The position numbers were made by a program, and so were the translations under genes. DNA of 64,000 bases from Aphelidium insulamus. Taxonomy: Eukaryota > Aphelidiomycota > Aphelidea > Aphelidiaceae. Positions 1-64,000 of the stretch are shown in pieces. How positions within the stretch are numbered: the stretch's first letter is position 1; each line of letters opens with the position of its first letter. Below the pieces are notes generated by a model. That model was not told where the DNA came from and ran no database searches. It saw nothing but the letters and a program-made list of their open reading frames with translations. Location: NCBI GenBank assembly GCA_036784855.1, contig JAZDSV010000009.1, positions 167,001 through 231,000 on the forward strand. Reading direction: 5' to 3'.

Positions 1-804
1 CGCCAAACAGACTACCAGCCACAGGGCCAGTCAACAGCGGGCGCAGACACTCGGCCACCGGTTCTCCGCTGGACACGGTGCACATGCGAGCGGGTGATGA
101 TGGCAATGCCGAGTGTACGCATCCACGCACACTGACCCACGCTCCCATTGTGGCCGCACACTGCACGGAACCTTCTGTGCGCAGCAGTCGGTCCAGTGCA
201 CGACACTCTACGGCGCACGGCACCGTTTCAAACGCCAGCAGGTCCACCGATGTGTGAGCGGCACTGCTTAGTGCCTTCACCCTGCCGAGATAGTACGCCA
301 TCAGTTGCTCCTCTGTCATCGCGGTGGCAGCATTGTCCGTGCTCGTGCCGTAGCTGCCCGTGTACTCGGAGCCGTCCGCCAGCTGGGCTCCATAACAGCC
401 AATAGAGAAGGCTATCAGACGCTCAGCTGGTGCGGCATCCAGGCGTGAGGCGGCATCCCGCTGCCGGATCTGGTCGCGGGCCGTGGACGCCGCCTGGATG
501 GCCACACTGGTGCAGTAGCGGCGTGCATCGTCGCTGGAACAGCCCAGAACGCGCTCATAAGCCTTCTCTGTGGCCTGATAGCTGCATGTGGTGGCGATAT
601 TGGCTCCGGCCGCGTAGTAGTCATAGTGCACGGCCGTCACGGCCTCGGGGTTCTCTGCCAGCACTCTGCCAGCGTGCAGGTAAGATGCTGGCTACATATG
701 TATGCAAACCTGGACACCCACTTGGCGCTCCAAAGGTCGGTGGACACGTCAAATCCACGCCACTCAAGCTCTGTGCCCATTCCGCCATCCAGCAGGAGCG
801 CCAT
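1..804 (-). CDS. Homocysteine S-methyltransferase, partial (runs off the window)
   Basis: Two exons seen, 722-804 and 1-665, with a 56 bp intron (666-721). The protein opens MALLLDGGMGTELEWRG, the glycine-rich start of Hcy-methyltransferase domains, then has W-SAKVLAENPEAV, H-YDYYAAGANIATTCSYQA and later LLAFETVPC, all in family order. Such enzymes move a methyl group from S-methylmethionine or betaine-type donors to homocysteine to make methionine. The Cys-Cys zinc ligands lie in the C-terminal third, which is beyond base 1, so activity cannot be judged. The start ATG at 804 is only 36 bp below the stop of the next gene on the same strand. The family call is firm; the donor substrate is not known. 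Confidence 0.85.
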
Positions 805-840
805 GCTGTCACAGTGAATGTATGTCTATGTATGTGGGAT

Positions 841-3800
841 CTATTGGTCTTGCGGGTCCGGCAGCGAGTCCACCGGCATCAAGTCTCGCAGAAATGCCAT
901 GTCGTCGTCGTCGTCCTCATCCTGGTCAGCTTGTTGTTCGTCGCATATGGGTGCCCTATTATAAGTCTTCGGCACGGCAGTGTCCACGCTGTCAGACTTG
1001 GCCGGTTCCTCCACGGCCTGTACCGCCTCGACATTGACAGAAGCCACTTGTGCAGCTGACTCCGCTATAGGTGCCGGTGTCGCAACCCCCGCAAGCAGCA
1101 CCTGCTCAGACTCGACACCGACATCCGCGGATATCTGTATGGTGTCCATGCCGCCGCCATCCACGCCGTCGACATCTTCAACTTCAACTTCTTCACGCAG
1201 TTGCCGCTGGTGCCGCTCCAACACGGAACGCTTGACAGTGGGCGCCACGCGCGGCCGCACAATCAAGTCCACGCACGAGACGGCGTGCAGTGACTGTCGC
1301 CTTACATCGGCACTCGCATCATCCAGCCCGCGCTGGAAACAGGGGATGGCCACCGGCAGCGCGGTGGCCTGCGTATACGTGGTGTTCAGAATGGAGTGTA
1401 GGAGGCATTTGTGAGCGGCAAGGCGCACCGCGGCGTCGGTGATGGGGCTGTTTGCCGGACAGTGGCCGGCGTAGTAGGCAGTCAGTGCGCACACCAACTC
1501 CGAGTCCATCTGGTGCCGGGCGGCCAGCGGGATACTCGTGGGCGCGGCACTCAACATGGCTTCCATGACTGCCAAAGTGTTAATTATGCGTAACAGTACC
1601 TAAAAGAGAGAGTGATAGAGTAAGAGCAACAAGTCATATCTACAGACACAGACAGAAGAAAATCTGCTTGCCTTTGAGAGCTGCCAGTGTCTGAGCCACA
1701 TTTGCATTGCCGCTGCTAATACCCGATGATACTGACTGTGGCTGCAGTCGCGCCCGCTTGGAGGCACGGCCACCACGACCCTGCTGATGTTGCTCCACCA
1801 CCGATTCAATCATGGCCGCATCACTGTGCGCCACTTGCAGCACACAGTGCGGCAGGCAAAACTGCACAATCTGCTCGCCAATGGCCGGCATGATACCCGC
1901 GCCCAGACACTCGATGCACGTGGCGATCAGCTGCAGCACTGACAGCACGTCACGGCCACCATTAGCGTCCGCCACACAGCTCAACTGCCGCGACACAAAA
2001 AACACTACACGATTACGGTATCGTATACCCTTCTTGCCCAGTCTACACAAGTTTTTAATTGTCATAACGATAATTACTTTTAATATGTACATACGTGGTG
2101 AGAAGGGCTTGCAGAACCTGGTTGGCGGAGCGGTGCAGTGGCGACAAAAACATTCGCTTGGCAAATGTGGCTTCTTCCTTGTCGGCATCAGCCCGGGCCT
2201 ACATAAAATTAAGCACACAAACATCAACTATACTCCCAGAGATGGCACATACCGGGGACATGGGGTGCAGGGTGTAGATGCGGCGCAACATTTCAAAGAG
2301 CTCTTCGACTGGCAGCTGGAGAGGAAAAGAATATTCGCCGCTGGTAGCTCGCAGTAGTAGCCGCATAGCACGTGCACAGAGGTCCATGCGAGCCGGATAC
2401 GACGCCAAGTAGTCATCGCCAGAAGTGTGTTGGTCGTCCAGCTGGAATGGCGTAGCGGCGGATGGCGTTCGGCACGGAACGGCCGACATTGCACGCTCGT
2501 ACAGCGTGCGATACACTTGGTCCAGCTGTGAGTGCACGGTGGCAATACCGCGCTGCATCAGTCGACACAGCGACTCTGACTGCGCCGCCTTGGCTTCACA
2601 CGCACAAAGCGCCAGCAGCAAGTCGCTCAAATCCGCCTCCACTTTGCTCATATTCGTTTCTTCGTCGCCGATAATGAATTGATGATCGTCGGATATGCCG
2701 CGAGACAGCTCCAGAATGCACGCCTGGCTTATTCGATTCGCCAGGGGACGCATCAGCGACGGCGCCATGTGTGCCAGCTGCCGCAGCCACTGCACAGCGT
2801 CATGGAACAGAAAGTGTTTGTCGGCGGTCTGGGACTTGGCGAACGCTTGCACGAGCAATGCGGCCCACTTTGGCAAATGCGCGGCGGTGACATCGCGCCA
2901 CAGCTGCGCGTGGCCAACGGTCGCCCTAAATATCATCATCAGTGTGTCCCCGGCAAGCTGACAGTCTTCCACGCCGCCGGATTCCATCCCGCGCTGCACG
3001 GATATATATCAGAGTGATCAAAGGAATACAAAAGCGGCGATATGCACAATGACAATGAAAGTTGTAGCAGCGCGTGTCATCATCATTGTAGATATAATAA
3101 AGAGAAGAGTATAGCTTAACTTTAATAAACTCCTTTCACGAGTATAGCTTATATAAAACATTGATGAAACGTATTATCAATAGTAAACATCCAGGAAACA
3201 AGATGCGCAGTTATTCAGGGTATTAAACCGCGCTTCAGTGCAAGAATATATAGTGCAGCATATCGAGATCATTAGCACAGATAACAAGCATCGAGGAAGA
3301 AGATCCTCATACCCGCATACGGCACCAAGAGAACAGAAAAAGTGCCACATGTGGAGGAATATAAGAACGAATATACATATATACATATATGTATACATAG
3401 ATACATAGACACATAGATACATATATATATTTATATATATGTATATATGTATATAGTATATCTGTATATATGTATAATGTATAGCTGTATATATGTATAT
3501 ACAAGTGTAGACAACGGCCATCACGTACAGTGAATATGGAGACGAGACCGCCGCACCAGGAGCCATAGTGAGGAGCGGCACAAGCACTCGACGAAGACTG
3601 CTGCCGCAGCACTGTCTGCATCATGCGACACGCGCACACCCGCGACTCTGTCGCGCGGGCGTGCAGCAGCGAGTTGACGCGCGTAATCCACTCGGCACAG
3701 TCGCGCGCCGTGTTCAACGCGTCGCCGCGCACAATCATTGCTATGCCGGCCAGCGCGCGATCTCTGTCAGCACCGGCATCCTTTGTGGCAACATTGGCAC

Positions 3801-3888
3801 CGCTGCCAGCCACGACTGCGCCCGGTATAAAGTGCCGCAGCACCAACCTCACCGAGTCATCATTGCCGTCCGCGCCCGCGTCAACCAT
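841..3888 (-). CDS. PELP1/Rix1-like ribosome biogenesis protein
   Basis: Proposed exons 3529-3888, 2253-2993, 2095-2198, 1672-2042 and 841-1568 give 767 codons. The protein is rich in alpha-helical HEAT-like sequence. Stretches such as LWRDVTAAHLPKWAALLVQAF and FPLQLPVEELFEMLRRI match the pattern of PELP1/Rix1, and the C-terminus is acidic (run DEDDDDDMAF), as in PELP1. Rix1/PELP1 forms a complex with WDR18/Ipi3 and TEX10/Ipi1 that drives 60S subunit maturation in the nucleolus. The first intron (2994-3528) is unusually long and AT-rich and may hide another exon. The intron at 1569-1671 fits only with a GC donor (AAAG then gcaagc); no GT option keeps the frame there. The family assignment comes from remembered sequence patterns. 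Confidence 0.6.
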
Positions 3889-3934
3889 ATTATATTATAT
3901 ATGTGTATCTGCCGAAAAGGTGTAGAAAACTGCA
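3889..3934. promoter_or_regulatory. Divergent promoter of the PELP1-like and RlmN-like genes
   Basis: Only 46 bp separate the two opposed start codons. The stretch is AT-rich with a TATA-like run (atattatattatat). Both genes must share it, unless their promoters reach into coding sequence. Confidence 0.5.
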
Positions 3935-5008
3935 ATGAACAACAACTGCAAGGCGGCGATAAGAGGCCCCTGTGGCATACACCACAACAGCTTGCACGGC
4001 ATCCAGCAGAGCCGCACGGTAAGCACCGCGAGTGCCGGCAATGCAACGCTGCAAGCACTGGCCGATTTTCGGCGGTGGTCGCCACGCGTCAACAACGTCT
4101 TCACGGTGATGGACCGCGATGGTGTCTCGGTGGATGCCGCTGGTGCTTCTCCTCCTCCACCGTCACCACTACCAAGTGGCACAGCGGCTACTGCGGCTAA
4201 TGGTACCGCGGCACACCCGCAGCACCGATATGTGCAGGTGCTGCGCGCCATCCACCGGCAGCGCCACATTGCGGCCACCTACGGCGACATGACGTTTCTG
4301 CCGTGCCGCCTGCGTGACAGCCTGACCGATGAACTGGGCGCCGCCGTGTCCACGGTGCAAGCGCGGCACCACTCGCCCGCCAAGCAGTGCGTCAAGACTC
4401 TGTTTGGCCTGGCGGACGGGCACAGCGTGGAGACGGTGTGGATGCGGTTTAGGCAGAGCGGCCACGCGTCCCTCTGCATCAGCAGCCAGGTGGGTTGCGC
4501 GCTCCGGTGCAACTTTTGTGCCACCGGTGCCGTTGGTCTGAAGCGCCAACTCACCGCGGATGAAATTGTGGACCAGGTGCTGCACGGGTCCGATGCTGCC
4601 ACTGCCGCTGCCACTGCCAGTGACACCACCGTGGACAGCACTGGCAGCGGTGACGAGCAGTTGCCCACAGTGTCATTCATGGGCATGGGCGAGGCGCTGC
4701 AGAATCCACAGGTGTTTGGCGCGCTGCACCTGCTCACCCACCCGCTGGGGGCCGCCATGTCCCCGCGCCGGATCAGCGTGAGCACCGTGGGCATTGTGCC
4801 GGGCATCCGGCGGATGACGCGCGACTTCCCGCGGGTGAACCTGGCCTTCTCGCTGCACTCGCCGTTCGCGGAGCAGCGCAGTGTGCTGGTGCCCAACAAC
4901 CGCACGCACCCGCTGCCGGATGTCTGGGCCGCCCTGCGCGACCATGCTTCCATCACTCGGCGCAAGGTTTTCATTGCCTACCTGGTCCTGGTATGTCCTT
5001 GTGCAACT

Positions 5009-5050
<42 letters not shown>

Positions 5051-5393
5051 ACATATTAACTGTTAAACAATTCAGCCCGGCTTCAATGACAGCGAGGAGC
5101 ACGCGGTGGGCGTGGTGCAACTGCTCAAGGAGCTGCCATCCAGCGTGCGACAGTTGTTCCACATTAATCTGCTGCGCTACAATCCCGCGGCCGGCATCGA
5201 CGTGGACTATGTGCGCACTACTGATGCTGCCATGGACGGGTTTGCACTGCGGCTGAGGCGGGCCGGGTGTCGAAACTATACCATCCGGCAGAGCTTTGGT
5301 GTGGATATTGACGCGGCGTGCGGGCAGCTGTATCGCACGGCGCAGCGACACGCAGCTGCTGGTGGTGGTGGTGGTAATACTCTAACTACATAG
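3935..5393 (+). CDS. RlmN/Cfr-family radical-SAM RNA methyltransferase
   Basis: Exons 3935-4990 and 5076-5393 (85 bp intron holding an AT repeat) give 457 residues. The radical-SAM cluster motif CALRCNFC is preceded by LCISSQVGC. Family blocks FMGMGEAL, ISVSTVGIVPGIRRM, LAFSLHSPF, PNNRTHPL and PGFNDSEEHA follow in order. The C-terminus has GVDIDAACGQL, which carries the second catalytic cysteine. RlmN makes 2-methyladenosine in large-subunit rRNA (A2503 in E. coli) and in some tRNAs. The first 100 or so residues are not part of the family and contain a proline-rich stretch; a leading basic segment could be an organelle-targeting signal, but this is not clear. Family confidence is high; location and RNA target are inferred. 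Confidence 0.9.
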
Positions 5394-6033
5394 AAGTTGA
5401 TGTTGAGACGAATAGTGAGTACAGTAGAGACAAATAGTGTAATTTTAATAATGCGCTACTCAACTTCAACAGAATCTCTGGTTTTGATGGCGCAGTGCAA
5501 AGCAGAAGAAGTGTTCCGACCTTAAATGTCTTGCGTTCCCCAAGTGGTTGTAAAATCACTCTATAGGCACTGTAGATGGATCTGAAAGATGGATGTACAC
5601 CTTGAGATGTAACAACATTGCCCCTGGGATATCATGCTGTTCCAGTGCGTTGTGGTGTGGCTCACTCAGGTCTCCGAACTCAAGTCGATCTACGACAACA
5701 CGCTGCTGGCGCAACGGAAGGCAAGAGGCCTGTGGGTGGCGGCGGAGCGCGCAGTCATGGAGGCCGACCCCTGACTGGTGTAGTAAAACTTGTCGCTCCG
5801 ACCTCGGCCACTGCTGGTGGATGCATAGTCCATATCAAACAATACATATGTCACCAGGAGATCTTTAAAGTTCTCAGCAATTCGAGGTAAAAGTAAACCT
5901 ACATAGCGCGTCTCATTACCTTCTGCTATATACAGTATATATGTAGTTATAAATTTGATACAGCTTGTAGACACTGCAGCTAGACCCTCATGCCAACATG
6001 CAGGGTATATGTACTTCAATTCAAGACTTTTTG
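5394..6033. other. Interval without a clear gene
   Basis: 640 bp between the RlmN-like gene and the 3' end of the bHLH gene. The only suggestive item is a 46-codon frame at 5634-5774. Its second half (from VSELKS to the stop) looks protein-like and follows a possible acceptor (ctcactcag), so it could be the last exon of a small plus-strand gene. No upstream exon could be defined. Confidence 0.3.
5634..5774 (+). CDS. Possible short reading frame, unknown
   Basis: 46 residues, starting MLFQCVVVWLTQVSELKS and ending AAERAVMEADP. The first 15 residues may be intron, because ctcactcag just before VSELKS resembles a splice acceptor. The helical, charged tail resembles a real C-terminus, but no family is recognised. 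It may be chance. Confidence 0.2.
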   Translation: MLFQCVVVWLTQVSELKSIYDNTLLAQRKARGLWVAAERAVMEADP

Positions 6034-7342
6034 TTATATTGAGAACGCCGCAAATGTGAATATGCGACCACTAGTAACTCCAGATGGCGCCGGTATCCTC
6101 TTCCCCCACGCAGATTTCGCAGTAAAGTGACTACTCATTGCTCTGTTCAGATGGAGATGACATGCGGCGGCGGTGCTGGCGAAGAAGCGCCGACACATGG
6201 TGAATATTAGAATTAGGCACGCCATAAGGCATGACATAAGGAGTGAAGCCGGCAAAACCAACAACTGGCTCTCTGGAGCCGGCGCGACTACTCGCTGCCT
6301 GTCGGGGGCGTAGCCACAGCGAACGCGCGACGTGGTGTCACCGCGACGCAGCGAGTCTTCGGCGCTGATGGGTGTCAAGGCCGGGGCGCCAGGGGCCGGT
6401 GGTGTCTGACTACTGGTCGCCGGATGCCAATAAATCGACTGATAGTCGTTGGAAGCCGGCAAGACGTCCTGAAGGGCTCCAGATGCGGCCGCCTGCTGCT
6501 GGTAGCGCTGGACCACGTGGCGCAGGTAGGCGATGTACTCGGTGGCGTGGCGCAAAATACTGGCCTTGTTATCCTTGGGCGGGATGCTGGGCACCGGTCC
6601 GTCCAGCTCAGAGTTTGCTGTGGCTGGATCCACGGCGTGAGCGGCTCTAAATGCTGGCAAGATGTTTTTCAATTCGAGCAGCGAGTCATTGAGATTATTT
6701 CTGTAGCGGCGCTCCACGACATTTTGCTTCTTCTTGCGCGGTGGTTCTACAGGAACAATATTACTATATTGTAAACGCGATCTTATGAGATTTTGTACCA
6801 GCGGCTAGAGCGTTGATCTCTGTATCAGAGCATTGAGCACCGGTTACACTGCCGCAACTACTGGCATATCCCACAGAGGCAATATCTGCACAGTAATGTT
6901 GTTAGCAATAAGTCGATGTCCATCAACCACATAATAACTTACCAAAGTCCTCAAGGGATCGCTTGTTACTGCTGGCGACCGAAGAGGCGGCAGAGTGAGG
7001 ACGGTACGGCAACTGAACTGGCGGCTGCTGCTCCATGGGGCTGACAGGGGCACTGAAGCTCACGCGGGAACGGCCAAGTACGACTTGATCATCGGCACCA
7101 GCAAACACGCCAGCACCAGTATCCACCAGGGCCAGTGCGTCAATGTTGACCAGCTGGTCACCGAAAATGTCTTGATCATCATCAAACAGGTTGCCGGCAA
7201 ACCCGGCCGACAACTCGTCGTCATTCGGGGCGCCGCCAAACGTGAGGAACTCGTCCATGATGCTCTTGGCAATGTCGTCGTCAGAGGGCTGGCTGCTGTT
7301 GTCGGACTGCAGGTCGCTAAAGCTATTGCGGCTGGTGTTCAT
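6034..7342 (-). CDS. SREBP-like bHLH transcription factor with a membrane segment
   Basis: Exons 6943-7342, 6799-6885 and 6034-6746 (introns 57 and 52 bp) give 399 residues. The N-terminal third is acidic and Ser/Asp-rich (DDDIAKSIMDEF, DDDQDIFGD), fitting an activation domain. A basic helix-loop-helix spans about residues 164-243: KKKQNVVERRYRNNLNDSLLELK, a long loop, then NKASILRHATEYIAYLRHVV. The tyrosine in ERRYR, where most bHLH proteins have arginine, is the SREBP hallmark. A hydrophobic stretch at about residues 324-347 (LLVLPASLLMSCLMACLILI) can span a membrane. SREBPs are held in the ER and released by proteolysis when sterols or oxygen fall. Only one clear span is seen here, not the usual two, so regulated release is inferred. 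Confidence 0.75.
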
Positions 7343-7722
7343 TACTATTGTAGTGGCTGTAGAACGAGAGAGTGCTGGTGTGCTGGCTGGGACTTTCTCA
7401 GAGTGCGCGAGTGTAAAATGTCGCGCGTTATCGAGAGAAGGAAGAGCGGAGTTGGGTTGACAGACAAACAAGCGCGCGCGCTCAGCAATCGTACGATTTC
7501 GGGTTTCGGTTGGCGGCGATTGTTCGGCGGTGTTTGATTGATTGAGGCGGTGTTTGATGGATTGAGGCGGTGTGAACGCCACTTGTACACATGTAGGATG
7601 ACCAGCCCAGCTGAGTGCTTCAATATACTTAACACACATTCATACACACCGAGTGCCACTTGTACATATGTAGGTGTTCCATTGAGTGCTTAAATTTACT
7701 TAATTAGCATGCATCAATTAAA
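7343..7722. promoter_or_regulatory. Upstream region of the bHLH gene and 3' flank of ATG5
   Basis: 380 bp with no gene. It holds a short doublet (gattgaggcggtgtttgatg type, 7540-7573) and a longer direct repeat (7578-7632 and 7655-7702) that carries CACTTG and CATATG-like E-box sequences. It should include the promoter of the bHLH gene. Confidence 0.4.
7578..7702. repeat. Imperfect direct repeat with E-box-like motifs
   Basis: Copy 1 at 7578-7632 and copy 2 at 7655-7702 both begin gccacttgtaca, then atgtagg, and end gagtgctt-aa-t-tactta. Each holds CACTTG and a CANATG-type E-box, which bHLH proteins can bind. Confidence 0.6.
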
Positions 7723-8920
7723 TTATGTGTTGCGCGAGTTAAGTATGATTATGTACAGAAAGCCATCCGAATAGGCCATGTTGGCAGAGAGCCACGAGAG
7801 TGGAGTCTCCCATGGTATTTCAACGCCATGCAGCCGGCAAGTACTTGAATTGTCACCCGTGTCACTCTCAGAAACTATGCACAGAGCATATGCATCTTGC
7901 AGTGTGTTCTCAATGTTGTCACTGGAGCCATCGGCGGATGATGCCTTGTGAATGGGCACCAGATTTGTGACAGCGTAGTCGCCTTGCCGTCCACTCGAGA
8001 AAAATTTTATCGGCACATGCTTGATGCCAGAGTCGTTAGTAATGGACAGGCCAGCAGCAGCCTCGCTATATTTGGCATGGTTGTCTGCATGCGCTTCATC
8101 AAGGGCGTGTATTAGGACGAAAAGTATATACAAATGTACCGGCAATTACACTGTCCCACAGTTGAAGTTGCATCGGCTTTGACATGGACATTACCCGGTT
8201 CACGGAGCCTGCTCGCAGCATCTCTGCCTGCACAACTTGGCTTCTATAAGTTGACTGAGATGTATAAGGGAGCACACCTCCTTGACGGCCGACATGAAGA
8301 ATTCTCTCGGCGCATCATATGACTGCACCATTGGTCAGCAAGCGCGTATATCCAGCAATTCCTCCGCTACTTGCCGGCATGTGAGACATTACGGCGTATG
8401 TGCCAGGTGGCGGCACCGGCGGCTCCGTCCAGCCGTCGAAATGCACGTGCACTGTCCACACACCGTCACCGTCTCTGGCCGCGCAGAACGTGTCGTACAG
8501 CAGGCCGATGGGAGAGTACCAGCGCAGAGGCTGCACCATGGTCGAATCCCCCGCCACCGCACAGCAGCTGAACCAGATATCCAGGTCGGTGCCGCGAAAC
8601 TCTGACGCTCCCATCGCGGGTTTGGCAACTGTAGTCGCCGTGTCAGATGACTGGGCACCGCTGACATCCATAAGCGCGCGCCGGTGATGAAAGTGTCGGC
8701 GCAGTCTGCTCAGTAGCAGCGGCAAGTACGAGCACCTCCTCGGCAGCAGCTACACGTGCATGGCATATAGTGCATATATAGCACACGGAGCAGCAATGGG
8801 TCTACTCACATGCAAGGCGTCTGTCGCGGGCACGGCGGCATCACTGGCACCGCGGTACAGGCAGAACTTTATGGGCACGCGCCCGTTCCATATGGTGGCC
8901 GGCACACTGTCCTTTTCCAT
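7723..8920 (-). CDS. ATG5: Autophagy protein ATG5
   Basis: Exons 8810-8920, 8393-8749, 8278-8322, 8140-8227 and 7723-8093 give 323 residues. Family blocks in order: TIWNGRVPIKFCL near the start, YLPLLLSRLRRHF, PLRWYSPIGLLYD, VHVHFDGW, SYDAPREFFMSAVKEAEML with VMSMSKPMQLQLWD, then C-terminal HVPIKFF and HGVEIPWETPLSWLS. These cover both ubiquitin-like folds and the helical region. ATG5 is joined to ATG12 and with ATG16 promotes ATG8 lipidation on growing autophagosomes. The second intron could instead start at a GC donor (gcaagt, exon end 8375); both choices keep the frame. The ATG12-accepting lysine is expected near the start of the helical region (KEAEML is a candidate) but was not proven. 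Confidence 0.92.
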
Positions 8921-8987
8921 CTTCGGCGCCGCCGCGTTATGCGTGTCTCTTCGTGTCTCTTCCCTGTGTGTGTTTGCCTGCGCTTGG
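8921..8987. promoter_or_regulatory. Divergent promoter of ATG5 and the gene at 8988
   Basis: 67 bp between opposed start codons. The plus strand carries a pyrimidine-rich run (tctcttcgtgtctcttccc). No TATA-like sequence is seen. Confidence 0.4.
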
Positions 8988-10578
8988 ATGGCAGCGGCGG
9001 CCGATTGTTCGCGACAGTTCAGCGTGGACATTCCGCTGACTACTGCCATTCAGGCCGGCGCTGTGTGTGGCGCATTCCTGGCACAGTATGGCTGCGTGCC
9101 GGACATGCGGTGGCCACACGATGCCCGGCGGAACAAGAGTGTGCCGCAGATGTCGCTCAAGGTGTCTTACAGTGCCGGCAAGGCAACTCACCAAGCTGCA
9201 CACGCCAAGCGCCTGGACAAGTTGGAGGCGTGGCTGGTGAGCGTCGACAATCCACTGCTGCACTTTGAGTGGTCCGTGTGCGGGGATGCGGCATTTCGCA
9301 GTATGTTTGGCTCCATGTAGTCTGTGTGAAGTTACACAGCTCGCTAGAATGGACGCGCGAGTGTGGACTGCAGCTTGCACGGGACCAGGTGGAAGCATTC
9401 TTTCGTGATATACTTTCAAAACAGCAGCGAGACCCACGCTTGTAAGTCTGACCAGCTGAGTGTATCACTGAGCTTATCTCTGCTTATCTCAGGCATGCAG
9501 TCAAGATAACTTATTCAAACAATGACAAGCTTCACTTGTCCCTGAATGAGCGGGTTCAGCACGGGGAAATGTGCTTGTTTACCATACAAATGGTCCCCAC
9601 TCCCGTCTATGCCCTGCTGGACCTTTTGAGCAAGGATCTCACGGATGCCTGTGTAAGCAGTTGATATATTATATTATAGCCTGTATAATGATGAAGTAGG
9701 CAGAGTATGACAAGGCACACTCCAAGCTCGCACATGCCATGGACATGGTTAGCGAGTATAATCCACTGCTGCTCATTCCGTCGGCTGGAAGAGCGCACGA
9801 GATCTTGAAATCATCGGCGATTAGTTGGCGAGGGCACTACGAACGGCTATCGCAAACAATTGATCCATTAGTGGATGTCTCTGGCAAAATGCAAGCCTCA
9901 GAAGAGACAATATGGTCTTGTTCAGTTCCCTGTAGTGGCGTCAATCGTGGTGCTACCCGCTTGTGCCTGGTGGTTGCTGAGAAGTCAACACCGAACTCAC
10001 AGGAGTACTACTTGCTTCTGCAATGCGATGGCGATGCATCGTGGCGTCTGCGATCCCAGTCGCTGACACCGATATTGCTGCGTGGCTGGCTCTCATCACC
10101 ATGTGTCGAGTGGTGTCGCGCGGCTCTCATCCAAACGTTTCAACAGTGGCTCCAACACGTTAATCAGCCCCGGCCGAAGCATACTATTGATGACTCTCGA
10201 ATCGTTTTATCCTTGAAGAAGCTGGATGGAGATTCAACAAACTACGAGCTGCATTCAGAAACAATTACACGGTGGAAATCGATACCACTCGGCTCGCTTC
10301 ACATGCGAGAAGAACCCGTAGACTGGGTCTTGGCATCCATTGCGCGGGATCTCTCCTCCAAGCGGGTATGTAAAGGAGTCCTCAAGCTGAAACTATCCTC
10401 CTTATGAGTTACCTGACCATAGCGCGAAACAGCTGTAATCAATCGCCGCTTCGAAGAGCTGGTTGAGACGGTCCGCGCAAAAAATCCGTCTCTTCTCATT
10501 CAAATCACGAACAGAACGATGCCGCCGCCCTACGATGAGTTCTTGCTCTTTAATCCTCGTAGCGTCTACAATGAATAA
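8988..10578 (+). CDS. Unrecognised protein of 462 residues
   Basis: Exons 8988-9300, 9348-9441, 9493-9652, 9700-10365 and 10423-10578 join in frame, with introns of 47, 51, 47 and 57 bp. The protein has no signal peptide or membrane span. It is mixed alpha/beta with several cysteines and ends TMPPPYDEFLLFNPRSVYNE. The middle (EYDKAHSKLAHAMDMVSEYNPLL) is helical and follows a strand-rich N-terminal third, a layout loosely like XRCC4/XLF-type proteins, but I do not recognise a family. It is intact over five exons, so it is almost certainly a working gene. The start ATG at 8988 was chosen because it is the first ATG after the divergent promoter that precedes conserved-looking sequence. Confidence 0.7.
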
Positions 10579-10702
10579 ATATAATAGAGCGTTAAAGGAT
10601 ATTATATGAAAGTTATCAAATATGTATGTATGATTCCATAACAACGGGGTCAATACCAATTGTACCCGAGTTGATCATTTTATAACAGCTAACCACAAGC
10701 AC

Positions 10703-12419
10703 ATGAAGAAGCCATCGACATCGGACGCGACAGCCCGGCCACTGACCGTGGAGGAAAAGGACCAGAAGCGCAAGGACAAGTTTGTGGCAATCAAGGTGGG
10801 CACTGCTATAACATTAACCAATACCATAACGATGACGATCAGAGCGATGTTGAACGTGAATTGAAGCTCAGCAAAGCGAACAGCGTGGCGCTGACCACAA
10901 AGTACCGCGAAATCCTACGTTCAAGTATGACACTATATACTATAAGATTTGTGCGCACAACCAACAGTGTGACAGAGAAGGCAACCGCGTTGGGAGCCGA
11001 GATCACGGCCACGAGACAGCTACACCAATGGACAATGGACGCCAAGGAAAAGTTTATCGACGATCTGGACCAGGAGCTGCGCGAGGCCGAGGACCAGCTG
11101 AACACTGCAATGCACGGCTACTTTATCACGCACGACGATATCATGGTCATGCAGACGGACCGGATTGCCGTGGCGCACGACTATTTCACCCGTGAACTTG
11201 CTCAAATCCAGACGGAGTTTGAAACGGAGCAGTACGTGATATGGAGTTTTATATATTTATATTATAGACAAGGATATTAATGGTTACAGGAAACAGATGG
11301 AGAGCACGCATTCCAAGCAGATGCAGGCGCTGACGGGAGTGATTAATCGCCTGGACCGCGAATTGCAAGAAGCCGAAGCCGACACCAAGCACGAGTTCCA
11401 GAGTCAGCGCGACGAGGCCAAGAACCGCAACCTGGAGGAGAAGCAGACCATCCGCATCCAGGCCGAGAACCAGCTTGACGAGCTGTGGAAACAGTTTCAG
11501 AAGGCGCTGGATGACTACAACCAGGCCACGGAGGACCGGCGCGAACAGTTTGAGGTGTACCGCAAAAAGGACACGGAGAACAGTAAAACAATTGAGACGC
11601 AGACGAACAAGCTGCTGGGACTGCAGCACACCGTCACCACACTGAAAACAAAGCTGCAGTCCAACGGTCTCGAACTGGAGGAGCGTAATTTGAATCTGCG
11701 CGTGAAGAAGGACGCGCTGCAGAACAAGTTCCAGCAGATGAAGCGGGAATTAGGCGCCTTCCGCCAAGGTGAGCGGGACAAGCTGAAGGATCTGGCACGC
11801 ACCGCCAACAAGGTGATGAAGGCACTGCAGGACCGTGTAAAACTTGCCGAGGATATTATTCGCATATCCGAATTGAATGCCAAGTATGAGACTGCGCGCG
11901 AACTGGCCGCCCCGTACGAGTCCACCACTGATGATAAGGTGGGAATAACTATTTGTACATACGTGCTGCTGTAACAGCCATATAAATGTAGACAGTAGAT
12001 GGCCAAAAGACGGAAGACAACGACGTGATCAACCACGAACCAGCCGAAGACTTGACGGGAATGTCCGAGATGGAGCGGCTGGCCACGCTGCGGTTCTTTG
12101 ACCGCTGCAACAGGGCAAAGATCACGCACATGCTGATGGAGAAGAAGCGCGACAGGCTACGAGAGGAAAATGCACAGTTGAAGGCACAGCTGCGGCACTA
12201 CTTTGAGAGCATGTCAGTGTCGGAGCAGGTGCTTGCCAAGAGCAATGCTCTGGTTGTTGTCAACGGTCGATCAAACGTGAGGTACCCTTTAAGGAGCTAT
12301 AAAATCTATTAAACAATACTTGTAGGAGAGACATGGTGGTGACGGGAGCCGGTGCCGCCAAACCGGTCGTGGACGGTCCAACAGTGTTTAAGAGCGCCGC
12401 GTTGCAGCAGCGGAATTAA
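10703..12419 (+). CDS. DRC2: Dynein regulatory complex subunit 2 (CCDC65-like)
   Basis: Six exons: 10703-10795, 10843-10924, 10976-11231, 11290-11938, 11992-12281 and 12326-12419, giving 487 residues (human CCDC65 is about 484). Nearly all predicted coiled coil. Family landmarks: REILRS, FIDDLDQELREAEDQL, EFETEQ, NLEEKQ, DELWKQFQKALDDYNQATEDR and, near the end, MSVSEQVLAKSN. DRC2 is a core rod subunit of the nexin-dynein regulatory complex that links outer doublets and tunes ciliary dynein. Its presence shows that the organism makes a motile cilium. The last joint (12281/12326) was chosen because it continues the frame to a tail like other DRC2 proteins. Confidence 0.93.
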
Positions 12420-12456
12420 GACAGTGAGACACACCCATACATAATAGACACACGCA

Positions 12457-13229
12457 ATGATCCGTTGCTTGGTCCGCGCGCCCGCCGCGCCGTCGTCCGC
12501 GAGGCCGTTGCTGTTTGGCCTGGCGCGATGCTACTCCACAACCACAACCACCACCACTTCTACTGCCGCTAAGCCGTCTAAGACATCTGCACTGCCGGCC
12601 AGCGCCACATCGCCATCGCCGACTTCGATTGAACCGGGCGCGATCATAAAGTCCGAGACCGCGCTGGCGTCCACTCCATCCCCTACTGCAGCCACGGCTG
12701 CAGTTCAGCCTCCATCGTCGACTGTGATGCAGCCACCCATGCCCGCCTATCTGGTGTCAGATGTGCCAGAGAATGTCATGACGGAGAAGCGGGTGCGCAT
12801 ATTCCGCCCCGCCAAAACCGCCATGCAGTCTGGTGCCAATGAGACGCGCCTGTGGCAAATCGACTTTGACACGGAGGACAAGTGGTCCAACCCGTTGATG
12901 GAGTGGGCTAGCAGGTGTGTCGCTGTAAATGTAAACCGTGTATATTGCACTTGTACATTTGTAGCTCCGCATACTTTTGTCCATTGCAATTATGTTATAG
13001 ATAAGCGTAAATATATGATAGCCTATGAATAACATGTATGTATAGTGGAGACGCGGTGCAAGCTATGCGAATTCGATTCCCCACCAAACAGCAGGCAATC
13101 CAATTTGCAGAGAAACAGGGTTGGGATTTCATTGTGCAGGAGGAGGAGCGGCCGATATTCCGCAAAAAGGTTTATGCCGACAACTACAAGTACGTGCCGG
13201 GCAAGATCCGTCTGGTGCCGACAAAGTGA
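12457..13229 (+). CDS. NDUFS4: NADH dehydrogenase (complex I) subunit NDUFS4
   Basis: Exons 12457-12914 and 13046-13229 give 213 residues. The start (MIRCLVRAPAAPSSARPLLF then ARCYS) is a typical mitochondrial targeting peptide, followed by a Ser/Thr/Pro-rich linker. The ETC_C1_NDUFA4/NDUFS4 domain follows: VRIFRPAKTAMQSGANETRL, W-IDFDTEDKWSNPLMEWASS, then IRFPTKQQAIQFAEKQGWDF and VYADNYKYVPGKIRLVPTK. NDUFS4 is the 18 kDa accessory subunit that helps assemble the NADH-oxidising arm. The linker is longer than in animals. The gene lies only 37 bp after the DRC2 stop. Confidence 0.93.
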
Positions 13230-13562
13230 GCGAGTGGGTGGTGTTCGTGGAGGCTGAATAATATATATTCGGTATTATTCTGCGTGCCTTGATGCGCTGT
13301 AACTGGGCCTTTTGCCCATAATAGTCTAAGTGACACAGTTGCTGCCTTTATTTATAAAGGCTTCAGTCTGCCTGAAGGCGCAACGATATCTTCCGTATTG
13401 GCAATTTATGAGTAAGGGAACGTGCCTTGGCCGTATCTATGACAACTAGCATCTCCCCAAGAGGGGCCAATACAAATATCACTACCACCACCTTCTCCGT
13501 GACAGAGCATCTGTTACTGCTAGTGTGACTGTGTGTGTGTGTGTGTGGCTCTTATAGACATC
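13230..13562. other. Intergenic stretch, nothing firm
   Basis: 333 bp. It includes a short hairpin (ctccccaagagggg) and a TG run just before the next start codon. I compared it with spliceosomal RNAs and U3 from memory and found no match. Confidence 0.4.
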
Positions 13563-16465
13563 ATGTCCGCAGACCTGGTCAAGGTGGCCAGTGTCCACCA
13601 CGAGGCGCTAAAGTCCTTTCTATCCACACTGCCTGTCAATGGTACGCGTGGTGCCGTGCCACTACACTCATTTACTACATATACTAATGGCACTGTCCCA
13701 CAGAGGCAGCCATCAACTCACAGCGCCAGATTGCACGCGACAAGCTACTGCGACTCACTGACAATCAGTTCCACGAACTGTCGACAGATGTGTACGACGA
13801 GCTGGTCCGACGGCAAAAGGACCCGCAAGAAGGTGGGTCTATACCTTGAGCCGCTCTTGCCATCACCAGTATTGAACTCGTACGTGTTTGCAGCACCGTT
13901 CCTGGAGGTGCGCGCCGAGTTCCACCAGAAGCGCAATCAGGCACGGCAGAAACTGGCCACACTGTCCAAGAACAGATTTCGCGATCTGGCCAGCGACGTG
14001 TCGTACGAGCTGGACCGGCGCTACGGCGACATCTTCAATGAGAATGTGCGCAAAAATGGCGCTGGCAGCAGTACGTCTGTGTCAAAGTCGGCACAGGTGC
14101 AGCGCAGCGCCTCGTTTGACCAGGCTGCCAGCGAGAAACTGTTTCCCAAACTGGACATGATGCTGTTGGGCGATGTTACGACTAATAACACGTCCGCATC
14201 GGGCCGGTCACTGTCGCTGGCTGCGGCCACTCCGCCCGCACAATCATCCACGGCCACCAGTCAGGACGTGCTGGGCATGGTCAACTTCACCTCGCTGGAC
14301 AATTTGATGGCCGACTTGGGCAACATGATTGCCACCTCAATCGATGGCGATGGTCTCTCCGCCAACTCTCCCGCTCCTCCCGTAAGTCTTATTAACCTTG
14401 ATCAATTATAAGTTAATTTTTTCTCATAGGAAAAGGATGCGCCAGGAGCAAGGTCTCCGGCTGGCACGTTTGTCACAGCGCCCACGCCACCTGGACCAAA
14501 TCAGTCACCGGCCAGCTCCATTGGTCGGAGTGGCGGTGCCGCAATCGCCGACAACAACTCTGTCTCGTCACAGTCATCCCTGCTGCAGTCACCACAACAG
14601 CAACTACAGCAGCAAGCGCAGTCACAGTCACAGAAGCAGACATCGCCACCCAGACAATATCAGCAGGGTTCGCCGCAGGCCTCAGACTATTCCAGCACAA
14701 GTTCTCTGCGACGGCAAGTTCCCGAACATCAGCAACAGCAACAACAGCAACAGCAACTGGTAAATGGAAGCGACCGCGATCAGAGCAGCTACGAAATCAC
14801 GCAGCTGCAGGCCACCATATTGGATTTGAAGCGCGACGTGGACGCGGCAAACACGGCCAAGAAGCGGCAAGTGGACCAGTTGCAGCAGCAGCACGACACG
14901 CAAATCAAATCAATGCAACAGCAAATCCGACAACTTCAAGCCGATCTGGAGGTGTGCCAAAAAATATCACGTTAGACTTCACATTATAACGTTTTGACAG
15001 GACCGCGACGTGGACAAGTATCTGCGTCAAATTGCCGATTTAGAATCAGAGCTGGAGAAGCGTGACAGTGTGCGTACAAGTGATACTACTACATATTGAC
15101 TGATATTGACTGTTTGACAGGAATCGGACCGACAACTGGAGCTGGTACAAAAGTTGAACAAGGAAAAGAATGAACTGCAGGCCACGCTGGAGTCTGAGCG
15201 CGCGGTGCAGACACAGCTGCGCGCTGAGGCCGGAGAAGCCACACGGCTCATGATACTCAATCAGCGCATGCAGGCCGAGAAGCAAGAGATGGAGGGCCGC
15301 ATAGCGCGCACCGAAGCCGAACTGACGGCCGCTAGAGAAAAGTTTGCCGCCGCCGAGTACGGCTGGAAGCTGCAGCTAGGTATTGTAGTCACTGTGCATT
15401 GCATCGCCGATGACTGGATATTAACTACTACAATTCAGAGGCTCGCGCGCAGAGTGAGGAAGCCCGCGGGAAATCAGATGAAATCGACCTAAATGCTCGC
15501 GCTAATTGGGACAGCGCCGGCATGCTGGGTGCCGCGGATGTTTTGCAGTTCCGAGAGGCGGTGCGCGAACTAAAGGCCGCCAGCCAGACGGATGATCGCG
15601 CCGCCGTGCTAACGGCCATGAAAGCAATTGTCCTGTCCACGAGAAACATCTCGGAGCGCATATCCCAGTTTGACAGTGGTGGCAACACCTCATCGGCTGC
15701 TACTGGTCCCATCTCTGGCCCTGACCGGGAAAAGATGGCGCGCACACGCAGCGACCTGTCCACAAACCTGACGGACCTGATGACGGCGGCCAAGAACCAT
15801 GCCACGGGTATCAACACCAAGGACGGCAGCTTGAACGCGGCTGCAAATGCACTGACCAGCAACATTGGACAGATTGTCGGACTGGCCAAGATTGCGCTGA
15901 CTGCCGCATCAATGATGGTGCCCTCAGCGGGCGACTCGCCGTCTCGGAGTGCACAACAGCCACAGTCACAATCACAAAAACAGTCGCCCAGTATGGCACG
16001 GCAGGCGCTCAAGGATCCAGCGGTGGACGAGTATGCACCAGATGAAGTCAAGGTGAGTTCTGGTGTATCGCTATGTATCCATCTAATGGATGGCAGGCAT
16101 TCCTGGAGGCCCAGACAGACCTGATTGTGCAAAATATCCACACGCTACTGCAAGCCATGCGAGAGTCCGTGTTCAACGACGAGTTTCGCAACACCATCAA
16201 CAACATCACGTCGGTGGTGAGCAATCTGGTGCGAGTGTCACAGCGCACTCTGGCGGATCCAGCGGCAACCAGCGCGCAAAAGGATCGCGGCGCCGAAATT
16301 CTACAGAACCTGACGGTCAGTAACGGGCGTCTGGGCGAGCTGGGACATGTGTTTGTGAAGGACAGTGCGCAGCAGAGACCTGGCAAGCAAAAGCTGGCCG
16401 CCGCTGCATACGAAGTGGCAAAGTTCACCAAAGAGTTGGTGGGCCTATTTGACATGGACAAGTGA
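13563..16465 (+). CDS. Spa2/GIT-type scaffold with two SHD repeats
   Basis: Eight exons (13563-13641, 13704-13832, 13894-14381, 14430-14951, 15001-15069, 15121-15379, 15439-16052, 16097-16465), 842 residues. Two Spa2-homology repeats lie at the start: ARDKLLRLTDNQFHELSTDV with YDELVRR, then FHQKRNQARQKLATLSKNRF with DLASDVSYELDRRYGD. A Gln/Ser-rich linker follows, then coiled coil (about residues 340-540), then a helical C-terminal bundle (LIVQNIHTLLQAMRESVF onward) like the Spa2 C-terminus or the GIT paxillin-binding domain. There is no ArfGAP domain, so it resembles fungal Spa2 more than animal GIT. Spa2 proteins organise cortical polarity and MAPK modules. The motif WDSAGMLGAADVLQFREAVREL opens the last third. 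Confidence 0.85.
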
Positions 16466-16647
16466 ATTAATACATACGCTGATATATATACATACAATAC
16501 TGTATATTATGATTACAGCAGAGACACTTGTTGGTCTGCCACTCGCAGAAAGGCGCCATAGTCTACTTGCGGGAATGGGGCGGGCCGGTGCACTGGCAGC
16601 CTCTCTGTCAATGCCGCCGACAGCCCTCTGCCAGCATATGAATTGAT
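16466..16647. other. Gap between convergent gene ends
   Basis: 182 bp between the Spa2-like stop and the ALG13 stop on the other strand. An open plus-strand frame crosses it, but no exon boundary or family is seen. Confidence 0.3.
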
Positions 16648-17233
16648 CTATATATCACTAGAATAATGTGACAATTCGTACCGCGGCTCACAGGCAATTA
16701 AATAGCCAGCTTCGTCCATGGCAGCCGCCAACTCTGCCTGATGATTGTCCATCAAGCCGTCATTAACAACGGCCACCACACAGGGACCCGCATCGTTGCG
16801 CCGGCTCCTCTCTCGCAACGCCTCCAGTATACTCCCAGAACCTGTTCTACATCATCGAGATATTCATTGAGAGGTATCGTCATTCAATACCAGCATGAGT
16901 TATGATAAGGTCGGCACGGCGAATGTACGTGTCCAACGAGGGCGAAAAGTCAAAGCAGTGCAGCGATATGTTGCCATTGACACGGGAACCCGACAATTCC
17001 ACGGTAAAGTCGGAGCATACTGTGCCGTCCTCCAGGAATGCGGCTCGACGCACACTCTGTGGTGCCCCATCCAACGCCGCCGCCATGTCACTGCGCCCAT
17101 ACTGTACGGTGACGGTGCGTGCATTTACCAGCTGGATGGGTGACACAGTGTCATCATCGGCACATGCGCCAAAGAAGGCGCGCAGAAGTGCCGTGAACCG
17201 CGTCGAGCCCACCGTCACCAACACGCTGCTCAT
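16648..17233 (-). CDS. ALG13: UDP-GlcNAc transferase catalytic subunit ALG13
   Basis: Exons 16891-17233 and 16648-16841 (49 bp intron) give 178 residues, the size of yeast Alg13. Motifs: VTVGSTRFTALL at the start, VQYGRSD in the middle, DLIITHAG|SGSILEALR across the intron, and LMDNHQAELAAAM near the end. These are the GT28-type nucleotide-sugar binding elements. ALG13 with membrane-bound ALG14 adds the second GlcNAc to dolichol-PP-GlcNAc on the cytosolic face of the ER, the second step of N-glycan assembly. Confidence 0.92.
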
Positions 17234-17369
17234 ACAGCGCCTTTAAGCCGCCACATGATGGTTGCCGGTCACGTTTTAAGGGGTCCGGCTGTAGCCAATC
17301 ACAGCGGCTGGCATAATAAGTGGCGGAAGTGCAAAAAAGTTTTCACGTAATCGTACCTTTCGCCATTCA

Positions 17370-18637
17370 ATGTTGGCCACTATCAAGAAGAACATGCGCA
17401 ATAGCGTTCATTCCCTGCACGTCTCGCATCATGTGGATGTGGTGGCACCGGTCGCGTTTTCGGTTTGGACTCGTAATGGCGAGAACCAGGTCACAATCGA
17501 CACGAGTAAACATGGCTGTATAATCATCAATATAACGCCCGAGAATGTTCGACAGAAGAGCACTTGGACATTACCGTCATCATGACGATTGCTGATGATG
17601 GAACTAATGTGGCGCAATCCATTGGATACTACAATGGATTGCTAATTTCGATGTTGTGGACAATTTTGATGCGGCTTACAGTGCTGCTAAAGCTTTGGAA
17701 TGGGACAAATTTACTTACAATGTGCGCACTTTCGGCGGCTGGCTCAACAATGAAGACCATATGTCTAGGCGCGGAGGACTGGAAGAGGCATACATCAATG
17801 TTATTTCGTCATTCGGGATTTCGATTTCCAATATCATTTCCTTGGAAAAAAAGGAAATTTCGATTTTGTCGCGCTCGACCAGGACACATCGAACTGTGCT
17901 ATCGCCCAAGTTGAATCTGCATTCGAGTTATTCAAAGAGTTTCTTGTGTTAGAACGAGCTTTTCTGGCAGAGGTCCTTTCCAATAAAAAGAAAAAATTTT
18001 GCGCAAAAAGCAACACTGCCTCGCCCATCTTGCCACCGCACGTGTGCTGGTGGCCAAGATGTCCCAAACGTACAGGGATGACGACGACTACGGCGTCTAC
18101 GAATGCTGGGATGACGACGACTATGTAGCTCACCAAGGAGTACACTACACCAACACAACAATCAACCCTATGCAACGACTCGGCCTGGTTCTGAAAGCGA
18201 TTCTATACTTCGTCACGTGGCAGCCCACCAAAGCTCACACTATGGCATGGTCGCTGGGTTGCCTACTTCAGAATTTTATGCCACGAATGACTGGCACCAA
18301 GACTCAAATTCGACAAGCACACAAGGACTTGCGCAACTTGCTTAACATTGTCTTGCGCGCAAATTGGACTAAACTGAAAGCGAACACTCCCAAAACACCA
18401 CATTCAACCCGCAATGCTTACTTGTCCCCTGTGGACAAGGATGCCGGTTATTTTCAAAAACCCTCCTACCCGCCAACAGTGCAAACTGTTGGTATTGCCG
18501 CCGTCGGGGGTGCCAGTAAGTGTGTTTCCCTTTCAAGTTCGGTTCCTGCATGCGAGTATGACGTTCCATTTTCCGGTCCTTTTGGCCCGCACGAGCTGAT
18601 GGTACCGACCGCGTGGCTTCCGACCGTTGAAGATTAA
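17370..18637 (+). pseudogene. Frame-broken coding relic, unknown family
   Basis: Five consecutive protein-like frames lie end to end: from ATG 17370 to about 17545; about 17545-17640; about 17640-17850; about 17850-17990; and about 17990 to a TAA at 18635-18637. Each step moves the reading frame by -1 (or +2). Two breaks sit on A-runs (17846-17852 and near 17985-17995). No splice signals explain them. The last piece has an Asp/Tyr-rich patch (DDDDYGVYECWDDDDY) and ends with a proline-rich tail. I do not recognise the protein. It looks unlike its multi-exon neighbours: no introns and one long coding stretch. It may be a dead element or captured gene, or a live gene with sequence errors. Confidence 0.55.
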
Positions 18638-18731
18638 TTAATTCTTAATTCACTTCAAAATACACGGCGTACATCATAAAAAGAATGAATTATAAAAGTA
18701 ATTAGGACGTTGCCAACCATTGATTAGGAAA

Positions 18732-20111
18732 ATGCTCTCGGCGCACGACATACAAGGCGACTCCACGCAGACACTGCGCCAGCTGTTTGCCACGTCGCGT
18801 CGGGATCTTGCCGCGCTAGTGGACGGTCAGGTTACATCTGCGGACCAGTTCCAGGTACGCTATGGTCCATTCTCTCTATATTAAACCATAACTCCTCTGT
18901 GCAGACGCGATGGGAGAGCGTCAGGCGGAGGCTGGAGCGTGCCGAAGACATGGTACGCGCGCTGGGTGTGGTGGCCAGCACGAACGAGCAGCTGGAGGAT
19001 GTGGCGTCGTCCGATCTGCAGTCAGTACTGCGATTGTGATAGTACATTGTATTGGATGACACGGCTGCGTCCTCTCGCAGGTACATGCTGCTGCCAATGT
19101 GTCTCGCGGAGCTGTGGCAGCACTGGCGTCCACGGGACAGTAGCGACCGTCTTGCAACACTGAGTGGCCGCGAGACTGCTCTACTAAAGTCGCGGGCAAG
19201 TGTGACAGAGTATCATCATGTGGACAACCAACACACCTGCTGCACAGATGTATGTGAACCTGTTTTGGGAGCGGTGCATGCAGTTTGAGAGTCTGGTGGA
19301 CGAGCGGACACGAGGCACTCTCGCTGCATACATGGAGCACACAGAGATTGAGAGCGGTGTGCCGCAACGTGATGGCACAACTTCCAGAGAGGAAAAGATC
19401 AGGCGACACAAACTGAAGCGTCAACTGGAGACAGATCTCAAGGTGAGTAAACTATACACATTGAATGCTTTATAATCATTTCTAGGAACTTGAGGCCAAA
19501 AGCACGGCCGGTGATAGCGTGGACGAGGAGCTTGAGCGTCAAGTCGCGCTGGCCAACGTGCGACTGTCACTCGAGAACTCTCTGGACAACTACTCGACAC
19601 TGCTACGTGAAATGGAAATGCTGGGCGTGGGCAAGAAGGCCGCGCAAATGAGCTGTGATGCGCGCAATGCTCCGGGCGGTAGCAGCAATCAGCGTGTTGT
19701 CGGTGATGCAGCAGACAGGCTGGATCCAGCCACGGCGAGACACGCGCCACACTCTGGACCCCTGTTGAGTAGCGCCGGAAAACCGCTGCGCCCATTCACC
19801 ATCACAAACCAGCGGCTGGACACGGCTGACGGAGTGTTTCGCCCCGGTCACCGCCTGCCCACCATGACAATCGATGAGTACCTGCAGCGCGAGTTTGATC
19901 GCGGCAATGTGCTCAGCGGCGGCACCAAGGAGCCCACGAAAAAGATTATTGACGATGCGAACGAGGCGGCTGTAGATGCGGAAACTGAACGTCTCCGCAA
20001 ATGGGATGCCTTCACTGATGGTATATACGTATTGTATTCTCGCTGCAAGTGCTTACTCTAATCGCCGCAGATAATCCACGCGGCTGGGGCAATCGCGGCA
20101 ACAAGGGCTGA
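18732..20111 (+). CDS. IGBP1: IGBP1/TAP42 (PP2A-binding alpha4 protein)
   Basis: Exons 18732-18854, 18905-19020, 19081-19195, 19248-19442, 19486-20020 and 20071-20111 give 374 residues. N-terminal helices include GRETALLKSR, W-ERCMQFE, EEKIRRHKLKRQLETDL and SLENSLDNYSTLLREMEML. The C-terminus has the family signature RPFTITNQRL, VFRPGHRLPTMTIDEYLQ, ETERLRKWDAFTDDNPRGWG and a GN-rich end. TAP42/alpha4 binds and protects PP2A-type catalytic subunits downstream of TORC1. Intron 3 most likely starts at a GC donor (CGG then gcaagt); a weaker GT donor six bases later also keeps the frame and adds two residues. Confidence 0.92.
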
Positions 20112-20166
20112 GCCAGTGTACAATATCTTAAAAACACTTGTATTAAATATGATTAATGGTACATTG

Positions 20167-21038
20167 CTACTTCTTGCCGCAGTTGGCGCATGCCCACTCC
20201 ATGCCAGACTGAATGCCCTCGCCTGTTTTGGCAGAGCATGCTTCAATCTGCCAGTGCCTGTCACGAATTGCATGCAGATTAAGTGCCGTGCTAATCTACA
20301 GGCATCTTACTTTTTTGAGTCAAAAAATATATGAGCCACGCACCTCGTCAGCCGGCAGTGATGTGAGCAGATCTTGCTTGTTGGCAAACACTAGGAGCGG
20401 CACACCGGCCAGTCTCGACTCCTCGAGTAGGTTACTCAGCTCCAAGCCCGTTTCTGGTGTATCAAAATAAGTTTATATATGTACATTCATCATACCTTCC
20501 ATTCGCCGACGATCCGAAGAGTCCACCACGAATATCTACACATTGTCATGCACGGCATTAGGTACCCGCACTTGTACCAGGACGTCGGTGTTTTCGTAGT
20601 AGTTTCTCCAGTACGGCCTGATTGCCTTTTGCCCTGTTACAGTGAGCACGTATGCAGCATACACCACACTTCACCGCTTACCACCAATGTCCCACATGTT
20701 CATTTTGAAGCCGTGTTGCTGCACAGTCTTGATGTTGAAACCCTGGGTGGGACGGATCTCATTGATCTCCTCTGAAGCGAGCCGCTTCAGTATGGTGGTC
20801 TTGCCGGCATTATCCAGGCCCAGCACCAGAATCCGGAGCTCCTTTGGGGTGCGGCGCAGTTTGCGCAGCAATGCTAGCAGCCCCTGCATCAAGTAGTTGA
20901 GTAATGAAGTTATTGTAAAAGGAATGTCAGCATGTGAGTATGTATTGTTCATGGAACAGGCTATGCAGCAGTATCATGTGTGCAGGCTATGCAGTACATG
21001 TTACAGCGGGGCATTGTGGGAGACGCTGTACATACCAT
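20167..21038 (-). CDS. ARL3: ARF-like GTPase ARL3
   Basis: Exons 21036-21038 (start codon only), 20682-20883, 20578-20633, 20496-20535, 20344-20453 and 20167-20295 give 179 residues. The protein begins [12 protein letters not shown], as in ARL3. GTPase motifs: GLDNAGKTT (P-loop), PTQGFN (switch 1), WDIGGQ (G3), NKQDL (G4) and CSAKTGEG (G5). Switch neighbours [15 protein letters not shown] and [11 protein letters not shown] fit ARL3 better than ARL2. ARL3 releases lipid-modified cargo from UNC119 and PDE6D carriers inside cilia, consistent with DRC2 nearby. The start codon sits alone on its exon: ATG is followed at once by gtatgt, and a 152 bp intron ends at cag before the glycine codon. An in-frame ATG (MQG) exists without splicing but lacks the conserved MG start. 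Confidence 0.93.
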
Positions 21039-21083
21039 TGAGCAGCGAACAGTGACGAGAGTGGAGCAGTGATAAGAATTACG

Positions 21084-21110
21084 ACCCTAATTCCAACACC
21101 GAATTAGGGT
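21084..21110. repeat. Inverted repeat in a divergent promoter
   Basis: Perfect 10-bp arms (ACCCTAATTC and its complement) around a 7-base loop. It sits in the 107 bp between the ARL3 start and the small gene at 21146. ACCCTAA resembles a telo-box element. Confidence 0.7.
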
Positions 21111-21145
21111 TGTTAATCCAGCACTGTAATTATCCACACAACACA

Positions 21146-21410
21146 ATGGCACCGCCCAGCCGCGCCAACCGCATCATGCACGGCGCCATCGCGGTGATGC
21201 TGGGCAGTGCTGGTTACTTTTATGCATGCGACCGTGTAATGGTGTACTGGCGGGTATGCCGATGTAGAACTTTGTCACCTGTTGACCTGGCAGGAGCACT
21301 GCATCGGCAAACTGCTGGAGCGTAAAGAGCAGCTGCTGGCTGAGCGTGACGACCAGCTGGCGCGACTCAGGGCTCTGACAGGAGACATCAACGCGCCACC
21401 AGAGCAATAG
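21146..21410 (+). CDS. Small single-span membrane protein, 74 residues
   Basis: Exons 21146-21253 and 21294-21410 (40 bp intron). A short basic start (MAPPSRANRIMHG) precedes a hydrophobic segment (AIAVMLGSAGYFYACD), then a helical, charged C-terminus (LLERKEQLLAERDDQLARL). The layout resembles small mitochondrial inner-membrane assembly factors, but no family is recognised. The splice joint keeps the frame, and codon use looks like the neighbours, so it is probably real. Confidence 0.6.
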
Positions 21411-21442
21411 AAGAGTTGTACAGGAAAATACTACTACATTAC

Positions 21443-24400
21443 TCAGGCGGGCAACACAGTGCAAAGCGAGGACACCGCCGGCATCTGTGCAAACACTCGA
21501 GTGCCGCCCACAGTGACCGTGAGCGAGAGCCGGTTCAGTGCGTAAACCCCCGGCCTGACCATGGCGGCCGTGCACTGCACCACACGCTCCTCGCCCGGCT
21601 CCAGACCGCCCTCAATGCGGCACACGCCGACCCATTGAAAGTCGATTGGACTGCCGCCACCAGGCTGTTGTTGCTGTTGTATTGCCACGGCCTGGGGAAG
21701 TTGCTGCATGGACTGCGGCTGTATCGGCTGAGATGCGGCCGTCTTTGATGAGGTGGTGGCCGGTCTTGATGTCTGCGCGCGCCAGTCTAAAGTACATGAA
21801 TGTTGTCTGCTGTGGGTCCAACTTCAAGTCGGGCTCCCTGAATTAACAAAGTGTGTAAGTGGGGCTGACATATACAAATGACAACAGATAACATATTTGC
21901 ACTGCATGTACATCATGAGGGAGTCAGCATCCAGAGGGCGAATGAGCCAATTGGGACTGACGGAGGAAACCTGGTTGAGCTGGAAGCCGCTCTGTGCCTG
22001 CAAGTTCTCCACCTAGAATAATGTTGGTGCAAATTCAATTCAATTGCTTATCGACACACCTCCACGCCGAGAACATATTCGCCCAGCTGCTTGGCACTGG
22101 GACGCGTGAATGCATTGATCTTGAGCGACGGGTCTACGGTGATGGCGCTCTGAAATCGAAACACTCTGTAAGGTCCGGGAATCTTGTTGGCGGGCTATCA
22201 AGAGATGTTTTAGCGCAAAATAGTGTTCACGAATTGTCAACATACCATTCCAGCGTGGTAGGCAAATAGAAAGGCAAATGAGTGTGAGCCAATTCGGTCA
22301 CCGCGCAGCCACACAGGAATCTTGGTGCTTTGGCCGGCGTGCAGCACATCATCGCCATCAGTGGTGGCAGCGAGCGACAGAGTACACGTGGCAGATGTCT
22401 CCAACTTGTTACTAGCCACCACCGACTCGCATTCGCTGTCCTTCAACCCCGCATCGCTCACTTCATAAGTGAGTTGAGATATTAAACACACGCATTTTCA
22501 GCACCAACAATAATCATCACGGCTTCCATTTACAGGACTGCCAAAGTGAAAGAAGCCCGGATGGCTCATGCGCAGATGCAGCTTGTCCAGCACCTTCTCC
22601 CCACGGTTCTCCACGCACAAGTCCAACCGGATCACCTCGCCGCTGTATATCCGCTCTGGGGGCGGCACATCCCATCGCAGATCTAGTAGCGGCATCGGCG
22701 GCAGGATCTGCAGATCGAATGATTTGTCTTCCGAGTAGGACTGCGTGGTGCGCTGCTCAATGGTTTCGTTGAGACGTTTGCCGCGGCGGTTGAAGAGCTT
22801 CTTGGCCGACACGGTGTCATTCAGCAAATACTGCAGTCCCAGCAGTCGCACCACACCCGCCTTCTCTGGCACCATTCGCAGTCGCAGCTACAGTCACATT
22901 AGAGTTTGTCGTAGATATACCCACTGCAAATATGTAGGTATACCGTCTTGTGCTCTTGAGGTGCCAGCGACACAGTGCCAATGTCCTCAAACTTGATCCC
23001 ATCGCCCATGACCCAGCCACCGACGGCAGAATCAAGGGACGACAATGTGGACTCCGCTGGGAGCTCCTTGGCCGTGGCAGCGTATACACAATCAAGTCGA
23101 ACACGCGACAGCTTCAGCGTGATCACCAGTGGGTTAATTAATGTCAATGAAATAGTCACGGGCTCTATGCGCAGTCAATACACTCATAGCCAGTGTTTGA
23201 CAAGCTATACAAATGCTACCTTTGACGGCAAAGACATGGCGATTGGCGGAGAAATCAGTCTGCTTCACGCTGTGCGAGAGAGAGTAGGCCTGCACCAGTT
23301 CACGTTCCATCGCGCCCCACATCCGATCCGAAGATTCGTCCCGGCCAGCCGAGTGCGCATCGTGCGCCACCTCGGATATAATCTCCAGACTGCTCGAGTG
23401 TATTTCAGGCAGCGGCAGCGGCAGCACCGTCATTCTGCCCATCTCACTCGCTTCATACTTCTACATGGATGGTGATTAGATAAGACACACAATAAGGCCG
23501 CATAGATAGATATACCTTGAACGCCTCGACAAAGCGAGAAAAGTGCAGCGCTTGAGTGTCGGGTGAGTGCGAGCTCTTGCGTAACAGAAGCACAAATCTG
23601 TCCATCGCTGCGCGCCACTCCCCGCGTCCGAAATGCTCCTCGCCCAACACCAGATTGCAGCTGTCGTCAATCATGGACCAGCGCTTGCCGCCGTACACAT
23701 CCATGGCACGTGTAAAGCACCGCATCACATCGTCCGACATGGCATTCTGGGCGTACTGCTGCCCCGCCAGGAACAGATAAAAGGCAAATTTGCGAATGAG
23801 CGGCGGCGACAGTTTTAGACACAGGTAGGCGGTCTGCTCAAAGAACATGGCGGCCTTTGTCGAGTCGCTCTGGAGCATTGTAGATGAGAATTTCAAAACA
23901 TACATACAGAAATACATACACACCTCTGGAATCAGGCGCAGCAGAATCTTGGCGGCCTCGCGGAACTCGGAGGCCAGCACGCAGTGTTCATAGTACATTA
24001 TTGTGGTGCGGAATGCATAGTTGGTGAGCCCTTGGTCGGTGTAGGTAGAGACCGCGGACTCGCAGTACGTACCCACGTCTTTGCGGTCGTTCAGCCGCAG
24101 CGAACAGAGCCCAATCATCTCCTGCACGCCCGCATAGTACTTGTACGCACGCTCCGTCTGGTAGTCACGTTTCACCGACTCGTAGATGGACTGCGCAAAG
24201 CGGTAGTCTTGCAGCATGAACGCAAAGTCGGCCAGCTTGCGCAAAATAGCCTCTGGAGACGTGGGTGGATATATAATGGTGGACACGGTGTGAGATGGGT
24301 CCGTGGGCGATGTGACTTGGACGTGGCGCGCATTGGACGGCTTGCTCGAGTTGGTGCCGAAATACTTTTTGCCCGCCTGGAACAGTCGCCCTGTCAGTCC

Positions 24401-25595
24401 ACGTCGCGCACTTGCCACCTAAAACGATAAGTGAGTAGGCAGGCAATATATAATTTGTAGCCCACCTGCTCGTTCCACAGATTCACATGGCGTTCCATAA
24501 AGGGGATGAGAGACTGTGAGACGAAATCGCGCAGGAATCCCCGAATGTTCTTAATGTCCTTTTCTGACAGGCGTTGGGCAAACTTTGGCGGCTCTTCCAC
24601 CTCAAAGTCTATCAGCGAGGCGGTGGCTGGCGGAGATGCCGTCAACTGCACAATAATATCAGTAGATGAACACAAGTACATTACATAGAACGTACACCGG
24701 CATAGCTGCTGCGATACAGTTCCACAATGTCGGCGGTAGCGGCGGTGCCGCTATTGATCACCAACAGGTGGCAGTGCATGCCAAACGACTTTTTCACATC
24801 GGCCAGCAGCGTCTCTGATCTACGATGTGGTTTTACACAAGTTACACAACGGTACATAGTTGCCATACTGCTGCAGGGTGACCGAGGCCTCTTGGCAGCA
24901 GTCATGCACCACGACATAGTATCGCAGACAGTCCATCGACACGTATGCACTGTCATAGAGCGATGGTGGCAGCGGCAGCGATTGCATCTGCGCCAGCGTG
25001 TCCAGCGGGCGCGGTGTGGCCGCTGACACCGCATACACCATGGCCACCGGGTGGTGGAACGTTTCGTGTTCGGCAGCGCGAAACTGTTCAAACAGGTCGG
25101 CGCGGAACTGCGCAAACCGCGGCGTAAAGTGGTCAATGTCCACTGCGGTGGAAATAAGCGGTGGAGCTACTTATAGCACGATACATACCGTTCTGGTAGC
25201 GCTCGACATCCGCCGCGCACTTGACCACCAGATCGCCGGATGCCGTGAGCGCCATGGCAGTGGAGGTGCGTGGCAGCGGAGTGGGCTGCACAACCTGTTG
25301 CAGCCCTGTGGCGGTCTGCTGCACCAACACCGACTGGAACCGGAGCGGCATCTCGGCAATGGTGTACGTGGTGCCCTGTGCGTCGGCTCGCTGCACTGCA
25401 TACTCGCACACAAAGTGAGTTTGAGCGTTGGACATTACTTGTCCAAGTGAACCGACCGTGCAGGCCGTGCAGGTGCGAGGCGTGCGGCTGGAGTAGCTGA
25501 CATGAATGGGACAGCCCATTAGCAGTGCCCATGGCCTGCTGGACGCTCTCTGTGGCGTACAGCAGGCACGTGGGCGCCCATTTGCCGTCGAGCAT
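21443..25595 (-). CDS. TRAPPC8: TRAPP complex subunit TRAPPC8 (Trs85)
   Basis: Fifteen exons, 5' to 3': 25457-25595, 25189-25395, 24856-25142, 24696-24812, 24466-24645, 23924-24418, 23516-23869, 23220-23460, 22944-23164, 22505-22887, 22246-22456, 22060-22194, 21903-22012, 21777-21837 and 21443-21727, giving 1141 residues. Landmarks: FTPRFAQFRADLFEQF and CLRYYVVVHDCC near the start, then SFGMHCHLLVINSG, then the central helical block (ARRGLTGRLFQAGKKYFG, AILRKLADFAFMLQDYRFAQ, YKYYAGVQEM), then beta-sandwich Ig-like C-terminal parts. Trs85/TRAPPC8 defines TRAPPIII, the Rab1/Ypt1 exchange factor used in autophagy and ER-Golgi traffic. The joint at 21727/21777 needs a GC donor. Some C-terminal joints could shift slightly. 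Confidence 0.88.
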
Positions 25596-25752
25596 ATTAC
25601 GATTCCACAAGAGATGAAATAATGGTGTGGTACATAAATATAACAATTGTTCTCTACAGGGTGGACACTTAACCGCTAAATACAGCATATTGCATATATC
25701 TTATTTATTGTAATGCGCTGTAGTATTTACTCAAATGATAAGCAGTGTACTA

Positions 25753-26211
25753 CTACTTTGCCATAATGCACACCGCCATAAAATCATGTCGAGACGTCAG
25801 CTTCCAGGCGCATCCAATGCGCGATGCATCTGCAAAGTACATGTAGTCCTGAAGCCCTTCGCTCCAATGTGTAATGGCGTCATGTGCCAAGCTTGCTGCT
25901 TGTGCTGTGTCAACTTTTCCCTTTGTAAACGTCAAAAATCTGGCGCCTCTCTTGCTGGTTGTATCCAATTGAAAGTCATAATTAATGCCATCATAGTTTG
26001 CGATATCCGGGACCCACGCTACCGTCCCACGCCAATGTCTTCATACCAGGTTTTTGCCGTCTAACCTCGTTATGCCCGCTGACAATGGCCTTGATGAATT
26101 CCCCGCCCAGCTGGGAATGCCATCATTATGCAATCGGGCACTGTTCTCTGCCATTGGCATAGTGCGCACAAGGCCGGCTAGAAGAAAGACACCCAGAAAT
26201 GCGAATTTCAT
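25753..26211 (-). pseudogene. Broken CAP-superfamily (SCP/PR-1-like) secreted protein gene
   Basis: The ATG at 26211 opens a clear signal peptide (MKFAFLGVFLLAGLV). CAP-like sequence then continues in another frame (IVSGHNEVRRQKPGMKTLAWD, about 26030-26110) and returns to the first frame (THWSEGLQDYMYFADASRIG, GCAWKL, MAVCIMAK) to a TAG at 25753. The shifts are not at splice sites. In a CAP protein these are the start of the sandwich fold, the helix with W-E, and the Cys-rich GCA...VC strand. Two intact CAP genes lie at 39-40.5 kb. An undetected intron cannot be fully excluded. Confidence 0.6.
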
Positions 26212-26521
26212 TTTGTATCAAATTTGAATAAGTGTAAACGTGTTTGGAGCTGCGCTTTATGCAATGGAGTTGCAGTTGTACAAGTCGTCACTGCCGATTG
26301 GGTGATCACGTTTCACCACACAAAAAAGGTTCTTGGCACATCGCCGCTATTAATCATATGCAACTATCATTGCCGTCTATCCATACTTGACGATAAGTAT
26401 ATTTCCAGAATGGACCAGGTCCGAGCGGGAATATCAAGCAAAATATGGAATGCACGGCGCGATGTGTTGTGTCGCTAAAATCGCAGTTTGTCGCGGAGGG
26501 TGTCGCACCTCTCGATAACAG

Positions 26522-26777
26522 CTTAACGGCACTCTCGTCCGCACCGAGATTGACGTGCTCATACTGATGCCGGATCACATTATCGTCGCTGTTGTGACGA
26601 GTGAAGGTAATTCAGCAGCTACAAAATATTGTGCCAATAATGAAAAAAACCCTCCGCGGACAGAGATGTCGTCCTACAGTGCGGATTTGGTTCGTCGAGG
26701 TGTCCGGCAGCCGATACCGGGTTGTGGAGGCACTTGTGTCGCGCGATGACGTCCCGCTGTCCGAGGCGTGCAGTTGA
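26522..26777 (+). CDS. Last exons of a short unknown gene
   Basis: Exons 26522-26606 and 26680-26777 join in frame over a 73 bp intron (gtaatt to tacag). They encode LNGTLVRTEIDVLILMPDH, then, after the joint, VRIWFVEVSG and a C-terminus VSRDDVPLSEACS before the TGA. An upstream exon near 26400-26480 (FPEWTRSEREYQAKYG) is likely but could not be bounded, and no start codon was fixed. The family is unknown. Confidence 0.4.
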
Positions 26778-26831
26778 GCCCGGTGCGGCGTAATATATCT
26801 TTTGTTGTTCATTGTGTCGGTTATTATCTAT

Positions 26832-29743
26832 TTATACAAAAGTTGCCCGCTGGTCCGGCATGGGCGCGGCAACACCTCCAGCAAACCGCGCATATATCGC
26901 TTCGTACTTGGCTCGCTCGTTGAGCGACAGTGACGGCTGCATGTTATTCCAGGCCTGATTCAAACACTCTCGTGTGATCACGGGAGGCCGTCGAGTTGCT
27001 TGGCCGTCAGCAATCGACTTCAAACTGTTCTGGACGCCCAGGAAGCCAGTGTTTTCCAGTATGGTCTGCTCTCGTTTAGACAGTGTAGCCTTGCTGTCCA
27101 TATCATTCTCTGCCGCAGTTGAAATGTACGGTTGTTTCATATTCTCCGCGATTTCTGTGTCGCCTTCTTCACCGAGTTGAGACTTGATGGCCTCCAGTTG
27201 TGCATTTGCCACCAGTGCATACAAGTCGGCCCCAGTCCAGCCCTCACTCCGTTCAGCGTACTCTGACCACGGCAGTGGATTGTCATCGCTGGCATATAGA
27301 CGCCGAGATAGCGAGTGCAGAATCGCGGCACGAGCTTCCAAATCAGGTAGTGTACAATGAATATGAGTATCAAAGCGTCCCGGTCGCAGCAGCGCGGGAT
27401 CAACCAGATCTGGTCGGCTGTACATGACAATGTTAGATACAATCTATACGTGGTTAGTATCGAACCTTGTGGCAGCCAGGCAAAACACTCCATCCAGAGA
27501 GTCGGCACCATCAATCATTGTCAGCAACTGGTTGACTACTCTGTCCGTGACTCCCGTCTGGTCGTGGCCACTATTTGTAAGAATAGCAGAATCATATGCA
27601 CGAGCCATATCTCTCACCGCACAGGGGCCAGCGAGTCGATCTCGTCGAAAAAGAGAATTGAGGGCCGCATGGCGATTGCACGTTCAAATACCGTGCGCAC
27701 CGCCTGCTCCGACTGCCCTATATACTTGTTCAACAATTCAGGTCCCTTGACCCGCACCACGGGCATGCCGGCAAACGGGCCCACGGCGCTGGCCAGCATG
27801 GTTTTGCCGCATCCCGGCGGACCGTACAGCAATAATCTGAATCAAGCGCGTCAGATTATAAAATGTGAAAAGCATGGTAATTACCCTTTCCGGGGTGGGA
27901 TGGGACAGCGGGTAAAGAGCGGGGCGTATCGGATGGGCCAGGTGACACTCTGGAGCAGTGTCTGCTTTATGCTATCCATTCCAGCAATGTTGTCCCATTC
28001 AATGTCCACGGTGCTAGCAGAGGAATCCGTCGCATGTTTCAATCTAGATGGTTTTGCTGCGTCGACTGCCTGCTGCACCATTTGAACCGTTGGCATGAAC
28101 GCATCGGCGCTGCTCTTGCGACAGTCTGATAGCGCAACATCGACCAACCGTCGCAAGTCGGACGGATAGAATCCTTCCATGACTTCACCAGCGATGACCC
28201 AATTGGATTTAAGCCACTCACTTTGTTGCAGCCGTTCAAACGTTTCCATAATGCGAGCGGAATTGTACGGCTGCACATTATCTGCGGCGGACAACAGTTG
28301 CTGTGAGAGAGCCACGCATACCCGATGGCGAAAATAGTGCGTGAGTAGACTAGTGCGGCGCTCGACACTTGCTTTCTGCGCATCAATCTTGATTGTCAGA
28401 GTAGACCATGATTCCAGCTCACTCAGCACTGCGGGACTGCAAGCAGATGACACTGCGCACACCACAGCCACCGGCTGTCCCCTAATAAGTAAATCCGTGC
28501 GCCGAATGAATGTAATTGCTTCAGTTGCCTGATTTCACAGGTGTTAATTGGAAGCACCAAGGGCGCAGAGAATCAGAACACACCGTGGAAAACGAGACAT
28601 CATCAAGGAGCAATACGCTCGGCTGGTGACGCAGTGCTTGAAGCAGCTGCGCGGCCAGCTTTTCGGTACTTGATTTATCCTGCTTGGTGGACCATACATC
28701 ATTGAAGCCACCAGATGGCATCACGGTGTGCACGCTGCCACGACTGGCAGTGCCACTATCGAGTAGACGACGCTGCAGCTCTGCCAATAATGTCGACTTG
28801 CCGCAATTGTGCGCGCCGGTAATGAGCAGTCGGCACGGGAGAGCCACGCGCGCACACGGAAACAGTGTGGGATACATGTGGTCGAGACATTCGTGGCACT
28901 CGTTGTCGAACCATTCGTTGCAGATGGCCGATTCTTCACGCGCATGCTGAAGCAGCTCTTTAACGAGTGGTACTTGTGGCTGTGCAAATTGTTCCATCTG
29001 TGTTGAGTTGTGTACTTCACTTCGCTTGATGGCAGCCTCCTTGATATACGGAGAGGGGTCAACTATCAGCTCCGTGTCCACGCCGAGACGACATGCAGCT
29101 GCGTCAGAGGGCCGACTGCCACCATGTTCGACCCCGCTGACCACAAGACGAATCCATCTAATGGATTCTTGAAGTGTGTTATTGTTGTTATCGGCAGCTG
29201 GCAACGGAATGAATATTGGTTGTTGCCGGGCATTGGCCACCACCGGATACCATTCCAGGCAGCTATTTTGCACGTAGTCTGCCGCGGTGCCTACAACATT
29301 TAACATGAGATTTCTCTGCAATATATCCATCGAGTAATACACATACTATCGGCGCTGAAGAGAAGGGACGAGTCGGAGGAGGCGAGCGGCTGCAAGTGTA
29401 ACCGGTGCGCCAAGGGAAGTCGCTCCGCCGCCACTTGTTCCACGACCCACTCGTCCCCAAGTTCATCACTAGTACTGCCACTGCCATCCCAGCGCCATAG
29501 CCCAGTACCGAAAAATACCTCATTGGCACTAAAGCGCAGCGTCTCCAACGCGTTCGACCAATCCTGGCCGCGGTCCGGTACCAGCAGGCGCGACGTCAGG
29601 CACATGGCGGTCGTGGAATTGGCAGGCGCAGTCCCAGCGTCAGCATCCAGACGTCGCAGTAGTAGGACGCGTAGAGGACGACTCGCACCGGCAGCTGAAA
29701 GCGCGCCGGAATTGGCCCGCCTGATCTCGGCCTTGTGCAGCAT
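26832..29743 (-). CDS. PEX1: Peroxisome biogenesis AAA-ATPase PEX1
   Basis: Exons: about 29352-29743, 28584-29315, 27885-28528, 27618-27836, 27466-27570 and 26832-27417. The second AAA domain is canonical: [17 protein letters not shown] (Walker A), [13 protein letters not shown] (Walker B), [38 protein letters not shown] and WTGADLYAL. The first AAA domain has Walker [12 protein letters not shown] and LLLDDVSF, degenerate as usual for D1 of PEX1. PEX1 and PEX6 form the motor that pulls ubiquitinated PEX5 out of the peroxisome membrane. The N-terminal exon is less certain: its end (gtatgt donor) and the 29315 acceptor do not agree in phase, so one joint is wrong or the sequence has an error. 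The predicted length of about 890 is short for the family. Confidence 0.88.
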
Positions 29744-29864
29744 TGTGTGGCCGTGTAACGTTGCCACTGCTGAATTGATATGCACAATACATACAAGTCA
29801 CTTATACTTGTCACTTGGTACAATATTTCACATTTCTGTACTATAACGTATTACATTCTATCTA

Positions 29865-32800
29865 TTAACTTGAACAACAACCATTCAGTTCGAGGACCTT
29901 GTGCACTAGCGGGTCACATTGCAGCGCCGAGAGCTTTTGGGAGAAAAAGTCCCTCATGGCGTCCAAGGCTTCCCGAAGATCCACCGACGTATCATTATTA
30001 GCCTGGCGTCGCAGGGACAGCACGCAGCACAGCACTCGCACACAGCAATCTTCATTCGCAGCGCCGCCAGCCAGCACAGAATCTATGCGGGCTGCAGCGG
30101 TTTCGCCATCGCACTTGATCGTGAGCCTGCCATCGTCGGAGCGCACGTAGCTGACAAGGGGGAATATTGCATCAGTGCCAGCGCTCGTCATGAACAGTAG
30201 TGCCGAGTATTTTTGTGATATAAATTGCGAGCGCTCATACAGCGGCGAGCTGGGCTGCAGTGGCGGAGCCGTATTGGCGGGGATGGACGCCTCCAGGAGG
30301 GCATTTACCCTTGAGTTGCCCATCCGCTCAAACACATCCACCACGGCCAGCCATGTGCTGTCCAGGTTCAGCGATCGTACTGTCATTATTCGATGAGTAC
30401 TCAGCGTGTATAAAAGGTATAAAAATAATACCTTTGGAGATGTGCGTGCCAAGTGAGCGATGCACACCGGAGCACTCTTTGCACATTAGCACGCCCAAGT
30501 TGAGTGAGCACCAGTCGGGCGAGTCGGCGCGACAGTCCACGCACAAATTGTTGCCCGGCACGGCGTACAGGTTACGGAGCTGTCGCTGCACCTCTGCCTC
30601 TGTCGTGGCATATTCGGCGCCGCTAGCACCCGGTGTTGAAGACGCATGGCTGTCGACTGTAGTAGATTTGGTGGTGGTGCTGTTGTTTCCGTGCCCGTGC
30701 CCCAGCTCCTGTAGCGACGACTCGATGGCGGCGCCAATGGACCGGATCCAGCTGTGACACTCGTCGCCGCTCATGGCCTGATACGCCTTGATGGCCACGG
30801 GGCTGATGACCTCGAAGCAGAACTTGCGCCCGCCCGCACCCGCACCACCACTACTACTGCCACTATTGTTGCTTGCCAGCACCACCTCGCGCACGGTGCA
30901 GGTGCGCAGATCAAACGAGTGCGACTGTTCCAGCTTGCGCTCCCACTCCGAGTACTCCAGGAGCACGCCGCGGGACAGCACGCACCACACACGTGTCCAC
31001 TCGCCCGTGGCACTGGCCATGGTGTTCATGGCAGAGCCGGCGGCGTCACTCTGCTTGGTGGTGTACAGGAAGCCCTCTTTGGAGGCGGCGACGGCTGGTT
31101 GCGAGTCGGTGCTGCTATTGGCGGCGGCGTGCCGCATCCCGGCATCCAGGTCGCGGATCCCCTTGAACTTGTTGCTGTTGCTGCTGTTGTTGTTGTTGAC
31201 GACAGTACTGCCGCTACCGCCGGCCAAGGTGGCGCTGGTGGTGCGTGAGCGAATCTGCTGCTGCTGAAGCTGCTTCGACGAGGAGTCGGTGGCACTGGAT
31301 GACGAGGCGGCCGCACGCTGATCCCGCGCCACCTGCACCTCCGTCTCGGCCAGTGTGACCACATTCTTTAACTGTTTGCGCAGTTCTTCGCGTTCACGGA
31401 CTTCCAGGGACGCGCGCGATCCATCGGTCTTCATGATCTTGTCCAGCGTCTCTAGCTGGGGGTGCAGGGCGCGCAGACGCTTCGCCGTCTCCTCATAGAA
31501 TCGGGACTCCTTCTCGGCAAACGTGAGAAAGTAGTTCTTCAGCTCGGCCGTTTTGCGGCCGTGCAACTCCTGCAGAAACGCATAGTAGGTGTACCGCGTC
31601 AAATCAAATGTCGACCGCTTCTTGTGGTACTTGGCGTCCTTTTCGCGCGCCTTGGCCACACGCTTGTCCTCCGACGGCGTATTGGTGCTGCTGCTGCTGT
31701 TATTTGGCACGGGTGACGAGGCGGCAGCCATTGCAGACGAAGTGCTGCTGGACGCAGCGGCAAGATACTTTTGCGCATAGTGGTAAAAGTCGTCGGACGT
31801 GGCGTCAAAGTCGCGCTTCCTCGCCTCGGCGCCCTTGACGTCGTTCAGGTAGAGCATTTGCAGTGGCTGCAGCACCACCGACTCGAACTGGCGCATAAAG
31901 TGTTGTCGGCGCTGCAGAATGCTTTCGCGAGATGCCAGCAGGTACGAGGAGGACTCGGCAAGCGATGCACAGTCGCCCATGGCGCGCGAGAACTGCTCGT
32001 CGGCGCTGTTCAGCGCGGCGTAGGCGGCCAGCAAGTGTTCGCCGCACTTTACAATCCGTTTCAGCTGCTGCTTGAACGTGGCTGTGCGGCGCTCGTAGTC
32101 GTGCAGCGTCGCGCGGAACAGTGGACTGTCATCGGGTGCCTCCACAGGGGGCGGCGCGTACTTGCCGGCAGCAGCTGCTGATGAAGCAGATATCTCTGGC
32201 GATGTGGGGATATGTGCGGCAACACCTATATCTGCCGTATCTCGTTGTGGCTGTGGCGGTGAGCCGGGCCTCGAGTCGGTCAGGCAGAGAGCAGAGCTGC
32301 CGCCAAACAGCGGTGGCAGAGAGTCTTCTTGGCCGCCATCGGCGTCCGCTTGCCGGAGACTGTCTGCGCGCACTCTGGGGCTAATTGATGCAGATATCGG
32401 TGTCGTATCACTCGCGCTTGACAGTGGCAGTTGTTGAATGCTGGGTGAGACGGGAAGCGGTGAAATATTCGTGGTTTGTGCAGCCATATCACCAGCAGCC
32501 GACGGACTCTGCGGACTGGGAGTCACGACGGACACAGCGGTGACGGGCAGTGGTGGCAGAGTCTCTTTGTAGCGGGCATGAAAGGCCAGATGCTGCGACA
32601 GTTTCCGGCTGCCAGTGTCCGCTGTACTGACAGCCTCGGGACAGATGCGTACCTCGCCCAAAGAGTCCAGTAGTACAGATACACCAGGCAAATCACTGCG
32701 CGCCTTATCTGGAAAAAATTAGATAGAAATATGCAATTAATGTTAATGCAACTTGCAGTCAAAGAAATAGAATTCGAACAGGCAAGCCGATACACAGCCA

Positions 32801-33637
32801 TTGGCGGTACAAAATACAAAGTGGCCAACATTGCGCTGTGCTTGACGTGGCGGCCCAGTGACAGCCAAGTTTGCGGCGGTGTGAGTGCTACTGTAGGGCA
32901 TCGTAATGTCCACTGGCGATTGTAGAGCAACAGGCTGAACGCGGTTCTGGGATAGACTGTTGCTGTCTTTTGATGGAGGCACGACACCGGTGCACGGCCA
33001 GTTCCACTGCAGCTCCACCGACTCCCCGGGCTTCACGTGGTCAAATTTCAGGCACGCGGCGGCCTGCCGGTCAACACATATATATATAATTATCTCATGC
33101 ATGAGATGTAAGTGATAAATACCCTGCCGGTCACATCTGCCACTTGGTCGTCAATATTGGCCACATCTGCCTCCGTGGCGCCGTGTAGAAAGTACATTGC
33201 ATCTCCGGCTGCACACTCCCATGTTAATGGTGCCACGGCAAGTGGGCAGCACTGACCCACAGCGTCCGCAGTAGCAGTAGAAGTAGAAGTAGACGATGAG
33301 GAGGAGCGATGGTAGCGCAATGAGAAGCGCAGTGTCCAGTCGCCGTCCTCTCCAGCCACCAAGTCTCGGGGCAGCAGCAGACTAGAGGGCCACTGTGACG
33401 ACGACTCTGACGGCTGCCGATGGTGGTGCAGTGTGTACACGCCGGGCTGGAAGGCTTCCTGAGCACAGGTGATCAGTCAGTACACCGGCCACACACGACA
33501 CAGACACTTACAAGGGGCGCCTCCCCATCCTGCGCGGTAAAGTTGACGGCGGCCAGCGGAGTGGAACCGCGAAACACGCGCACACGGTCCACCTGCACCA
33601 CACTGCTGCTGCCGTGGCGGCTCTCGGCGGCGGGCAT
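29865..33637 (-). CDS. ACAP-type ArfGAP with BAR and PH domains and an extra N-terminal region
   Basis: Preferred exons: 33512-33637, 33123-33458, 32796-33063, 30432-32708 and 29865-30379, giving 1173 residues in frame. From about residue 430 the order is BAR-type helical domain (SPLFRATLHDYERRTATFKQ onward), a Ser/Gln/Asn-rich linker, a PH domain (KEGFLYTTKQ, EWTRVWCVLSRGVLLEY) and an ArfGAP zinc finger (CVDCRADSPDWCSLNLGVLM, CKEC) with the catalytic arginine in GVHRSLGTH. ACAPs bend membrane and switch off Arf GTPases in endocytic recycling. The N-terminal 240 residues form a strand-rich region (FQPGVYTLHHHRQ, FDHVKPGESVELQWNWP) that I do not recognise. Without splicing at 32796 this part would end at 32743 as its own 260-residue gene, and the ArfGAP would lack a nearby ATG. 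Confidence 0.78.
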
Positions 33638-33689
33638 ATCAAATGTGTTACAATCCCCCGTTTGTTACAGAAGCGTTAATCCTGCCCCC

Positions 33690-34675
33690 TTCCATACGCG
33701 CACCAGCCACATTTGAAAAAAATTCATGTTGAATAACGCGCCCACACGTCGCACGGATAATTTTAGTTGTCAACGACGTCGATTTTATTTATGGTCGCAG
33801 ACGCGGTGAGATGTAACGCGTCTAGTATGCGATTTGAAGTTATGCAGAGGATGGGTTCAGCTTGTAGTTTAGACAAACTCAGTCCGATACCTATCTTGAT
33901 ATCGGCACGTTCATTTCTGCATGTCAGAAGTTTGCTTACACGAGGAGTCAGCACCAGGATAGTGCCGTACAGCTTCTCTATACACTGGCTGATATTGATA
34001 CATTAATGAGCGCAGCTAAAATCCTGGCGACTGTCACGAATACATCTGCGGCTAGAATACAGCGAGCCCATTGATGTGCTACTGGACAAAGAAGCCAAGA
34101 AAAGGTAACCACAAATTCAGATTAAAGGGCAATAAAAAGTAACAAGCCTTAAACGTTGACATCGTTGCGTTATTAAGCATTACAATACATAATTCAGCAA
34201 AACCAATGTATGACGCCAGCGAATGCATGCAACTTTGATGATTATCAATTCTAATTTAAGTCATTATCAATTCTAATTTAAGTCAATGATGACATTATCG
34301 AGTGATATACATGGTTTGGTGACGTTAGCGTCGATCTGCAGCAACTGGCGCTAGTGTATTATCCCACCTATATGTAATTGGCATAGTCAACCGAATATCG
34401 TTGCACAGCTCGTGTAAGTTACTGCAACGTCTCGCCACTTCTTACATATGTAGCGCACTATATGTCAATTGCAATGTCATTTATGTAGCTGCGCTGTGGT
34501 GGCATGAATGATTGATGATAGCTGTATGGTGTCACAAACGTTCGAAAGGCCGTTTTAAACACTCAACGCTCATTGGTAGGTTAAACACTGGCTTCTCATT
34601 GGTAGTTTAAAGTTTTAAACTCTGCATCTGATTGGTAGTTTAAACCGGTGCCTATATGATTAGATGGCCGTCAAT
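33690..34675. repeat. About 1-kb tandem repeat, copy 1
   Basis: Begins ttccatacgcgcaccagcc and ends gatggccgtcaat. It is nearly identical to the next copy except around 33907-33985, where the two differ by scattered substitutions and indels. No convincing gene. Inside are a 22-bp doublet (tatcaattctaatttaagtc type, 34243-34285), three to four ATTGGTAG-TTTAAA elements (34570-34645) and a short inverted repeat (CCGATA...TATCGG). Confidence 0.9.
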
Positions 34676-34683
34676 GGCCCCCA

Positions 34684-35679
34684 TTCCATACGCGCACCAG
34701 CCACATTTGAAAAAAATTCATGTTGAATAACGCGCCCACACGTCGCACGGATAATTTTAGTTATCATTGACATTGATTTTATTTATGGTCGCAGACGCGG
34801 TGAGATGTAACGCGTCTAGTATGCGATTTGAAGTTATGCAGAGGATGGGTTCAGCTTGTAGTTTAGACAAACTCAGTCCGATACCTATCTTGATATCGGC
34901 AACGTTCAATGTTCTGGCATGTCACAGTTTGCTTACACGAGCGAGCCCTTTCATCTGGATTAGTGCCGTACAGCTTCTCTATACGCTTGGCTGATCAGTT
35001 GATACATTAATGAGCGCAGCTAAAATCCTGGCGACTGTCACGAATACATCTGCGGCTAGAATACAGCGAGCCCATTGATGTGCTACTGGACAAAGAAGCC
35101 AAGAAAAGGTAACCACAAATTCAGATTAAAGGGCAATAAAAAGTAACAAGCCTTAAACGTTGACATCGTTGCGTTATTAAGCATTACAATACATAATTCA
35201 GCAAAACCAATGTATGACGCCAGCGAATGCATGCAACTTTGATGATTATCAATTCTAATTTAAGTCATTATCAATTCTAATTTAAGTCAATGATGACATT
35301 ATCGAGTGATATACATGGTTTGGTGAAGTTAGCGCCGATCTGCAGCAACTGGCGCTAGTGTATTATCCCACCTATATGTAATTGGCATAGTCAACCGAAT
35401 ATCGTTGCACAGCTCGTGTAAGTTACTGCAACGTCTCGCCACTTCTTACATATGTAGCGCACTATATGTCAATTGCAATGTCATTTATGTAGCTGCGCTG
35501 TGGTGGCATGAATGATTGATGATAGCTGTATGGTGTCACAAACGTTCGAAAGGCCGTTTTAAACACTCAACGCTCATTGGTAGGTTAAACACTGGCTTCT
35601 CATTGGTAGTTTAAAGTTTTAAACTCTGCATCTGATTGGTAGTTTAAACCGGTGCCTATATGATTAGATGGCCGTCAAT
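34684..35679. repeat. About 1-kb tandem repeat, copy 2
   Basis: Direct, head-to-tail copy of 33690-34675, with about 8 bp between the copies. The sequence right of 35679 is unique. The pair separates the ArfGAP gene from the BED-finger gene. Confidence 0.9.
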
Positions 35680-35984
35680 CCGAGCGTCTGATTAATTGTC
35701 TGACAGCGTGCATTTACCTTTGCAACTCTGTCCCGATCGATCGTCCGTGTTGTTCTCTGCATTGTACATATAATATACACCATATACACTGCTGGAGGTG
35801 GTTGCTGCTGCAACATATACACGTAGCTGGATACTTCCAACTCTGCAACACACATATACATACTCTATTAGTACTCTGCGTGGTAAACACTTCCATGACA
35901 GAGACGAACTCTAACCCTCTTTCCTGCCCGGGTCCAGGTCTGACTATTCATATTGTCGCGGCACACGTACTGTACTGACTGCTA

Positions 35985-36509
35985 ATGTCAGCCAATGGGT
36001 ACTGGTCAGCGAGATCGAGGTCCCCGGCATGGCAGTACTTTACACGGATGGATATGGGAGACAAGACGTACAAGTTGCTGTGCAAGCAGTGCGATCAGCA
36101 GCTCAGCATGAGCTCATCCACAAGCACCATGATGCGGCATTTGCAGCGCAAACATGATATGCATGCCATACGGGACGAGCCGCCCGTCAAACATGATCAA
36201 CCTCGAATCGACGCCGTACTTAAAAAGGTTTATATACATTTATATACTTGCATTTATTACCTACATAATTATGCATGGTGCTAACTGGGAACAACACGAT
36301 GGCAGAACTTTGACCACACACAGATGCGTGCAATGGCGCGATTCTTTATAAGCAGCAAGTTGGAATTGGATTTAGCGGACAGTCCACACTTCAAAGCCAT
36401 GTTCTCATCGTTGGGCTACGCGTCGCCAAGCAGCGAGACTCTGCGCAACTTTCTGCGTGAAAGTGACGATGAATTGCGGCTGCCAGCGCTGGCTGCTGAT
36501 CTGATCTAG
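35985..36509 (+). CDS. BED zinc-finger protein, hAT-transposase derived
   Basis: Exons 35985-36227 and 36306-36509 give 148 residues. The first exon has a BED finger: W-YFTRMDMGDKTYKLLCKQC, then STMMRHLQRKHD (C-x2-C...H-x4-H). The second (ARFFISSKLELDLADSPHF, MFSSLGYASPSSETLRNFL) matches the start of the region after the BED finger in hAT transposases. The RNase-H-like catalytic domain is absent and the frame stops cleanly. It is either a truncated transposase copy or a small domesticated DNA-binding protein. The intact splice site and frame favour the second, weakly. Confidence 0.65.
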
Positions 36510-36646
36510 TAGCTGAGCTGATACATTCTTACGAATCGATGAATGGACACGATGTCGCTACAGTTTTTTTTTCATTGATTGTTTGGCGTGCATGCTAGAG
36601 TATTGATGTGGCAGTGGCTGTCTGCAGTGTAGGGATAGTTGCGTTA

Positions 36647-37584
36647 TTATACCTTGGACGGGGCAAGGGCAGCTGGCTGTGCAGAAGGAGCTGCCACACC
36701 GCGTCCGCGAAGCATGTGCATTATTGGTGTGAATGAGCGCCCATAAAATTGCGCATCCAACTATGTACATGAGTAATTATGTGATGTGAGTAAAGATGTG
36801 GTATGTAGTATTGCATATATTCAAGTACACTAGAAATAATGCATATTTAAGTAGCAGCACACATGTGTACCTGTAGAGCATAGACTATGGCGGGAGCGTG
36901 CGAAACAGCCACGTTCAACATTGTGATGAGCGGTCCCCCGGGCCACTCGAGGATCAATACCAGCTCCATCAGGATCAGCACGCCATACACGCCCAACGCG
37001 TACATGGACAACAAGAATGCCATTGGGTAGGAGCTGCCGTGGGCGGACTGGCGGCGCTCAATGTGGCTCGACTGGAACGCGGTCATGACCGCCAGCAGCC
37101 ACGCGTTGGTCACCAGCACCACACCGGCATTCACAGCAGCCGGTTCCAACGCCAGAATGAACGCCGCAGACACCAGCACTATGGGCACCGCCGCAAACAG
37201 ATGGGTGGTCAGCGGTGTTCGAGCTTTGGCGGTGTCGTCGCTGGTTGGGAACAGTGTGCCTGGACACACGGAATGTCAGTGGACGTGCATATTAGTACAC
37301 AGTAGAGTCAACTTGCGCTGTGCGACGAGCATAGCGGTGAGCACCAGCACGCACACAGATAGCACGGCACCGATGGCGGGAGGCACCGCGCCCATGCCAC
37401 ACGCGGACAATGCCGCCGCCAAGTTGGCGATGCCAAATACCGCCGAGAATATGATCACGCCGTCGTCCACACCGTCCGCGGTCTTTAGGCGCCAACTCTC
37501 CGCCACTTGCAGGAGTAGTACCACCGTCATTACGGCGGCCGCGACGGACACGAAGTCGATGAACATGGCCAAATCGTTCGACAT
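36647..37584 (-). CDS. Multipass membrane protein A of a tandem pair
   Basis: Exons 37317-37584, 36871-37259 and 36647-36760 give 256 residues with about seven hydrophobic spans (3+1+3). Landmarks: LLQVAESWRLKTADGVDDGV, IIFSAVFGIANLAAAL, NAWLLAVMTAFQSSHIERRQ and a soluble tail ending APSKV. The architecture recalls MtN3/SWEET or PQ-loop transporters, but the diagnostic Pro-Gln motif is missing, so no function is given. Intron 1 starts with GC (CAGC then gcaagt); the paralogue next door has GT at exactly this place. Intron 2 (110 bp) is longer than most. Confidence 0.7.
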
Positions 37585-37614
37585 GTTCTCTCATGCGGTG
37601 TGTGAATGTGTATG

Positions 37615-37643
37615 TAGAGAGAGAGAGAGAGAGCGAGAGAGAT
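37615..37643. repeat. GA-rich simple repeat
   Basis: (GA)n with one interruption, just upstream of the membrane protein A start codon at 37584. GA tracts often lie in core promoters. Confidence 0.8.
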
Positions 37644-37827
37644 GCGTGAGAAGGTGATCCGCAACGCAACTCCGTTGACCGAAGGAGGCGTGGCGCTACA
37701 TACACATTCACACACGGACCTCTACCACTATGTATGCACACGCTGTGCCTACAGAATGTATAAAACAACATTATGCATGTTCAGGGATCAATTGTGTATT
37801 GATGGTAAATAACCATTGTGCAATTGT

Positions 37828-38706
37828 TCAGACCTTGCTGGTGGCCGCGATCTGGACAGTGCTGCATTGCGCGGGAAGCAGTTTGGCCAGTTCGGGCGTG
37901 CGCTTGCCAAAGCGTACAAGCAGCTGTGTGTGTTTATAATTGCTATAGCTATTGACATACTATACGAACCTCAAATGCAAAGTAAACCGGCGGAATGTGA
38001 GTGACGGCGGCAAAGGCAACCAGCAACAGCGCGGCCAGCGGTCCCAGCGGCAAGTTCATCATCATGAACAGCGCGCTCAACAGCTCCATCACCACCAGCG
38101 GCGAGTAGATGGCAACGGCGTACGTGGCAAACACCGCCGCCATGGGGCACGAGGTGCCGTCCGTGGAGTCACGGCGGTCAATGTATCGCGCCTGGAACGC
38201 GGTCATGGCGGAGAAGAGCCACGCATCGGTCAGTATCACCACGCCTCCCACTACACCAGCCGGCTCATCGGCGCCAAACAGTACAAATGCCACGGTGATG
38301 AGCGCCGCAGGTACCAACGCCAAGAAGTAGAGGCGCAGCTCAAATCGATAACTATCTGCAATGCCGCTGTCCTTGTAGTTGAGTCCTGCAGTCAATGCTT
38401 AGTTGAGACATATTTCCACGTTTATGCACACGCACGCTGAACAAGCAGGACCAGTGCCAAGACAACGACAATTACCGACACCACGGTGCCGGCAACGGCA
38501 GGTGACGACTCCAAGCTACGGGCGAACCAGGACGCCACAAAGTTGGCAATGCCGAATGCGGCCGGGAATATAATCAGGCCATCGTCCACGCCAGCCGCGG
38601 TTTTCATGTGCCAGCTCTTGAGCACCTGCAGCAGCAATGCCACGGACAAGAATAGACTGGCCAGCAGCACAAAGTAGGGGGCGTACGAGAAGTCGGGCGG
38701 AGTCAT
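37828..38706 (-). CDS. Multipass membrane protein B of a tandem pair
   Basis: Exons 38436-38706, 37970-38385 and 37828-37923 give 260 residues. Same plan as its neighbour at 36647: LLQVLKSWHMKTAAGVDDGL, IIFPAAFGIANFVASW, DAWLFSAMTAFQARYIDRR, Met/Leu-rich span 6, and a tail ending TSKV. Exon phases and positions are identical to protein A, so the pair arose by tandem duplication. All donors here are GT. The ATG at 38706 directly precedes TPPDFSYAPYF and the first span. Confidence 0.7.
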
Positions 38707-39096
38707 GGCGGTGTCTGTGTGTCTATGATGAAATATGCTTGCGATATGAGTTGAGTGGAGAGGAGCTATGGCGACCACGGAGAGTTGCTGGGCAGTCTAT
38801 ATATAAGTATGTATGGGTGTGAATATTGCGTGCATGACTGCATGGGCATTGGCATTGCTCATCGTGACTCATAAATTTTGCGATTGCCGCCACGGGCGCG
38901 TCTGTGACACAACGGTGACTAAACTGCTGTTTGTCATTGAAGTCACTGAACACTGTGACTGCACACGAAGTACACAACAAGCAGCAGCAATCATTAACCA
39001 CACAGATGCTGATGTTAAATGATGTTAAATAGCTATTTAACATCAAATCTTCTATGTACATATATTACATATATATAATTATCATGCAAGTTGTGG
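38707..39096. other. Intergenic region with a perfect palindrome
   Basis: 390 bp between the promoter of membrane protein B and the 3' end of the first CAP gene. No gene is seen. It carries the palindrome at 39021-39044. Confidence 0.5.
39021..39044. repeat. Perfect 24-bp palindrome
   Basis: GATGTTAAATAG and its exact complement, with an extra direct copy of gatgttaaat at 39011-39020. It lies about 50 bp past the stop of the CAP gene on the minus strand, so it could form a hairpin in that transcript's 3' end or bind a dimeric factor. Confidence 0.85.
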
Positions 39097-39645
39097 CTAC
39101 TCGTCCAAGCTGCTTTCCATGCTAGTGCTTATGGGCGGGAACACATTTGCCTGGAACTGTCCCAGATAGTTGCCTGGTGGCGAGTACTGACACACGACGA
39201 ATTTGCCAAACGGGCAGGACGCGGTGCCGCAGCCCAGCTCGCGCGAACTCTTCCACACCACTTGTGTAAAGTGTCCAGTCGCCTGCGAGAACCCGCCCGT
39301 CTCGTAATTGTAGCTCACGTTCTCGTCGTACCACAGTCTGGTGGCCGTCTGCTGCGGGCTGGGATAGGTGCCGGCGTAAATGTTCTCTCCGGCATAGCCA
39401 CGCTTGTCCGGTGTGCTGTGTTCAAACACGCAGCGGAGAGCGTGTGCCCGTGCCTGCTTTGCCAGACTGCTTGACCATACTAGCGGCGGCACAGAGTGCA
39501 CGGCGCGGTACTGATTGTGCAAGAGGAGCACAGGTGGTGTCGTTAGCGCGGTGATTAGTGCTGTTTCATTCAGCGGCAGCGCGTCACACAAAGCACTCAC
39601 GTAAGCAAGAAGGCAGAGTATGTGAACCGTGGATGTGAGCTGCAT
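39097..39645 (-). CDS. Secreted CAP-superfamily protein 1
   Basis: Single exon, 182 residues. A signal peptide (MQLTSTVHILCLLAYVSALC) precedes a full CAP domain: LLHNQYRAVHSVPPLVWSS, C-VFEHSTPDKRGYAGENIYAG, LWYDENVSYNY, GHFTQVVWKSSRELGCG, FVVCQYSPPGNYLGQF. These are the CAP signature motifs, with the two histidines and two glutamates of the cavity and the expected cysteines. CAP proteins are stable secreted proteins; some bind sterols or lipids. No extra domains. It stands next to a second CAP gene of different sequence. Confidence 0.92.
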   Translation of the reverse strand: MQLTSTVHILCLLAYVSALCDALPLNETALITALTTPPVLLLHNQYRAVHSVPPLVWSSSLAKQARAHALRCVFEHSTPDKRGYAGENIYAGTYPSPQQTATRLWYDENVSYNYETGGFSQATGHFTQVVWKSSRELGCGTASCPFGKFVVCQYSPPGNYLGQFQANVFPPISTSMESSLDE

Positions 39646-39794
39646 TTTATAGACAAATGATCTGCACTGTAATGAAGGCGGCCTGCACACTCGCAATTTA
39701 TAATCGCCAGTGGCTTGGCGATCTCAATCTGATCAATGATTGGGTGGAATGATTGCAAGAAATAAGAAGGTGAATGACGAGCTTTATGGATGAA

Positions 39795-40448
39795 TTATGC
39801 ATCCGGTTGGTAGAATTCCGTATTTGCCTCAAATTGTCCTGGTGCAAGGTTGTTACCGGCAGGCGAGTAGTTGCAGGTCACCATCCACTGACTACCGCAT
39901 TGCTTTACCGCGCAACCAACATTCGTCGTAGTCTTCCAAATCATCTGAGTGTAGTGACCAGTAGCCTCAGACATTCCCTTGGTTTTGTACAGCGCATGCT
40001 CATCAAACCACATCTTGATTGCGGTGACACCAGCGTCGATGTCAGTGGCTGCACTGCCGGCAAAGATGTTTTCGCCAACGCCGGGATTTCCGGTATGCGC
40101 ATACTTGCACTTGTTGACATTTCCCCCCGCCATCGCAGCCAGATTTGAATCCCAGTTTAATGGTGCTGTATTAGGAACGAGAGCACGGTCGGCGTTGTGC
40201 GCGTTTAACATTGCCACAGCAACAGGGTCAAGAGTAAGTTGCTGCGAACCGCCATCATCAGGTGGACTTGGCGCAGGACCTGGCGCAGGACCTGGTGCAG
40301 GACCTGGCGCAGGTGGCGGTGCTTGCGGTTGGGCTGGGGGCTGGGTACCCGGAGCGGGAGCCACGGCGTTAGCATCCTCGCAACCGCCCAGTGCAACGCC
40401 GGCAAGCATGGATGCCAGCAAGACCGCAACTTTCATGTTGATCTGCAT
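39795..40448 (-). CDS. Secreted CAP-superfamily protein 2 with Pro/Ala/Gly linker
   Basis: Single exon, 217 residues. MQINMKVAVLLASMLAGVAL is a signal peptide. A low-complexity spacer (repeats of PAPG, 40255-40360) follows. The CAP domain has LNAHNADRALVPNTAPLNWD, YAHTGNPGVGENIFAG, MWFDEHALY, GHYTQMIWKTTTNVGCA and VTCNYSPAGNN. The Pro/Ala/Gly spacer is typical of proteins held at or crossing a cell wall or coat, but no anchor is seen. It could start 11 bases lower at the second ATG. Confidence 0.9.
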   Translation of the reverse strand: MQINMKVAVLLASMLAGVALGGCEDANAVAPAPGTQPPAQPQAPPPAPGPAPGPAPGPAPSPPDDGGSQQLTLDPVAVAMLNAHNADRALVPNTAPLNWDSNLAAMAGGNVNKCKYAHTGNPGVGENIFAGSAATDIDAGVTAIKMWFDEHALYKTKGMSEATGHYTQMIWKTTTNVGCAVKQCGSQWMVTCNYSPAGNNLAPGQFEANTEFYQPDA

Positions 40449-40578
40449 TATTATATGATTATTATAGAATAACTGCTCAGTGCGGGTTATTTCGTGAATG
40501 TAAAGCAGAATTGAAACGCGTTTGCGCAGTGTTTTATGTGGCGACGTGATTGTTACACGGATCAAGTGTGCGTGCGAC

Positions 40579-40651
40579 ATTAAATGCGCTCTGATTGGCC
40601 GCTGGTCACTTTCTAATATTGGCGTGGGCCAATTAGAGCGCGGCATTAAAT
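40579..40651. promoter_or_regulatory. Inverted repeat with two facing CCAAT boxes
   Basis: The left arm 40579-40600 (attaaatgcgctctgattgg) and right arm 40627-40651 are imperfect complements. Both carry ATTGG/CCAAT. They lie 130-200 bp upstream of the CAP2 start. Confidence 0.5.
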
Positions 40652-40761
40652 TGGGTGTTTCATGAGGAATATTGGTTATTTATTTTTGCTTATAGTGTTT
40701 CATGTGCATCATCGTGCCTGAGCGTGTCAGACAAAATAGATTTATGTACTTTTATGTTTAC

Positions 40762-40868
40762 ATATTTCATTATTGCTGGACAAACCGACTGGACCATATG
40801 TTTATTTCATTATTGCTGGACAGACCAACTGGACCATATTTGCTGGACAAACCAACTGACCAAGCTGG
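40762..40868. repeat. Two and a half copies of a 40-bp direct repeat
   Basis: Unit: tttcattattgctggaca-accgactggaccatat. Copies at about 40762-40800 and 40801-40840 and a partial one at 40841-40868, ending 12 bp from the kinase K1 stop. Confidence 0.8.
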
Positions 40869-40880
40869 AATGTCGATCTA

Positions 40881-43800
40881 TTAATTCCCATAACTACTAT
40901 TTCCCTTTAGGGTCCAGGCTTCACGCTTGCATGCAATAAAGTAGAGAACAATAGAGAAGGAGAAAATGTCGCCTTGGAATGCGCTCTTCATTCCAACTAC
41001 ATTGTCTCTGCAGCGAAATCGTCGAATGACCTCTGGAGCAGAGTATGTAATTGTGAGCCCATTAACATTAATCACGTTGAAGCCATCAACCAGCTGCGAG
41101 TTGCTGGAAAATATGTTGGCAATGCCGAAATCGCCCAACACACAGACCGCGCCGCCAGCACTGTCAATATCGACGAAAATATTTTCCGCTTTAATGTCGC
41201 GGTGTGCCACGCCTTTGCTGTGCATGTACTGCAATGCTCCCACAATATCCTTGGAGAACACAACAATCTGACTCTTCAGCTTGAAGTATCCCTCGAGAAT
41301 AAAGCTGCGCAGATTGCCCAGCTCATAGTACTTTAACAGAATAGCCAGCGGCTCTTCGCACCAGCCCAGTAGCTGGCTGATATTGCGATGCCGGCCCAAG
41401 TACTGCAGCACAGCCAGTTCCTGGTCGAATGCCTGTCCCGCACGTACTGAGACGGCAGAACGAGATGGCGCCACAATCTTCACGACCAATTGACTGCCGC
41501 CGGTGGCATTAATGAGGCCTTCTGTGAAGCCACGACCGAGATATACTTGTCCCTCGCCGCCCTTTGCAAGCAGAGATTCCCATCGGAAATCGCGACCGGC
41601 CTGTAGTTGCAAGAAACCCGGAATGGCAAACTCCGTGTGAGCGTTGATCATGGTCGTATTGTTGTTGTTGTTGGCGACATTCGTGCGGCCCATGTATGTG
41701 TTTGTCTGCAGTACGGAGTTGCTAGTAAAGTCGTCCATGAGAATTTGCCTGCTGAGTCCCGTTGTTTTCGTGTTCAATTGCTTGTTTGGACGCGCACATA
41801 GCTTGACCACAGCAATTGCAATACAGATGAACAAGAGCAGGACAGCAGTACAAAATATCGCAATCATTGTCCAAGAGTTGGTCCATTCCTGAAGCAGGGA
41901 TGACGAACCGGGAAGGGTACTGCTCTGGCCGTGATTGTCGACAATGGTGGGCTGACACTGTGCTTGTGTGGAATTGCTGGCACACACAGTGCACGGATCA
42001 TTTCCAGACACTTCTTTGTAGGATCCCTGAGGGCAAGGCGCACACGTTGTTCCATTCCGGGCCAATGTGTACCCAGAATTACAACTGAAAGTCGCACTGT
42101 TGCACACAGAGTTGCCGGGGCACTGGTCGCACGCTCCGTTGCCAATTGTAAGCTTGACCTTGCCGAACGGGCACGGCGCGCAACTATTACCGCTCAGCTC
42201 ATAGCCCGGCTGACACAAGCATGCATTTGCGTAGATTGTGCTGTTCGTCGATGTGGTGGATCCGTCCGGACATGATGTACAAACAATGTTGCCGGCATAG
42301 CTTTTATACGTTCCCACAGGACACGCACTGCACACCGTGCCATTCCACCGCAGGCCTGCAGCGCACACACAGGTCGAGGCATCGGTCGATCCAGTAAGCA
42401 GCGTGGTGGTGCCGTCCGGACAAGCCAAACATGTGTCATTACCGTTCAGTGATTTGTATGTCCCAGCGGAGCACGGCAAGCACGCAGACCCACCCTGGGA
42501 CAAGGACGATCCCGGCAGACAGACAAGCGATGCTCCGATACAGTAAGAGTTGGCCGGACAAGCAGTACACGCCTCATTTCCCGGTGTCATCTTGTAACTA
42601 CCGACACCGCACTGTGTGCACTGTGTGCCATCAGCAGACAGTGTGTAGCCGGCAGCGCATGTGAAATTAGTGCTGGTACATGTGGCAGTGTTGGAAGGGC
42701 AGGCCGCGCACGTAATATTCGAAATGACAGCCTTGTAGGTTGATGGCGGGCATACGAAGCAAGCTGTTCCATTCCAGCCGAATCCAGACGCGCACAGACA
42801 GCTTGAGGATGCCGCGGATCCCGTGGTTAGAGTGCCGAGGTTTGTCGGACAGCGGGTACATTCCCCGTTGCCAGCTACAGACTTATATGTGCCCGCTGCA
42901 CACGCCACACACGACAGGCCATCTGCCGAGACAGTGTACCCAACAGCACAAGTAAATGAGGTACTTGTGCACGACGAGTAAGCCTGGGTGGAGCATGATG
43001 TGCACGTCGAATTGGAAAAATCGATCTTGAACGAGTTGGAGACACATGCAGTGCACATTGACCCATTCCACTCAAATCCAGCGGCACACGAGCACGTGGC
43101 CGACCCAGTGGTGTTGGTGGACATTGTCGCGGGACACGCCGTGCAACTTCCATTGCCAGCCAGGTACTTGTACGTGTTAAGCGGGCATACATTGCATACT
43201 TGAACATTGGCAGCGGGTGAAGTACCAGCCGCACAAATGTTGTTTGGCGCCGTGTCCCGGCAAACAGAAGGCGGCCGTGGCACAAACGTGGCCGGGTCAA
43301 ACACATAGCGATAATATGTGGCGCCAAATGGTGTAAATGGTTGCTCATTGCAGTCCGGGTAGCCAATGAACTTGGCACACACGCCAAAGTCCGACACAAA
43401 CGGCTGCACGAAACCGTAGTCTTGTTGTGGTGAGCAGGCATCTGTGATGTTAACATTATGATATACAAAGATGTTCATCCATATACGCACAAGGATTAAC
43501 ATCCACCCAGCCAGCGGTGTCATACGTGGCATTCCAGTTCCAGCCATCTCGCACCAAGGCAGAGTTATTTGTCGCTTTCCAGCCAGACATGTCGCCAGTG
43601 GTGGTGACAATCTTGTTGTTGTAGAGCAGTGCGGCCAGAATGCCAAAGCCGTCACTATATTGGTAATTATCCATGGATTTGGTGGCAAGTACAATCGGCA
43701 CCGTCCCGTCCACAGTCAGCTTGTAATCAGCTGCGCGCGCCCTGTCAGCCGTGAAGTCGCCGCTGAACCACGCTGCGAGCATGTTATATTAACAAATTAA

Positions 43801-44607
43801 TTTTATGGACCTACAGTCATAGTCATTCATGGTGTAGTTGGCCAGATAGGCGATGGTGTATGTTTGAGAGCTGAGGCGTAGTTGTAACGATGGCTTGGAC
43901 CCGTCTTGTGGTCCGACCTTGTACTCGCGCCATTGTGACCATGGTTGAATGGCATTATAGTATGTATGAGTCGCGTTGTCGCATGTTAAGTTCAGGTTTT
44001 CCGGCACTGTAAACACCATGCGGACAGACAAGTAGCGCCCTGCGGACGCGGTGCAGCTGCCATTAACGGCAATCCACTGTGGCTGCGGTGCCGAAGAGTT
44101 ACCACGGCTTATGAAATCCAAGTAAGACTCTCCAAAGGCATTAACCGTGGCAGGCGCGCTACTACACGCCACGCCCGGCTGCCAGGTCGGTGCTTGAGCA
44201 ACAAAGTTTGGCTTAGCGGCAATTGAAGAACCAGTGGAGGACGTGTTCCAGTTGGACTGCCCGGTGAACGTGATCAAGTGGTTGCCATAGAACATTGATG
44301 CCATGAATCCTGTGGTAGGCGTGCGGTGATACACGGTAAAGTAGACACCGTACGTCGTTGATGGCCTGAGCCAGAATGTGTGATTTGACATTCTATCCGC
44401 GGCGGTGCTAACGATCTTGTCGCTTGCCAACAAGTTGTTCGAAAACGAGTCGTGGCCCATGAAATAGATCGGCGTGGTCCCATCGTCAATCACCGCGTGC
44501 CAGTCATCAAACGCGGCCACTCGAAACTGTACTGGAACTAGGCAGGTGGCGTACACATTGGCGGCGATTACCGCAAGAAAGGCCGTGAAGCCCCACAGAT
44601 CTTTCAT
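40881..44607 (-). CDS. Receptor-kinase-like protein K1
   Basis: Exons 43815-44607, 43491-43772 and 40881-43441 give 1211 residues. Signal peptide (MKDLWGFTAFLAVIAANVYA); ectodomain of two related modules (each with a GF...Y-N/GN-TG--W core) to about residue 360; then a long cysteine-rich stalk of repeats like the ephrin-receptor/GCC2-GCC3 type (pattern C-P-G-YK-GN--C--CP, with frequent NGT/NGS glycosylation sites); one membrane span at about 882-905; a kinase domain from about 977. Kinase motifs: AKGGEGQVYLG, VVKIV, AFDQEL, HRDIKAENIF, GDFGIAN, SAPEVIRR, GDIFSFSI. It stops at 1211, right after helix F, with a short tail TLKGNSSYGN. Closest general group: TKL/RTK-like. The ligand is unknown. 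Confidence 0.85.
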
Positions 44608-44854
44608 CGATGTTTGAACGATTCTCGAAGGTGTAGTGTGGGTGTCGGTAAACGGTTTACTCCGCGATTGGATGGTCTGTTCCCGCGATGACCCGAGTGC
44701 CTATTTATAGGTGCTGCCCGAACATCGCCTGGGATGTTATTCGTATAGATGAACTACCTACGTTGTTCTGGAATCACTTACAGAACTGCATGTGATACGT
44801 CGTAGCCATAATAGAGTCTATTGACGACTAGCATATGAAGGTTAAACAATCCCT
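44608..44854. promoter_or_regulatory. Spacer holding the K1 promoter
   Basis: 247 bp between the K1 start and the K2 stop. No open frame continues the K2 kinase domain here. Confidence 0.5.
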
Positions 44855-47800
44855 TCACTTTGCCCACGCCTCCTTCTTGTTCTGAAGCAGATAGAGCAGT
44901 ATGGCCACCGAGAAAATGTCGCCACGAAGTGCATCATCCATGCTAATATCATTGTCACGTGCGCGATAGCGTCGAATAACCTCTGGGGCAGAGTATGAGA
45001 TCGTCAGGCCGTTCAAATTGACCACGTTGAAGCCGTCGACCAGATGCGCGTTCTTGGAGAAGATATTTGCGATGCCGAAATCCCCAAGCACACACACAGC
45101 GCCGCCCTCCTCATCCAGATCAATGAAGACATTGTCGGCCTTGATGTCGCGGTGTGCCACACCCTTGCCGTGCATGTACTCCAGTGCGCCACAAATGTCC
45201 TTGGCAAATATCATGACCTGTCCCTTGGTCTGCATGTAGCCCGACTTGATGAAGCCGCGCAGACTGCCCATCTTGTAGTGTTTCATCAGTATGGCCAGCG
45301 GTTCCTCACACCACCCGAGCATGTGAGAAATGTTGCGGTGTCTGCCCAAGTAGTGCATCACTGCAATCTCCTGGTCGAACGCTTGCGATGCTTTGAGAGA
45401 GATGGCGGACCGTGTGGGCGCCACGATCTTCACCACCAGTGCGCCGTCGTCGTACTTGCGCAGCTCGCTGCTGAATCCCTGACCCAGAAACACCTCGCCG
45501 CCGCCACCCTTGGCCAGAGACTTCTCCCAGCGAAAGTCTCGACCGGCCTGCATCTGCAGGAATCCCGGCATGGCGAACTCGGTGTTGTTGAATAGAAACG
45601 TGGTCGTATTGGCGTTGGCTGTGTATGTGCGCGCCGAGTACGCATTGGTCTGCAGTACAGACGTGCTGGTGAACTCGTTCATACCCGCAGATTTCCGGCT
45701 ATAGTCGCTTTCGCCCACGGCAATGCTCGGGCGCTTGTGTGACGCATTTCGGCCACAGCACCTGAGCAGCGCCACGGCCAGTGCGACCAAGATGGCCAGC
45801 AGGACGGCGGCCGCGATTGCAATATTGACGGAACTAAGTTCAATGCCCGCCACGGATGCCGTGACACTGGACGGCATCTCATTGACCTGTTCGGCACCGA
45901 CAGGCGATACTGACGGTGTGGCTGCGAGGCACTGCGAGCTGGCCGAACCCGAGACACACGGAGTGCAAGTGCCGTTGCCCACCGAGTCCTTGTAGGTCCC
46001 ACTGGCACACAGCGCGCACGTTGAACCATTTAACATCGGGGTGGCACCAGAGGCACACAGTACAGACGTGGCAGTGCACGCTGCGTTAGTAGGGCACGGC
46101 GCGCACGGCACATTGCCCACATCAAGCTTGACAGTATTGGCGGCACATGCGCCACAAGCCAGGCCATCCCACCCATAGCCAGGCAGGCAGACACAGCCGC
46201 CAGCAGTCACCGTACTGTTGGTCAGTGTTGTAGACCCGGCAGGGCACAGGGAACAAGCGGCAGTGCCCGCCACCGACTTGTAGGTGCCCACGGCGCACGG
46301 AGCGCACACCGTCCCATTCCCAAACAGTCCGGCGCCACATACACATGATGCGGCGCTCAATGAGCCACTGGCCAGTGTGGTTGTCCCGGAAGCGCAGGCA
46401 GTGCATGTTCCGTTGCCGGCGCTAGACTTGTATGTGCCCACGGAGCACGGCAAGCACGCCGACCCGCCCTGTGCCAGCGACGACCCGGCGCTGCACATGA
46501 ACGAGGCGCCACTGCACTGCGCGTTCGCCGGGCACAGTGAACACGCATCATTACCCGGTGTCATCTTGTACGATCCCGCGGCGCACAGTGAGCACGTGGA
46601 GCCGTTGGCCGATAGCGTGTAGCCGACATCACAGGTGAAGGAAGTTGCATTGCATGCCGAGATGCTGGCGGGACACTGAGAGCACGCAGTGTTGCCCAAT
46701 GCCGACTTGTAGGTGCCGGTGGTGCACGAAGCGCATGACGCCCCGTTCCCACTGAACCCTGGGACACACATGCAGCTGAAAGGGGATGTGGCGCCCGTAG
46801 AAGCTGTAGTTGCATTCGCACTGCATGCCAGGCACTGTCCATTACCGGGTGCGGTCTTGTATGTGCCCGCTGCACACGCCACACAAGACAAGCCATCTGC
46901 CGAGACAGTGTACCCAGCAGCACAAGTAAATGAGGTACTTGTGCACGACGAGTAAGCCTGGGTGGAGCATGATGTGCACGTCGAATTGGAAAAATCGGTC
47001 TTGAACGAGTTGGAGACACATGCAGTGCACATTGACCCATTCCAACCGTATCCAGCGGCACACGAGCACGTGGCCGACCCAGTGGTGTTGGTGGACATTG
47101 TCGCGGGACACGCCGTGCAACTTCCATTGCCAGCCAGGTACTTGTACGTATTCAGCGGGCAAATATTGCATACTTGAACATTGGCAGCGGGTGAAGTACC
47201 AGCCGCACAAATGTTGTTTGGCGCAGTGTCTCGGCAAACGGAAGGCGGCAGTGGCACAAACGTGGCCGGGTCAAACACATATCGATAATATGTGGCGCCA
47301 AATGGTGTAAATGGTTGCTCATTGCAGTCCGGGTAGCCAATGAACTTGGCACACACGCCAAAGTCCGACACAAACGGCTGCACAAAACCATAATCTTGTT
47401 GTGGTGAGCAGGCATCTGTGATGTTAACAACATAATACACAAAGATGTTCATCCATAAATAAGATACGCACAGGGATTAACATCCAACCAGCCGGTGGTG
47501 TCATACGTGGCATTCCAGTTCCAGCCATCTCGCACCAAGGCAGAGTTATTTGTCGCTTTCCAGCCAGAAATGTCGCCAGTGGTGGTGACAATCTTGTTGT
47601 TGTAGAGCAGCGTGGCCAGAATGCCAAAGCCGTCGCTATACTGGTAATTATCCATGGATTTGGTGGCAAGTACAATCGGCACCGTCCCGTCCACAGTCAG
47701 CTTGTAATCGGCGACACGAGCTCTGTCGGCCGTGAAGTCGCCGCTGAACCACGCTGCACCAATTAAATATCCACATGATATTACTAGACATTACACTATA

Positions 47801-48614
47801 TACCTTCATAGTCATTCATGGTGTAGTTGGCCAGATAGGCGATGGTGTATGTTTGGCCACTTAGACGCAATTGAAGCAATGGCTTGGACGCGTTCTGCGG
47901 CCCAACGTTGTACTCGCGCCACTGCGACCATTGTTGCACGCGGTTAAAGTACGGATGAGTTGCGTTGTCGCACGTCGGGTTCGGGTTTACGGGAACGGTA
48001 AACACCATGCGGACAGACAAGTAGCGCCCTGCGGACGCAGTGCAACTGCCATTCACGGCAATCCACTGTGGCTGCGGTGCCGAAGAGTTACCACGGCTTA
48101 TGAAATCCGTGTACGACTGTCCAAATGCATTAACCGTGGCTGGCGCGCTACTACACGCCACGCCCGGCTGCCAGGTCGGTGCCTGTGCAACATAATTTGG
48201 CTTGGCGGCAATAGTGGAACCTGAGGAAGACGTGTTCCAGTTGGACTGGCCAGTCTGCGTGATCAACTGGTCGCCATAGAACATTGATGCCATGAATCCG
48301 GTGGTTGGCGTGCGGTGATACACGGTAAAGTAGACGCCGTACGTCGCGGGCGGCAGCCACACTGTAAAGTTCATCATGCGGTCTCCGGCGGTGCTTGGGA
48401 TCGCGTCATTTGCAAGCAGCTTGTTCGAGTACGAGTCGTGGCCCATCACGAAAATATCGCTGTGCACATTGTCGCTGATTACTCCGTGCCAGTCTTCGAG
48501 TGCCGCCACACGGAACTGTACCGGCGTATTGCAGCTCGCATCCGAACAAGTAGCAAGTATTGCAACAGTAAGCGCTAACCATTTAACTATTTCGTGCTGC
48601 ATCGATCTAAGCAT
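44855..48614 (-). CDS. Receptor-kinase-like protein K2
   Basis: Exons 47804-48614, 47472-47753 and 44855-47415 give 1217 residues. Same plan as K1, and exon 3 has the same length (2561 bp). Membrane span at about 893-915 (VNIAIAAAVLLAILVALAVA). Kinase motifs: AKGGGGEVFLGQG, VVKIVAP, AFDQEIAVM, HRDIKADNVFID, GDFGIANIFS, SAPEVIRRY, GDIFSVAILL. The protein ends KKEAWAK straight after. Exon 2 and the first 560 bp of exon 3 are almost identical to K1, while the rest is clearly diverged. The start could be the ATG at 48614 or the one at 48602, which precedes the hydrophobic signal sequence. Confidence 0.85.
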
Positions 48615-48839
48615 ATTTGGAGTATAGCAGCTCGGAAAGTGGCGACGAGGTGCTGGCTGTCATTGCCGTCATTCACCGCGATTGGGATTGGTCTCCCGCA
48701 GGCCGACCAGGTTGGTCATTATCACTAAATAAAGTTCGTGTTCCAAGAGTTGCTTCCACCTAGGCAATGTTCTTAGGGTTCCACATATCGACAAAGCAGG
48801 TTTTATATTATAGAAATGTGTGTTTAGATTTCCAGCTGC

Positions 48840-51800
48840 TTATTTCCACGCTTCCTTCTTATTCTGAAGTAGGAAAAATAGCATGGCCAAGGAATAAATA
48901 TCGCCACGCAAAGCATCTTCCATACTTGCACTGTTATCTCGCGTACGAAACCTCTGAATGACTTCTGGCGCCGAGTACGCAATGGTAAGGCCGTTGATGT
49001 TGACCACGCGAAAGCCATTCACCAGTTGAGCGTTGCGGGAGAAAATATTGGCAATTCCAAAGTCGCCCAATACGCACACAGCACCGCCCTGAGCATCAAT
49101 GTCAATGAACACGTTCTGTGCCTTGATGTCGCGATGTGCCACTGCCTTGCCGTGCATGTACTCCAGTGCACCGCAAATGTCTTGGGCGAACATGTAGAGC
49201 TGCGCCTTTGTGGTCAGATAGCCCGATTGGATAAATCCATGCAGATCGCCCAGTGTGTAGTGCTTCATCAGTATGGCCAGGGGTTCCTCGCACCAGCCAA
49301 GCATCTGTGAGATGTTTCTATGCCGGCCCAGGTAGTGCATCACCGCGATCTCCTGGTCAAATGCTTGTGAGGCCTTGAGAGCAATTGCTGAGCGGCTGCT
49401 TGCCACAATCTTTACCACCAATTCACCCTCGCCCCCATCTTTGCGCAAGTCTGGAGCAAACCCCTGTCCTAGAAACACTTCGCCGCCGCCTCCTTTTGCC
49501 AGTGGCGTCTCCCAACGAAAATCACGTCCAGCCACAAATTGCAGGAACCCCGGCATGGCAAACTCTGTATTGTTCACCATCATCGTTGTGGCATTCGTGG
49601 TCGTATTATAGGTGCGCGTGGAATAAGTGTTGGTCTGCAACACAGATGTACTGGTGAAATCATCTTCAGCCATTCGTCTCGCGGCCCTGGGAGAAATCAA
49701 ACTTGACCGCTTGCCACGTTGTTTTCGACGCTGGCCGACTTTGATGACCACAATGCCAGCTATGATGAAGAATGCTAATATAACAGCAGCAAATATGATG
49801 CTATTAGTAGTCGATAGCTCGATACCATTGGCAACGGTATCTGTCACTGAGCCTTGATGCGTCTGCACGGTGGTATCCGTGGTGATGGTTGCACCAGGCA
49901 AGTAGGAGCACTGAGCATTGGTGGAACCAGGCGGACAAGGCGCACACGCTTCATCACCAATATTGTCCTTGAACGTTCCGGAGGTACATTGCACACACAA
50001 AAGACCAGATGCCGCTCGAGTGTATCCCGCGGCGCATAGCGTGGACGTTGCGTTGCACACGGCATTTACGGGACAGGCCTGGCAGGCTGTATTTCCAATG
50101 TCAAGCTTGATCTTGTTGGCGCCACATTGTTGACACTGGAATCCATCCCACTCGTAGCCGGGCTGGCACACGCAGCTGTCTGAAGTAATCGATCCGTTGG
50201 TTGCGGTTGTATACCCAGTGGGACAAGTGGTGCAGTTTGTGTTGCCAATTTGTGGCTTGTAGGTTCCAATGGCGCAAACGTTGCAGCTGACTCCATTTGC
50301 AAACTGCCCGGCAACACAGAGACAATCGGAGCTATTGATGGTGCCGCTGGACAACGTGGTTGCTCCGGACGGACATGCTGAGCAGGTGCCATTCCCGGCC
50401 AATGACTTGAATGTTCCGACTGCGCATGCCTGGCAGGAGACCCCATCTTGTGCCAGTGTGGTGCCAGAAGCACACGTGTAATAAGTCGCAGTGCATTGTG
50501 CGTTTGCTGGACAAGTAGAGCAGGCTCCTTTTCCTGCATTTGATTTGTATGTTCCAACCGCACACTGAACACATGTTGTGCCATTCGCGGAAAGCGCATA
50601 TCCAGCGTTGCAGGTGAACGTTGTTGTATTGCACGAGACAGTATTTGCCGGGCAGGCGGTACAAGCAGCGTTGCTCAGCGCCGACTTGTATGTGTTGGCG
50701 GCACACTGACTGCACACCGTTCCATTCCATCCAAAGCCGGGTGCACACTGGCAACTAAATTGGCTTGTTGACGCCGTAGTGGCCGTGATGGCATTGCCGG
50801 CACAAACCAAACACTGGCCACTTCCCGGTGACGATTTGTATGTTCCCACTGCGCATGCCACGCATGATGTGCCATCCGCCGAGACGGTGTATCCAGCGGC
50901 ACAAGTGAACGATGTGCCAGTGCACGATGCATACGCCTGTGACGAGCACGATGTGCAGGTGGCGTTAGAAAATTCAGCCTTGAAAGAGTTGGCAGGACAT
51001 GCCGAGCATGAAACACCATTCCAACCAAACCCCGGTACACATGAACATGATGTTGCCGCAGTTGTATTGGTGGACGTTGTCGCAGGGCAAGCAAGACACG
51101 ACGCATTTCCAGCAAGGCTCTTGTACGTATTCATAGGACACAGATTACACTCGTATGAATTGACAGAGGGGGAAGTACCGGCCGGGCACGGCGTTGCTGG
51201 CACATCGTTGCATATAGACTGTGGCTGTGGGTCATACGTCGTAGGATCGAATATGTATCGATAGTAGTAAGCCAGGTTGCTGTAGTAGGGCTGTTCGGCG
51301 CATGCTGGATAGGCAATAAACTTGGCACATGCGCCCAGGTCCGATACAAATGGCTCCACAAATCCATAGTCTTGCAGCAGGGTGCAGGGATCTGTGTTTT
51401 AGATGAGCTAGGCGTGGACATGACAAGGTATAATAATCTTACTCGGGCTGACATCCACCCAGCCAGTAGTGTCATAGTTGTAGTCCCAGTTCCAACCTGG
51501 ATTGACGAGGGACGAATCGTTGGTCGCCTTCCAGCCAGACGTGCCACCAGTCGTTGTCACGATATTATTGTCGTAGAGCAGCGAGGCTACTATTCCATAT
51601 CCATCACTGTACTGATAATAGTCTCTGGACTGAATTCCTAGCACAATTGGTGAACTGTCCACAGTCAGCTTGTAGTCGGCCACGTGTGCCCTGGTTTGTG
51701 TGGCGTTTCCATTGAACCATGCTGTACAGATATGAGTAAATATGTTATAACACATAATGCATACTACTTGCCTTGATTCTCGTCAATAGTGTAGTTGGCC

Positions 51801-52513
51801 AAATAAGTCAGTTTGTAAGTCTGGCTACTGATTCGTAGCTGAAGAGCTTTGCTTCCATTCTGCGCACCGATTTTATACTCGTGCCACTGTGACCATGGCT
51901 GGACCGACGACATGTATGGGCTGTTGTTGCTGTTGGTGGGACATATGGCCGGCACAGTGAATGACACTTCGGCAGACATGAAGTTGTAGAAACCATTTGC
52001 ATTCACGCAGGTGCCGTTGTGAGCCACCCAAACTGGTTGGAACGCAGACCGGTTGCCCATGCTGACAAAGTCCACGTACGACTGGCCGAATGCGGTGGTC
52101 AGTCCCGGGGCGACACTGCACGGAATGGCTGTCACATTTAAAGTATCCGAAACAACGCGCCATCCAGACATCCCCGTCTGTGTCAGAAGAGTGTTGCCGG
52201 CAAACACGGCTCCCATGAAGCCGGTGGTGGTGAATCGGTAATCGACATCGAACCGAGCGTTGTAATAGCCAGGTGCCAGCCACAGCGTAAAGTTCATCAG
52301 ACGGTCGGACGATGTACTGGGAATCTTATCATTTGCCAACTCGCCATTAAGTCGGCGATCATGGCTCATCAAGAAGCGTTTGTATGTTCCATCAACGTCG
52401 CTGATTACAGCCTTCCACTGCTCAAATGCTGCCACTCTAAATTGTGTGGGCACCAAGCAGCCAGCTAAGGCGCCATTCACAGCTAGCGCGGCGAGGAATA
52501 TTTTTTTTACCAT
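48840..52513 (-). CDS. Receptor-kinase-like protein K3
   Basis: Exons 51772-52513, 51443-51721 and 48840-51391 give 1190 residues. Signal peptide MVKKIFLAALAVNGALA; two-module ectodomain; cysteine-rich stalk; membrane span at about 870-890 (IIFAAVILAFFIIAGIVV); kinase motifs AKGGGGEVFLGQG, VVKIVASS, HRDIKAQNVFIDI, GDFGIANIF, SAPEVIQRF, GDIYSLAML; end KKEAWK. Intron 1 begins gcaagt: a GC donor, where K1 and K2 have GT at the same codon phase. The nearest relative is K4. Confidence 0.85.
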
Positions 52514-52808
52514 TATAGTTATTGGATGCAACACACGGTGCCAACACAGTGATATAACAAATCTGATTGGTTTCGGTCACCTTGCATGACCAGTGCCATG
52601 TGACGACGCTGCAGCCATAGCTGAAACTGTGCTAGAAGGGCAAATTGCCTTCTTCAAACTGCCAAATGGCAGAAGGCAGTTTTTCAAGTTTAATTGTAAG
52701 CAACTATAATTTTACGATGCCAATGACGATGATTACAATATATTTCTAAAATTGCTTCAACTGTCGTATGTAATTGAATCTTAGCAGAGAAAAGAATATC
52801 GAATTTGC
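52514..52808. promoter_or_regulatory. Spacer holding the K3 promoter
   Basis: 295 bp. It includes an inverted repeat (ctgccaaatggcag with flanking aaattgccttcttcaaa, about 52640-52685) that could fold past the K4 stop. No gene. Confidence 0.5.
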
Positions 52809-55800
52809 TTACTTCCAAGCTTCCTTCTTATTTTGGAGCAAGAAAAATAGCATGGCCACGGAAAAAATATCGCCACGCAACGCATCCTCCAGACTTGCAC
52901 TGTTATCTCGCGCACGGAATCTCTGAATGACTTCTGGAGCCGAGTAGGCAATGGTAAGGCCGTTAATGTTTACCACGTGAAATCCTTCCACCAGCTGAGC
53001 ATTTCGGGAGAAAATATTGGCAATTCCAAAGTCGCCCAATACGCACACTGCGCCGCCCTGAGTGTCCATGTCAATGAACACGTTCTGTGCCTTGATGTCG
53101 CGATGTGCCACACCCTTGTTGTGCATGTACTCCAGTGCACCGCAAATGTCTTTGGCAAATATGTAGAGCTGCGCCTTCGTAGTCAAGTGTCCTGCTTTAA
53201 TGAAGCCTTGCAAGTCGCCAAGCTTGTAGTACTTCATTATGATGGCCAGCGGCTCTTCGCACCAACCAAGCATTTGAGAAATGTTGCGGTGTCGACCCAG
53301 ATAGTGCATCACCGCGATCTCCTGGTCGAATGCTTGGGAGGCCTTCAAAGAAATATCCGAACGATTTGTCGCCACAACCTTGACCACTAGTGCACCATCG
53401 CCCCCATCTTTGCGCAGGTCTGGAGCAAATCCTTGACCGACAAACACCTCTCCGCCACCACCTTTGGCGAGCGGAGTCTCCCAGCGAAAGTCACGTCCAG
53501 CCACAAATTGCAGGAACCCCGGCATGGCAAACTCGGTGATGTTGACCATAAGCGTAGTTGCATTGGCAGTGGTGTTGTAGGTGCGCGAGGCGTACGAGTT
53601 GGTTTGCAGTACCGAAGTGCTAGTAAAATCTTGGTCCGTCTTTCTTCCTGTGGAGCTTGTAGCAGTTGTCAAGCTCGGCCGCCTTACATGCTGTTTGCGA
53701 CGCAGACAGACCCTGACCACCACAATGCCAACTATGATGAAGAATGCAAGTACAGCGGCCACAAATATCGCAATATTTGTTGTCGATAGTGTGACACCGT
53801 TTACCACAGGGTCGGTCGATGCACCTTGATTCTGTTGCGCAACATTGTCAGTAGTCGTATTTGCTGCAGGCGTGTAGGAGCACTGGGCATTGGTGGAACC
53901 AGGCAGACAGGGAGAACACGCTTCATCACCAATATTGTCCTTGAAGGTTCCCGAGGCACATTGCACACACAAAAGACCAGATGCTGCTCGAGTGTATCCA
54001 GCGGCGCATAACGTGGACGTTGCATTGCACACGGCATTTACGGGACAGGACTGGCAGGCAGTATTTCCGATGTCGAGCTTGATCTTGTTGGCGCCACATT
54101 GTTGACACTGGAATCCATCCCACTCGTAGCCGGGCTGGCACACGCAGCTGTCTGAAGTTATTGAACCATTGGTCACGGTTGTATATCCGGTGAAGCAAGT
54201 GGTGCAGTTTGTGTTGCCGATTTGTGGCTTGAAGGTTCCAGTGGCGCAAACGTTGCAGCTGACTCCGTTTGCAAAGAGCCCGGCAACACAGAGACAATCG
54301 GAGCTATTGATGGTGCCGTTGGACAACGTGGTGGCTCCAAACTGGCACGTCGAGCAAGTGCCATTCCCGGCCAATGACTTGAATGTTCCGACTGCGCATG
54401 ACTGGCAGGAGAGCCCATCTTGTGCCAGTGTATTGCCAGAAGCGCACGTGTATGAAGTCGCCGTGCATTGTGCGTTTGCTGGACAGCTAGAACAGGCTCC
54501 GTTTCCTGCATTTGCCTTGTATGTAGCGGTCGCACACTGAACACATGTTGTGCCATTCGCGGAAAGCGTATATCCAGTGTTGCAGGTGAACGTTGTTGCA
54601 TTGCACGAGACAGTATTTGCCGGGCAGGTGGTACAAGCAGCGTTGCTCAGCGCCGACTTGTATGTGTTGGCGGCACACTGACTGCACACCGTTCCATTCC
54701 ATCCAAAGCCGGGTGCACACTGGCAACTAAATTGGCTTGTTGACGCCGTAGTGGCCGTGATGGCATTGCCGGCACAAACCAAACACTGGCCACTTCCCGG
54801 TGACGATTTGTATGTTCCCACTGCGCATGCCACACATGATAAGCCATCCGCCGAGACGGTGTATCCAGCGGCACAAGTGAACGATGTGCCAGTGCACGAT
54901 GCATACGCCTGTGACGAGCACGATGTGCAGGTGGCGTTAGAAAATTCAGCCTTGAAAGAGTTGGCAGGACATGCCGAGCACGATACACCATTCCAACCAA
55001 ACCCCGGTACACATGAACATGATGTTGCCGCAGTTGTATTGGTGGACATTGTTGCAGGGCAAGCAAGACACGACGCATTTCCAGCAAGGCTCTTGTACGT
55101 GTTCATCGGACACAGATTGCACTCGTATGAATTGACAGCGGGGGAAGTACCGGCCGGGCACGGAGTGGCTGGCACATCGTTGCATATTGATTGTGGCTCT
55201 GGGTCATACGTCGTGGGGTCAAATGTGTACCGATAGTAGTAAGCCAGGTTGCTGTAGTAGGGCTGCTCTGCGCATGCCGGATAGGCAATAAACTTGGCAC
55301 ATGCGCCCAGGTCCGATACAAATGGCTCCACAAATCCATAGTCTTGCAGCAGTGTGCAGGGATCTGTGTTGTAGATGAGCTAGGCGTGGACATTACAAGG
55401 TATAACAATCTTACTTGGGCTGACATCCACCCAGCCAGTAGTGTCATAGTTGTAGTCCCAGTTCCAGCCCGGATTGACCAGGGACGAATCGTTGGTCGCC
55501 TTCCAGCCAGACGTGCCACCAGTTGTGGTAACGATATTATTGTCGTAGAGCAGCGAGGCTACTATTCCATATCCATCACTGTACTGATAATAGTCTCTGG
55601 ACTGGATTCCCAGCACTATAGGAGAACTGTCCACAGTCAACTTGTAATCGGCCACGTGTGCTCTGGTTTGTGTGGCGTTTCCATTGAACCATGCTGTACA
55701 GATATGAGTAAATATGTTATAACACATAAGTTATAACACATAATGCATACTACTTGCCTTGATTCTCGTCAATGGTGTAGTTGGCCAAATAGGTCAGTTT

Positions 55801-56505
55801 GTATGTCTGGCTACTGATTCGTAGCTGAAGAGCTTTGCTTCCATTCTGGGCACCGATTTTATACTCGTACCACTGTGACCATGGCTGGACCGACGACATG
55901 TATGGGCTGTTGTTGCTGTTGGTGGGACATATGGCCGGCACAGTGAATGACACTTCGGCAGACATGAAGTTGTAGAAACCATTTGCATTCACGCAGGTGC
56001 CATTGTGGGCCACCCAGACTGGCAGGAGCGCGGACTGATTGCCCATGCTGACAAAGTCCACATACGACTGGCCGAATGCATTTGTTACCGCTGGAGCAAC
56101 GCTGCACGGAATGGCCGTAACATTCTGCTCAAAGGAGAAAACGCGCCAATCTGGCATCCCCGTCTGTGTCAGAAGAGTGTTGCCGGCAAACACAGCACCC
56201 ATGAAGCCGGTGGTGGTGAATCGGTAATCGACATCGAACCGAGCGTTGTAATACCCAGGTGCCAGCCACAGCGTAAAGTTCATCAGACGGTCCGACGACG
56301 TGCTGACAATCTTGTCGGTGGCCAACTCGCCATTGAGTCGGCGATCGTGGCTCATCAAGTAGCGTTTGTACGACCCATCGAAGTCGCTGATTACAGCCTT
56401 CCACTGCTCGAATGCTGCCACTCTAAATTGTGTGGGCACGAGGCAGTCGGCCAGAGCGCCACTGACTGCAAAAGCCGCAAGGCAGATGAGGTGTCGTCTC
56501 AGCAT
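52809..56505 (-). CDS. Receptor-kinase-like protein K4
   Basis: Exons 55758-56505, 55415-55693 and 52809-55363 give 1193 residues. Signal peptide MLRRHLICLAAFAVSGALA; domain order as in K3; membrane span at about 872-893 (IAIFVAAVLAFFIIVGIVVV). Kinase motifs: AKGGGGEVFVGQG, VVKVVATN, HRDIKAQNVFIDM, GDFGIANIF, SAPEVIQRF, GDIFSVAML; end KKEAWK. Intron 1 uses the same GC donor as K3 and is 14 bp longer because ttatgtgttataac is doubled. It is the first gene of the cluster in the direction of transcription. Confidence 0.85.
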
Positions 56506-56790
56506 ATGTATTTTATAAATATTATATAATCTTGCTTATATAACCACTTGGACGCAGAAAAAGTTACCAGAGTTTAGTCCGTTGTCAAGATCATTCGCCA
56601 TTGGCCCGAACCTGTGTGAATGACAAGCAGACGATGCCGCAGTGCCGGAAGGCAGATCTGCACCAGATCTGCACTTAAATTTGCTCCAGATACAGCTACA
56701 GCGCAGTCGGACGATTAAGCAAGCCGAATGAGGAGACAATAAATTATTTTGCTGCATTAACAGAGGTCTGTCTGTAGAAACACCGCAATC
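56506..56790. promoter_or_regulatory. Divergent region between K4 and the PheRS beta gene
   Basis: 285 bp between opposed starts. AT-rich next to K4. It contains a near-tandem gcagatctgcaccagatctgcac (about 56652-56675), a local palindrome. No gene. Confidence 0.4.
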
Positions 56791-58907
56791 ATGCCCACAG
56801 TCGCAGTGGACAAGGAGCGCCTGTTCGCCGCCATTGGCGACCCCGGCATGACCATTGCCGCGTTCGAGGAGCTATGCTTTGATTTCGGTGTGGAGTTGGA
56901 CGACGTGACTAGCGAGCGTGAGATGGCGCTGAAGGAGCACCACGGGCAACTGCTTGCTGGAGGCGCGTCCACCGCGAGCGCCCCCGCCAAGGCCCTGTCC
57001 GACCGCGTCATATTAAAGATTGACGTGTCGGCCAACCGCTACGACTTGCTGTGTCACGAGGGTATTGCGCGGGCATTGCGCGTCTTTCTTGGCCGTCAAG
57101 AGTTGCCCGTCTATCGGGCCATTCTGCCTGCCAAGCCTGAGCGCATACACGTCCGGGAATCGGTAACTATGTATATTATCATATAATATATATATATATA
57201 TATATTCAACTCTTCATACTATATATAATGTCTGCAGGTGGCGTCCATACGACCGTTTGTGGTGGCGGCCGTGCTGCGCGGTGTCAAGTTTGACGCCTTC
57301 AACTATGCCAGCTTTATCGACTTGCAGGACAAGCTGCATCAGGGCCTTTGCAGGTACTTCTATGTATAACTATACGCCCTATAATTATAACTGTTGTGCA
57401 GGCGACGACAAAAGGTTGCAATTGGAACGCACGATTTGGACACCGTTAGCGGCCCGTTCACCTATGAGGCACTGGCGCCTGAGGAGGTCTCGTTCGTGCC
57501 GCTGAACCAGACCGCGCGCATGGACGGCAACCAGCTGATGCAGTTCTACGAGACCGATCGCCGGCTGTCCAAGTACCTGCCCATTATCCGCGACTCGCCC
57601 GTCTATCCGGTGGTGCGCGACTGCAAGCATCGCGTACTCAGCCTGCCGCCCATCATCAACGGGGATCACAGCAAGATATCGCTGTCGACACGCAACGTGC
57701 TCATTGAGTGCACTGCCACCGAAGAGGCCAAGGCGTGCACCGTTCTCAACATGATGGTCACAATGTTTAGCGAGTACTGCGCCTCTCCCTTCACGTACGG
57801 GGTTTAAGTGTGATAGCGTTTGATACTATATTGCTGAATACTCTTTACATGGCCTCAAACGCTTTTTATTTACAGGGTGGAGCAAGTGGAGGTCGAGTAT
57901 GAGCACAGTGGGCGCCGTTGCGTGTATCCAGACCTGTCGCCGCGGCAAATGAACGCTTGCGTGGACTACATCAACAGCTGCATCGGCGCTGGCATCAACC
58001 TCTCTGGCGAGCAGGTCCGAGCATTCCTCGCCAAAATGGGCATGGGCAGCACACTGGGGACCGCGATCACGGGCGAGCAGCAGGTTCAGGTGGAAGTCCC
58101 GGTCTCGCGCAGCGACATCATGCATGCGTGCGATATTATGGAAGATGTGGCGGTTGCGTACGGCATCAACAACATTCCACGCACCGTGCCCAACACCTCA
58201 ACAGTCGGCGCGCCACTGCCGCTGAACAAGTTGTCAGACTTTGTGCGCCGAGAGTTGGCCCTGGCTGGCTGGACTGAAGTTCTGCCGCTGACACTGGTAT
58301 ATTTGGTCATAGTTATACTCGAATCTAATATCATGCGCTGTAGTGCTCAAATGACGAAAATTTCGCCCATCTTCGCCGCGCAGACCCGGGCAACGAGGCC
58401 GTGGTGCTCGCCAATCCCGCCACCATCGAGTACCAGGTGGTGCGCACATCGCTGCTGCCCGGCATGCTAAAGACCCTGGCGGCCAACAAGTCCTCGCAGC
58501 TGCCACTGCGCCTGTTTGAAGTGGGCGACGTGGTGCTGCAGGACGCCACCAACGACCGTCGTGCCCGCAATGAGCGCCGTGCCTGTGCCGTGTACGTCAA
58601 TCGCACCAGTGGATTCGAGCTGGTGCAGGGATTGCTGGACCGGCTGATGAAGATGTTGATGGTGGATCCGGGTGTATTGGGCGCACAGCCGCCCGCAGAC
58701 AAGACAGCAGCCATAAGCCACACTAGCACCTACTCGATCCATGAAAGTCAGTCGCCAACTTTTTTCGCGGGACGTCAGGCCGAGATTGTGCTCAATGGAA
58801 GCCGCGTCATTGGCCACGTGGGCATTGTGCACCCGGAAGTGCTGGCCAACTTTGACATTCAGTACCCGTGCAGCGCCGTGGAGATCAACATTGAGCCGTT
58901 CCTGTGA
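56791..58907 (+). CDS. FARSB: Phenylalanyl-tRNA synthetase beta subunit, cytosolic
   Basis: Exons 56791-57162, 57238-57353, 57402-57794, 57876-58296 and 58344-58907 give 621 residues (human 589). Starts [78 protein letters not shown]; then B5 and the catalytic-like core: [40 protein letters not shown], and ends [12 protein letters not shown]. All blocks match the eukaryotic cytosolic beta subunit. It forms the alpha2-beta2 enzyme with FARSA, encoded tail to tail just downstream. A small insert ([20 protein letters not shown]) near residue 65 is longer than in animals. Confidence 0.96.
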
Positions 58908-59015
58908 CCAACAGTGCAATGAACACTGAAGGCGGGGCGACTATATAAACACACACACACACACACACACACATGTCAGATGACCTTTATTGTTGTTTGA
59001 ATAATCCAGGCACAC
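58908..59015. terminator. Shared 3' region of FARSB and FARSA
   Basis: 108 bp between two convergent stop codons. It includes a CA/AC repeat (58949-58972). Both transcripts must end here or overlap. Confidence 0.4.
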
Positions 59016-60821
59016 TCAGTGCGCAATCTCTAGACTGGCCATCTCCTCCACCGCACTCTTCTCCTTGCCCATCTGCTTGTCCATACGGTAGATGGGACTA
59101 TTCTTTATCATGTCCAAATCGACGCGATGCCCCAGCAGCTCGCGTATATTGTCAATGCCGTACTTGATCATGGTCGGGCGCTCCAGGCTGAGACCCCATG
59201 CGATCACACGCACACCCGCCGGCAGACCCAGCGGCAGCAGCATCTCCGGTCGGAACATTCCCGAATTGCCAATCTCGACCCACTTCTTCAGCCCAGAGTG
59301 GTAGGAGAAGATTTCCAGCGAGGGCTCCGTGTACGGGTTGTAGGTGGGCTTGAAGCGCAGAGTCTTAGCGCCCTGTTTCTTGAAAAAGATGTCCAGAAAG
59401 CCAATTAGGTCACCCAGTGTCAGCCCATAGTCCGCGATAAGACCCTCCACCTGGTGGAATTCGGCCAAATGCGTCGCGTCCACCGTCTCATTGCGGAACA
59501 CCCGGTCGATGGAAAAGTACTTGGCCGGTTTGAATTCCTTTTGCTGTGCCAGCTTGTACAGCATGTAGCTGCTGACGGCAGTGGTGTGCGTGCGCAACAA
59601 CAGCTTCTCCGCCTCGCTCTCCTTCCACTCGTAGCCGTGCCCGGTGGAGCCGTACCCACCCACCGAATGCACCTTCTTCACGCGCTCCACATAGTCGGCG
59701 GGATGGGAGTTTGTGGTGGCGGGTGACTTGATGAAGAATGTGTCGTGCATGTCGCGCGCTGGGTGATCCTGCGGCTGGAACAGTGCGTCAAAGTTCCAGA
59801 AGGAGCTCTCCACGTAGCGATTCGTGGGCATCTCTTCAAATCTGTAGTGTCGTTAATGGGCTTTTTACAGATTATATGCAACTGTACGAACCCCATTTCA
59901 AAAAAGATTTGTCGCAACTCTTCCCGAACCTTCATCAACGGGTGAATGTGACCGCCTGTCGGGGCAATTCCTTCCGCCTGAAAATTGTACCGCTTGAATT
60001 CCAAAGTTTTCCATGAGCCGCTTGGAAATTAGATAACTTCAAATACACCTATGCACACAATTCACATACCTTTGGATCATATCGGCTGTGATATCGGTGG
60101 CTTGCTGCTTGATTGTAAGTGAGAATTCGGGACCCTTCTTGACGCTAAACCACACACGCTTCCTACTGCATGTCAGAATAGAATCTTTACTTATAGTCAT
60201 ACATATATATATATATATATATATATGCATGACTATAATTATATTGTACATACCCCTTGTCGCAAAGCGTCCGCTTACGAAGGTCCTTGAGCACGTCGGC
60301 GTTGGCGTGCGTGCCAGACTGCACGACTTGCCGCAGATCATCACGCGTCTGGTCCACAATACTTGCAACCAGCCGCACCAGCCGGTCCCCACTCTTCTGA
60401 ATCCACTTGTTCTTGAACGCTTTACCCTGACCCACCTTGAGCACGGTGGCATCAGCCCACTTGCTCTGCAGATCCGCCAGCGCGATTCCAGCGGCACCCG
60501 CGGGCACGGCCTCAAACACTATTGCCTCGTGACTCCCATTGTCGACAATGTCACGACCTTCCTCGGTCACGGTCCACACCTCGCGCTCATGTGTCTCGAA
60601 CTCGACCATCTATGTGTTGTTGAAGAATGAGTGGGACGGCGCGCGACTAATAATCTCTATAGCTGACGGAAAGCACGCACCGCGCGACTGGCCAGACGCT
60701 TCAACACGCCCAGCACCAGAGCCGCATCGTCACTGACGGCGGTGGACGTGTTGTCAATGCTGCCTGTGGCGTCCAACTGGCGCAGAATGCTCTCTTGCAC
60801 CGCGGCTGATGCGTCGTCCAT
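59016..60821 (-). CDS. FARSA: Phenylalanyl-tRNA synthetase alpha subunit, cytosolic
   Basis: Exons 60681-60821, 60254-60609, 60070-60165, 59892-60020 and 59016-59841 give 515 residues (human 508). The N-terminus has winged-helix DNA-binding-fold segments ([20 protein letters not shown]). Then [57 protein letters not shown]. The catalytic core has [62 protein letters not shown] and [16 protein letters not shown], all class II motifs. It charges tRNA-Phe. The start ATG follows a hairpin-forming promoter element at 60848. Confidence 0.96.
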
Positions 60822-60847
60822 GCTAATTGATTGGATAGAGCTATACA

Positions 60848-60883
60848 CTGGTGGCCATAATGGATTTCCATTATGGCCACCAG
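60848..60883. repeat. Perfect inverted repeat, 17-bp arms and 2-base loop
   Basis: Left arm 60848-60864 (CTGGTGGCCATAATGGA), loop tt, right arm its exact complement. It sits 27 bp upstream of the FARSA start codon. Each arm holds a CCATAATGG core, similar to but one base shorter than a CArG box. Confidence 0.9.
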
Positions 60884-60933
60884 AGAGCCCTGCATGGGCC
60901 AATAAAGTCCAAAATCACACGCATCCACCCTCC

Positions 60934-60981
60934 TATTGCCCATACCCATATTGCCCATATTGCCCCTCCATATTGCCAATA
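60934..60981. repeat. Four short TATTGCC repeats
   Basis: TATTGCC(C)AT-like units about 9-15 bp apart, 110-160 bp upstream of FARSA. They could be clustered binding sites. Confidence 0.6.
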
Positions 60982-61271
60982 GCCACTTCAAGCAATCAAA
61001 CTGATACCCATCCATACCAAAATATGGCAAATGGCTCAATATGCATGAATTTGTACCTATTGTAATTGTAATATACTTATCCACTAGTCTATTTACTTCT
61101 AACCTATACGATATTATCTAAATAAATATCTATATAATACCTTACATTATATACTTCATACCTGGTATTTATTCAATACCGTGACGTCAGCATGCATGCA
61201 GTTGTTGAAGAAATGCTTTGTAATCATGGCGTTCTATGTAGCTCGCTGTTTCTTCCAAATCAAAATAACTG

Positions 61272-62003
61272 ATGTTGGGAATCGCGGCTATTACCATGTT
61301 TCTGCTTCTGGCCGTGGTGTTTCTGATAAGTGTTAATGCCTCACCCGCGCTCAGCGAGCCAACGGTGGCGGTATTTCCGAAATTGACTATGTCATTGCGC
61401 AGTAGCGAGGGGCGCAGTCATCTTGTGGCCATGGACCTGGCGACAGAGCGCGCCTTCTGGCAAGAAAGTGTGAACAAGTTGTATATTGTCAACGTAAGAA
61501 GTAATAATTTTACTTGTGTGTTGCATAACGTTTGTGCAGAGAAAGTGGTATCATTACGGAGAGCATCATATCTGCTTGTGGGGACACAGCCGTGATGGCC
61601 AGATTATCTCCAAAGCTAAAGTTCGTATAACATAAATACTTCTATTTCTTGGCTCCACAATTATATATAATTTCATGACATTAAACACACATTGTAGTTT
61701 AACGGCACAGTCGAGCGAAATGGAAAGGAGCTAAACAAGTTTGTCGACGTATACTATCCCGGCTCTACCCGTTCTGGTCCCACATCGACGCTGTATACAG
61801 ATGTAGAAACGGGTCATTATGTTCGCCTGGAAGATACGAAATACGCCTCCTTCGATGTGGTCGAGTTCAAGCCGGCGGAGGTGGACCTTGATCTGTTTGT
61901 GCCACCGTTCCCGTTCGATCGTTGCCGCAAAATGTGGGATGGTCTTAACAGCGAAGAGACTGATGCCGACCTTGTCCACCTCAAAATGTTTTTGCAGAAC
62001 TAG
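61272..62003 (+). CDS. Secreted protein of 202 residues, unassigned
   Basis: Exons 61272-61493, 61540-61620 and 61698-62003 join in frame. A strong signal peptide (MLGIAAITMFLLLAVVFLIS) is followed by a strand-rich region: WYHYGEHHICLWGHSRDGQ, YYPGSTRSGPTSTLYTDVET, GHYVRLEDTKYASFDVVEF and FVPPFPFDRC. The pattern of strands ending in F-PP/FP--C recalls ependymin-related or LolA-like beta shells, but this is a loose resemblance and no name is given. Confidence 0.65.
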
Positions 62004-62379
62004 CCGCGCGCTAATGTACGACCGGCAACTCATATCACCGCAATATACCACCACTCTTATCAATATTGTCACTATATAACATTTCAAGTATTATAAAATT
62101 TCTTAAAGTGATTTATTGGCTGTTGGGAAAGCGACATGCGTAAATCGCGTGGATACACGAAATGCAATACATGTAGCAATACGTAGATTCTTACCTAATG
62201 TTATGGCACGAACCGTTTCCCTATATAGCTGCAATTGAGCCATAATGATGCTGCGACTTGGCCATAGCTATTGGTGACAACTTCAAACATAATACCAGAA
62301 AAAAAAACGTGTTTCGTATTGATATGTATATATATCTCAGAAACTGCGACGGACTTCGCGCGACAATCACACTTAAAAA
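62004..62379. other. Intergenic, nothing seen
   Basis: 376 bp, AT-rich, with scattered stops on both strands. It should hold the promoter of the gene at 62380. No repeat or RNA gene is recognised. Confidence 0.5.
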
Positions 62380-62931
62380 ATGGTGCCAATGATCAAGCTA
62401 AGCGTTGTGCGTGGCTCCAATGCAGAGCCGCCCGCTCTAGGTACGTATCATGTGCATATATATTTTATATTTTATACCGATATTGATATATGTATCCCAT
62501 GTAGTGAGCTTTCCGGGAGTGCGGCCACCGGCGGGAACAAAAGTACACGCGTACAAGCGCCAGCGCGTCACTCGCGGAGACGATTCCACGCCTAGTGGTG
62601 CCGATCTCTTACTATTTGCCGAGACGGAGCACGTGGAGTACTACACCGCGTCTACAGAGTTGCATTCCGCCGCCAGCGGGCAGTGCAACTACGCGCTGGG
62701 TGTGCTGGACGGCGACACCAACACCATGCACATCATGGCCACCCCCCTATACCACATGCAGCAGACCATCAAGGCACAGAAGAGATCTGCCGCTCTCAAT
62801 GAGGCCATCACGCCTACAGACCGCATAGTAAGTGTGCTCCATGTATTTGTATTGCTGGCAGTATGATTTGAATCTGAACTGATTTATGCACGGTTATCTT
62901 CTCTTCTCTCTCTCTCTCTCTCTCTCTCTTG

Positions 62932-62964
<33 letters not shown>

Positions 62965-63981
62965 TAGTCCGCTTAAATTAATATTAATAATTGTAGACAT
63001 CGCAAAACAGACGCGATTTGGGCGAGACATTTGGCACACGCAAATCACAGGCCGCCATTCGCTCATATGACCGCGGGCAGATCGACACAGCGCGCCTGTC
63101 GGACGTGGCCACCCACCTGCAGGACGCCATCGACCAGCAGGCGAGCCAGATGCAGAGCAGTGCCGAGGTGGCGCAGGCTTCGGATCTCAATCGACCGATT
63201 CCACCATTCGACGCGCAAACCGGGGACGTGGCCCTCGTTTATCGGCTGGAGGGTGATGGCGATGCTGATGGTAAATCTCTACTGCCACCAGGCGCGGCTG
63301 GTGCTGCACTGCAGAGCGCTGCCTCGGCTCTACTGCGCTACAAGAAGAAGCAATGGACGGAGCTGCGGGCCATGAAGAACAGTGACGAGTCGCCGGCGTG
63401 GGCGTCCTATGTGTCTGCCCGACTGGAGCCGGCCGGAGTTGCCCGTTCTGCGAGCAGTTTAAAATGCCTGCTGTACATGCAGTGCCTGATGGAGTTGCGC
63501 AGCATGACCCCGGGCGCTCTGAACCGGCAACACAGCTACGACGCGGTGGTGGGGTCGGTGTTGCAGGCGTGCGGCGCCGGTGATGCAGATGCATTGCCGC
63601 TTGCACAGCACATACTGGCCCTGTTCACGGAACAGTCATCGCCCGCATCAAAGCGTCGGATGACGGCATTCCTCAAGGATAGACTCACTGCGTACATTGC
63701 CGCGCTGGCACTACACGTTGACTCTTTCTGTGTGGATCCCTCCCAACTGTGCACTGACCTGAAGATGGCGGCTACCAAGTAGGATTGATTGTGTTGTAAT
63801 CTGTTAGTGTCAGTGATTAACCAAATTGAACAGAATGGTATCCACGTTCAAGCAGTTGGGCTGTGTGGTGGAGATGGGCGTTGGCGGCGGGGCTGACGGC
63901 TCGCCTGTACGCAAGGTGAGACTGGTGGCGCCGCTCACATTTCCCAAACCGCCCACTCCAATGCGGCGGGGTAACAAATAG
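62380..63981 (+). CDS. RNA polymerase I subunit RPA49/POLR1E-like
   Basis: Exons 62380-62440, 62505-62827, 62997-63778 and 63834-63981 give 437 residues. N-terminal dimerisation region: SFPGVRPPAGTKVHAYKRQ, LFAETEHVEYYTAS, CNYALGVLD and MHIMATPLYHMQQTIKAQ. Linker: RRDLGETFGTRKSQAAIRSYDRGQ, the strongest family signature. C-terminal tandem winged-helix region ends TFKQLGCVVEMG and VRLVAPLTFPKPP. RPA49 with RPA34 stabilises Pol I initiation and elongation on rDNA. Intron 2 (169 bp) contains a CT run followed by an AT run. AATAAA occurs 13 bp past the stop. Confidence 0.85.
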
Positions 63982-63993
63982 TCTGCTAGAGGT

Positions 63994-63999
63994 AATAAA
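63994..63999 (+). promoter_or_regulatory. Polyadenylation-type signal AATAAA
   Basis: Canonical hexamer just after the RPA49-like stop codon, near the window end. Confidence 0.5.
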
Positions 64000-64000
64000 A

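Follow-up and report, generated by a model that had tools for sequence, protein, structure and literature searches.

Gene models and layout of the array

The locus raises the question of what kind of protein is encoded by a tandem array of four kinase-bearing genes in Aphelidium insulamus, and how far its products follow the plan of known receptor kinases. The window analysed was a 64,000-nucleotide stretch of contig JAZDSV010000009.1, with a GC content of 52.8%. Aphelids are algal parasitoids and a sister lineage to Fungi, according to the part of PMC10608142 accessible to us, where the published A. insulamus assembly is given as 18,927,283 bp in 274 scaffolds (N50 252,907, GC 52.05%). The genome that we searched contained 17,953,404 bases in 169 contigs; it is about 1 Mb under the published assembly and may be a trimmed version of it.

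The original prediction, made from the letters of the window, described a same-strand cluster of four paralogues (K1 to K4) with a common three-exon plan and common intron phases. Gene models obtained from stop-to-stop frames, reading of the junctions and joining of the exons bore this out. The four minus-strand genes fill positions 40,881–56,505, from the K1 stop (40881) to the K4 ATG (56505), and their predicted products have 1,190–1,217 aa (K1, 1,211 aa; K2, 1,217 aa; K3, 1,190 aa; K4, 1,193 aa). In all four, exon 1, intron 1, exon 2, intron 2 and exon 3 follow one another with the joined frames open, and both introns are in phase 1. Intron 1 has 42–64 nt and intron 2 has 49–56 nt, while exons 2 and 3 have 279–282 nt and 2,552–2,561 nt, respectively. 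Intron 1 of K3 and of K4 has GC-AG borders; the remaining six introns are GT-AG. The spacing from each stop to the next ATG, calculated from the exon coordinates, is 225–295 bp. Two CAP ORFs adjoin the array at 39097–40679, as had been predicted. The membrane-protein pair predicted beside it was not recognised; two ORFs nearby, at 37031–38440, had no match in Pfam.

Table 1. Exons and predicted kinase domains of K1 to K4, in positions of the window
Feature	Position	Strand	Basis
K1 exon 1: signal peptide, module 1, module 2 start	43815..44607	-	gene model
K1 exon 2: module 2 middle	43491..43772	-	gene model
K1 exon 3: module 2 end, stalk, TM, kinase, stop included	40881..43441	-	gene model, Pfam
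K1 shortened kinase domain, TEFAIPG to final residue	40884..41636	-	Pfam, alignment
K2 exon 1	47804..48614	-	gene model
K2 exon 2	47472..47753	-	gene model
K2 exon 3: stalk, TM, kinase	44855..47415	-	gene model
K2 shortened kinase domain	44858..45580	-	alignment
K3 exon 1, then GC-AG intron	51772..52513	-	gene model
K3 exon 2	51443..51721	-	gene model
K3 exon 3: module 2 end, Ephrin_rec_like stalk, TM, kinase	48840..51391	-	gene model, Pfam, hydropathy
K3 shortened kinase domain	48843..49565	-	alignment
K4 exon 1, then GC-AG intron	55758..56505	-	gene model
K4 exon 2	55415..55693	-	gene model
K4 exon 3: stalk, TM, kinase	52809..55363	-	gene model
K4 shortened kinase domain	52812..53534	-	alignment

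Ectodomain, stalk and membrane span

The N-terminal part of each protein had been described as an ectodomain of two unfamiliar modules. Two modules were indeed present; however, both are copies of one cysteine-bearing module of about 170 residues, and this tandem duplication had been missed. When module 1 was aligned with module 2 by hhalign, a probability of 98.1% and a score of 88.5 were obtained, whereas no score in 50 shuffles of the columns exceeded 20.3 and reversing the columns gave 12.2. The modules are as unfamiliar as predicted: no relative of the ectodomain, and no described receptor family, was found in Pfam, in the PDB or in a search of 5.8 billion proteins. The fold is perhaps beta-rich, and a first reading by eye pointed to a galactose-binding-like or rhamnosidase-N-like jelly roll. 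Two AlphaFold models from the work on the ectodomain and the shortened kinase were of low confidence (pLDDT 40.1 and 38.2), and no fold was drawn from them; the alignment used for the kinase (A3) included two full-length rows, which may have harmed the model.

The long cysteine-rich stalk proved to be of a recognised type, as had been expected. A Pfam search of the exon-3 ORFs of K1 and K3 gave nine stretches of Ephrin_rec_like (PF07699) in each, with scores of 165.5 bits (E 2.2e-49) for K1 and 182.4 bits (E 1.1e-54) for K3 against a curated cut-off of 23.1. By hydropathy, a strong single membrane segment was observed in all four proteins, in agreement with the one predicted span. The shared signal peptide held in part: the hydrophobic N-terminus was above the threshold in K1, K3 and K4 and below it in K2. 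Apart from the N-terminus of K2, hydropathy thus agrees with the signal peptide and single span of a receptor tyrosine kinase, which would also have an extracellular ligand-binding part.

This layout resembles that of Eph receptors and other Ephrin_rec_like proteins, in which Cys-rich modules precede the membrane, the span is single and the kinase lies inside. Unlike Eph receptors, K1 to K4 have an HRDIK..N loop and a kinase that ends past helix F. In addition, Pfam gave no ephrin-binding, FN3 or SAM match when ORFs from the K1 and K3 exons and 10 ectodomains were scanned, so that the proteins do not qualify as Eph receptors.

End of the kinase domain

An intracellular kinase domain had been predicted, and a Pkinase match with catalytic residues was found. 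The domain is shortened, however, which the original prediction had missed. The match halts near profile position 197–204 of 263, where the K reading frame ends, and subdomains X–XI (helices G, H and I) of a full ePK domain were not found in K1 to K4.

We then considered 47 distinct stop-to-stop frames from the fetched loci whose alignment with the K3 kinase spans HRD and helix F; these comprise the best-scoring relatives and a sample of 18, and represent part of the family. Forty-five of them, K1 to K4 included, stop 13–28 residues past the helix-F Asp, and helices G–I are absent. By this alignment-based count, L045, L046, L047, L082, L083 and L086 have the same kinase end. Of the two exceptions, L059 runs 177 aa further with a Gln-rich tail that by eye is unlike a C-lobe, and L078 had no stop within the stretch fetched. 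In the helix-F motif W-[SA]-x-G, the W was seen in none of the 47 frames and the G in 5, K1 to K4 not among them, whereas seven ordinary kinase stretches of the same genome had the G in 7 and the W in 6. The best PDB sequence matches of the K3 kinase, among them TYK2, a concanavalin-A-like lectin receptor kinase and B-Raf, align up to the end region only; unlike the K3 kinase, their chains continue past the aligned part. K1 to K4 also differ from plant lectin receptor kinases and Raf/TKL kinases in their ectodomain, for which neither the PDB nor Pfam gave a match.

Relatives in the genome and beyond

Exon 1 of the K genes had 25 matches at 23 loci in the genome, a few of them partial, and exon 3 had at least 84. 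Same-family neighbours also occur on four other contigs (C91, C139, C140 and C150). At the ectodomain loci on C25, C139 (two places) and C106, no nearby kinase match was present among the matches listed.

A transmembrane kinase from another source (P0001) aligned with 81% of the query region at 47% identity (E 4.8e-71), ends alike (...GWYQ) and carries the same juxtamembrane motif, conserved as TEFAxPxFL...AGxxFRW. From its accession, we take its outer part to be Kelch-like. With P0001 as the query, at least 67 matches were obtained in the genome, and 61 of these extend at least to residue 701 of its 713. A further protein, P0002 from A. occidentale (Amoeboaphelidium), resembles K1 to K4 in having one span and, following a set of repeats, a related kinase, although its kinase end differs in the gene model. 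The repeats are presumably WD40, judging by their accessions.

A wider possibility, which we hold tentatively and at a little under even chances, is that a large class of aphelid transmembrane receptors carries an ePK domain that has lost the helix G–I lobe and still works as a kinase, either alone or completed by a dimer partner or another protein, behind several kinds of outer domain. The outer domains paired with the short kinase in such a class would be the duplicated module with its Ephrin-like stalk, a Kelch-like part and perhaps WD40.

Catalytic residues

The catalytic loop of K1 to K4 reads HRDIKA[QDE]N. Tyrosine kinases have loops of the HRDLAARN or HRDLRAAN type, and no such loop was found in K1 to K4. 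Their beta3 Lys, helix-C Glu, HRD Asp, Asn, DFG and APE are all present, as in the catalytic core of an ePK; none of the losses that mark a pseudokinase (catalytic Lys, HRD Asp or DFG Asp) was seen. Since all the catalytic residues are kept, the kinases of K1 to K4 appear to be reduced but functional, and not decayed. Among the 47 aligned frames, the HRD Asp, the Asn of the HRD loop and the Pro-Glu of APE were conserved in every one, the DFG glycine in 45 and the DFG Asp in 44; the beta3 Lys and the helix-C Glu were present in all 29 frames that include the N-lobe. The three frames without the DFG Asp (L082, L086 and L083) are all distant, and because of this loss some distant members of the family may be pseudokinases.

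In the portion of PMC1821047 available to us, subdomains I–IX are described as generally common to protein-kinase-like families; in ePKs, the coupling of substrate and ATP binding is attributed to a network of APE, W-[SA]-x-G in helix F, helix G and the Arg at the start of helix I. The K kinase family retains subdomains I–IX and APE without the remaining parts of this network. RIO, Bud32 and other protein-kinase-like families, as described in the same portion, share subdomains I–IX with ePKs and are without the ePK-type helix G arrangement. Unlike RIO and Bud32, the aphelid family has ePK traits (APE and, in most frames, the DFG glycine), is membrane-anchored by prediction and has dozens of genes.

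Alternative explanations

One explanation for the short kinases is that K1 to K4 are ordinary full-length receptor kinases, with helices G–I on a fourth exon and the apparent stops inside a conserved intron. Several kinase ends do read W-S-V or similar, introns do occur in genes of this genome, and among 39 kinases chosen by text patterns requiring an intact catalytic loop and DFG, 7 had a GTRNG donor-like word at most 20 nt past the last Trp, and in a further 21 a GT alone was present nearby. At the protein level, the regions following K3 and L044 also gave one weak match, with 48% over 27 aa and an E-value of 0.005. However, 11 of the 39 kinases had no GT at all in that stretch, and in 38 the stop comes 0–10 residues past the Trp, whereas a random frame would run for an estimated 20 or so. 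The kinases of K3 and K4 are 89% identical, and no nucleotide match was seen between the sequences that follow the stops of these two genes; other nucleotide matches in such sequences fall about at the starts of the next genes, and the short spacing given above is the only intergenic room in the array. When a helix G–I profile was applied to 297 frames downstream of the 39 kinases, over only about 300 nt where the fetched stretch was short, the best E-value was 0.57, while four of five held-out canonical C-lobes were detected at E 1.6e-5 or lower and the fifth was missed (E 2.5). Moreover, the helix-F Trp lost from all the aligned frames is the residue that packs on the missing lobe. The evidence read from the sequence thus says no to a lost exon, and we regard this explanation as very improbable. 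A recoded stop codon is likewise unlikely, because all three stop codons occur at the kinase end. A more serious alternative, although still a rather unlikely one, is that the kinase domains are pseudokinases, non-catalytic platforms that would signal by changing conformation or by binding a partner. The loss of helices G–I and of the coupling network described in the accessible part of PMC1821047 should weaken the docking of peptide substrates, and this lost docking keeps the reading alive; the missing DFG Asp in three frames points the same way. Against it stand the conservation of the catalytic residues reported above, the DFG Asp of K1 to K4 included, and the low dN/dS of the K1–K4 kinases (0.05–0.14 in the four computable pairs).

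The original prediction further held that the array is a fast-evolving surface or recognition locus. A rapidly diversifying surface array, antigen-like or serving recognition, would agree with the tandem arrangement, with the same-family neighbours on other contigs and with module 1, in which K1/K2 and K3/K4 differ by half. The substitution rates spoke against it. In pairwise Nei-Gojobori comparisons of K1 to K4, dN/dS was at most 0.44 wherever it was computable (18 of 30 pair-and-region comparisons, the other 12 being saturated in dS), and no positive selection was seen. Module 2 had values of 0.03–0.17, the lowest within the ectodomain for K1–K2 and K3–K4. For K1–K2, dS was 0.26 in module 2 and 1.79 in the kinase; for K3–K4, it was 0.25 in module 2, 0.17 in the stalk, 1.57 in the TM and juxtamembrane part and 0.71 in the kinase. 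In both pairs, module 2 has a lower dS than the kinase, an unevenness that suggests that the ectodomains have been homogenised by gene conversion, and we consider rapid diversification very unlikely. The outer part of K2 resembles that of K1 (92% in module 2), while its kinase is nearer to those of K3 and K4 (79%) than to that of K1 (68%). Because the dS between the kinases of K2 and K3/K4 is also high (2.3–2.7), a K1 kinase whose protein sequence has changed faster may be considered as an alternative to a swap.

Proposed function and relation to known systems

Taken together, K1 to K4 are probably single-pass receptors of a lineage-specific family with a pared-down yet catalytically intact kinase. 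At the cell surface, two module copies would stand on the Cys-rich Ephrin_rec_like stalk and bind a ligand outside the cell, which might be a glycan on the surface of either the algal host or the parasite. Ligand binding would cluster the receptor, and the reduced kinase, which comprises subdomains I–IX and ends just past helix F, might then phosphorylate itself or a partner. In substrate docking, the missing helix G–I lobe may be replaced by a partner protein or by contacts within a dimer, or its role may be dispensed with. The array itself would have arisen by tandem duplication, after which gene conversion could have made the ectodomains alike.

If the wider class of short-kinase receptors considered above is real, helices G–I would not be indispensable for receptor signalling. 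A natural loss of the ePK network with the catalytic residues mostly kept would offer a direct test of whether the network is needed. As aphelids branch beside fungi in the accessible part of PMC10608142, an expanded set of receptor kinases would also bear on parasite sensing and on the repertoire of the fungal ancestor.

No description of the K ectodomain or of the kinase end was found among the papers listed by searches of the open PMC literature. The words kinase and receptor are absent from the main text of PMC11767097 and PMC6299283, and the accessible part of PMC10406608 names protein kinases and receptors in general terms only. Receptor-like protein kinases of Amoeboaphelidium, from the same organism group as K1 to K4, are already in print (Mikhailov et al. 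2022, as cited in the part of PMC10608142 available to us). Receptor-like kinases of aphelids are therefore already known, and the kinase end is the surprising part. Outside the aphelids, the Entamoeba TMKs, as described in the accessible part of PMC2880585, are comparable by description as a large single-pass kinase family in a unicellular parasite.

Relatives of K1-K4 elsewhere in the genome

When their kinase frames were aligned to the kinase of K3, one of the four receptor-kinase-like paralogues K1-K4, loci L082 and L086 (contig C129) had NFA in place of DFG and L083 (C91) had GFG, and all retained the short kinase end, in which the frame stops soon after the helix-F Asp. These loci are distant members of the family and possibly pseudokinases. 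At L053, L055, L058, and L066, the related kinases were preceded by frames judged by eye to be Kelch-like, as in the transmembrane kinase P0001 from another source, and the Amoeboaphelidium protein P0002 has accessions of WD40 type. Hence, a single kinase type appears to be paired with different outer parts.

Among the matches listed, no kinase was found near the ectodomain loci G000:C25:4022, C139:303662, C139:315525, and C106:77165, which are possibly kinase-less receptors unless matches were missed. In the joined gene model of the C106:77165 copy, the reading frame was lost in exon 3.

Gene structure and surroundings of the array

In the joined gene models, intron 1 of K3 and K4 had a GC-AG splice pair (AAG|GCAAGT), whereas K1 and K2 had GT-AG at the equivalent position. 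A search with the K3 exon-3 ORF detected a partial stretch with 77% identity to its residues 591-741, which is perhaps a broken copy. Immediately downstream of K1 was a tandem pair of CAP-domain ORFs, one with a Pro/Gly/Ala-rich N-terminal stretch. The array was also adjoined by tRNA synthetase ORFs on opposite strands.

Features in and around the K1-K4 array (window positions unless a contig is given)
Feature	Position	Strand	Remark
CAP-domain (Cys-rich secretory protein) ORFs, two	39097-39723 and 39795-40679	-	domain match
K3 intron 1	51722-51771		GC-AG
K4 intron 1	55694-55757		GC-AG
tRNA synthetase ORFs (B3/4 and B5 of phenylalanyl-tRNA synthetase beta; class II (F) core)	57391-58470 and 59016-59852	+ and -
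RNA polymerase I A49-like factor ORF	62997-63782	+	match E 1.6e-38
Partial K3-like stretch	G000:C160:232730-233185	+ (opposite to K3)	1.7 kb past window end
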